Source: Glandiceps talaboti (lineage: Eukaryota; Hemichordata; Enteropneusta; Spengelidae). Taken from it: a stretch of DNA of 64,000 bases. A program made the translations under genes and the position numbers. The DNA lies in contig NC_135549.1 in assembly GCF_964340395.1 (NCBI RefSeq), positions 7,614,842 through 7,678,841 on the forward strand, written 5' to 3'. Positions within the stretch are counted from its first letter, which is position 1. Every line of letters begins with the position of its first letter. Positions 1 through 64,000 of this stretch are shown here, in pieces. The notes beneath the pieces are model-generated. The model made no database searches. It was not told the DNA's origin and saw only the letters and a list, made by a program, of their open reading frames with translations.

Positions 1-112
1 TGTGACAAGAATGTATGCACATGTCTATACGTTTCAGAATAAGTCCAACTGGACATATATTTGTTTAAAGTAATATTTTTACCGTAATTGGAGGTTATAT
101 TATACTTCCGTA

Positions 113-171
<59 letters not shown>

Positions 172-184
172 GTGTATGTATGTA
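113..184. repeat. (TGTC)n/(TGTA)n microsatellite
   Basis: An uninterrupted run of TGTC tetranucleotides passes into TGTA units. It forms the left edge of the dispersed repeat that follows. A copy at 5753-5870 likewise has a microsatellite directly to its left. Confidence 0.9.
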
Positions 185-830
185 TGGGGGGTGCCTGTCT
201 CTTTGTGGACACGATATCTAAAAAACTACTGCATCGATTCTGATGAAACTTGCTACACACCAGCAAAATAGGAATAACTAGAACCGATTATATTTTGGTA
301 AATATCTAATGAACAGTAATTTGTCATTTTAGTTATTAGTCTATATCATTGGAATGCATGTTTAAGATTAAATATAATTTAATACATACATGAACATGAC
401 AACCCACATGTGTCCTATATATTGTGTTAATTTACCTAATAATTTGCATAATTAATGTTTTACGGTAATTGGGCGATATCTTTAAGAGTTCATACTTCAA
501 TTTCAATATAATCAAGTGCATACGTTAACCATAACAACACGAATAGGTCCTATAACGTTTGTGATGTAGCTTACTGTTTTAATGAATAATTTGCATAATG
601 AATGGTTTCGGTAATGAGGCTAGGCTTTATCTTAAGAATGCTTACTTCAAATTTCATTACAACTTCGTATGTCTATCAACCATAACAAATCATACGCGCA
701 TGCTATTTAAAGCTAGATAATGTAATTTCTAAGCTATTTTAGACAATATGCTAACTATGTAAGGTGCAACTTTCAAATTTCATATCATTAATATTCCAAG
801 TAAGTGGTAAGTCTTCTTTTATACCCATAG
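185..830. repeat. Dispersed repeat with internal ~130-bp tandem units, copy 1
   Basis: The element opens with GGACACGATATCTAAAAAAC and the phrase CATCGATTCTGATGAAACTT. It then carries successive diverged units of about 130 bp, each containing ATTTGCATAAT, a TTAAGA stretch, ACTTCAAATTTCA and a CAACCATAACAA-type block. Related copies lie at 5870-6310 and 51770-52130, with a partly deleted copy near 60400-60600. No coding potential is seen. I cannot assign it to a transposon class. Confidence 0.65.
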
Positions 831-1549
831 TTCAGAATTTTACATTCCAACAATGTGTGTATGCCCAAAACATATATGGTGTTTGCCCTTACGGGAGACA
901 TTCAGTTTAAATCTGGTTATTACATTATTTTATCCTTTTCCTTCATGTTAAGATCCTACCAGACGATACAGTATGTCATAAGTCAAATATGGGATGTGTA
1001 ATGACAAAAACCAATCATTTTACTGTCATCGGTGAGTGGAAACTCGTGTTTCCCTTCCTTCTCGACTCGTATATTAGTTGTTGCAATTTATGCATAAAAC
1101 GTCATGCAAGCCATGTTTGAACATTCGGTTTCGAGATGAAATACATGGATGTAATCTGGCGGGAAAACCTCACTAACTTATTGTAACAATAACACTGCTA
1201 TGGAAATAGTTGCAAGGCTGAAAACTCAAGTAATATATTGTACATGGAATAAGAGATGGAAAAAGTATGTAAAATATCCCATTTACAGATTCTTGGTCTA
1301 ACCCACTCTACCACCTATCCAACCTGAGATAAATAGAAAATACCCACTTGTTGATTTCGAGCAAAACATAGAAAAGTTTGCAGAGCGATTTGAATATGTA
1401 AGTGCACAGTTTGTGATGCATCTCTTGATCCCGAGGTCATATATACGAATATTAGTCCCAACGTCAACTATTTCACTATATGAAACATTCATAACCTATA
1501 GTAGTTCAATTTTGATCATACTTAACATTTGTTAATCTCAATGTAACAG

Positions 1550-1966
1550 CTAACCCCTGCAAGTCCAATCCGTGTGGTCACTATGGAAACTGTACAGCCA
1601 TTGAAGAATATTATAATTGCACCTGTCAAGACGGTCATGATGACGTGAATGGGACATGTTTGGGTAAGTAATTTGGGAAACAAATATTAATGTGCATCTA
1701 AAAGACATTTATTCCCATTTATGTGGTTTGGTTGGCGATCTTGCTTTAACTAATATTGCCTGTGCTTGCATTTTGATTTCTAGTAGAAGTTCTTTTCCAC
1801 TGTTACGTTCAGACAACCACTGTTACATGTAATACAGTAGTTGATATGTTATGTTTTTTAAATTGTGTAAAATCCCTAGCACTGTCTAACATTATACGTA
1901 GAGCGGTGATTGTGGTGTTTATTGTTGCTGTAATATAGCGATGATCGATATTAGTGATACTGGTGT

Positions 1967-2061
<95 letters not shown>

Positions 2062-3734
2062 TTCATGCATACGCAAGCGCGTGTGTGTATTATGTGATAA
2101 GAACTGTGTGATTATAGTAGTAGTAGTGATGATGATGATGGTGGTGGTGGTGGTGGTGGTGGTGGTGCCGGTAGTAGTGAAACTTTCTTAGACCAGTGCT
2201 ACCACAACATGTAGATGTTATATTTAGACCAATAATATTATATGTAGTCATTAAAACAGAACAGTGTTTACTAAAGCTTTGCTTCTTTGTTACCATCATT
2301 AAAGGTGGCTTATCACAAACTCCGTCAGAATCGCCATCTATCCAGAGGCTGCTGATAGCTACCTCAGTCGTGCTTGGTTGTGCTAGTGGTCTTGTCTTAA
2401 TTTTCAAAATGTACAACTGGTATCAAAAAAGGAACCGAACGGAAATTGGGGATAGTAAACCAGAACCAAGCCATGAAGAGCACGATACCCCACTACTGGG
2501 AGGTATTTCCTTTACTGTCTTCCTAATATGAAGAAAGTTTTTGCAAAAGTGAAGATGTAGTAATCTTTGAAGTAGTTTTATAAACAACAAATTGAACACA
2601 GATTTGACATACGAAAATAAATCAATGTAGACACCATGTTCGTGATATAGAGGTAGTGTATACCATACACATCAGTAATCAGGTTAGCATTCGAACAATC
2701 CAAGGAAAAGATCAACTTAATGTTTATTTGAATGGTTTCACTGAGATTGTTAATTTGAAAAACTATTACGCCAGTGTTGATCAAAACCTTTGAGATAACC
2801 GGCAAAAACTTAAATGAACGAGGTGATTCTTCCAGTCAGATTAAAACGTTGTATTTGCTGATTTGTTACAGTGGAACACGCAAAGTATTCTTCCCCTCGG
2901 ATTTTGGCTATTTACACAAAAGATTGTCCCGAGTATGAGAAAGTCGTCAAGACTACATGTCGCGTCTTGCGCAAGGGACTAGGATGTGACATTCGCCTTG
3001 ATTTATGGGAAGCTGCTGATATTGTCAGAATGGGTTACCCTGCTTGGGTGAATAGACAGTTTGAAAAAGCGGAGAAAATCCTCTTCTTTGTCTCTAAAGG
3101 TGCTAAAACAGAATGGGATGCGTTACACGATTCAAAACAGACCCATCACCCACCGAAAGAAGATGCCATGTTTAGAGTTGCTATGGGTTTCATGTGCAGT
3201 GATGTAAGTAAAGGTATTCACAGCAAACGTCGAGGTCAATACATATTCGCGTATTTTCCATTTTCTAGTTCAAATGATGTACCCGTGACATTGAAACAAT
3301 TTGGACAACCAAACATTTATAACATACCCGAAAACGTAGAAAGTATGTATATTGAACTCTTAGATTTAGAGAGCAGTACTCCATCTGTCGACCGGACAAC
3401 CGGCGACAATTTCACTTCGATCAAGTCAAGTGAAATTTGGACAAAGATGAAGCAGGCAATACACACTATGACGTCGTTTGTAAATGAACATCCTAACTGG
3501 TATGAAGACAAACACGGATCAAACGAAGCTGGAGGTGGACAGCCGAGCACATCACATGCACAGAGACCGTATACAGGCATGAATCGACGGTCGCATGATT
3601 GTGTCGATGGAGCCGAAACATCGGATCAAGCGACGGTTGCCGAAAGAAATCGAGCACAGGGCAATTTTCACTTTCAGCCCGAACGATATTATGAACATGT
3701 AAATCGTTTGATCGAGCGAAGCTATGATGTCTAA
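1550..3734 (+). CDS. IL-17-receptor-like membrane protein, C-terminal part (EGF-TM-SEFIR); 5' part outside window
   Basis: Three exons are read: 1550-1663, 2305-2502 and 2872-3734 (stop TAA). Both junctions are phase 1, and the visible part gives about 390 residues. The first exon is a complete EGF-like module with six cysteines starting [14 protein letters not shown], flanked by phase-1 introns. The second carries the transmembrane helix [20 protein letters not shown] followed by a basic stop-transfer region. The third encodes a SEFIR domain (RILAIYTKD near its start, then [10 protein letters not shown] and [12 protein letters not shown]), which in IL-17 receptors binds a SEFIR adaptor in the cytosol. 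The tail after the SEFIR is polar and low in complexity. The layout matches the complete receptor at 14545-26932, so the missing N-terminus is probably a signal peptide plus two fnIII-like domains. A MITE starts about 19 bp after the stop codon. Confidence 0.88.
1970..2056. repeat. (GT)n with (GC)n core, intronic
   Basis: Alternating GT dinucleotides are interrupted by an alternating GC block, inside the intron between the EGF and TM exons. Long alternating purine-pyrimidine runs of this kind can adopt Z-DNA. A TGG/TAG triplet run follows at about 2115-2180. Confidence 0.9.
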
Positions 3735-3752
3735 GTCTATTCCGTCTTTCAA

Positions 3753-4623
3753 GGAGTCGTCAGTATTTACAAGGGGGAGGGCCGGAGGAAATCACACATG
3801 GTCTGTTAAATAAAACATGACCCCCCCCCCCCATTCTCCACTTGTAAAAAGTGACCCTCCCCTTTGCCCCATTTTGTAAAACATGACCCTCCCCATGACA
3901 ATTGCATATACTGAACGTTAATCAACATTCCTATCATATGTATGGATGTATACATACAAATTAAATCATTTTGACTCTGTATTAGAAAGCAATATTTGTA
4001 CATATAAAGTGACAAATAGTAACAGACTGGCTAGTGACATTTCTCGTATAATCATACACAGTCTAGTTAGTATCTAAAACGTGCTTTCCATGTTGTGCAT
4101 ACTCTGCCTGATCTGGTCACTTGTAAAAGTTCCCTGATATCGTTATCATGATCACCACCTTCACCTTCAGTATTGCCATTATCAGTGTCACTCTAATCTG
4201 ACTCACTGGTACTACTTGAGTCAGTACATGTATCACTGTCCGTGTTCTCTATGACATTCAAAACTAAATCATCATCATATCATCATCACCATCATCATAT
4301 TTTAACAACAACATTCACGGACAGTGTGAGTGATAAGGTGAGATGGTACACTCAACAAAATGTTTTTATAAAACAATTTTCTTACAATACATATATTTTT
4401 ATTTTTGTATTTTGGCATGTAAAGTACTTGTAAAAATAAATGTTGAGTGCTAATCTCACTTTTACATCTCAAAACACACAAAACCACGGATTGTAAAATG
4501 TGACTCTCCCCCAACATTGTAATGCAAAATATAACCCTCCCCAAAGAACAGGTTTGTAAAACGTGACCCACCCACCTCTCCGATTCCTCCGGCCCTCCCC
4601 CTTATAAATACTGAAGGCTCCCT
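3753..4623. mobile_element. MITE-like element with terminal inverted repeats
   Basis: The left end (3753-3793) and right end (4582-4623) are inverted copies sharing TCAGTATTTA, AAGGGGGAGGGCCGGAGGAA and an outer GGAGTC/GGGAGC block. Subterminal regions on both sides repeat the motif TTGTAAAA(C/A)(A/G)TGACCCTCCCC in several variants. It has no transposase ORF and is about 870 bp, so it is a non-autonomous element. I could not identify an unambiguous target-site duplication. It lies directly behind the stop codon of the first receptor and supplies an AATAAA at 3809-3814. Confidence 0.75.
3809..3814 (+). promoter_or_regulatory. Candidate poly(A) signal of first receptor gene
   Basis: AATAAA lies about 75 bp after the TAA stop, inside the left part of the MITE. 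If used, the receptor's transcript ends within transposon-derived sequence. Confidence 0.4.
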
Positions 4624-5090
4624 TAGTTGCTTTCTGATGCGACTCGAATGATGTTCTCGTATATACCAAAAAGAAACGTTCTTGCAAGGAACAGAAAACA
4701 GACAAGACACAACCAAATGGATAGTCTGGATATTATTAACCAACAACAATCAAAGACTTATTTGATACTTTAGTATTCTAAGGACATGTGAAGAACATTC
4801 CAAGACAATCGAAAACATGCAGTCAAATTTTATACTTACAACTTTCTACTTACTTGTAGTGTTAGTTTATTCCTTGATGGTGACGAGTTGGATATATAGA
4901 ACGTATTCAATGTAGATCCAGTATTAAGACTGCTATTTGTAAGCTTACTTCATTGCCATCATTGTAGCAGACAACAGTGTTCCTTAACCACATGTACCAG
5001 TATTAGTATTCTAGTTTACTAGGATAATGTGACATGGTATGTATGATCTACATAGTTATGAACATTCACATTGTCTAAACAACTCTACAG

Positions 5091-5170
5091 GCGGCCCTAT
5101 TTTTAAGAACTTGGAAAAGGGAAGTTATTTTTTTTCTATCTATGCCAACGGGATATCCGTAACTGTTCAG
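5091..5170 (+). pseudogene. Possible orphan exon resembling an fnIII-like receptor exon
   Basis: An open 80-nt segment lies between a good acceptor (CTCTACAG) and a good donor (GTACGT). In phase 1 it reads PIFKNLEKGSYFFSIYAN followed by a short Val/Thr-rich end. The pattern F..L..G.Y is like the second fnIII-like domain of the neighbouring receptors ([12 protein letters not shown] at 23233-23331). I found no partner exons nearby, so it may be a relic of a lost receptor copy or a chance match. Confidence 0.28.
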
Positions 5171-5539
5171 GTACGTTTGTCACGTGATGCTGATGACAAT
5201 TATCACGCATGGTTCATGTGATTAGCCAAACAACGAAATATCGACCCAGTTCTGTTTATTTTTCTACCCTTGGCTTACGAGATCATTCTAAGCCTGTATT
5301 AAACAAGGAAATGCATATTTTATGGAACTTGTCTTGCATATGTATATGTATGAGGTGTAGCTTGCCCAAATATGTTGATGGGTGAAGGGCCTTCCCCATG
5401 GAAAAGTTAGAGATAGAGCCGTGTCAGAGTTCATAACATGTTTACATCCCGTAATGTTATGCTTGTGTGTGTGTGATAATCTTTCTATAATCTTATAAGT
5501 ATAATCTTTTTTTATATTTATATGGGATAGTTCTTTAAG

Positions 5540-5751
5540 CATATAAACACTTGTCTCCCAAGAAGTTCAGTGTTAGTGCAGGAGGAAACCGGAGTACGTG
5601 GGGAAAATCTGCGTTGTTCGGTAGAGTCAAACTGAACGACACTCTTCTTACTTTAATACAGTGTAGTAAATTTAATCGAAGCCTGAATGGGATTCGAACC
5701 CCAACCGCAGTGGTAAGAGGCAAGTGCTTTAACCACTCGGCCACCGACAAC

Positions 5752-5757
<6 letters not shown>
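5540..5757 (-). mobile_element. tRNA-derived SINE
   Basis: Read on the minus strand, a tRNA-like head begins near 5757 with GTCGGTGGCCGAGTGG (A box, 5733-5743) and continues to GGTTCGAATCC (B box, 5690-5700). This is the internal RNA polymerase III promoter pattern. The non-tRNA body follows and includes CCGGTTTCCTCCTGCACTAA, a phrase typical of the conserved central part of several animal SINEs. It is not a functional tRNA gene, because the acceptor-stem 3' side is missing. The long GT tract abuts the head. Confidence 0.75.
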
Positions 5758-5837
<80 letters not shown>

Positions 5838-5862
5838 CGTGCGTGCGCGCGCGCGCGCGTCT
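5753..5862. repeat. (GT)n/(GC)n microsatellite
   Basis: About 80 bp of GT repeats pass into TGCG and CG dinucleotides and then CTGT units, between the SINE and the next copy of the dispersed repeat. Confidence 0.9.
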
Positions 5863-5869
5863 GTCTGTC

Positions 5870-6310
5870 TGTGGACACGATATATCAAAAACTATAGCAT
5901 CGATTCTATTGAAATGATTAGATTTTGGTAAACTTCCAATGAACATTAATTAGACATTTGCATAATGAAAGGTTTTTAATAATTAGGCTAACTTTGGAAA
6001 CCATACTTCAAATTCAATATAATTTGGTACATAAATTAACCATAACAAAGCACACATGTCTCATAAAACTTCAAATTTCATTTAATTTGGTACATGTGTC
6101 AACCATAATAATACGTATCTATCTTTTGAAGTTTTTATTTACTTTTAATGAATAATTTGAATAATTAATTATTTTCAAGCTATATCTTAAGAATACACTC
6201 TTCAAATGCCATATCATTTGGCACATACATCAACCATGAGAAAACATACATATCCTGTTGAGCCAGTTTTTAATTTTAATTAACAATCTTCGCAATTAAT
6301 TATTTTCGAT
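5870..6310. repeat. Dispersed repeat, copy 2
   Basis: It shares GGACACGATAT, CATCGATTCT and the repeated blocks ATTTGCATAAT, CTTCAAATT and CAACCAT(A/G)A with the copy at 185-830. Three or more internal units are visible, and no ORF. Confidence 0.65.
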
Positions 6311-7002
6311 AAGTAAGCTGATATGAAATTACTGAGATGCTAGCAGTAACACGTCGACAAATGATTATCCTTATGTAGCCGATGAGGGCCCACGGTATAA
6401 GGATATTGTAGCACAATTATTCGGTAGATATTGGTACAGACAAAACAGCTATTGGCGATGGTGCCGAGGACTGGTGAAAGAGTCTAGTCATGACTACGTC
6501 ATCTTAAACTTTAGGGTGAGCATGCGCAATAAGAACACAAATATTATTTATATAGTATAATCACATGTTGATACCCAAGGGGATACCTAAGTGGAAATTT
6601 CCATAGCAGGAAGCTTTTTTCTGACAGTTTATCGTATCCTTCTTTCAGTCTATAGTTCGACTAAACCTTGTACATGTGTATATATCACATTAAATAGCGA
6701 AACTTCAGCGTTACTGGGGCATATCATCGAATGTTATTTCAGTGGCTGTGTCCGAGCAGTGCTATACAGGGGTGACGTGAGACGCAATAATAAATCGTTG
6801 TCGCTAATTCAAGAAATGTAACTGTCATTTAATAAACACTTGAATTCTTTGTTGTTCCTTATTATTAAATGTTTGTCCAAAATTTGACCCGTGCGCGGAA
6901 AGCGGTAAACATTCGGGTTATTCCCAGGATATAGTAGATTACCCGTACGTACGTACGGATACCGAAGTCCATATGTACTGTGTGACTAATGGCGTCACCC
7001 CC

Positions 7003-7010
7003 TATAAATA
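7003..7010 (+). promoter_or_regulatory. TATA box, candidate promoter of the secreted receptor gene
   Basis: TATAAATA in the context CCCCTATAAATAGC lies about 260 bp upstream of the ATG at 7267. This is a plausible core promoter with a 5' UTR of about 230 nt. Confidence 0.45.
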
Positions 7011-7266
7011 GCACATTACATTAGGTGCATTCAAATATAAACATGGGGAAAACCAACCTCTATTTATCGCCAACAAATCAGCAGGTCGGCTGTGTTTGTT
7101 GTAGAACAATATAGAACGGCGTTTCCCTTGTCAGTGTAGTATATAAGATTGAATTTAGAGTTGGATTGTCATTTTAAGGTAGATAGTGATAAGTGTAGTC
7201 GCAGTTCACTTGATCAACAGAATAAGTTGCAGTACTTAGACCTGGGTAGCCAAACCAGTTGTCGTC

Positions 7267-8383
7267 ATGCATGTATATTGTTGTCCTTACCAAGTTGGAT
7301 TTTTACTGTGTGCCTTCCTGTACCTGATTACACCAAGTATATCAACAGAATGGCATACACGGTGTACGAATAACTGCACTCAAACGGTAAGTTATAACTA
7401 TATTACATCTCATAACTTTCACGTCAAAACAGTTTTAACGTACTTCTAGGATTAAAAGGTCTCAGAAACCACAACGTTGTACTTCTATTTATTGTATATG
7501 CGCCCACGGAGGTAATCACAACGGTGTGGTGGTGTATAACAAATATGTGGGTTAACTGTGGTTGTTCTTGCGATGGTTGATAACGCCTTTTTTTCTGTAT
7601 CATCCAATGCCCTTGCTGTCTTAACTACCCTCTGGCAGGCGATCGATCAACAGGTGTCAATTGACTCTCTAGGGTTGATCAGAGGAAAAACACGTACACG
7701 ATTTCCTGGTTCATCAAACTTGACCCGCGGGGTATCGAATTGTCCGTACCATTCGTGACTAGTTCGTAGTGCTAATGAACACGTTTTAAAAGAGGAAATA
7801 AAGTAATGTTTTAATAGTGTCGCTAACAAAACGAGAATGGGGAAGTTTAAAATTGAACTCTGACTCCTAAAAGTGTGGTCTGAGATTGGACAGACCTTCT
7901 GTGGTCATAAATTATAAGGAATTATAGAAGTTTTGTGGCCCTACTCCTCGACGTTTATTAAACAAGGAAAAGTCAAATTTAAACTTGGAAAACCAACAAT
8001 AGTGTCCTAGTAGCATTCCTATCATTTTGCTTACTCTTACGTCCTGCACCCCAATAAATCATAGCAACATGTTTTGTGTCGTTGCGGGTCATGGGTCATA
8101 CTTTTACAGCTTTCAAAAGTTTTGTCTTTTATCCCCAAGGTGTTATTGTTACCCTCTGCGATGCATGACGTATTCACCCCCCAGGACAAAGAAGTATTAG
8201 TAACTATGGGACAATAATCATGTTGTTCTCTTTTGATTACAGGTGGGTTCTGCAATGTGGCCTTGTGAAATAATTGAACAGAGCGTTGACTCAGAAACGA
8301 AATCACTCACAGGTATTAAATCAACTTTTTACCATATTCAGACACCACAACCGTAAACATGCGTATGCTTGCATGTACACCAA

Positions 8384-8442
<59 letters not shown>

Positions 8443-9878
8443 ACACACACACATACATACATACATACATACATACATACATACATACATACATACATAC
8501 ATACATACATACATACACACAATGTAAATGCTAATTGTAATGTTTCTATTTACTGTTACTCTTGACAGACCATAAATGCGACAGCCCCTATCCACCTGTA
8601 AAAAACAAGAACCTTCCACCAGCCCTAAATGAAAATGACGTCAATGTATCCCTAATTTACGATGTCTATGGACACTACACTGGCCAGTTTCCTGGAATCA
8701 AGGTGTCTGTATCAGTGCCTCTGATAAAAGGTAGGTCCATCAACAACACATCAATTTGGATGTCGTACAATCATGATCCTGGGGAACACGTGCATTGATA
8801 CACACAGAATAATTGGATGTTCTGCTGAACCGCACCTAGTTTAGATACTATAAGTATAACGTGGTATCCAATAATCTCTTTACCCTTATAACTCAATGAG
8901 AAATCATGAACCAATCGTTGTTCATACAAATGAGTAAACCGTCAACTGTTAGAATGGTGTGGCAATGTATAAGTAGCAATTCCTGAGCTGCCAAATAATA
9001 CCATATATGGAATATACATAACTTCCCCCAAAACACTAACTTATCATTGGGCAAAACTATGTGATTGACTAACGAAGAAATTATGTTAATGACTGTGTAG
9101 ATGGGTTTGGGCAAATTTGAAATTTCATCTCAGGACCTCTTTGAACTAGACGTAACATAAAGAGAGATCTTTAGATTCAGTGCAACGGATAGCACTAGAC
9201 TAATTTCAACCAGTATCTCTGTGTGGTGTTACAAAAAGTGTATATCATATGATAAATGCCCGGGGATAAATGCCAATGCATAACTCAATTCCTTTAATTC
9301 TTCCACAGACACTGAGACTCTGCAGGGAATTCAGATCATCCTTCGTGGAGAGACTGGCGATGATACAAAATATTACTATACTTATAAAGGCAAAAAAATA
9401 TGTCGTATTCTAGATGTATCCATGACAGACATGGTGCGGCGTTATCAGGTACACGTACTTATAAGTTGTATATTCATGTATCATATATAAATAGGAGGTT
9501 GTCTCTTTTTAATACACCTCAGTTAATCTTGTAAAATTGGGGGTCTTTCGAATTCCATTTGACTTATTGCGAAGGAGGACAAATGTAGAGACAAAGTCCT
9601 TGGCGTAGTTTTCTAGAGATTATGTAAACTGTCTGATATTCGGTATTACATGTAACTTCATGATATTTCTATATTCATTCACAGGATCCAGAAAAAGTAA
9701 CTTTTCATTACGATTGCCTGAAACCTTTATCCCCCGACTCTGAATACGAATTGGAAATTAAATTATTGCCAACAAACGATTTAGGGTACTCACCGACTGT
9801 AAAGAAAACCATGAGGATACCAAGTAAGTAAGGAAGGCACAAGTCTGTCTCTCTGTCTCTGTCTCTCTCTCTCCCTAT

Positions 9879-9929
<51 letters not shown>

Positions 9930-12422
9930 CACAGTCACTCACAATCACAAACATCCATCATATCACCATGTTGACAGATAGTCTGAAAAAAACTAATTTT
10001 GCTTTAAAAGGCTTCGTATGAAAAATTTGGCATTCTTTACCTTAAGTTTCATTTAATGTTTTCTACAAACCATTTCTCGCTAAATTGTTTCTACTTATTG
10101 GTTTTTCCCCTTCAGAATGTGATAGTAATCTTGAGGCTAAGGATGAATTCCACGAGTGTCTTGTTCATAGAGATGAATGTAAGTAACATTAAGCCTTTGC
10201 ATATTGTATATGAATTATGAAAATATCTCAATAGAGAAGACTAAAGCTCTAAAGAAGAATAAAAGCGAGATTAGTTTAAGCCTTAGCTGCATGTTTTAGA
10301 AGGCCGAGGCCACAAACATCATTTTATTGACCGGACTATGTGCAACACATCTGCTTTAGAACTGTAAACATCGTAAAATCTTGTTAAGAAGGACTTATTT
10401 TACACTGGGGGGAAACACCATGGGTCTATCCAATCTTTGGTGGAAATGACGTACGGGCCTTGCTTGAGAACATCCGGTAAGGCCTACGTCACTTCCGTCT
10501 AAATTCGAATCGATGTAAGCTTCATAAGTGAAAGTGAATAAAACCAACGCATTTTATCTCAGTCAACATCCACATTGATTTAACATTGTGAATTACGAAG
10601 TGTGCTTTCAACTACGTTATGAACTTCACGGCAAAACATTGCAAGAACAATGTTGTGTGCTGCTTGGTTAAACATATTTTTTTCTGTGCTTGGTAAGCAT
10701 GAAAATGTTTGCATGGGCAAAAACAGACACATTTTGTTTTCCTTTAAGTTGTATTCACTCATACTAGATAAATATACGAACCTCAAAATTGTATCTTTTT
10801 GGTGTTTGCTGGAAATATAAATAATCCTTAAGAAACATCAGTTTTACTGTCCAGGTATTTTCTAAACTGTCTTTTAATATTTCATCATGAGATGCTTTCC
10901 CATTTTTTTTTTCATTTTATTTGAATTTGTTTACATCTCTTCCTCACAGACAAAGCGGCTGATTGGAGTCCTACCATATTTCAAGTCGAGATGTTAGGTT
11001 CAGACGTTAAAGTGGGCTTTAACTTGCCGGACAAGAAATACATGTTGGATGAATTCCGATTACTGCTTTACAAAGACCCTGACACTTACGTCGGCCATAC
11101 TGACGTCACACCGGTAGGATCACTGTGTTTTGTTTCTGAATGAAATGACACAAACAACTTCAATATTCATCGATATTGATACTTTCATCACACAAGAAAT
11201 ATCTCTAAAAAGGAAATCTCCATGTAGGACTTTCAAGTGATGGCTTAGAAGTAAAAGAATATGACACTTGAACTCGTGCACTGTCGTTGCTGATTTTTCA
11301 CAGTATGATTTACCGTGTGTGAGAGAAATCGCCAGACGTACAAGACAAACTTAACTATATACTAAGTTTTAACACAATATTAACATAAACAAAAAAAACT
11401 CGCCTAAAAAGTAAGAGTTGGTGTGACCCTGTCTTGACCATTTGTAAACATTTATTTTTCAGAAAGAGGAAGGCACTACTGTTATTGTTGCTACTTCTGG
11501 AGTTTCTTACTCTATGTTTTATACCAAGCCATTCACAATCGCTGAAGAGGGTGATTATGTGGTCAAGGTGTGTATGACGTCGTAGATTTTTTTGCCACCA
11601 ACATCCTCGCTATTTCAAAATACTAAGTAACATGTCAAGTATTGAAAGTGTTACAGTTATAATAATGCTTTTCAAAAGGCGAAAATCTGAAGAAAGTTTA
11701 AGTGAGGTGCCATCATAGACTGAGTAGCGCACCCGTTGTTTTCGTACAAACTTGCTCGAATTTGCAAGTCCATCATACGACAATACGACATACATGAATA
11801 GGTCTGCGACTGCGCTCTTGAAGACAGTGGCACTTTAAGCAGCCATTCACTTATATATTCCACTCATCCCTTTCATTATAGCTGCAGCCAAGGCCTACTG
11901 GTAAAGATGTGTGCAAGTCTTTGTATGATAAAACCGTCGATTGCAGAGTGACAACTTCTCCGACATTTCCAGTAGACTCGAAAGGTACAGAAGGTTAACT
12001 AATTCATGTGAAATAATGTAACCATTGCTGTATGCTTTATTGACGCCAACATTTCTTCATTTATATGACCGTTATAAAGGAATTCGTCCATAATGCTGAT
12101 TCTGATTTTTTTTAAAGATGTTCTTTTTCTAAAGAGGGCAATAATGAAGAGACATATTTTTACAGTCAATTTCATATTACCCCTAAAAGCTAATTACATT
12201 GCATGTGCATTTAACATTAAATTATATAGGTATATTAATAATGTATGTTTCATTACAGACTTGTCTGTGGCTTCAACAATTACAGAAGCGCCTAAAAACG
12301 GAAGGAATCCAAGAAAAAGAAGAAGAAAGATTGGCGACAAGACCAGAAGAAGAAATAGAGGAGACAGAAAGAAGCCTCGGAAAGATAGGAATAGAAATAG
12401 AAATGGTAAAAAACAAAATTAG
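7267..12422 (+). CDS. Secreted IL-17-receptor-like protein with basic C-terminal tail (predicted soluble decoy)
   Basis: Ten exons give 1230 nt, 409 aa: 7267-7386, 8243-8312, 8569-8730, 9309-9448, 9685-9823, 10116-10178, 10950-11113, 11463-11567, 11882-11984 and 12259-12422. The start has a signal peptide (hydrophobic stretch VGFLLCAFLYLIT). Exons 2-5 form the first fnIII-like domain, with motifs such as GIQIILRG and FHYDCLKPLSPDSEYELEI. Exons 6-9 form the second domain. The exon series and phases mirror the ectodomain of the receptor at 14545-26932. Where that gene continues into EGF, TM and SEFIR exons, this one ends in an exon coding residues 356-409. That exon is almost half Lys/Arg (PRKRRRK, RRRNRGDRKKPRKDRNRNRN) and is closed by TAG. 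No TM segment is present, so the product should be secreted. Binding of an IL-17-type ligand, and of glycosaminoglycans through the tail, is inferred. A weak GTAAAA site near 12405 leaves open an alternative 3' splice form. Confidence 0.85.
8388..8520. repeat. (AC)n and (ATAC)n microsatellites, intron 2 of the secreted receptor gene
   Basis: An AC run is followed by ATAC tetranucleotides, ending about 50 bp before the exon at 8569. Confidence 0.9.
9842..9927. repeat. (CT)n/(CA)n microsatellite, intronic
   Basis: CTCTGT/CTCT and CA dinucleotides directly follow the donor at 9824 in the secreted receptor gene. Confidence 0.85.
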
Positions 12423-13263
12423 TTGAGATCAACATTGAAGTCCATTATCTTTCTGTTGACATTAGCATAATTTACCTTAAGTTTCATTTAATGTTTAATT
12501 ATGGTGCCATTTCATCATATACTGAGTCTTAATGGACATGTAGGTAAATTTTTTGAATAACATTTTTTACATGTGTATAAATTGCATGCTGTGTAGTTTA
12601 CCCCAGACTACTAAAGTAATGCATAGAAGTCTGAAATTTTACGGAGTACAGATTGCTAAAGCTATGATCGTTTGTAAATATTAATAGTAAGAGTTTTCGT
12701 ATGTCTTCGTAAATGTTAAATTACGCAAAACCTTTTGTAAGAACCTTTTTTTTAGAATAACATAAAAATGATAGAGTGGGTAAAACACGACTTCGCATTC
12801 GCGGGAATTGTAAAATATTATCATGATTCCTAGTCAGTCACTATATTGATGCATGATATCAAATGAACATTGTAATATTATTTATTAAAAATCAACACTT
12901 TGTGTAAACACGGAACAAATTATTGGAATAAACAGTATCATATTATATTCTCAGTGTTTAGGGACTGAATTGCTTTGTTGTAGAGTTGTTCAACGACAGC
13001 TGGATTTGATGTGCACAAATACACCAAATACAACATATTTGCAGGTTTTAGACCATTTGCTGTTTTAAACAAGTTTCTTTAGTAGTCCCCCTCCACATAA
13101 ATGCTCCTACCAACAAAAAATGCCCATGTGTAATAGAAATATAAATTACATGTAAGAGGATGTTTCCCAGGAGAATCCACTTTAAACTCTGAAACGTTTT
13201 ATTCAAATTTCTACAATTCAAACTTTGGAAAGTGACAACAGGTGTATACCGAGTCACTTTAGC

Positions 13264-13270
13264 AAATGTA

Positions 13271-13328
<58 letters not shown>

Positions 13329-13465
13329 TACGTATGTATGTATGTATGTATGTATGTATGTATGTATGTACGTACGTATGTACGTATGTATGTGTGTATG
13401 TATGTATGTATGTATGTATGTATGTATGTATGTATGTATGTATGTATGTATGTACGTATGTATGC
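13264..13465. repeat. (GT)n/(TATG)n/(TACG) microsatellite
   Basis: A GT run is followed by TATG tetranucleotides with scattered TACG units. Confidence 0.9.
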
Positions 13466-13842
13466 ATGATGAAGACAGCGATGTTTATTGTACAATTGCA
13501 TCTCTTATTTTCACATATACAACCGCATTCACACTCAAACCAGACAACATTGATCGGTTGTCAGGGCAACGCGGTATTAATTTGCCTAATGGTCAGCTAG
13601 AAATGGATCGTTCGACGAACATCACTCATTTATTTGAAAACAACACAAATAGAGGTTGTGTGGATTGTTGGTGTTAAAGTAATCGACTTGATAATTACAA
13701 TTGATAATTGTAATATGTGGTGTTCATCACCACGATGAGTACCAGAATGTGTCATGATACTTCCAGGAAGGTGATTCGCTGAGATGTATTGGTTTGTAAC
13801 GGCAAAGTAGTGGCAGATATTTCCTTCAGTATACAGTAGAAG

Positions 13843-14195
<353 letters not shown>

Positions 14196-14544
14196 GTTAA
14201 TGAGAGTGAAAATCCAAATTGAGATTATGAGGCCCGGGGGGGGGGGGGAGATCCGTAGACAATAAAGAGAATTCTATTCCTTTGGTATAGGAGATGAGAC
14301 TATCGTCAATTATCACACTCTTATCTCTCATATACTTGAAATCATAGACTTGTCTGTGTTGAAATTGACCTGTACTGTTTACCTGATACATTTCGAATAG
14401 ACCATTTATCAAGGACAGTCTTTAATACCCACACTGCCTTTCGACACCATTCGAAAGTAATGATGCGAAACGCTAGGAAGGTATGTTCATGGTAGTGGCA
14501 ACTCTGTCAAATCGTCAGCTGGCTGTGAGACCTTGCTTTTGACA

Positions 14545-17500
14545 ATGATTATCTCATTATCGACTCGTGTTCTTACTTGGTTAGTGATTGTCTCTGCACT
14601 CATACATGCGCAATTTCATCCAGAATGCATAAGGAACTGCGGAAAACAGGTGAGTTGTGGAAAATATGTACAACATCCTGGTGTGTTATTGTTTAATTCG
14701 CTACTACAGCCATACATAACATGTGAAGCACTGCTTACATTGTACTGACCACACCCACTTCTACAGTGACGTCATACGAATTGAAACGACAGGTGTATAG
14801 TATAAGTTCTTAAGTTCTTATATTTTCAAAAGTATGATCAATGTTAAAACTACGCTGTTTCAGTAAAAACAAGATGGCTTAAAGTTAAAGTCTATCGTAA
14901 CAGTCTTTGTACTAGAGGTAAATAATCTTCTGTCCCCCACGGCAAATTGTTTACGCACCATTGCGCTCTAACTCTAAACTCGGGTGATATGAAAACTAAG
15001 TGAGGAACTTCTGAACGGGTGAACTAACTGCAAATATGCAATGGTTACTTTGAATACGCACAACTTTGAACGGGTGAACTAACTGCAGATATGTGATAGT
15101 TAACTTTGGATACACACGACTTTGAATGGAGACAACTCATTGTTCTTTTGTTGAACCATGGGAATATTCATTGTTAATGCCGTTGTTGCTTTTATTCTCT
15201 CCCCACTCAATTACCATTTACTGCAAATAAAAGAATTCTACTCAGTGCCATTTATGTCTTGTAATGTTGGCTAACTCTCACTTCACGGTCATCAATAAAC
15301 GAAGCCATTTATTCATCAGTCATGATATCCCACGTACCGTAGCGATAACATTAAGTCTGATTTAGGTGATGTTGTTGTTTTCTTTTCCACGTGATCGTTC
15401 AATAGGCCTTGTAACGTTTTGTTTAGTCGTCAATGCGTCTGGACAAAAATATATTCGGATGACGTAATCACCTTACTGTTACGCAATACGCGGAAAACAA
15501 CAGACAATTTGAACGCATGTCCGACAAATCCTCCCACATGCTTTGGCACTACTTTTACTTTCATGAGAGGAAACTGGAGATCAAATGCTTCAAATAATTA
15601 TCTAAGATTGAATAATGGTCGGACTATTCGATTGAAGTTATACCTCGAGCAAAAAAAACACCGGATATATTAGATTAGATTAGATTACATAAAACTTTAC
15701 TATAACTATATAGAAAACTGACGGTTCTGATTGGGTATCTAAGTGTAATAAAGATATTAAAGAACACTACAATTTTGTTGGTTAAATATTTTTACATGAG
15801 TTTAGATATATACAGAAAACAATTATAATCTCTTTTTGTTTCGGTTGCATTATTAATTTAAATTGTTCTTTTCTATACTAATGAAATCTGAATTGATACT
15901 ATAAATTACACCAAATAATTTATCTCTTTGGTTTCTAGATAGTTTGCAATGTATCAAATGATGTTCTTCGTCTTCTATTGTATTACAATTTTTACATAGT
16001 TCTATTCTCAATTTGAGTTTTGGGTTGTGTGCGGTGTCACTTCTCAATTGCAAGACTATGGCAGTTTATCCTGAATTGTGCCATTGTTTCGATGTGTTGT
16101 CTATTCTTGATAACTGTTATGTAGTTGGTTCCAGTGAATGTTTATAGGTACTGTATGAATGCAACTTTGCATTTTCTCGTCTCATTGTACATTCTATTTA
16201 TTACAGGAGTATTCTTTTATTGAATTACAAAGTTCTTGTTTTTTTCATATTACTGTTATGATTGTATACTTTTAATGTTTTGTATTGCCTGCTAGAGCTG
16301 AAAGCCAAGACCCTGTGTATCGATTGTTCTCCATGCCTTACATTGCATAGAACGCTAAACTATCTTAATTTGTCAATTGACTTCAGATATTTGAAGCAAT
16401 TTATCGCAGAACAATAGATTGTACTTATTAGTGGTTCTCTTCCTAGTTCCATTCTACTCCCAGACTTTGCTAGCTCTGTTACTAATATTCAGTTTTCCCC
16501 GACAAAAACGCAAATTAAATTTTTCTGTTGCTGTTTTGTCCCACGTGGCTTGATTTTGGAGAACACATCATATTTCTCCAGCATAAGTCAATATTGATAT
16601 TTGTGTTGTATTTAGTAGTTTTTTTTTCAGTACTGTTAAGACTTTCAGAATATATCTGTGATTGTATTCTTACTGCCTTATAAGCTTTATCAGCAAGTCT
16701 GTCTACAGTAATGCTTATTGAACCATTTGACTTGCATGTTATTCCTAGATATGTGTATTGTTCCCTTATTTTAACCTCTCCTCGGCCGTATTTGAATTGT
16801 TGTGTATCAGGTTTGCCTCCATTGTTTCTGAATATAATTACTTTCACCTTGCTTGTGTTTACTTGTAAACCCCAGTCAGTAGTGTAATTATGAGCTTGTT
16901 TTACCTTTCTGTTGTTGTCCACCTGCTATGTTACTTTCTAGTGTTCTTGTTGCTTGTATTACCTCTCATATAGTTGTACATAAATCAAGATTTTAGTGCT
17001 TTGATCTTGAATATCACGAATTTTTAGTCTATCAGAACCATGGTTTGATTGAAAGTTTGATGTTACAGGTTACAAAAGAGTATCTCATTTGTTTTCATAA
17101 CTTATGACAGTAGACCGTGTCGCCATGTTGTTGTGATTGAATTCGTTCCCAATCAATCTATTAGTATTCACGACTTTTCATTTTTATTCCCAGAAATATA
17201 ATCATGTAGAGATAATCTCCCTAAATCAACCATGTTACTTTTGTACAATTGCTTTATTCTTCCCCATATAATGTATTGTATTGAAATTTGGGGCAATGCA
17301 TATAAAACTCACTTAGACCGCATTTTTAAATTACAAAAAAGACTCGTTAGACTGATCACCTTTTCTGATCCAAACACACCTAGTGCTCCTTTATTCCGAC
17401 AACTTGGCATTCTTAACATTTATAAGCTTTGTAAATTCCAAACTTGTGTATTTGCTTTTGATTTAAAGACAGGTCATTATGCTCATTCAATAGATCGTTA

Positions 17501-18398
17501 TGCTACCTCTATATCACATTCATATAATACACGTCTTGCCACTGGCGACAACTTCATTATTCCAAAAGTAAATTTAAGTACAACTCAAAACAACATTTAT
17601 TACTCTATCGCAAAACACTGGAACGAAACTCCAAATCTGATAAAATCAATAACCTCAAGAAATTTATTTAAAAAGTCGCTTAAGAATTATCTTTTGAACA
17701 CAGTATAGTGAAAATCCTGTATCATATTTTTTTTCTTTCTAATGTAAGTTTCAGTCTTTGTTGACACTGTAAATATATTTAATGTATATCTAATGTATAT
17801 AAGATGGCAAAATTTACTGCTTTCATTTAACAAGTGTATGTATTCAGGGCCAGAGACTCGATTAGTTCCACTAGAACTACCTCTCTGGTCCTCACCAATC
17901 ATGTACATGTACATTTATTCTTGGTGAAATAAACTTATTATTATTATTATTATTATTATTATAAAATACAGGTTACTATCGGCATTTGGTTAGCAAGTAG
18001 TCTAGTCTAACACACATTGTCTAATTGAGACAATAATATGTACAAAATGTGGACTTCTGAAACTGTCTTTAGAATTACAGCACACTAACATTCATAAAGA
18101 ATGCGTTAGGTATCAATTTGTCATGAAATACAAGAAGATAGTGGCATGGTTCAAAGATTGACGCGTGACGCCAATTCTAAAAACATTTTAAAAGTGAAAC
18201 AAGATCTCAAGGTCATAGACAGTCATCAATTGTGTCAGTGTACGGTAGCTGGTGTGTGTGTGTGTGGGGGGGGGGTGGATGGATGGATGGATGGATGTCC
18301 ATGTACAATTCACTTGTATTGTCATCCTTCAGTGTCCTAAAGAGATCTGACAGAATTATCCAAATGTAGTCATATAAACATGATAAATAGGCTCCAGC

Positions 18399-18481
<83 letters not shown>

Positions 18482-21400
18482 GGATGTGTGTATGCGTGTG
18501 TGTATGTGTGCATGTGTGCATGTATGTATGTATGTATGTATGTATGTATGTATGTATGTATGTATGTATGTATGTATGTATGTATGTATGTATGTATGTA
18601 TGTATGTATGTATGTGTGTATCCGACATTCCGACCTGTTCTAACTACAGTGTATTACATTTTGTAGTGTTTTTTCTCACCTTGCCTTGTATTTCCTTATA
18701 CTACTTCAGGTCGGCTCTCTTAATTTACCCTGTACCGTGATCCCACAAAGTAAGTCACACTATGTACTAGTGAAATGCCACACCCATTATATTGGTGCTA
18801 GGTTATTTTTCTTACTGTCATTATCCACTGTAGCATTACACTCTTTGTCATTAAAGCTTAGCATTTGGGTGTTTGAGACACATGTTTGTGTCTCATGCTC
18901 ACACACAAATGCTAAGCTTTTATGACAAAGAGCGTATATTACATTTTCCGGCTGAAGTAAGAAATATATTGAGAGATAATGTAATACCTGAGCAAGCATA
19001 ATTTTTGAAAAAACCGTAAAAATTAATGGTGATTTCGAACATTTTGACTCGTATTTCGATCACGTGAATGACATGTATACTCTCGCTGTTGTGACGTAGA
19101 TCGACAAGGCATAAATCCACATTTTGAGTTCAAACGCGTTCAACTTGGTTTATGTGTAGTATACAAAGAAAGATCTAGTGTCCTATTTGATGTTCTGTAT
19201 TTTTCTAAGCAGAACTACATATTTTACGTGTTTATCGTAATGTTTAGATTTTCCAATGATATCATTGTTTGACAATTGTCATCGAATGTCTTCTTTTGTA
19301 ACACAATTCAGGTAACACCGGTCACTGTGGCCTTGTTCAAACGTTTGAACTAGTGACAGAGTCTACGCTGCCCTTGCCGCCGGCCAATGTCGATATAACC
19401 CAAACGATCATTCGTAGCGGTAGTGACTTGTACCCTTCTGTCAACGTCACTATGGACCTGGACATTACTAGAGGTGAGTAGTACAAGCCACGAGATAGCT
19501 GTCATAGCAACCGAGCATATGCTGTGCATCTCTATTACCTAACCGGGCAACAAGGTACACCAGCTTATTATATTTATTCAATATCCAACATCACTCCATC
19601 CATCCATATTTCCATACGTATATCCATCCATCCATCCATCCATCCATCCATCCATTGTTGGAATCCATCCATCCATCCTCCCAACCATTCATTCATTCAT
19701 TCATTCATTCATTCATTCATTCATTCATTCATTCATTCATTCATTCATTCATTCATCTATCGACCAATTGGTTGGTCAGACAGTCAGTTATGGAGTCGTC
19801 AATGAATTCGTTCATTCATTCATTCATTCATTCATTCATCATTCAATCAATTATCTATTTATCCAACATTTCATTGAGCTTTGCCAACAATTTGAGGTTG
19901 CCTTTTTTCATTCAACATTCATCAACGTTTTTTTTATTTGTGAATATTATTCACACATCAGCTGAGACTGTATGTTACACTATTATGATTCACCAGTTAT
20001 CAACCCTTCTAATTTGCATGTTCAGCCATCAAATGAGTAGTACGTATAGAGGTGACGTCAATGTAAGATGTAAAATCAAATGATACTCCTTTAGTTTGGT
20101 AGTGGTAGAGGGGGGGGGGCAACCAAAATAAATGTTCAAGATTTGTAGATTCATCAAACTCTGAAAACAGGGATGGTGTATTTTGTCATTTAACTACTAG
20201 TTGGCTTGTGTTTTGGTCTGAGATAGTATAAGATAAGTTCAATAAAATCCGAAAATACGTCAACTTAACTAGTTTTACGTAAAAGTATGAAGGAGGGGGT
20301 GCGGTTATCGGAGGCAACCCTAAAGGAATTCATTTGTTTTATCTACATTTATCCCTATTACATTACTATCGCTTATTAGATGAATGTTTTGATTATTTCG
20401 TGTAATGATTTACTGTGGTGAATTTTAAATCTTAAATATGTGTGTTCTTGACAGCATCCGAGTACATTGAAGGTATTCAGTTCATTCTACGTGGTCTTAC
20501 CAATAATGCTGAATTTGGGTACACGGCGTTTGCACAGGAGTTATGTGTCACCTACAATCTATCCGAAGCCATTGATCTACGATATACTGGGGTGAGAATC
20601 AGTACATATAATTATATGCTTCTTTCGATGTTTCACCATGCGAGGGCGATTTTCTCGAGGACCTAACTTGCCTTTCCATCCCACGACAGATTCCACTCGC
20701 CGTGTAGCCTATAATATTCGATGAAAGTCACAAATGAGGACCCTCAAAGAAATGACTGAGAATGGCGCTCTCGCATGACGAAACACCGTAAAATTACAAA
20801 TATTGTCTCAGATAGTATTACTTCTATATTAAACTGGCACATCTTCATAATGAATACGTTTGACAAGGAATAGACGTAAGTCCTTGTGACTGCTTTATCG
20901 AAATATGTCAGTAAAACTCTATTTTTTAATAAAAAATTGGAATGTTTTTCCTGGAATATTCGTCCATATAAATGTTGACGTCAAGGCATAGGGAATGAAA
21001 TTCTGGGAAAGTAATTCTTTGCGAAGTTGGCAATGGAACACTTCAGTGCAATATATGTCTTGTATAAAACTTGTTTTGAATATATTACTGAGGATGTTTG
21101 CTGTACTTGAAAGAAATTCCTGTCAAAGCGAAAATATCACGGAATTCACTTTTCAATGCAACATGAAGAACTCTGTCCAAAAACAACGATCATGTCAGAA
21201 ATGTTACCACCTGCCCAAATTATGAATCTTGTGTATTTCTTCTATCGATTATATCGTCTACTGGCTATCAGGACATCGGTAATATACCGTTCTATTACGA
21301 CTGTTTTGGACCACTCTCGCCACACTGCAGATACGAGGTGGAGGTTATTGTTCATCCCATGTCCCAGAGAGAGCGAAGTAATTACGTTACACATTTCATC

Positions 21401-22589
21401 ACTCCATGTAAGTGAGATTCTAGCGAATCAACATTTTTCTGATATGTTTATGCTGTCACCGCCAGTAAATTGCAACAAACAAAGGTTTATACTACATTGT
21501 AGGTTGGGGGCGCCCTCCTAGCGTGATTGGTGTAAAATGTCACGGCAAGCCGTTCGAGCTCTCAGCATGCATAATGACTTCAGTGTTCTATGAATGTTCC
21601 AAGGCACAGTAACAACGACATCGCTGACCTGTGCCATGAAATCAACATTTGGCGCCATATTACTAGTTAACGGCTAAGCACGGTCCTATCTCAACATATC
21701 ACAGCAAATTCACATACGAATGACATAGACAAGTAAATAAAGCGACTTAGTAATATCAGGTATTGTTTTTCTATCTGCAGCTTGTGAAGAAAATCAAAAC
21801 TTCTTCGAATGTTCCATTATTGATACACCAGGTTTGTTAACCGATTTACTATTTGCATGTTTGTTGAACTTCACAAATAACAATGTTTCAATTTGTTTTA
21901 ACAGTTCCATTACTTAATTGAAAGACACAAATAATTTTCCTATTACCGATTTTCCTCTTACCGTCTGTTGCTGCACCACTTCCATTGTGTACTATACTGT
22001 TCAATGCATACATTTATTTGTTACAATACACATCAACCGTAACAACCAGACAAGTACGTTGTCATTAACAAATACCAATCCTTCTATTAGTAAGAAGAAA
22101 TTTGACCACATCTCCTCATCCTCGCCGCATATCATTGACGCAACGAAAATTAACATCTGCGCCGAGCGTCTATTGAGCGCTGCTGTAAAGAGCGAGCCTA
22201 GTGAGTTACGCCAATGCAGGTACTGGAATTGACATACATGCCATCCATTTGTAGAAACCTTACAGCAATCTTGAATCAGCTAGTCAATAAAGTGTGTATC
22301 TATGTGTTTTACAGATAAACGACGAGCGTTCTGGGGACCAGTTGTTATACAAAATGTGAGGAACTATTCACAAGTTCGAGTTGAATTTGACTTGCCACCA
22401 CACCATTATAACATGAACAGTTTTCGAGTTTTTGTTTGTACTGTAGATATAATAAACAATGGAGAAGTGTCGGTTGATACATGTGGATACCGTATTCAAG
22501 ATATAATAACGGTAAGGACATATTTCTTTACTTTTAACCACTAATGCTATCATTTCCTGACCACCACCACCACCACCACCACCACCACC

Positions 22590-22673
<84 letters not shown>

Positions 22674-25600
22674 GTAGTCGTCGTCTCCAATACTACTAAT
22701 TACGTCACAGAACAATATTTAAAAACTTCACCTCACACTAAAGGGTTATCCGACTAGATTACGGACCAATATAAGTACCACCACTAATAATTTGTAAAAC
22801 ATTCAGAACTTCGAAAAATAGAAGTTGATTTCACATATCAAGAAATGGGGACAAGTTTTGAAATATATCACCGAAGAGTTTGTAACCTTTCAGTGTCTAT
22901 TACTCTTGCCTGTAATTTTGAAATCAGTCATGTAATATGTTTGTAAAGGATTGTAACCATGAATGTATGTCAAAGATTACTGATCATTGTAGTAAGCGAA
23001 ATAAGCAAATTAACACGAAAAAGTACCAATAATGAGATAAGGTAGAAACACCTTGCAATATCCAACAATTACTAATAAACGATATACATGTGTTTCTCCT
23101 CCTCACTGAATCAAACATTTATTGGAAACGAATCCGAAAATTCGGTTCCACGAAATGGTTTGAAATTTTCATTACTGAATACGAACCCAGAGTCCATGAA
23201 CATTCATTCTGGTGATATATTTCTGGTTACAGAATACCTCCCTTATTTACACTACGACAGTTGATGGCAATGACCTGTCTATGATATCGGTTGTCTTCGA
23301 GGGCATAGAACCAGGTCAATATGTAACAAAGGTAGGCTATCCAATTCAAACAATCATTAGCTGTAACTGGGGTTTTATTTATTTCTTGACAACAAACGAT
23401 ACATTCACTTTAAAATGGTTAAAATATCAATAATTGGATACTGTACATGTTAAGTAGAAGTTTTATGTTAGTGATATAAGTAATAAGTTAACTCATTAGT
23501 ATTGATGATTTTTAAGTGCGGACCCAATTGGATATATAGCACCATAGTATGTATACTGCTACATAAATGAGTTTGTTAGATCAATACTATTGAGGGTATA
23601 CAATATTTCATGTAAGTTTTTGTACCTAACAATACAATTACAAAAAAAAAACGTTCCAGTGGCAGCTAGTGTGCTGTTTTAATACTATATGCGTCAATCC
23701 ATCACTTACAATCGCTATATACGGTTGTTGTATTATTCTCTATTTAATGTCATAGTCGTAATAACAATTTCTTACAGGTTCTGCCTTCCAACCACAGTTT
23801 GTGTAAAGTTGGAACAATATATCTCTGTTTAACGACCCAATCATTGCCGTTTGAAGTCATCAGTAAGTGACGTCACCATTTCTCCATTATTCGATGTTTT
23901 TAATACGCATTGCTTCCTACTTTAAAAAATCAATGTGAAACAGCATATGCCAAGTCCTTGTCTGTTACTTGATAAATTGCAAATGATTACTAACAAATAT
24001 TGTTGAGTTGCAACTCAGACCACCATACTGATGAATGGTCTCAGTGTCAGGTTGCAGAAATACCTCACTTTTTGGTGTAAATGTGGTGTTGTTTACCCCA
24101 TTCCGGAGTTCATAGACCCAATCATATATTCATGCGTTCACTAACCATAAGCAACACTGTTCTGACCTATTCATATACTATAATTCGTTTTGGTGAAAAA
24201 TACAGTAGGATGACAAATTTGAAATAATAAAACCTGATAAATGATTTGTTTTATTTGTGAACCTTTTTAACAGAAAATCCATGTGATAGTTCCCCTTGTG
24301 AAGGTAATGTTAGTTACTGTGTAGCTAATAACACTGACTATACGTGCCAATGTATGGATGGCTTTCAGAATGTTGATGGAACACATACGTGTATAGGTGA
24401 GTGTCTGTACAGTAACTTGATAGGTGTAGGTATATACAAGAGGTCTGTAGAACGGCTAGCAAACGAAGACGTTGGTTTACTTATCAAGTTCACGCATTCT
24501 CTGAAAAATTACATTTTGGATTTTTTTCGGCAGATTTATAAGATCAAGGTCATCCGTAACCATTAGAGAAAGTGTGGTCAGACTTATGTCTGTCTTTAGT
24601 ACACCTGTATTGATTACTGCTATCGACTTCGATTTAGGGTGATAAAATAGCACTTTGGTACTTATTTACATGAATTTAACTTTGAAATCTTGTAGCGTCA
24701 TATCGTGCAAGGGTTTATGGGAAACCCTTCGGTGATGACACCACATTTACTACATTACTGTACAATATATTTGTTCGGACAAATTCAAAGAGTGTCAGAA
24801 AGAGAGACGGAAATAAACCTGGCAGGATGTTTCGACTGACATCTTGATATCGTATACCACGGAATTCAAACGCATGCGTATTAAATTTACAGCCAAGTAC
24901 CGACATGAGCAGTCCCTGTTCATGTGTTCATACCGTAATACACGTATTGTCTATGGCAATGAGGGATGGTGTATGGTAAACAAAGTGAAGTGTTCTGTCG
25001 CTATGCGATGCACCGTGAGGTGATGCGATGTGACAAGTATCATGATGTGATTTATGTTTTAGAATGTGACATCATATGAACCTTCTCAGTAATATATTTT
25101 TAATACGCCGAGTTGGACATAGATTTTACCAAGGTAGGTTGAATACTGTTACATATATCTACGTTTTATATTCCATATAAAGAAGACCCATTTTCCCCGA
25201 AGAAAGATACTGCAACCATCATCTTGCTGTTTTTTGTGGTCCTCGTCATCGCTCTTCTGATAGCATTCCTTATGTGGTTCTTAAGGCGAAGACAGTCCAA
25301 ACTACGATCTTCACCGCCAGACAACGTGCAGTTTGACAGTAGAGCAGTAGAGACAGGGGAAGATATGAATAACAGTGAAAGGGTTCAATTAGAGGACAAT
25401 AAACCAAAAGAGGGCGAGGAACCGAAAGAGGGCGAAAACGACAGAATAATGTCTGCTGAATGTCATAAAGTTAAACAAAGTGTTCCAAACGGTAAGTTCA
25501 TGTTTTTGTAGGTATATATTCGCACTATACTACTTTGATTAGTATGAAATGGTAGAACTCTTCTACTGGAAAAGGTAGGTGTGACTAAAAGATTCGTCTT

Positions 25601-26932
25601 TGTTTGCGCTGCATTTGCATGTAGCTGAGTTCTTGAAAGTGAAGTTTGCAACTTCCATTGGAAGTACTTTACTGCAAGCAAATACAATACGATCATACTA
25701 CATTTGTCAGCAATGTATTTCCCTTTACCAGCTAGATCATAATTATTATCTCAAGTTCATTTGGTTAATTAAACGCAGAGAGTTTCTGATACGGCACCTA
25801 ACGAAAATACTGGTGTCCGATCTCTTTGTATTAAACAAAAGGATGTAAATTCAATAAACGACTAAATCTTGATTGAAAATTTGCGAGAGTTTCACGAATA
25901 GTTCAGTTCCCTTCGAATATCAAATTATTTTCAGTAGAATGAATAATCATAGCATATGTAGGCCTGCGTATATTCCATATGAAAACATATTCCATCTTAT
26001 GAAAAATTATGACACACATAAGAGCGGTGGACCGAATTTGACACCTTTGTTGTAAATGCAGGAAGCTTTCTGACTTTTGGTCTAAATGACAAATAAGTTC
26101 GCCTTTATTACACAATTCATAATTTGCCTTTACGTCATTCTCTTGTCATTTGCTCAGTGACACATGAATATTTACGAAATATGAATTTATTTATTTTAAA
26201 ACAGGTGTTCAGAAACGTCGAATAATGTTCCTCAGTTCAGATGATACTGAGGAACACGTTAGAGTTGTGGAGACCTTTGGAGTATTTTGGCAGGCTTGTA
26301 ACTTTGACGTCATCTGGCCACCTTGGAGGGTAGACCAGGAAATAAAAGGACTACAGGCCCTGCAATGGTATTCGAGAACATTGAAAACAGTGGATAAAAT
26401 AGTACTAATTATTTCAGAAGGCGTGAAAGAACAATGGCAGTTATTGATTCAGAAAAATGGGAGACGAGACCAGTATCAAATTAATGGAAAAACTGACATG
26501 TATACTTCAGCGAACATTAACCATATTATATTAAGATGTGCTCTTAACATAATGTGTGCCGATGTCGAAAAACCAACAACGAACTACGCAAGGCGTGAGA
26601 AATATATCAATGTACTATTACCGTACACACGGTTGGAACAGATTATAGAACCGGCTGCAATATTGGGTAGCTGTTACAACGTACCGAATGATATCGAGTC
26701 ACTGTACATGAACCTTTTAGGTGTACAACAAAAAATGCCTCACCGTAACATACGGGCCAATAGTATGCAACATATGCTTTATGAAACACATGAGGGACTC
26801 ACACTGCTTAAATCCATTAGGGAACATGAGAAATGCGAAGAGAGAAATTGTGATTGGTATCCAGACGAACAAGAAAGTGGAGAGGCATCTGAATCCTATC
26901 CAATGTTTACTTACTATCCACCTAGCTTATAG
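14545..26932 (+). CDS. IL-17-receptor-like membrane receptor: signal peptide, two fnIII-like domains, EGF, TM, SEFIR
   Basis: Twelve exons give 2172 nt, 723 aa: 14545-14649, 18710-18749, 19312-19473, 20455-20591, 21272-21407, 21781-21831, 22315-22511, 23233-23331, 23778-23862, 24274-24396, 25183-25491 and 26205-26932. Residues 1-22 are a signal peptide ([15 protein letters not shown]). Exons 2-5 make the first fnIII-like domain ([19 protein letters not shown]) and exons 6-9 the second. Exon 10 is an EGF-like module with six cysteines ([11 protein letters not shown] at its start). Exon 11 holds the TM helix (about residues 390-411, [20 protein letters not shown]) and an acidic juxtamembrane stretch. 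Exon 12 is a SEFIR domain ([21 protein letters not shown]) with a short acidic tail. In IL-17 receptors the SEFIR recruits an adaptor such as Act1. An EGF module between the ectodomain and the membrane is unlike the vertebrate receptors I know. The ATG was chosen because the signal peptide starts there. Confidence 0.9.
15655..16960 (-). mobile_element. Degenerate non-LTR retrotransposon 3' fragment (minus orientation), intron 1 of receptor
   Basis: On the minus strand, 16515-16922 encodes the C-terminal part of a reverse transcriptase ([16 protein letters not shown], then YTYLGI). Further on, 15853-16053 encodes a Cys/His segment ([17 protein letters not shown]) of the kind found behind the RT domain in LINEs. 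The two parts are in broken frames. The element ends near 15670 in ATCTA repeats. It is 5' truncated and inactive. Confidence 0.75.
17200..17962 (+). mobile_element. Non-LTR retrotransposon 3' fragment (plus orientation), intron 1 of receptor
   Basis: A 158-codon open stretch at 17232-17708 encodes the C-terminal region that follows the RT domain in many LINEs. It includes [23 protein letters not shown] and LGILNIYKL, and near the end [12 protein letters not shown]. About 240 bp of 3' UTR follow, then a terminal (TTA)n run at 17937-17962, the usual LINE 3' end. The tail differs from the fragment at 15655-16960, so this is probably a different family. It is strongly 5' truncated. Confidence 0.8.
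18256..18296. repeat. GT/G-run/(GGAT)n microsatellite
   Basis: A short GT run, a G homopolymer and GGAT units lie in intron 1 of the receptor gene. Confidence 0.8.
18393..18618. repeat. (TGTC)n and (TATG)n microsatellites
   Basis: About 85 bp of TGTC, a short mixed GTGT/GCAT spacer, then about 100 bp of TATG, ending about 90 bp before receptor exon 2 (18710). Confidence 0.95.
18841..18932. repeat. Near-perfect 92-nt inverted repeat (hairpin), intron 2 of receptor
   Basis: The left arm CTCTTTGTCATTAAAGCTTA and its continuation GCATTTGGGTG pair with CACACAAATGCTAAGC and TTTTATGACAAAGAG on the right. An inner GAGACACA/TGTGTCTC pair lies around a tiny loop. The stem is about 40 bp with few mismatches. 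It could be a palindromic repeat relic or a hairpin RNA precursor. Nothing in the sequence decides between them. Confidence 0.85.
19575..19850. repeat. (ATCC)n and (ATTC)n microsatellites
   Basis: Blocks of CATC and CATT tetranucleotides lie in intron 3 of the receptor gene, with a second short ATTC block after a unique spacer. Confidence 0.9.
22560..22680. repeat. (CAC)n(CAT)n trinucleotide array
   Basis: About 45 bp of CAC are followed by about 70 bp of CAT, about 50 bp after the donor of receptor exon 7. Confidence 0.95.
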
Positions 26933-27257
26933 GACACGGCTGTTGTCAAGGAAACATACGTTGCTATGGTTTTAAACATTTCGATGAATTGTTTTATTGA
27001 CATTTGCCTTTCAATGGGTGGCTGCTAATTGTCATTTTGTCGGTTTATTCCACTATACGTTAGATGACAATCAATATTGTCTGGTGTTATGATATCATGG
27101 ACGGTAAAACTTGATTAGTCAGATAGGTATACGTATTCTTAATCAGTGTTATTATGAATGTGACTTGATAGTCTTATCTAACCTACATGTAATTGTTTAT
27201 CTACTCTCTCACTGTGATACTGTTTGTGGTCGTGGAATTCATTTTTCTTGATACCAA

Positions 27258-27285
27258 CTCAGACCACTAATTTTAGTGGTCTGAG
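27258..27285. repeat. 28-nt perfect palindrome flanked by 7-bp direct repeats
   Basis: CTCAGACCACTA and TAGTGGTCTGAG are separated by four bases. The 7-mer ATACCAA stands immediately on both sides (27251-27257 and 27286-27292), as a target-site duplication would. The same CTCAGACC palindrome recurs at 37297-37320 and, degenerate, at 40177-40215 and 24013-24052. Confidence 0.85.
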
Positions 27286-27646
27286 ATACCAAGCGAGATG
27301 CCATCAATGGTGTATTAATCTTGTATTTTGAGAGTTCGATAATTGTTGACTTACAGTAGCAAAGAATAACATCTTATATTGAACGACATGGAAAACTTAC
27401 AGACATGTAAAAATGTTGTTTTTTTCTCAACATATTCCGGTAATTTAGAAGGCATTTTATTTAAATATTGGGTCATTTTGTTCTGTCTTGCCAACAGTTG
27501 GATTTGACTTTCCCAATAAAAGTGTGTTTACTAAAATTTTGTCTATACTTTCCTTCACATAAACCAAGACGGTCATTCCATTCGTAGACACTGAATCATT
27601 GCCGCTCTTCCACTAGTCTCGCTGCCTGAGACTCGTGACTATCGTG

Positions 27647-27693
27647 CCTTAGCTTTGTAAGGCGCACGAAGTGCGCCCCGAACGGCGAAGCCG
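27647..27693. repeat. Cluster of three small GC-rich stem-loops
   Basis: Three consecutive inverted repeats are seen: CCTTA..TAAGG, GGCGCAC-GAA-GTGCGCC (27661-27677) and CGGC-GAA-GCCG (27683-27693). The local base composition is far more GC-rich than the surroundings. Confidence 0.7.
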
Positions 27694-29000
27694 CGAGAAT
27701 AAAGTCCCTCACACTTTTCCACTGACCACTGCCATTGACTACAATCTGGAAAAAAAGTTTGGCAAGTACGGTTCCAATGTAAATGCAACTTCTAAATAAA
27801 TATTTATTTGGTAATACATTCCGATACTATTCAGGTGATTTTGATAACAAGTCGACTGACTTATTCGTAGCTGTGTACACGGTCCTTTATAATCACTCGT
27901 GACAAAGCTCTAATGGAAAGACAAATTACATCTATATGGTATATTTACTGTAGTCGGAATATTATTCGACATCGATTAAAACGCCAATTCTTTAAAAAGA
28001 AAGGTAAACTTGGAGAAATATTTGAAACGTAATGAAGATGGTTCATGAAGCAAATTGTGTCGATGATAAGCATGTGATCATGGTAAGCGTACTAACTATT
28101 GATACTTTAGAAGTAGAAATTTATGTATAGTCAATAAGGTGTGTTCAGGATATTGCAACATTTTCAATGTTACGTTACGTTACCCTCTTAACAATCTGGA
28201 GATCTCTTGTTGTTTTTATCAAGTAAACTGGCTACGACATACATGAGAATTTCCCGTCTTTATAGATTGCTAGTATAATTCTACGAGAGTTGTAATAACA
28301 CCAGATGTATTGACGATAATGTTATCATTTACATACTTGGAATCCCTTAGTAACAACCTGAATAAGCCAATCCGAAAAGCATTCTCTTATGTTGACCTAT
28401 GCGTGTATCGGAAAAATACTTTACCAATGGGAGTGTACACAACAGATTGTAAGAAAAAAATGTGTTCTATGGGCCACCATTATATAATTATTAAGACCAC
28501 ATGAAAACACGGTCCAATTTCACGTGTTTTCTTTTGCCTATATCAGTACACCACTGACAAGTAAGAAATGGGACTTGTCACTTGCGTGTAAACAAACCTT
28601 GTACAGCATCATTGTTTCCTAATGCTTTGTTATTCTATAGTGGTCTGAGGTACATTTTGTATAAAGTAGGACATCAAAACAACAAAGGTATACAAGCGAC
28701 TGAGGCTGGTGAGATACGTCAAATTGAAGGAACACCGGTACCGTGTCTTGTGAGTGCACAAGGTCAATGCAAACTTATTGTGTGCGAGGAACGAGGTGTC
28801 TAGCAAAATTTGGTGGTTGTTAAAAAATATCAGTCATTTCAAAAATGGAAATTTGCCAACCTAGGACATTAGTTCATCGCAAAACTGCCTAGAACTCTTA
28901 CACAATCCCCGTTCAAAAACAGATAGAGACCTACTTTTAAAAAACTGTTATTAAGCAGCATGAGTTCAGCACAGTGGCATACTAGTACTTTTGCTAGAAC

Positions 29001-29036
29001 CCCCCCCCCCACCACCACCACCACCACCACCACCAC
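29001..29036. repeat. C-run and (ACC)n
   Basis: A short C homopolymer is followed by ACC triplets. Confidence 0.85.
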
Positions 29037-31252
29037 GGAAAACATCAACTTCGCGTCACAAAGTAGCCTGTTGCAAAGTCTCTCTTATAGTAGTAATTAT
29101 GATTGACATGTACATGTATAATACGTGACCCCTGTGACATTTCCTGTTCTTTATTCGTTTTCACCTGCCATCTCTTGATGCTACTAACAATGGATTTTTA
29201 AAATCAAGGAAAAGTGACACGATTGTAATCGTTTCCGTTTACTAGAAAGTGTACGCTTCATTTGGTGTACTCACCAGCCTCGTACCATCGCCAAGATTGA
29301 AACTATTATCAATATCTAAGAAAAAAAACATTTATGTAAATAATCATGCGGAGTATCAAGACCTATTATCAGCAAATAATATCAAACCGTCGTTTCAGAG
29401 TGTTTTTTTTTTTCAATCTAGATATTTTTAATTTCAGAGTTGATATTCCATACAATTATGATACAGATTACACATGAAGCATGTGTACAGTGAGTACAAG
29501 TAAAGTTTCCGTCACCTTCCGGTAAGTATCTCTAGTATGTTTCTCGTCACCCGTTGCTCTATTGTCCCAAAGATATTACATGTACTGTATTTGTGTTTGT
29601 GTTTGCGAAGAGTAGTTTACCCACCATGCATCTGTTTGTACTATGTAGTATTGTACCCAACAACACTTGTGATAACAATTCTTCGAAGTCTGGTCGCTGA
29701 GCCTTTCAATCGCATTTGTTTCGTGGCCAGAGTTTTCACTGAGATTCAAGTTTAAACTGCACATGGTATCTTTCTTGGACTAACGCTAACGACTTTGGAC
29801 AACAGTGACAAGAAAAGTTAAAATCTCTACGTTACTCTGTATCGTAGTACTCGTCGACTAGTGTATGTACTCGACAAACTGTTCAATATCCGATGGTTGG
29901 TATCGGTCTGTGTTATAATCACCAACAAATAACTCATAATCAGTACTAAACATTTTAACCAAATGTGATAGCTGTGGTAGGTGAAAAAAATGTGACTTTT
30001 TGTAAATCGGATACACGTATTCTGTACACGTTCACTCTCAAACTATTGTATAGAGTCTATCGGAATGCGTTTACCTGTACAACGTTTCCCGGTAAGTATT
30101 ATTTATATTTGTAATATATTGATTTAAAACCTGTATAGTCTTAGAGTTTATTATTCAAATCGACTATCTTTTATTTCAAGGTTTGTCTACTAACGTTAAT
30201 ATACATTATATAATTCGGTAGGATACCAAATCACCAAACAGGCATTTGATCAAATTCAATAAAGACTTCCCAAGGCGTGTTGATCGCTTCAAAGTATACA
30301 TACGAAGGCCGTTGTAGGTTAACAACGCACAATTCTCCAAGGAGGAGACGCCTGTCTATTCCCTTTCATGCCGTTCGACCGAATACATTGTTCGCTGTGT
30401 TACACTCTCTCAATGCATAACTGTCAACGAATCCAAACGGAATAATTAACCATAAAGTTTTAAAGCGGACCGAGATAGTGGTTGGGGTGACAAGAAATAA
30501 CAATACTATTGCAAATAATTAGAGTTGCTACGGTAACGATAGTCGCCATATAACCATGTTGACATATTCTTCTGAAATGACCACTTTTCAAGAGACAACA
30601 GATTTAAGGGATCAGCCGTGTATAGAAACAGAGGTCGCCATTGAAATTCTTTTTGTTGAATGTTTTCAATCTATTGTGGCGTTGCTTAGATCTCACCAAG
30701 ATTGAGGACTAATTCTCTGTGTTCGCCTAGTCACGGGCCATTTAGTCTCCCGGGTCAGCTGAGTTCATATTTGCATTGCATGTTACTATTAGATGCTTTC
30801 TGGCCTTTGAGAGCTCCTTAAACTTATATTTGCATGTACTTGCCGAACTATAGATTTAGTTCATTCCAGTTACACTGTTCATTCTAAGTTTGTCCTGGAC
30901 AAATATGAAAAATATGAAAACCTTATTTCTTTAAAAATATATAACTTTCGAACCAAAATTACGATATCACTTTCAAACCAAAAAGATGAGTCAACGTAAA
31001 TTCATCAAATTCTGATCAAAAATAAATTTGATTTTTCTTGTGATAGAAAACAATTGTATAAATTTTGTAAAATATTGGCGGGAAGCTACTCAGCTATGAA
31101 AAAATCAGTTCTACTATCGAAGACACTGTCGTCAAAATTCAGCACCCATGACGTACAAGTATCAAGCATATAGCTTTAATTTAGGAAAATGATTCGTGAT
31201 CTCTTTTACTTCCAGTCTGGAATTTGATCGGGAAATACAAACAAAGTTTATC

Positions 31253-35730
<4,478 letters not shown>

Positions 35731-36574
35731 CATTTATAAGATGGAATCAAATCTCAAAGAATTAATGTTACTGTCGATTATTCATCAATATTACACTGTG
35801 GCGATAAATGAACAGTAATAATCCCCCTTGCACAGTTTTGAATTCAATCACGTGCATGTTTACTATTTCGACAGTTTCAGGTATAAATAAGTTTCACAAA
35901 TAGCGCGCCATCAACGATCGATAATAGCCGTGCCTTACTAAGATAGTACATCATGATATGTCAACATTTACCAGTGAGTATATATCATGTCTTGAAAGCC
36001 AATCACCAAGATCTTCGTCATGAAGTACATGTACTAGTAACTGCCTCTGGTCAGAATCACCATACACTATCACGGTCACTTTTACAATTTCAAGCAAACA
36101 ATCACATATTGAAACTATCGATTCTGCTATACATGTTAACGATCATGTGAAGAAAGCTTCACTGTGAATGTAATAACTTACGTACTTGTACAAGTTATTC
36201 AGTCTGGTACATGTGATGTTGACAATAAACATGTAATAAAGAGTCAAGTGCACAATGTAATAAACAATTTATAACTACGTTTGTTTTGTAAATATTTATT
36301 TATTTATTTATCTATCATTTATTTAGTTATTTACTAATGCACCAACAATTTGCCCCAATTACACATTAATTGAAAAAAGTCAACATTAATAATGAAACTA
36401 TTTACAATATTTATTTGGTAAATTATTGGGTAAAAAAAGCAATAATAATAATAATAATAGTAATGAATTTATAATACAATATTTTATTACCACTATTGTT
36501 ATTGACTGGTGACAATCTGTAAATCAATGTTACCAAAGGGATGTACAGTACTATCAACCCCCTCCACAGTGAGA

Positions 36575-36663
36575 CCTAATTTATACATGACATGACCTAA
36601 TTTATACATGACATGACCTGATTAATACATGACATGACCTAATTTATACATGACATGACCTGA
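36575..36663. repeat. 21-bp tandem repeat, four copies
   Basis: The unit is CTAATTTATACATGACATGAC, or a close variant with CTGATTAATACATG, repeated head to tail with only a few substitutions. Confidence 0.85.
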
Positions 36664-37296
36664 TGAAGCTTTTGCATTTGTAAAAATAACAGTTGTAAAT
36701 GAAATTCCAATCAAAGTATACCTAAACCCAATGCATATTCTACACAAAATTATGAACATGACGAAACTGGGTGTTTTGTGTGGCGTTGTAAGAAAGACAG
36801 TTGGTTTGCTAAGTTTGCTACTCAAAATATACAACCCAGGAGTTTTTAGTAGCACGTACAACTATAAAACATAGGGTAAAATGGCGTTAACGGATACAAG
36901 ATTTCCTCATAGAGAATTACATACATGCATGTCAAGACTCGTGAATAGCGACAATATGCGATTTGATACTTCAGACTTCTGTTTCTCAACAAATTTAATA
37001 CTGTGTCTGCTTCATCTACATATGTACAGATGAAATGTTAGATTTTAATATTTCAAATACCGATGCTCGAAACAACGGACATGCTGTATTTTATCTTTCA
37101 CAAAGTGTTTATGATAATAGTATACCTATGAGATTGGCTTGTTCACAATCACTTCCGAATATATTGTAGTATTTCTTTTCTATACATGGAAGACCCGAAT
37201 CTTTATATGGAAGACCTGATATGTATATGTAATGTTCTGTTCACGTTTATAAGAGTTTAATGCAAATTACATTGCTGTTCCTTAGTAAATAATGAT

Positions 37297-37320
37297 CTCA
37301 GACCATTGTAGTGGTCTGAG
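37297..37320. repeat. CTCAGACCA palindrome, second occurrence
   Basis: CTCAGACCA and TGGTCTGAG are separated by six bases. It is the same arm sequence as at 27258-27285, but without clear flanking direct repeats. Confidence 0.8.
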
Positions 37321-38552
37321 TACTGATGTACTGTAACGTACATCGTAAATAAAAAGTAAACAATTTCCAGATACATGTAAATGGTCACACGAGTGTTTGG
37401 TGAGTGTTAATCTCGGTTACCCCACCGGTTACCCAGACGCTTCCATCCCCAACAGCGGCGTCATGAACTCAGCCATCAGCGGTGAGGCAAGGTAACCGAG
37501 ACAAGGTGAGTTTTGGCAAACAAATCAGGCATGCACCTGTTTGATCAATGACAGATCTTCCTATGTTATGTCATATTCTATTTAATCAGCCTCGTTCTCT
37601 GTCAGTGCTCTATGTGTTTTGATTGACTTTTTTCTAAAAGTATAGTATATATGGATTGGATGGGCAGTCTTGTGTCCTAGTCGAGACCAGGATGATTACT
37701 TAGTTATACGCGTTGGCACGGATATAATTTTATTCCGTTGTTTGAGTAATACATCTAGTAATACAGCATGTATTACTGATATGAAACTACGTGTGTGAAT
37801 TGTTCGGTTTATTCATCCTTGCCAGGGAGGTATTCATCGAATGGCTTTCAAAGATGATTTCAAAGACCAGCATAGTCAGTACAGCGACAACTAACAGTTC
37901 TTCGCCACATGTATTCTTGGATATAATTAATGTCCATCATCCATCCATCCATCCATCTATGATGTAGTACCAAGTAATGTCATATGTTTTATATGATATG
38001 TAAATATAATATACTGCACGTGTCCTTGAGTAAGTACTGTAACAATTTATGACAGCGTAAAATCTTGTAATTTTTAAAAGTTTTAACCCAACTTCAATGG
38101 ATTAATCTTACATGTAACTGATTGATAAACTTGATGTGTGAAGTGTTGAATGGTCTGGACCTCAACTTTCAAATTGAATTGTCTTATGTTCTCTCAGAGT
38201 CGTTAGTGGCGTCCCCATTATTGTCTTGTTCAAGACTGTCATTCCTCTTCAGTTCTCTGAAGCTAACACAGTTTGGCTCGGCATCTGGATTGAATGAAAA
38301 AATACACCAATATTTGGTCAGTTTGCAGCATTTCAAGCACTCAACATTTCGACAATGATCTACAATGCGAAGTACGCCTTTAGTGATGCAAACTGCAATA
38401 TGAATTCGAATTTTTTGTTGTGATCCATGTATGGTAACCGTGAATTTGATTGGAAGACTAATAGGCTCATATTTTCTTGCAAGCCAATCAGTAACATTGT
38501 TTAGTTGCAATTTTCTGAAGCTAAGTATGACCACGCCCCCTAACGTTAAAAA

Positions 38553-41500
38553 TCAAGCAAGAGACCCACCTTCGTTTTTGTCCTTATTACCGTGAGTTTT
38601 TCTTCTTAGTTTTTGCTTGAAGGTTTTCAGCTGTTTCATGATTGATTTTCTAGCAGGCCCGTTACGTTGCACTGCTTAAAAAGAGAAAGTGAATAAAAAT
38701 GGATAATTAGTGTTTTATCAAAATAGAGAGCAAAATTAATTATAATATTAGAGAAATGAAGAAGTAGAATGCTCTGCAGTGTTTCCATGGTTACCGTATG
38801 CTTCACAATTTTTTCTGCACTATGAAATCGTATTTTGAAAGACTTCCTCTAACTTATTCATTACGGCAATAATCATGTTACGTACCTTCATTTAGTTCTT
38901 TGCCTTTGTCTTCGATGTCGTCTTTAGTTCTGAAAGGCATCTCTTTCCAATAACCTTCTTCTTTACCGTGCATCACTACAAGGGTAACATTGTATAATGT
39001 ATCTGGTTGTAAGTCGTGGACCTCAACCTGTGTGGTGATGGCATCGTCGATATCAAGAACACGAGGATTATTGGCGGCGCCATTCATTTCAACCACATAT
39101 AATCTGTATCCTGTACAGTTGGTGCAGGTATTCCAACGAATCCCTGTTCTTTCTTTGGTCAACAAATAAAACCCCATTTGCGTAATATCTGCTACATCTG
39201 GGAAAACAGAAAACGCATAAAATGCCTTGTGTTATGATGAATGATTTACTATGATAATATATCTATCATCTCCAAGGATCACGATTTGAGGAAACATGAA
39301 AAAAATCCTCGACATTTCAATTTGTTTACATCACATGTTAGTTCCTTCATTTTACAATGTTTTGATATTACTTGATTTCCGAGTGGCTCTCACTGTATAT
39401 TGTCACTCGACTATTTTTTACTGTAAATATCAGAACAGCAACTAGCTTTGTGGTGTTACAGTTCAAACTACTCCCAACCGTATTCATGATAATATAGCAT
39501 AACGACTTACAGCTTCGTACTCAAATTTCATATTGTTTAGCCAGACTTAGTCTAGACTGAACCTTGCGATATTGACATTGTAAAATAATGTTTCTTACTT
39601 TCCGATAAATCGTCACTTTCAGGATGTTCAACACATTCAGGTAAATGTAGGGAATCCATCACGTTTTCAGTAGCATCATTCTGCTCACTATTATCTACTT
39701 CCGGCTCATTCTCGTCTTGTGGTGTTGCTTCTTCGGTTGGTTGATTATTGAGCTGTGTATTAAAATTATTAATCTTTTCCCTTGGTTCATCTGCGCAATC
39801 ACCTAAAGTAGAAAACATACAGCCAGTTGGTTTGAGAGAAGAACCAAACATTCCATTTTTTCGGTGCTTCTTAAAAACCAATATACTGTATACGACCATG
39901 GTCGCTATTCTGATTCACAATGTCGTTAAAGCCAGTATGCGGTGTCAGATAGTCTCTGGACTGGGTCATGTGACACCAGATTCATTAAATGTGATCTCTA
40001 GAATATATATGTGCAAGAACCAAATTGTCATCTGACAGTAGTAAATTACGGCGACTACAATTCGAAAACATAGACAAAACATGGCGCTGTACAGTTTATG
40101 AAAGTATTAAGGGTTTACTTCAACGGCGTGGAAAAACGCTTTGAAAAATAAACAAATTGTTATTAAGTCGATCATAAGACCACTTAATTCCACTAAATTC
40201 GTTTAGTGGTCTGAGGTTAATCTTATTGTTCAATGATAGATCTGAACTGACCTTGAGTTGAATTCAAACTTGTTGGTTCACTTTCATCAGAGTCATCACT
40301 CTCTGACCACGATAGTTCCTCAGCAAGGTGGTTACTGTATTTCTTCAGTGCGTCTTTAAATTCAATTAAAGCAATCGTGCTTTTCGGGAGTTCCTTAATT
40401 AGCCGACGAGCTTTCTCGGTGTTTGTAATTTCATTCGAAATGGCTTCAACTGTCTGTTCTGTCAGTATACCATTTTGCAGTAACCAATCTAACACGTTAA
40501 GGACAATAAAGCGAAGTCCTTCAACGAGATCACAAAGCTTCTGCACTAAGCACGAACGATGCCGCTTTCGTATGTTGTCCAACCACACTTCAACCAATTC
40601 ACTGTACTCGGGAAAGATGTCTTTTTTCTCCTGTACCAGAGTTTGTAATAACGCTACCTTATCACGGATGCATGTTTTCTGACTGATTTTATTGCAGTCA
40701 TCTTCTTCCAGGATTTCGTGTTGACAATACACATCTAAACAATGTAGTATTTCAGCTGTACGGGAAATAAAATAAATAAAGGTAGTAGTTTCAGAAACAT
40801 TTGAACCAGAATTCGTTCTATCGACAAGCGACACTTACAATTCTCTTAATTACATATACTTACTTTGCTATACAAAGACAAAACTCGTACGGCCAAGTTG
40901 ATTTATTGTCAGGGCCCGCGTGGTGTTAACTGTTTATACCACGCACAAATGGAAGTGGGTATTGCTTGCTGGTCTATGAGACTTGGTTAACGAGAGTGCC
41001 ATGGAATACTTTAATGGCGTTCAAACTGTTTTGTCCTTCAGCAGTTTCATGATGCAATGTATTTCTAAATCCCCTTACTGAATAAAAAAACATTGTTTTG
41101 GTTTACTACCACTAAATTAAATTTAAAAAACACGACATCGTAGGACCTTTATTATTATTACTGTTTCACATTCAAAAGTACAGATAGTAAAAAAATACTC
41201 ACTCGGGGAAAATCCTATCTCTCTACCACGCGTTATCAGCTTCCTGATTTCCTGAGTGTGGATTTCGCGGACGGCATGATATAGTTCTTTTCCTTCTTGG
41301 GTTCTTTGAATCTCTTCAATAAGAGGAATTGAGATTTTCTCACGTCTATGGATTAACCTTCCATAAAAATGAACGATTGTGGAAGGCTCAGCTGGAGACA
41401 ACTTGTACCACTTGGCATGAAATTGTCGCATCAATTGTTTTGGCACTTCTTCCTCACGACTACTATAGTTAAAGTATGTGGCAAAGAACTTGCCTCTCCC

Positions 41501-44500
41501 TGGTTGGTTTTGTTTATTTAAATCTGAATCAACGAGTACGGCGTTTAAGATAGGATTGGAGGATGACACGGTCTTTCCATTGTCGTCAGTGGTTACAGAT
41601 TCATCACACATTTTTTTCATGGACTTGGATGCAATAAATATAATCCTATTGGCATTTCTTATATGATCTATAGCGTCATCAATTTCATCCTCTGAACGAT
41701 CCAATATGTTCACAGCCGTGGCAACCATACTTGGTCCAAGATGTACGCGTAAAAATGCAGCAAACTTCTTAGCGACATCTTCATGTTGTGGTTGATCTGG
41801 CGCGTAAAGTAGTAAACAATAGATGTCTTCACCTGCTTCGACAGCGTCACCAAAGCGTATACGTACATAACCTGTCACGTCGCTCTCTTTATCATTTTTC
41901 TTTTCCGAAACTGCACCCTTTGTTTTCGAAATCTGTACCGCACCTGGCTGATCAACACCTGGCTTTTGGTTTTCTGATGAAATAGAATTCACATAACATG
42001 GTTAAAAATTGAATAACTACGTCACATAAATTGTTGCATTTTGTTGCACTACAAAATAGGTAAATTTAAACATAAATTCTCAGAGCATCAGAATAATGAG
42101 ATTTTTGTCTTTTCGTACTCCATAAACCACCACACTTCGTAGCATTGCATCCCTTAATAACCCTGAGGCGACAATTTGAAAATAAATTTGTTCTGTGAGT
42201 CTCTGTGTTTATGTGTGTGCTTGTGTTGCGTTTTCGACGACCTATTTTCAAATGAATGATGTTCAGTAAATAAAATACAATATTTTTCATTTAGTTCTGT
42301 TAAATATTCATGAAAAAATGTAACGTGACAACAAATTGCAAATTGTCATAATGTTTCGGAGTATTTTAAATTCTTCAGATTTCAAACATAAATTTGACAA
42401 AATTCAAATCTTGTTCCTTCAACAGGGCAGTGAAAGTGGAGTATTATAAATCAAATATTTATTACAATGTAATCATTTTCTGGGGATAGGTTATCGGAAA
42501 TGCATGTTTTGGGGGTGTTTTCGCCTCAGTAAACGTACATATAATATATTGTGTAATCGAAGCGTTTATGTATTATCCCTGTCTAAGTTATGCCAATGAC
42601 TAGACTTACTGACGGTGGTTAAGAATACCTCAGTAATTCAGAACACAACAGCTATATTTTGATCTAAAGCAAAACTTAGGACCCCAAGAATGTATCAACT
42701 CAACTTATGCCCCGTTGTCATCTACTGTAAACCCGACAAATCGTGACCTGATCTGTCTAACCTAGCCTCTGCCTGACCTCTGATGCATTAATAATGTATT
42801 ACAAGTTGAGACCAAGTATTTTACTCTTGTCATTGTGTACTGGCAATCTTTCACCTATAAAACTGCCAAGACTGTTGGTTAGGTTTATACCCCTGTTACT
42901 TCAGGGCTGAAGACTCGACCACAGTCACACTGTCTGAAAGAGGGACTGTGACGCGACATACTAGCAGTAAATTGGCACGAGTTAGCAAGAGTAAATAGTT
43001 CTATCTCAACCCCTAGATATGACCTGAGCGTAAATACGTCATCATTATTAGTTGTCAAGTCATTATACTTTACTGCTAGTTCTATACAACAAAATAGCAC
43101 TGTGCGTCATCAAATAGTCCATACACTTTTGTTTACTTTTACAGAATTGGACTTTAAATGGGTCACAGTCGAAATTTATTAGGAGTAGGCGTGTATAATA
43201 GGGACTAGTTATTTGTTAACACATTTCGTTTTTTAACCGCTGTCTTCAAGCTTCTACCTTCCCTAGCATTTTGAAAAAGTGAAATATACAACTTTAACAC
43301 TGAAATTTATCATGTTTTCATCATTGAAAGCCAACAGTAAGATACACAATAAAAGAAATACTAACAACTTTACGGAAAGAATATCAACAATGGTTTTACT
43401 TTTCATTCCACTGCACTGTGTCATCGTTTTATTACACAGTCCCTGTAACATGCTAGGCATGGGAATGAGGTGTGATTCACTTTCATCATTTAGAAAATAT
43501 AACGATAAAAAAATAGATACTCTCGTAATGATAGAGCACTGAAAATTTTCAGGAAGGATCAAAATTTTAAAAAAAAATGATAAAGCACCAAACGTTGTAC
43601 ACAAGTAAATCAGTCTATTGTGTCTCTGAATTTATGTGACACGTGATAATTCACATAGCGTACATCATGTACACATAGCGTACATCATGTACACATGCTT
43701 CCTTAATTAAGCTGAATTTAGTAACTTGCCTCTATGACCTCTCGTGACTCCACCCAGTGACAGTCTGCCTTATTACCTATCAAAATATCTATTTAACAGA
43801 TCCACTTACGTTTGAATACTAGACAGCATTGAAAATTGTGTTTATGACGTCAAACATATGTTTTATCGCACCTGTCTGTTATGAAACCGTTGATCATATG
43901 ACCAAAGGACTTCGCGATATTTGTGTTGAATATCTGTCCTGTCTCTGTGTGTAACCGTATTTACAAAGAGTCTAGATCTCAATTCCAAGCTCTCTCTACG
44001 TATACATGTATACTTTTTAAAACGTGGGTCATAAACCGTTTACATACAAAATATGTGATTCACTTCATCACTGACTGGGACATTTGGAATTGGTTCAAAT
44101 GTTGGTAGCAACTTCTTAGTAAGTTCGGTGGTTTAAGCGCCCATTGTGTTGGATATCATGAATATGTCTATATTGTTTTCAATTGTATTATTGGTATCAA
44201 AGATCATGAGTGAACTAGTAGACATGATCTGGTAGACATGAACTGGTAGACATGAACTGGTAGTGAACTACCACATGGGTTAAACAGTTGTAAACGTTCG
44301 TCAGTTGTGGTAAACTATCACATATGGAATTCATACGGAGACAAGTCGACACTTTACACAATTTCACACAGATGTTTTTTTCATATAAAATCTAGTATCA
44401 TGGTATATCATTTGTATATACTACACGGAAATAAATGCCAGAATTCACCCCGGAAATACGCCCAAAAATAGTCATTTAGTCGACTCAGACTGCCTTATTT

Positions 44501-44939
44501 TATTTTGCTGTAATGCTTAATTAATAACATGCAATGGTGTTCTAGTGTCGTTTTAGAAATACTGGTGAACGTTGCCAAAAAAGAGGTGGTATTGTGACAA
44601 ACTGGATGGCCTGTATAGACTTGGACCAAAGAAGGAAGTTCACAGAGGTCAAGCAGTCTATTGTCATCCGCCATTTTTTTCGCGAAGTTCCCATTTTCAA
44701 TCGCAACAAACAGTTTCAAACTACATATACATATATTTATAGAGAACATGCATTCAGCATATTACTAAAATGTTCAACATATCAAAAACAATTTTTAAAA
44801 GACACACAACCAAATCAAGCTATATACCATTGCAAAACGTATGGCAGCCATGTCATATTGGGAAAGACAGAAATGAGTTGCATATAAACTTACCTGTACC
44901 AGGGATCTCAGTCATTACGTATGTGTCTATACCTGCCAT
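38553..44939 (-). CDS. SEFIR-CARD-CARD-FN3 protein, predicted cytosolic signalling adaptor
   Basis: The minus-strand exons, in transcript order, are 44939-44894, 41973-41203, 40755-40252, 39802-39599, 39197-38886 and 38674-38553, giving 1959 nt, 652 aa. All junctions are phase 1. Residues 1-15 are MAGIDTYVMTEIPGT. A SEFIR domain covers about 66-220 (YCLLLYAPDQPQHEDVAKKF, NRIIFIASKS, FFATYFNYSSREEEVPKQL). The third exon encodes two death-fold units: a weaker CARD-like one (about 273-340) and a clear CARD (about 345-420: VLDWLLQNGILTEQTVEAI, ARRLIKELP, FKDALKKYSNHLAEEL). A strongly acidic linker follows (441-508), then an FN3 domain (509-612: TGIRWNTCTNCTGYRLYVVE, LQPDTLYNVTLVV), then a basic tail. 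No signal peptide or TM was found, so the FN3 would be intracellular. The 5' exon was chosen because it starts with ATG, ends in a GTAAGT donor and has the right phase. Its large intron (about 2.9 kb) makes it the least certain part. The C-terminus also has an alternative. Confidence 0.75.
38671..38676 (-). other. NAGNAG tandem acceptor of last exon
   Basis: Transcript-sense sequence CTTTTTAAGCAG offers two in-frame acceptors three bases apart (exon starting at 38674 or 38671). They would give proteins differing by one residue. Confidence 0.5.
40177..40215. repeat. Degenerate CTCAGACC palindrome
   Basis: AGACCACTTAA on the left faces TTTAGTGGTCTGAG on the right, with an inner perfect CCACTAAA/TTTAGTGG hairpin (40190-40209). 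It lies in the intron just after the CARD exon of the SEFIR-CARD-FN3 gene. Confidence 0.7.
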
Positions 44940-46860
44940 TTCTAGAGGTTTGCCGGGATGGGGGTCCCGCTGCAAATGCCCAAACTTTGAGACTGATTCC
45001 CCCTTTCGGTTCCCTGGTTCGTTAACGTTACATGATATGTGCCTATGTGGTTGGACAGTGATAGTGAATCCCAGTGTTAAGAAGTCAAACACCAAATTAC
45101 TTCCGCCTTCAACTTTCTAAACGTATTGTTAAATTGTCTTCTATCAGTTGTGCGCACATAGTTCCCTCACGGTGATATTTGTTGGTATTTCAGCTGACGG
45201 GGTGTATAGTCATGTACATGTACATCTTCAAATCGACGTTTGCAACTTTAACTACATAATAATAAGCATGTCATTGTGTCGTCGACTGATCATTGGTGAC
45301 CGCCAACAAGGAAATTCCCCTTTCTATAAATGTTGACTGCAGTCATTTTGTACATCCGTGTCATAATATAAAGCAGTGTACACAACTTGGTGCAACAGAG
45401 ATACTAGTATCACACAATCTATTATGGTCTAACAACTTTAGGGGCGTTACCAAAAGTGATTGACTTCCAAGTCTGTTGTGCGGCGTTTATACGTTCCCTT
45501 TCTTACGTCTGTAGAAGCTGTTGCATATAATTAATATTGAAGGTTTTTATAAATCTCATATTTAGGCGTGTGGTTAGAATTTTCGGCCAAGAGGGGGGGG
45601 GGGAATTAGTTGTCAAAAAAGTTTGCCCCTCCCCCCTTCGCGGTCTCAACAATTTCCATGCTCCCCCAAAAACAAATAAACACAGGGATTTTGCATAGGC
45701 CCAACCCACCTAAGACGACACAGAGGTTTCAATCTTGTAATCGAATTATACGGTAAAAAAAATAATAACCCCTCCTGTATTCTGGAGATGTACAAATTAT
45801 AGGGTACACATAAATTATTAAAGTAACGGGGACAGTCGACTTCAGAAAAGATAAGTGATTTCTGTACAGATGTTGTGGAGAAATCTCATATTGGGCTATG
45901 ACGTCCTCTTTGAAAATACTTCACCAGCGGGGCTTTTCCCTTCAGTGTTGATTTAGGGGCGAAACGTCATCACCATAATATAATAATGGGTGATAGGAAG
46001 AGTGTGGAAGATGGTGTCCTCCTCCAACGGTGAGCACGTTTTGAAAATAAGGACATGTAGAAGGCTACTTTATAGAGACACACAATATCAAACCATACCA
46101 AGGAATACTTGAATATGGTCTTCAATACCTCAATTTTATTCCCAGTACACATTTCATATCACACGACGACAATTGTACACATTTTACTAATACATACATA
46201 GGTACAACAGAGATATATATTTCGGCAGACACACACATTCTCTTCGCTATCGATCGACAGTATCATGATCAAATATATGGATATATGGATATATGGATAT
46301 ATGGTAAATGAAGTGCATATGGTGTCAAATGTATGAGGTAAACGACTACTCCTGAGGTTTAATTTGTCCAAAGAGTCAACTTTACTCTAGAGTGGTATTA
46401 TCTGCCTCTGTCTCCATCATCAATACACCAAAATAAATCCACAGCACTGTCTTCTTTTGAATTTAAAATTTTTTGAGCCCCACTTTCAACTCACAATTGT
46501 TTTTCATGACCCACCCCAATTTCTCACCAGGCCCCTTGTCGTAAATTCTGACCGCAGCCTTACTTTTGTGCTACTAACACCCAGCAAAACCGCTATTCAC
46601 ACCGCTCCTTCACATTTGTAGTTACCTGTATGCCCCGTCCCATCATCATGACTTCGTAATCATTGTAGCCATATTGGAATTTTTCGATACATTAAGTTTG
46701 CTATTGCAATTTATCCTTTTCAAAATTAGTGAAACGTCCAACAAGTAGATTATAGATCGTTTGTAGAAAAAATGAATTATGAATTCGTCCGATCTTATAG
46801 ACTATATATTTCAACATGTCACATACGTTTGAACATAATTTGGAAGTCAAAACAATAACA

Positions 46861-46866
46861 ATAACA

Positions 46867-46899
<33 letters not shown>

Positions 46900-47020
46900 C
46901 TGCATAAGAAATTGGTGTTCCAGTTTGTTTGTTTGTTTGTTTGTTTGTATGTATGTATGTATGTATGTATGTATGTATGTATGTATGTATGTATGTATGT
47001 ATGTATGTATGTATGTATGC
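46861..47020. repeat. (CAA)n, (GTTT)n and (TATG)n microsatellites
   Basis: Three adjacent simple repeats near the left end of unit 1. The matching tract in unit 2 is at 55640-55790, where the CAA block has almost vanished and the TATG block is longer. Confidence 0.9.
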
Positions 47021-47244
47021 CATATGAAGATATTTGAAGATACGTGACGATTTCTTCAGTATTCTCCTGTCGTCAATGTATTATGCTGTGAGTGTCCCTC
47101 GGAGTTGTCCAAAGTCATGACATCTTTTTTTTTTAAGCACAGTTGAATTGTCTGCATTTCTTCTTTGACTAGAATTTCTGTTTTAAATGTGTTTATCTAA
47201 GACGGTCGACGTCCTTGTTGCCCTTTGTATCTCCATGTCTTATC

Positions 47245-47395
47245 TCATCATCTCTCTTACAACACTCATCCTCATCATGCACCCTTCTCTTGTATCTCAG
47301 TATCTCTCACAACACTCATCCTGATCATGCCCCCTTCTCTTGTATCTCAGTATCTCTCTCACAACACTCATCCTGATCATGCCCCCTTCTCTCGT
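47245..47395. repeat. ~51-bp tandem repeat, three copies
   Basis: Each copy reads CTCACAACACTCATCCTGAT followed by CATGCCCCCTTCTCT, with minor changes. Unit 2 has a single copy (about 56007-56055), so copy number changed after, or at, the duplication. Confidence 0.8.
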
Positions 47396-48200
47396 AAAGA
47401 TCGTTTACTTATTTTAATACATTCCATACAATAGCTCAATGACTACAATTAAAATTGCCAATTACATTATATTGAATTAATTTAATTTCATATAACATAA
47501 GTGTTCAATAGCACAAACTATTCCATCATAAATTATGACATTTGCTGGTTATGGCACGTAGAAAAATCGTCGTAAGTGACATAACATTATTCCTGAGTAA
47601 TGGCATGGAAAGATGTAAAACATTTATCAGTTTGTGTGGAATACAGTTTCATATCCAGAGAGTGTAAAGGCACGTTGAATAAAATTAACTCTTATTTGGC
47701 GGTATTTTCCAACTACATTCTCAATATGTAAGAATTATTTATACAATATATTGAAATGTCGATTGCATTGATATGAAGTAACACCATGACTTGAATAAGA
47801 CTTATTCCACAAAATGATTGTCTATTCTGTGTAACATATTGCATAGACAAAAAATGGACTCGGGTATACTTTCTGTTAATGTAATATTGGACTCGGATAT
47901 ATTTTCTTTTAATGTAAATGTGCTGGATAATATATGTCCAACGCTTCGTTGCATTTGCCTCAGGCATTGTCTCGTTTCTTGAATATTTCTCTGTGTGAAT
48001 AAGTGAAGTAACGAGTTAATATAAGCCTGGACAAATACCATGGTACAGTAGCCATTCTTAGTAACGCAGACAAACTGTCTCATGACGGACAGTGCTTTGT
48101 GTCTTACGATAGGTCACGTTAAGGTCATCGTATGTCTGCCCAGAGTGTTAGTCATAACCATTATACACACAATTGACCCCATTGAACTTCTGACACACCT

Positions 48201-48300
<100 letters not shown>

Positions 48301-48489
48301 TCAGTTGTACGCTTGCCTACAATAGTTTAGATGTCAGCGTGATATCGAATCATCGCTAAAAACGATTTTAGGCAATCAGCCTCTATACTATGTCTACAAT
48401 TACGCGAAACCACAACTCGAAACAAGTAGCATTTTGAAAATACCAAAATTGTAAGACCGTATTATAGACCACAAAATGAGCACCTACCT

Positions 48490-51400
48490 CTAGCTCGTGT
48501 TCATGGACTCAATGCCCATTGCGATGAGGTTTTCTTCAGAATCGACGTTATCATCTTGTAATGGGTACTTAACATTTCCACCTTGTTTTTCTATTTGGTA
48601 ATAAACACAGTGAGTTTTATCATGTATTAGCCTGTCAGTCACCAGCTCATTGGTCAAAGTTTAATACACTACGAATAAGTACGTTGTATTTTCCTACCCT
48701 CCTCGACCCATGTCACGGTAACTATGACGACCATGCACTACATTGAATGTATTGTGTATGTATATATAGACCTGTGACACCACGGTGTTTGTATTGGACA
48801 AGTGTCGTTAATTAAAACACATACCCTCCACGAATAATGTAGGGTCTACGATTATAATAAGTCTAAAGAAGAAGCAAATACAAACCCAACCTGATTAAAA
48901 TCTGATGAGGTGACTAGATGTCTTTATTTACCTCTGTTCCCATCGTTTTGTGTCGTTTGTTTTTGCATCGTTTGTTTTGTTCCGGGTGATCGCCGCCTTC
49001 CAGCGATCACTTGGAACAAAAGAAACGACACAAAACGATGGAAATAGAAGTAAATAAAGACATCTATCGCCGCTTTCAGCACATCAAATTTTAATCAGAT
49101 TGATACTAAACCCAAATAATAAACCACTGAAACAACAAGGCATATTTACCATCATAAACATCCGCGTCGTCCGAATCATCGCTGCTGTCAGTATCCACTA
49201 AATCCGCTAGATGACCATGGCTCACTGCTAAAGCTTCACGAAACGTCGTGACAGCAACTCTAGTGTTCGGTAACTCGTCCAACAATTTTCGTACTGCGTC
49301 GTCACCTGTTCTCTCATGCGTTATAGCCGTTGCTACAGCGGTACTGATCACATCCCTTTGTTGCAAGTAGTCGAGAACAGTTTGGTAAGTGAACCTAAGG
49401 TCTTTGATTAATTCGATTCTGTTATCTATCAGGGATTTTTTGTGTTTGTCACGGGATACATTTTCTCTCCACACTTGTAACAGTCTTTGAAGAAAATCTG
49501 GTATGTCACGGTTCTTGTTTGTAATACACCCAATCACCAGGTCCAATTTCTTACTTAAAGTACTTGCTCTCTGTACCCTCTGGTATTCTTCATGCGAAAT
49601 AAACCCCTCTCGGCGAAACAGATCCAAGCATTTAAGGCCGAAGTCTCCTGAAAGAAAAACACATGCTCAATCAAAATAATAATCCCTGATTCTTAAAATC
49701 AGCTTTCCTTGCCATAAAAAATACTTGTACATTTTGCAAATTGTACTTTGGATCATTACAACTGTATAACGATAATAAGAGTTACACATTAATGGCGGAG
49801 CAACAATAAATCAGCCAAAATCACCAGGAAACAAGATTTAGTTTGAATTTTGCAAATACTATTTTGTTCAAAGTTTTACTGCCATACTCACTCATCAACC
49901 ACACAGCGATCCATTCTTTTTCACTAGGCGAAAATATTGTGATCTTACCTTCGGAGAAACCCATATTCTCACCATGTTGTATTATCTCACATACCCCTCT
50001 CTGCCGTTTGACGTTCTGGATGCTTTTGTGGAGTTTTTTCCCTGGTCCAGTCTTCACATCGAGCAGTTGTGGAAAGGAAACTTTGCCTTTTCTGCGAAGT
50101 AATCTGCCGTAAAACGTTTCCAACGTAGATGGTGTAACCGTTGATAACTCATCAACACGGTTCACTTGTCGTAGAATTTCTTGAGGTAGTTCATCCTTGC
50201 TACTGTAATCGAAATAGACGGCAAAAAGTCGAGCGTGTCCTGGGGTTTTGTACTCTTTCAAAATGTGCAGTATGATTTCTATCACAATGTCAGTGAACTT
50301 GTTGTCCCCTCCCCGCTTTCTGTTGGAGAACAGTTCAGTTAACTTTGCAGATGCGATAATAATGATTCTGTCTGCCTGACCAATCTTTAAGATACTTTTC
50401 TCTATCTCGTCATTACTTTTAGATTCGTTCAGATTGAACACGTCGACTTCTGTCTGTGCATCACGGTGGTGGTATAAAAATTGGCCAAAGCTGTTCACAA
50501 CTTCCTCGTGTTTTGGTCCATCTGCCACATGGACAATGGCAATGGATTTGGGTTCTTGGGCTACTTCTTTTCGAATAAATTTTACATATCCTGGTAATTG
50601 ACAGATTAAAACAGAAATGAGAAATTATATATTAATGAATGTACTTGTAGACTTATGTGTCTCATGTGGTTGCTATAACGAGATAGACTGTGACGTAGTA
50701 GCATGGTGGGCGTGTTTATTTTTTAAATGACAGCTAGTTGACTATTGCTCTCAAATATACTAGTACTAGATACTAGTACTGTGTCGCTTTGTACATGTAT
50801 AATGTATTGGGCCTCATTAACGTAATAGTCTTTTATTCGTGTTCAACATGTAGGAAATGCTTATCATTTGATCATAATAGTTATTGAAATCTTTACAACG
50901 CAATACAATACAGTATAACTCAACACAGCGTGAATTACTTTGTAAACACTACACAACACCTCAGACCACTACTAGACAACACATACTACAGAACACAGCA
51001 TGACATCGCAGAACACTACAAATCACAAAATACGCAATGCAATGAATTACAATACACCATTATGAACACATCATGTCAGTCATGCCACGGAGCAGAACAA
51101 CAAACCACTACAATACACAATACAACACGACACAAGAAACATAACACAGTAGATAACTATGCAACTTACAAAACAAAATACATGTAATGCTATTAAAGGG
51201 TACATATATCTCTTGCATACCTGGGTCATCGCCGGAAACGCTCTCTTCGATTCCTTTAGCCAATTGCTGTTTCAGGTCGGTTTCAGCGTCACTAAGACTC
51301 TGTAGCGCTTTGTGTTCCCCTACACAATATAATAACGATAATAGCAGTTGCACATTAATGGCGGAACAGCAATAAATCGGCCAAAATCACCAGGAAACAA

Positions 51401-52763
51401 GACTTAGCTTGACTTTTGCAAATACTAGTTGGAAGTCACTCTAAATAGACCATAACATGACAGTCCTTTTCGTTGAATATTGGCGATTTGATCGTAGTCT
51501 TTGTTTGCTTACAGGGTTCATTCCCTTTCGACTTTGTTTCTCACCTGTGATATTTTTGCTGGTCCTGTGACGTTCTCCGTATTGCTAAATGGCTTTTTGC
51601 AACTGTCGTAGCTGAGATATAGGTTGATTTAAACTATTTGCAGATATTCTGTTCTATTGACCTTGCTCCTCACCCAACCCCTCACCGTCTCACTTCAATC
51701 AATAGAACCAGTTACACCACTCAATACGGAACTATACGATTGCAATACCTGTGATAGATGGTTCCATTTGTCTGTATGTCTATAGATAAACTATCTCAAA
51801 ACCTACGGCATCAATTCTAATGAAACATAAACATCTCTCTTATGGTAATTAAAGAATCAATTCGGTATTGGAGACTTCATAATGAGCTATTTGCATAAAT
51901 AACGAGTTTTAGTAATTGGACTACATCTGAAAAATGCAGTTTTCATATTACATATAGCCTACGACATACATTGGCGATAACTTTTACATATGTGCTCTAT
52001 TGGTTTGGATAACATCCTTTGCATATTGATGAGTCATTTGCACAAGCGATGACTTTTTTTGTAGTTATGCAATTCTATATCTTCAGAATGCATGTTTCAA
52101 ATTTCATATCACTTGGAACATACATTAATTGATGGTCGCAAATCGTATTGTCATATACACTTTGACGATGAAGTTCTTCATTTTAATGACTCACTTGCAT
52201 ATTACCTATCTATCTTTGTACTTGCTATTTCACATTCATTTAAGACATTTTGGCGTGTGGCTCACAATGTTAATAACAATCGTTTGCATTCAAGAGTACT
52301 GCATACAAATACATGTAGTTTCTATTTCTTACAAGAGATGGGACTCGATACATTCCTTCGATGCAATGCCCTGGCTTGTAGCTAAGACCACTATAGTTGT
52401 CTGAGCTTGTAGGCAGGAGATTTTCTTTTATCATGGGAGTGGAGGTGGGCTTCAATTTATATTTGTACAAAATGTTGTTTAAATAAATTGAAACACTTCA
52501 ACATTTACATAATAATTTACATCTGGTAAATGACTTGCATGGAAATTTATCTTATTGACTGTATACATATTCAACTTTTGGTATAGACATGGATTGTATA
52601 ACATGTCATAGAATGAGTGACGTCAACACAACTACTGCTTTCCATAGTTACGACACTCCTTCTGTATATACAGCTATCTGTGATCATTACAAACCTTCTG
52701 ACAGCCTTAACCATGTCAATTGAAAGTCAAGTATTGGTCTCTATACGTACCTATAGTTGCCAT
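48490..52763 (-). CDS. SEFIR-CARD-CARD protein, copy 1
   Basis: Five minus-strand exons in transcript order: 52763-52751, 51319-51221, 50590-49949, 49647-49150 and 48590-48490. They give 1353 nt, 450 aa, with every intron in phase 1. The protein starts MATI and has a short charged helix-like segment (residues 5-37). A SEFIR domain spans about 38-215 (SIAIVHVADGPKHEEVVNSF, ADRIIIIASAKL, LFAVYFDYSSKDELPQEIL). Two death-fold units follow in one exon (252-417). The first is CARD-like (LFRREGFISHEEYQRVQ). The second is a clear CARD (VLDYLQQRDVISTAVATAI, VRKLLDELP, FREALAVSHGHLADLV). An acidic DSSDDSDD stretch leads to the tail ending MGIESMNTS. No signal peptide or TM is present. It is predicted to be a cytosolic adaptor. 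SEFIR domains pair with SEFIR domains of IL-17 receptors and CARDs pair with CARDs, so it could bridge receptor to CARD effector. This role is inferred. Confidence 0.85.
48890..49101. repeat. Long inverted repeat in last intron, unit 1
   Basis: Arms of about 95 nt (CTGATTAAAATCTGATG ... GTGATCGC and GCGATCAC ... TTTTAATCAGATT) flank a loop of about 10 nt. The arms pair through CATCGTTTTGTGTCGTTTG and AATAAAGACATCT-type blocks with some bulges. It is a foldback element inside the intron that precedes the last coding exon of SEFIR-CARD copy 1. Confidence 0.85.
51770..52130. repeat. Dispersed repeat, copy 3 (intron 1 of SEFIR-CARD copy 1)
   Basis: It shows the CTCAAAACCTACGGCATCAA start phrase, then ATTTGCATAA, TAATTGGACTA and TTCAAATTTCATATCACTTG blocks, matching the elements at 185-830 and 5870-6310. 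In unit 2 about 0.4 kb of the corresponding sequence is missing (near 60400). Confidence 0.55.
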
Positions 52764-55107
52764 ATCACAAATGCCGTCATTTCGTAAAATTGTCTTTGAT
52801 ATAGAGTATAGTTAAAGCAAGAGACGTAAGAAAGTTACACGAGGAAGTTAACAAGTGAACGATGCGTTGACGTCTACGTACGTAGTGTAGCCTAACACCG
52901 TCTAACTCTGAACCATAGTGACGACTACCGTGTTTAGGAGATTGTCGTCTGAGCTATGGTCAGGCAAAAACTGTCAGTGGCGTATCAGTCACCAGGGCCA
53001 ACAGTTGCCGACTTCAAATCTTCAAGTTTGTCGCACTAAAGAGACAATGACAGTTCTTGAAAAGCGCTGTTATTTTTCTAGTGCACCCGGAAGATCTCAG
53101 TGACTGAATCATTCGTAAAATTACTATACTTCCTCAATCTTGTTTGTTTGTTTGGAAGTACAATACAATACAGTGGTTTATCCCCGAACCAAAAATACCC
53201 GTCGTGCGTCAGTCTACTCAGAAATGACTTACTCCATAGGTTTTGTCAGTGGCTGTCTGTAGTTTTGTAGGACGTTTAAACATAACTACAGATAGAGCAG
53301 AGAGAACATAGTATCAATGTAACTGTAACACATTTCGAGAAAAGGAACTTCAAGCTACGCTTCCTGTGACTTCTAGAGCTATTGTTGTGTATCAATGTAC
53401 CCGAACCATTGTGTTCATCAGATCATCAGATCACAGGGTCCCTGTCTATTTTTTAAAGGTTTGAGCCTAAGTCGCTCTATATCTATAGAGGGACTGTCGT
53501 TCAACGAATCCGTCCCAATCATATTATGTGTTTCTTTTCTCTTAGTGTTTTGCTTTCTCAACCAGTGTTCCAAATCTATATTCGAAACGCAAATCATTGG
53601 TAAGAAATAAAGTTCAGTTTGCATATTTTTGACAAACGAATATACAAGATACCTGCAAACAAATCGACTGGTCCAATGTACATATACATGTACATGTACA
53701 TGTACGTATACATGTACTTCCTTGTTGAGATAACATTGTTGAGATTACAATGAAATACGTGCCTAGATTTGTATCAGTCCGTGGGTGCTGATATGAGTCA
53801 TACACGTTCTTGCTTACTTTTTTAAACAAGGTATATCTGTAGTTCCTATATATGAAAATTCGAATGATGCCACTACTAATGTACAGTTTAATATGTTTAC
53901 CCTACATAAGGAGTTTTAATTTAGTGTGGCAAATATATACTTTTTTACCCGGCCAGTGTCATCTTGAAAGAAAAATAATCTTCAAATTGAGATTATGCAT
54001 CCTTGTGGTATTTAAAGTTAGAGATACGTCAACAGTGTCAGCAGACATGAAAGTTCACTAGTTCTTAAAAGACATACATTGATATTGTATATTGGATATA
54101 TAGGTTGACAGCCCTTTAAGCCAACCAAATTTAATGAAAGACGTCACGGTGAACTTAAAATTGCCATGATTAGGCCTAATAACAAAATTGTGTGGTTCCG
54201 ATTACGCTCAATTTTAAAATAGGTGGGTGGGTGCGTGGGTGGATTTTTTATTTTATTTTATTTTTTCAGTTGTGAGTCTAGTTCAGGCAGTTGTGTATTT
54301 TCCAAATGGTCTCTGTGTTATTGGTTTCTTCCCATCACATGTACAGCCATTACAGATTTGAAGAACAGTTAAATTGTGAGTTTCTGCGTTCACTATTTCT
54401 AACGAGACTTCACACAATTTTCACGATTTTATTATTTTTTTTCTCGAATGTGCAAAAAAAGTTATGGTCGGCAGTGAAAAACTAAGTGGGGTCGAGTAAC
54501 CGGAACCAAACAATTATGTTCAGGCCTTACAATATTATAACACAGCAGTAGATTTCGAGACAAAATATATTTTTTAAGTTTAGAAACCTACAGACTATTT
54601 CATTTGTTTTTTTTCTCACTCACTCGTCCAATAAATGAGAAGTATGTCGACTCTAGAATTGGAAATGTCTCTGAGAGCCAGAAGTCTAGCTAATAAGTTC
54701 AATAGCTAGACGTTAGTGACTGAATATCTACATGAAGTCCATTTGCTGACCATTCTTCACGCCTACAGACTGTAATACTATGACTCAGCTTGATTCCGAA
54801 TAATTCAGGAAGGATGAGGAAGTAACAAATAGGAAGAACTTTTGAAATATTTAAATTTTTAACTTGGGTAGTGGTTTCTGGTTTCAAAAGAAAAAAAAAT
54901 TGCGAAATTCTGTTTACTATGGTCCCTGCACTGATTAAAGTTGTGTGAATTAAAGAAGTTTCATATTCGTATGGCTACAGAAAATTGAATCTGCTAATAA
55001 TTTCCAAAGGTTTAGATCATTTCGTATTAATCGTCTAGTTCGTTCAGATATTGGAACGCTATAACAAATATTCTCAACTTGGCCTTTTTTCTATGAACAA
55101 TCTGTAG

Positions 55108-55260
55108 GTTTAGAACGATTGGTACCAAAACACGCCTTCATTTGGTCAGTCTGTATGATTGAAAGTGTATGTGCTATTGTTATATTAGTATTAAGTTATT
55201 TCACGCAGGCAGAACTGGGCTGGAGCATTTCAATCGTAAGACAGGGGTTTCTTTTTAGAG
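55108..55260 (+). CDS. Possible exon of a multi-pass transporter (SLC22-like), unit 1
   Basis: A 153-nt open segment lies between acceptor ATCTGTAG and donor GTAAGC, phase 1 on both sides. It encodes LERLVPKHAFIWSVCMIES and a hydrophobic helix (CAIVILVLSYFT), then ELGWSISIVRQGFLFR. The order of a Gly/Pro-Lys loop, a membrane helix and a W.(x)..S/R segment recalls the TM5-TM6 exon of organic cation/carnitine transporters. Reading frame and splice sites are kept in unit 2 (63421-63573). No neighbouring transporter exon was recognised, so it may be a fragment left by the duplication, or part of a gene continuing to the right. Confidence 0.38.
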
Positions 55261-55679
55261 GTAAGCCAGCTAGATCTGGCAAAATGCCCCACTTTCAACT
55301 CCCAATTTTTTTTCATGACCCACCCCGATTTCTCACCAGGCCCCTTGTCGTAAATTCTGACCGCAGCCTTACTTTTGTGCTACTAACACCCAGCAAAACC
55401 GCTATTCACACCGCTCCTTCACATTTTGTAGTTACCTGTATGCCCCGTTCCATCATCATGACTTCGTAATCATTGTAGCCATATTGGAATTTTTCGATAC
55501 ATTAAGTTTGCTATTGGAATTTATCCTTTTCAAAATTAATGAAACGTCCAACAAATAGATTATAGATCGTTTGTAGAAAAAATGAATTATGAATTCGTCC
55601 GATCTTATACGTTTGGACATAATTGGGAACTCAAAAGAATAACAACAACAATAACAGCATAAGAAATAGGTGTTCCAGT

Positions 55680-55791
55680 TTGTTTGTTTGTTTGTTTGTT
55701 TGTTTGTATGTATGTATGTATGTATGTATGTATGTATGTATGTATGTATGTATGTATGTATGTATGTATGTATGTATGTATGTATGTATGT
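55680..55791. repeat. (GTTT)n/(TATG)n microsatellite, unit 2
   Basis: Counterpart of 46920-47020. Confidence 0.95.
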
Positions 55792-56938
55792 CATATGACG
55801 ATATTTGAAGATATGTGACGATTGCTTCAGTATTCTCCTGTCGTCAATGTGAGTGTCCCTCGGAGTTGTCCAAAGTCATGACATCTTTTTTTAGCACAGT
55901 TGAATTGTCTGCATTTCTTCTTTGACTAGAATTTCTGTTTTAGATGTGTTTGTATCTAAGACGGTCGACGTCCTTGTTGCCCTTTGTATCTCCATGTCTT
56001 ATCTCAGTATCTCTCTCACAACACTCATCCTGATCATGCACCCCTTCTCTCGTAAAGACCGTTATTTAATACATTCCATACAATAGCTCAATGACTATAA
56101 TTGAAATAACCTATTATATTATATTGAATTAATTTAATTTCATATAACATATAGCACAAACTATTCCCTCATAAATTATGACATTTGCTGGTTACGGCAC
56201 GTAGACAAATCCTCGTAAGTGACATAACATTATTCCCGAGTAATGGCATGGAAAGATGTAAAACACTTATCAGTTTTTGTGGAATACAGTTTCATATCCA
56301 GAGGGTGCAATGGCACGTTGAATAAAATTAACTTTTATTTGGCGGCATTTTCCAACTACATTCTCAATATGTAAGAATATACAATATATTGAAATGTCGA
56401 TTGCATTGATATGAAGTAACACCATGACTTGAATAAGACTTATTCCACAAAATGATTGTCTATTCTGTGTAACATATTGCATAGACAAAAAATGGACTCG
56501 GGTATACTTTCTGTTAATGTAATATTGGACTCGGATATATTTTCTTTTAATGTAAATGTGCTGGATAATATATGTCCAACGCTTCGTTGCATTTGCCTCA
56601 GGCATTGTCTCGTTTCTTGAATATTTCTCTGTGTGAATAAGTGAAGTAACGATTTAATATAAGCCTGGACAAATACCATGGTACGGTAGCCATTCTTAGT
56701 AACGCAGACAAACTGTCTCATGACTGACAGTGCTTTGTGTCTTACGATCGGTCACGTTAAGGTCATCGTATGTCTGCCCAGAGTGTTAGTCATAACCATT
56801 ATACACACAATCGCCTTGTTCCGATAGTCACGGACATAGACTGATAGACAGGTTCGAATTCCCTTCTTGTTTCCTTATCATACATTGTTGAACTATACAC
56901 CACGTGTAAAGTTGACCCCATTGAACTTCTGACACACC

Positions 56939-56941
<3 letters not shown>

Positions 56942-56989
<48 letters not shown>
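56942..56989. repeat. (AG)n microsatellite, unit 2
   Basis: AG dinucleotides, a shortened counterpart of 48204-48298, followed by TCAG repeats. Confidence 0.95.
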
Positions 56990-56993
<4 letters not shown>

Positions 56994-57199
56994 TCAGTCA
57001 GTCAGTTGTACGCTTGCCTACAATAGTTTAGATGTCAGCATGGTATCGAATCAACGCTAAAACGATTTTTAAGGTAAAGAGATCTTCAGCCTCTATACTA
57101 TGTCTACAATTACGCGAAACCACAACTCGAAACAAGTAGCATTTTGAAAATACCAAAATTGTAAGACCGTATTATAGACCACAACATGGGAACCTACCT

Positions 57200-60100
57200 C
57201 TAGCTAGTATTCATGGACTCAATGCCCATTGCGATGAGGTTTTCTTCAGAATCGACGTTATCATCTTGTAATGGGTACTTAACATTTCCACCTTGTTTTT
57301 CTATTTGGTAATAAACACAGTGAGTTTTATCATGTATTAGTATACCTGCCAGTCACCAGCTCATTGATCAAAGTTCAATACACTACGAGTAATAAGTGCG
57401 TTGTATTTTCATACCCTCCTCGACCCATGTCACGGTAACTATGACGACCATGCACTACATTGAATGTATTGTGTATGTATATATAGACCTGTGACACCAC
57501 GGTGTATGTATTGGACAAGTGTCGTTAATTAAAACACATACCCTACACGAATAATGTAGGGTCTACGATTATAATAAGTCTAAAGAAGAAGCAAATACAA
57601 ACCAACCTGATTAAAATCTGATGAGGTGACTAGATGTCTTTATTTACCTCTGTTCCCATCGTTTTGTGTCGTTTGTTTTTGCATCGTTTGTTTTGTTCCG
57701 GGTGATCGCCGCCTTCCAGCGATCACTTGGAACAAAAGAAACGACACAAAACGATGGAAATAGAAGTAAATAAAGACATCTATCGCCGCTTTCAGCACAT
57801 TAAATTTTAATCAGATTGATACTAAACCCAAATAATAAACCACTGAAACAACAAGGCATATTTACCATCATAAACATCCGGGTCGTCCGAATCATCGCTG
57901 CTGTCAGTATCCACTAAATCCGCTAGATGACCATGGCTCACTGCTAAAGCTTCACGAAACGTCGTGACAGCAACTCTAGTGTTCGGTAACTCGTCCAACA
58001 ATTTTCGTACTGCGTCGTCACCTGTTCTCTCATGCCTTATAGCCGTTACTACAGCGGTACTGATCACATCCCTTTGTTGCAAGTAGTCGAGAACAGTTTG
58101 GTAAGTGAACCTAAGGTCTTTGATTAATTCGATTCTGTTATCTACCAGGGATTTTTTTTGTTTGTCACGGGATACATTTTCTCTCCACACTTGTAACAGT
58201 CTTTGAAGAAAATCTGGTATGCCACGGTTCTTGTTTGTAATACACCCAATCAACAGGTCCAACTTCTTACTTAAAGTACTTGCTCTCTGTACCCTCTGGT
58301 ATTCTTCATGCGAAATAAACCCATCTTGGCGAAACAGATCCAAGCATTTGAGGCCGAAGTCTCCTGAAAAAAAAGCCACATGCTCAATCAAAATAATAAT
58401 CCTTGATTCTTAAAATCAGCTTTCCTTGCCATAAAAAATTGTACATTTTGCAAATTGTACTTTGGATCATTACAACTGTATAACGATACTAATAATTACA
58501 CATTAATGGCGGAGCAACAATAAATCAGCCAAAATCACCAGGAAAATACTATTTTGTTCAAAGTTTTACTCATCAACCACACAGCGATCCATTCTTTTTC
58601 AATAGGTGAAAATATTGTGATCTTACCTTCGGAGCCTAAACTCATATTCTCACCATGTTGTATAATCTCACATAGCCCTCTCTGCCGTTTAACGTTCCGG
58701 ATGCTTTTGTGGAGTTTTTTCCCTGGTCCAGTCTTCACATCGAGCAGTTGTGGAAAGGAAACTTTGCCTTTTCTGCGAAGTAATCTGCCGTAAAACGTTT
58801 CCAACGTAGATGGTGTAACCGTTGATAACTCATCAACACGGTTCACTTGTCGTAGAATTTCTTGAGGTAATTCCTCCTTGCTACTGTAATCGAAATAGAC
58901 GGCAAAAAGACGAGCGTGTCCCGGGGTTTTGTACTCTTTCAAAATGTGCAGTATGATTTCTATCACAATGTCAGTGAACTCGTTGTCCCCTCCCCGCTCT
59001 CTGTTGGAGAACAGTTCAGTTAACTTTGCAGATGCGATAATAATGATTCTGTCTGCCTGAGCAATCTTTAAGATACTTTTCTCTATCTCGTCATTACTTT
59101 TAGATTCGTTCAGATTGAACACGTCGACTTCTGTCTGTGAATCACGGTGGTGGTATAAAAATTGGCCAAAACTGTTCACAACTTCCTCGTGTTTTGGTCC
59201 ATCTGCCACATGGACAATGACAATGGATTTGGGTTCTTGGGCTACTTCTTTTCGAATAAATTTTACGTATCCTGGTAAATGACAGATTAAAACAGAAATG
59301 AGAAATCATATATTGATGTATGTACTTGTAGACGTATGTGTCTCATGTGGTTGCTATGACGAGATAGACTGTGACGTAGTAGCAAGGTGGGCGTGTTTAT
59401 TCTTTTAAATGACAGCTAGCTGACTAGTGCTCTCAAATCATTGAAGAAGATACTAGTACTGTGTCGCTTTGTACATGTATAATGTATTGGGCCTCATTAA
59501 AGTAGTAGTCTTTTATTCGTGTTCAACATGTAGGAAATGCTTATCATTTGATCATAATAGTTATTGAAATCTTTACAACGCAATACAATACAGTATATCT
59601 CAACACAGTGTGACTTACACCGTAAACACTACACTACACACATTACAGAACACAGCACGACATCGCAGAACACTACAAATCACAAAATACGCAATGCAAT
59701 GAATTACAATACACCATTATGAACACATCATGTCAGTCATGCCACGGAGCAGAACAACAAACCACTACAATGCACAATACAACACGACACAACACAACAC
59801 AACACAACACAGCACAGCACAGCACTACACTACACTACACTACACAACACAACACAACACAACACAACACAACACAACACGGTAGATAACTATGCAACTT
59901 ACAAAAACAAAATACATGTAATGCTATTAAAGTGTACATATATCTCTTGCATACCTGTGTCACTAAGACTCTGTAGCGCTTTGGGTTCCTCTACACAATA
60001 TAATAACGATAATAGCAGTTGCACATTAATGGCGGAACAGCAATAAATCGGCCCAAATCACCAGGAAACAAGACTTAGCTTGACTTTTGCAAATACTAAT

Positions 60101-61080
60101 TGTAAGTCACTGCAATCTAAATAGACCATAACATGATAGTCCTTTTCAAAGGTACCCCCACCTCACCTCCCCCAAGCTTATAGCTCCACAGACTTATTTT
60201 TCACTTCCGTGAGATTTGGGTTTGTCTTCAAGGGCCGTCGATTATTGGCGATTTGATCATAGTCTTTGTTTGCCTATAGGGTTCATTCCCTTTCGACTTT
60301 TTTCTCACCTGTGATATTTTTGCTGGTACTGTGACGTTCTCCGTATTGCTAAATGGCTTTTTGCAACTGTCGTAGTTGAGATATACTGTAGGTTGATTTA
60401 AGTATTTGCAGACATACATTGGCGATAACTGTACTTTCAAATTTCACATCACTTGGAACATACATTGATTGATGATCGCAAATCGTGTTGTCATATACAT
60501 TTTGACGATGAAGTTCTTCATTTTAATGACTCACTTGCATATTACCTATCTATCTTTGTACTTGCTATTTCACATTCATTTTAGACATTTTGGCGTGTGG
60601 CTCACAATGTTAATAACAAAGGTTTGCATTCAAGAGTACTACATACAAATAATTTCCGTTTCTTACAAGAGATGGGACTCAATACATTCCGTCGATGCAA
60701 TTCCCTGGCTTGTAGCTAATACCACTATAGTTGTCTGAGCTTGTATGCAAAAGATTTTCTTTCATCATGGGAGTGGGGGTGGGCTTCAATTTATATTTGT
60801 ACAAAATATTGTTGTTTAAATAAACTGAAACACCTCAACATTTACATAATAATTTACATCTGGTAAATGACTTGCAATATCTTATTGGCTGTATAAAAAT
60901 TCAACTTTTGGTAATATAACATGTCATAGAATGAGTGACGTCAACACAACTACTGCTTCCCAGAGTACAACACTCCTTCTGTATATACAGCTATCTGTGA
61001 TCATTACAAACCTTCTGACAGCCTTAACCATGTCAATTGAAAGTCAAGTATTGGTCTCTATACGTACCTATAGTTGCCAT
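57200..61080 (-). CDS. SEFIR-CARD-CARD protein, copy 2
   Basis: Five minus-strand exons in transcript order: 61080-61068, 59990-59955, 59271-58627, 58363-57866 and 57300-57200, giving 1293 nt, 430 aa. All introns are phase 1. Domain order is as in copy 1: SEFIR (about residues 17-195), CARD-like unit and CARD (232-397), acidic linker, and the same tail MGIESMNTS. Splice sites and frame are intact throughout, so this looks like a working gene. Differences from copy 1 are a 63-nt (21-codon) in-frame loss in exon 2, one extra codon at the end of the SEFIR exon (NMSLGSEG instead of NMGFSEG), and scattered substitutions (for example RERGGDNEF for RKRGGDNKF). The shorter exon 2 removes the linker between the N-terminus and the SEFIR domain. 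Confidence 0.85.
57604..57821. repeat. Long inverted repeat in last intron, unit 2
   Basis: Counterpart of 48890-49101. Both arms are nearly unchanged, showing that the element was present before the duplication. Confidence 0.85.
59778..59882. repeat. (ACAAC)n/(ACAGC)n/(ACTAC)n pentanucleotide array
   Basis: Three blocks of related pentanucleotides occur in intron 2 of SEFIR-CARD copy 2. The site in unit 1 (about 51120-51150) has only a few imperfect units, so the array expanded after the duplication. Confidence 0.85.
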
Positions 61081-64000
61081 ATCACCAATGCCGTCATTTC
61101 GTAAAATTGTCTTTGATATAGAGTATAGTTAAAGCAAGAGACGTAAGACAGTTACACGAGGAAGTTAACAAGTGAACGATGCGTTGACGTCTACGTACGT
61201 AGTGTAGCCTAACACCGTCTAACTCTGAACCATAGTGACGACTACCGTGTTTAGGAGATTGTCGTCTGAGCTATGGTCAGGCAAAAACTGTCAGTGTCGT
61301 ATCAGTCACCAGGGCCAACAGTTGCCGACTTCAAATCTTCAAGTTTGTCGCACTAAAGAGACAATGACAGTTCTTGAAAAGCGCTGTTATTTTTCTAGTG
61401 CACCCGGAAGATCTCAGTGACTGAATCATTCGTAAAATTACTATACTTCCTCAATCTTGTTTGTTTGTTTGTTTGTTTGGAAGTATAATACAATACAGTG
61501 GTTTATCCCCGAACCAAAAATACCCGTCGTGCGTCAGTCTACTCAGAAATGACTTACTCCATAGGTTTTGTCAGTGGCTGTCTGTAGTTTTGTAGGACGT
61601 TTAAACATAATTACAGATAGAGCAGAGAGAACATAGTATCAATGTAACTGTAACACATTGCGAGAAAAGGAACTTCAAGCTACGCTTCCTGTGACTTCTA
61701 GAGCTATTGTTGTGTATCATTGTACCCGAACCATTGTGTTCATCAGATCATCAGATCACAGGGTCCCTGTCTATTTTTTAAAGGTTTGAGCCAAAGTCGC
61801 TCTATATCTATAGAGGGACTGTCGTTCAACGAATCCGTCCCAATCATATTATGTGTTTCTTTTCTCTTAGTGTTTTGCTTTCTCAACCAGTGTTCCAAAT
61901 CTATATTCGAAACGCAAATCATTGGTAAGAAATAAAGTTCAGTTTGCATATTTTTGACAAACGAATATACAAGATACCTGCAAACAAATCGACTGGTCCA
62001 ATGTACATATACATGTACATGTACATGTACGTATACATGTACTTCCTTGTTGAGATAACATTGTTGAGATTACAATGAAATACGTGCCTAGATTTGTATC
62101 AGTCCGTGGGTGCTGATATGAGTCATACACGTTCTTGCTTACTTTTTTAAACAAGGTATATCTGTAGTTCCTATATATGAAAATTCGAATGATGCCACTA
62201 CTAATGTACAGTTTAATATGTTTACCCTACATAAGGAGTTTTAATTTAGTGTGGCAAATATATACTTTTTTACCCGGCCAGTGTCATCTTGAAAGAAAAA
62301 TAATCTTCAAATTGAGATTATGCATCCTTGTGGTATTTAAAGTTAGAGATACGTCAACAGTGTCAGCAGACATGAAAGTTCACTAGTTCTTAAAAGACAT
62401 ACATTGATATTGTATATTGGATATATAGGTTGACAGCCCTTTAAGCCAACCAAATTTAATGAAAGACGTCACGGTGAACTTAAAATTGCCATGATTAGGC
62501 CTAATAAAAAAATTGTGTGGTTCCGATTACGCTCAATTTTAAAATAGGTGGGTGGGTGGATTTTTTATTTTATTTTATTTTTTCAGTTGTGAGTCTAGTT
62601 CAGGCAGTTGTGTATTTTCCAAATGGTCTCTGTGTTATTGGTTTCTTCCCATCACATGTACAGCCATTACATATTTGAAGAACAGTTAAATTGTGAGTTT
62701 CTGCGTTCACTATTTCTAACGAGACTTCACACAATTTTCACGATTTTATTAATTTTTTTCTCGAATGTGCAAAAAAAGTTATGGTCGGCAGTGAAAAACT
62801 AAGTGGGGTCGAGTAACCGGAACCAAACAATTATGTTCAGGCCTTACAATATTATAACACAGCAGTAGATTTCGAGACAAAATATATTTTTTAAGTTTAG
62901 AAACCTACAGACTATTTCATTTGTTTTTTTCTCACTCACTCGTCCAATAAATGAGAAGTATGTCGACTCTAGAATTGGAAATGTCTCTGAGAGCCAGAAG
63001 TCTAGCTAATAAGTTCAAAGGCTAGACGTTAGTGACTGAATATCTACATGAAGTCCATTTGCTGACCCTTCTTCACGCCTACAGACTGTAATACTATGAC
63101 TCAGCTTGATTCCGAATAATTCAGTAAGGATGAGGAAGTAACAAATAAGAAAAGGAAGAAGTTTTGAAATATTTAAATTTTTAACTTGGGTAGTGGTTTC
63201 TGGTTTCAAAAGAAAAAAAAATTGCGAAATTCTGTTTACTATGGTCCCTGCACTGATTAAAGTTGTGTGAATTAAATAAGTTTCATATTCGTATGGCTAC
63301 AGAAAATTGAATCCGCTGATAATTTCCAAAGGTTTAGATCATTTCGTATTAATCGTCTAGTTCGTTCAGATATTGGGAAGCTACAACAACTTGGCCTTTT
63401 TTTCTATGAACAATCTGTAGGTTTAGAACGATTGGTACCAAAACACGCCTTCATTTGGTCAGTCTGTATGATTGAAAGTGTATGTGCTATTGTTATATTA
63501 TTATTAAGTTATTTCACCCAGGCAGAACTGGACTGGAGCTTTTCAATTGTAAGACAGGGAGTTCCTTTTAGAGGTAAGCCAGCTAGATCTGGCAAAATAC
63601 CATATTCTTTATTGTTTCCTTACAACCACTCAAACTATAAAGGAAGCTCACGTAAAACAATTCAAAATGCTAACACATTTTTTTATTACTTTGGGAACAT
63701 TGTAGCAATTCTCTCCGAGTATACATAACATAGACCCGTAGGTGGCAATTATAGTTGTGTGTACATTAATGTGTAAATATTACATTGATGTAAATTGCGG
63801 CATTAAGTTGAGGAATATTGGCTTGAAATCTGTCGAACCAGTCGCAGATAACAAGACCGAAGATCATTGAATGGTGTGTAAAATGGTATAATGTTGTAGA
63901 TAGCTCCTGAACGATAATTATGACGGAACACATTTACTAAGAAACTCCTCCATACAATTATAGAAACACTAGTTTCCTCAACTGCTTGACAGAACCAATA
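61081..64000. other. 5' flank of SEFIR-CARD copy 2 to window end
   Basis: It repeats the unit 1 flank up to 63598, including the possible SLC22-like exon. From 63599 to the window end the sequence is unique, AT-rich and without a recognised exon. Confidence 0.6.
63421..63573 (+). CDS. Possible exon of a multi-pass transporter (SLC22-like), unit 2
   Basis: Same length, frame and splice sites as 55108-55260, with a few amino-acid changes (ELDWSFSIVRQGVPFR in place of ELGWSISIVRQGFLFR). An open frame in both copies favours a real exon, but the duplication is too recent for this to be strong evidence. No second exon was found before the window ends. Confidence 0.38.

Follow-up and report, generated by a model that had tools for sequence, protein, structure and literature searches.

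The window analysed here, a 64-kb stretch of DNA from Glandiceps talaboti, an enteropneust hemichordate (acorn worm), carries a tandem pair of predicted genes, each of five exons and both on the minus strand, copy 1 at positions 48490-52763 and copy 2 at positions 57200-61080. Each gene has four introns, every one of which is GT-AG and, judging from the exon lengths, of phase 1. The spliced product of copy 2 is identical to NCBI LOC144453423 isoform X1, an uncharacterized Glandiceps talaboti protein of 430 aa whose precomputed domains are SEFIR and CARD and whose protein cluster comprises member sequences (n = 3). The copy 1 model encodes 450 aa and its five exons match those of copy 2; exon 2 (51221-51319) is longer than its counterpart (59955-59990) by 63 bases, which keep the frame. 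An earlier sequence-only reading of this DNA agrees with the splice models on the number of exons (five), the domain order and the boundaries of both genes. The exons of the two genes are as follows.

52751..52763, minus strand: copy 1 exon 1 (splice model)
51221..51319, minus strand: copy 1 exon 2 (splice model)
49949..50590, minus strand: copy 1 exon 3, SEFIR (Pfam SEFIR, splice model)
49150..49647, minus strand: copy 1 exon 4, first death-fold unit plus CARD (Pfam CARD, splice model)
48490..48590, minus strand: copy 1 exon 5, acidic tail with stop codon (splice model)
61068..61080, minus strand: copy 2 exon 1, start codon, MATI (model identical to LOC144453423 X1)
59955..59990, minus strand: copy 2 exon 2 (model identical to LOC144453423 X1)
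58627..59271, minus strand: copy 2 exon 3, SEFIR and start of the first death-fold unit (Pfam SEFIR, splice sites)
57866..58363, minus strand: copy 2 exon 4, remainder of the first death-fold unit, then the clear CARD (Pfam CARD, splice sites)
57200..57300, minus strand: copy 2 exon 5, acidic C-terminal tail with stop codon (splice model)

The two copies are 94-96% identical over their three longest matching pieces. Taken by segment, exons 3-5 are 97.5-98.0% identical, the introns 95.0-98.6% and exon 2 91.7%, and dN/dS is 0.49 (12 synonymous and 22 non-synonymous changes). Judged from this identity, copies 1 and 2 are recent tandem duplicates. Because they are near-identical, they amount to nearly one observation, and the second copy adds little independent evidence.

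Profile searches place both domains well above the curated Pfam cut-offs, which are 23 bits for SEFIR (PF08357) and 23.9 bits for CARD (PF00619). SEFIR scores 41.9 bits in the copy 1 open frame 49821-50624 and 44.4 bits in the copy 2 open frame 58535-59305; CARD scores 49.5 bits in the copy 1 open frame 49106-49666 and 57.9 bits in the copy 2 open frame 57822-58409. For the whole 430 aa LOC144453423 X1, the values are 43.5 bits (SEFIR) and 54.4 bits (CARD). Together with the splice models, these scores bear out the initial claim that, in both copies, a SEFIR domain and a C-terminal CARD lie in one spliced frame. With the third gene described below, SEFIR exceeds its cut-off in all three genes (40.1-44.4 bits) and so does the C-terminal CARD (49.5-66.5 bits). 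Pfam lists no Death profile in the three genes, the death-fold matches being CARD, and no enzyme domain above cut-off in LOC144453423 X1 or the third-gene model. All matches to NCBIfam profiles are far under cut-off.

Between SEFIR and the clear CARD lies a first death-fold unit, at about residues 200-294 of copy 2. Against the CARD profile it reaches 15.9-18.2 bits in copy 2 and the third gene, under the cut-off of 23.9 bits (copy 1 is not listed), and a profile comparison of the first with the second unit gives E 0.0019 yet a probability of just 14%. We regard the first unit as probably a CARD. Of the architecture originally proposed, SEFIR-CARD-CARD, the SEFIR and the second CARD therefore stand, while the first CARD, and with it the label CARD-CARD, is only probable.

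Membrane-like hydropathy is absent from the three adaptor models (top 19-residue value 0.99-1.34), and the proteins are therefore most likely cytosolic. A TRAF6-type motif, counted with a pattern that we take to represent TRAF6 binding, occurs in neither copy 1 nor copy 2 and once in the third gene, where 0.73 would be expected by chance (0.25 in copy 2).

The initial count of two genes was too low, as the window holds three. By searching LOC144453423 X1 against the window, we found a diverged paralogue on the minus strand at 38184-44939, outside the interval 48490-61080. Its in-silico model has seven exons with every intron in phase 1 and encodes 679 aa. In this model SEFIR is followed by a death-fold unit and the CARD, and then by an acidic linker, a fibronectin type III domain, a basic segment and a tail.

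44894..44939, minus strand: third gene exon 1, start codon (in-silico model)
41203..41973, minus strand: third gene exon 2, SEFIR (Pfam SEFIR 42.2 bits, open frame 41123-42001)
40252..40755, minus strand: third gene exon 3, first death-fold unit plus CARD (Pfam CARD 66.5 bits, open frame 40223-40834)
39599..39802, minus strand: third gene exon 4, acidic linker (sole support: splice signals, phase)
38886..39197, minus strand: third gene exon 5, fibronectin type III, putative member of the gene (Pfam fn3)
38570..38671, minus strand: third gene exon 6, basic segment (sole support: splice signals, phase)
38184..38284, minus strand: third gene exon 7, C-terminal segment with stop codon (sole support: splice signals, phase)

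In BLASTP, the SEFIR exon of this gene is 33% identical to LOC144453423 X1 over 209 residues (E 3e-29) and the CARD exon 30% identical over 144 residues (E 1e-22). The fibronectin type III exon scores 27.0-27.4 bits alone against a Pfam cut-off of 25 and 23.2 bits within the whole model, and it matches a fibronectin chain at E 1.8e-8. Splice signals and phase suggest that this exon is part of the third gene; no fibronectin type III match was found near copies 1 or 2 when the window was searched with the third-gene model.

The intron separating SEFIR from CARD sits at an equivalent position with respect to the domains in copies 1, 2 and the third gene, and its phase is shared by all three. Another intron, just before the residues GYV, is present in copies 1 and 2 and absent in the third gene. 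Since SEFIR-(CARD)-CARD is kept in a paralogue of about 30-33% identity, the fusion predates that divergence and is unlikely to be a joining error. The third gene, diverged and outside 48490-61080, is, unlike copy 2, an independent observation of the fusion. With its conserved SEFIR-CARD intron, it provides the best evidence for a genuine fusion of some age.

Homologue searches covered 5.8 billion proteins, with candidates pre-selected by shared words. Only LOC144453423 X1 was returned for the copy 1 SEFIR frame (1 of 411 candidates) and for an alignment of the three genes (1 of 7,994 scored). The 679 aa third-gene model returned nothing at E <= 10 (0 of 7,999 scored), missing LOC144453423 X1 despite its fitting length range and clear kinship. 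The shared-word pre-selection thus loses true relatives, so that the alignment and third-gene searches say little on other acorn worms, and the latter says little on whether NCBI predicts the third gene. Among the 5.8 billion proteins, searched with this pre-selection that can lose relatives, no other protein with SEFIR and CARD was found. In the open-licence literature searched, no report of SEFIR joined to CARD was found, nor any paper that combines SEFIR, CARD and hemichordate.

Matches of the three-gene profile to solved structures are all weak (RAIDD E 0.03, ICEBERG 0.14, IL-17RA 0.19, Apaf-1 0.29-0.34, BCL10 0.39-0.58). Those of the third-gene CARD exon are weak as well, with Apaf-1 at E 0.016-0.026 and RAIDD at 0.029, but telomerase also at 0.081. 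Among solved-structure sequences, the copy 1 SEFIR frame had no match, the copy 1 CARD frame had no CARD among its matches, and the third-gene SEFIR exon had no SEFIR among its matches. The third-gene CARD exon, predicted alone, has a pLDDT of 49.8. Foldseek rows for LOC144453423 X1 had E values of at least 0.017, and rows such as the top two, which are to ExoVII with an rmsd of 57.7, were discarded; Foldseek gave no rows specific to the first death-fold unit.

The same window also contains two SEFIR frames of IL-17-receptor-like genes.

2862..3734, plus strand: SEFIR frame of an IL-17-receptor-like gene (Pfam SEFIR 76.4 bits)
26168..26932, plus strand: SEFIR frame of a second receptor-like gene (Pfam SEFIR 43.1 bits)

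Against the PDB, frame 2862-3734 matches the IL-17 receptor B/A chain 9ot1_B at E 2.8e-18 and IL-17RA at E 2.7e-11. EGF-like frames lie upstream of both SEFIR frames, under the Pfam cut-off. Judged by eye, 2181-2528 and 25143-25508 hold hydrophobic stretches resembling membrane spans. Frame 22302-22541 (plus strand) weakly matches the ILCR1 Ig-like profile (17.9 bits against a cut-off of 27) and may be an extracellular exon belonging to the second receptor-like gene.

The five SEFIR frames within the 64-kb window suggest a cluster. The acceptors of both receptor-like frames look, by eye, to be phase 1, which is suggestive of a derivation of the adaptors from the SEFIR exon of the neighbouring receptors, but we do not claim such a derivation, the similarity being too weak (best E 0.003). 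Elsewhere in the window, 16515-16925 (minus strand) and 17202-17708 (plus strand) have no Pfam match at E <= 0.1; by eye we take them to resemble remnants of retrotransposon reverse transcriptase. A tRNA scan found none and, like a sigma-70 promoter scan, has no bearing on the adaptor question.

On the reading that we prefer, with a probability of roughly 45%, the genes encode soluble cytosolic adaptors in which SEFIR docks on IL-17-type receptors and CARD recruits a partner, BCL10/MALT1 or an initiator caspase. It rests on the joint gene model, the identification of both domains by profile, the lack of a membrane-like stretch, the presence of both domains in the paralogue of about 30-33% identity and the nearby IL-17-receptor-like frames. 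SEFIR would dock, through SEFIR-SEFIR binding, onto the SEFIR tails of receptors that have been activated; the neighbouring receptor-like genes plausibly encode these receptors. The C-terminal CARDs would then crowd together, aided by the preceding death-fold unit. CARDs bind CARDs, and the crowded CARDs could recruit a CARD-bearing partner, perhaps forming filaments. This partner might be BCL10 with the paracaspase MALT1, with an NF-kB-type output, or else an initiator caspase engaged through an Apaf-1/RAIDD-like CARD contact. The connection to CARD filaments, caspases or BCL10-like partners that the sequence-only reading proposed is thus a reasonable hypothesis. Apaf-1 and RAIDD bind caspases and are the nearest solved CARD relatives, so that a caspase partner appears about as likely as BCL10.

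Upstream, the likely partner is an IL-17-type receptor, since the SEFIR tails of IL-17 receptors signal via the SEFIR-containing adaptor Act1, according to a passage of PMC5457136. Downstream, excerpts from PMC5978004 place Bcl10 in groups including hemichordates and describe a hemichordate paracaspase that gave no NF-kB activation in human cells, where its expression was poor.

The same genes could instead represent the hemichordate Act1 (CIKS), that is, a DD-SEFIR adaptor in which the death domain was swapped for CARD-type units moved behind SEFIR, and which signals via IRAK and TRAF like Act1 and MyD88-like adaptors. The SEFIR and the soluble build are common to both, Act1 orthologs of most non-amniote lineages carry a death domain (in the part of PMC7190641 cited), and Act1 homologs are stated to be detectable in hemichordates (in the part of PMC5457136 cited). 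We nevertheless consider this identity unlikely, as the death-fold units come after SEFIR and not before it, the profile match is to CARD with no Death profile listed, and the TRAF6-type motif is missing from copies 1 and 2 and no more frequent than chance would allow in the third gene. A blocking role is less probable still. Soluble SEFIR proteins acting as decoys or brakes would occupy receptor tails or CARD partners, with several copies for dosage, a role compatible with the lack of an enzyme domain above the Pfam cut-off, the tandem duplication and the mild constraint between copies 1 and 2. There are precedents in CARD-only inhibitors, ICEBERG among them. A simple blocker, however, would need less than both domains and the SEFIR-CARD intron kept across paralogues of about 30-33% identity.

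The joint protein might also be a prediction artefact, in which gene-finding merged separate SEFIR and CARD genes; the NCBI protein is itself predicted, and the models here were built from splice signals and phase only. We judge this highly improbable, because the diverged third gene retains the phase of the SEFIR-CARD intron and its position relative to the domains, none of the three models has a methionine codon in frame within the CARD exon, and the intron in question is short (301 bases in copy 1 and 263 bases in copy 2).

Building on the soluble adaptor, we put forward a wider and tentative proposal: hemichordates may wire IL-17 receptors straight to a CARD platform (BCL10-MALT1 or caspase) by one SEFIR-CARD-CARD protein, and this adaptor family, one member of which would carry a fibronectin type III domain, may have evolved beside receptor genes. 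If so, one polypeptide would do what in mammals needs Act1 together with a scaffold of the CARD14 kind. Where domains are naturally fused, they are likely to cooperate, and the acorn worm family may tie an IL-17 receptor directly to a different signalling machine. Echinoderms are close relatives of hemichordates. In the passages of PMC5457136 cited here, no Act1 homolog could be found in echinoderms, and no SEFIR sequence beyond two receptors is reported for the purple sea urchin; the hemichordate genes would thus make IL-17 receptor signalling in this branch testable.

Links between IL-17 receptors and CARD-type signalling exist in other animals. In mammals the link is indirect, CARD14 interacting with ACT1 (excerpt of PMC6198054), whereas in the acorn worm proteins SEFIR and CARD are directly joined; in worms, the link runs via MALT-1 (excerpt of PMC7190641). 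The adaptor models share SEFIR with the IL-17 receptors themselves and differ from them in lacking membrane-like hydropathy. Among CARD proteins, Apaf-1, NLRC4, NLRP1, ASC and CARMA1 provide comparisons for the CARD, but LOC144453423 X1 has only SEFIR and CARD in Pfam, with no nucleotide-binding or repeat domain. The tandem CARDs of RIG-I and MDA5 differ in that the acorn worm units follow SEFIR, no helicase is listed, and the first unit is only probably a CARD.

Placozoan MyD88-like proteins, like the acorn worm adaptors, join SEFIR or TIR to a death-fold domain, but the combinations described in the excerpt of PMC6321704, a SEFIR+DD protein alongside TIR+CARD proteins, do not include SEFIR with CARD. 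Another close parallel is Act1/CIKS with its DD-bearing orthologs such as C. elegans ACTL-1, in which, outside amniotes, a SEFIR adaptor carries a death-fold domain as here (excerpt of PMC7190641). The sequence-only reading set the genes against Act1-family adaptors, which signal by TRAF binding and ubiquitin ligase activity and use no CARD; this contrast suits mammals, but outside amniotes most lineages are reported to have Act1 orthologs with a death domain. The death domain of non-amniote Act1 precedes SEFIR, whereas the acorn worm genes have SEFIR first and then CARD-type units, and copies 1 and 2 differ further in having no TRAF6-type motif. A death-fold domain joined to SEFIR is already known; what is unusual here is the CARD and the SEFIR-first order.
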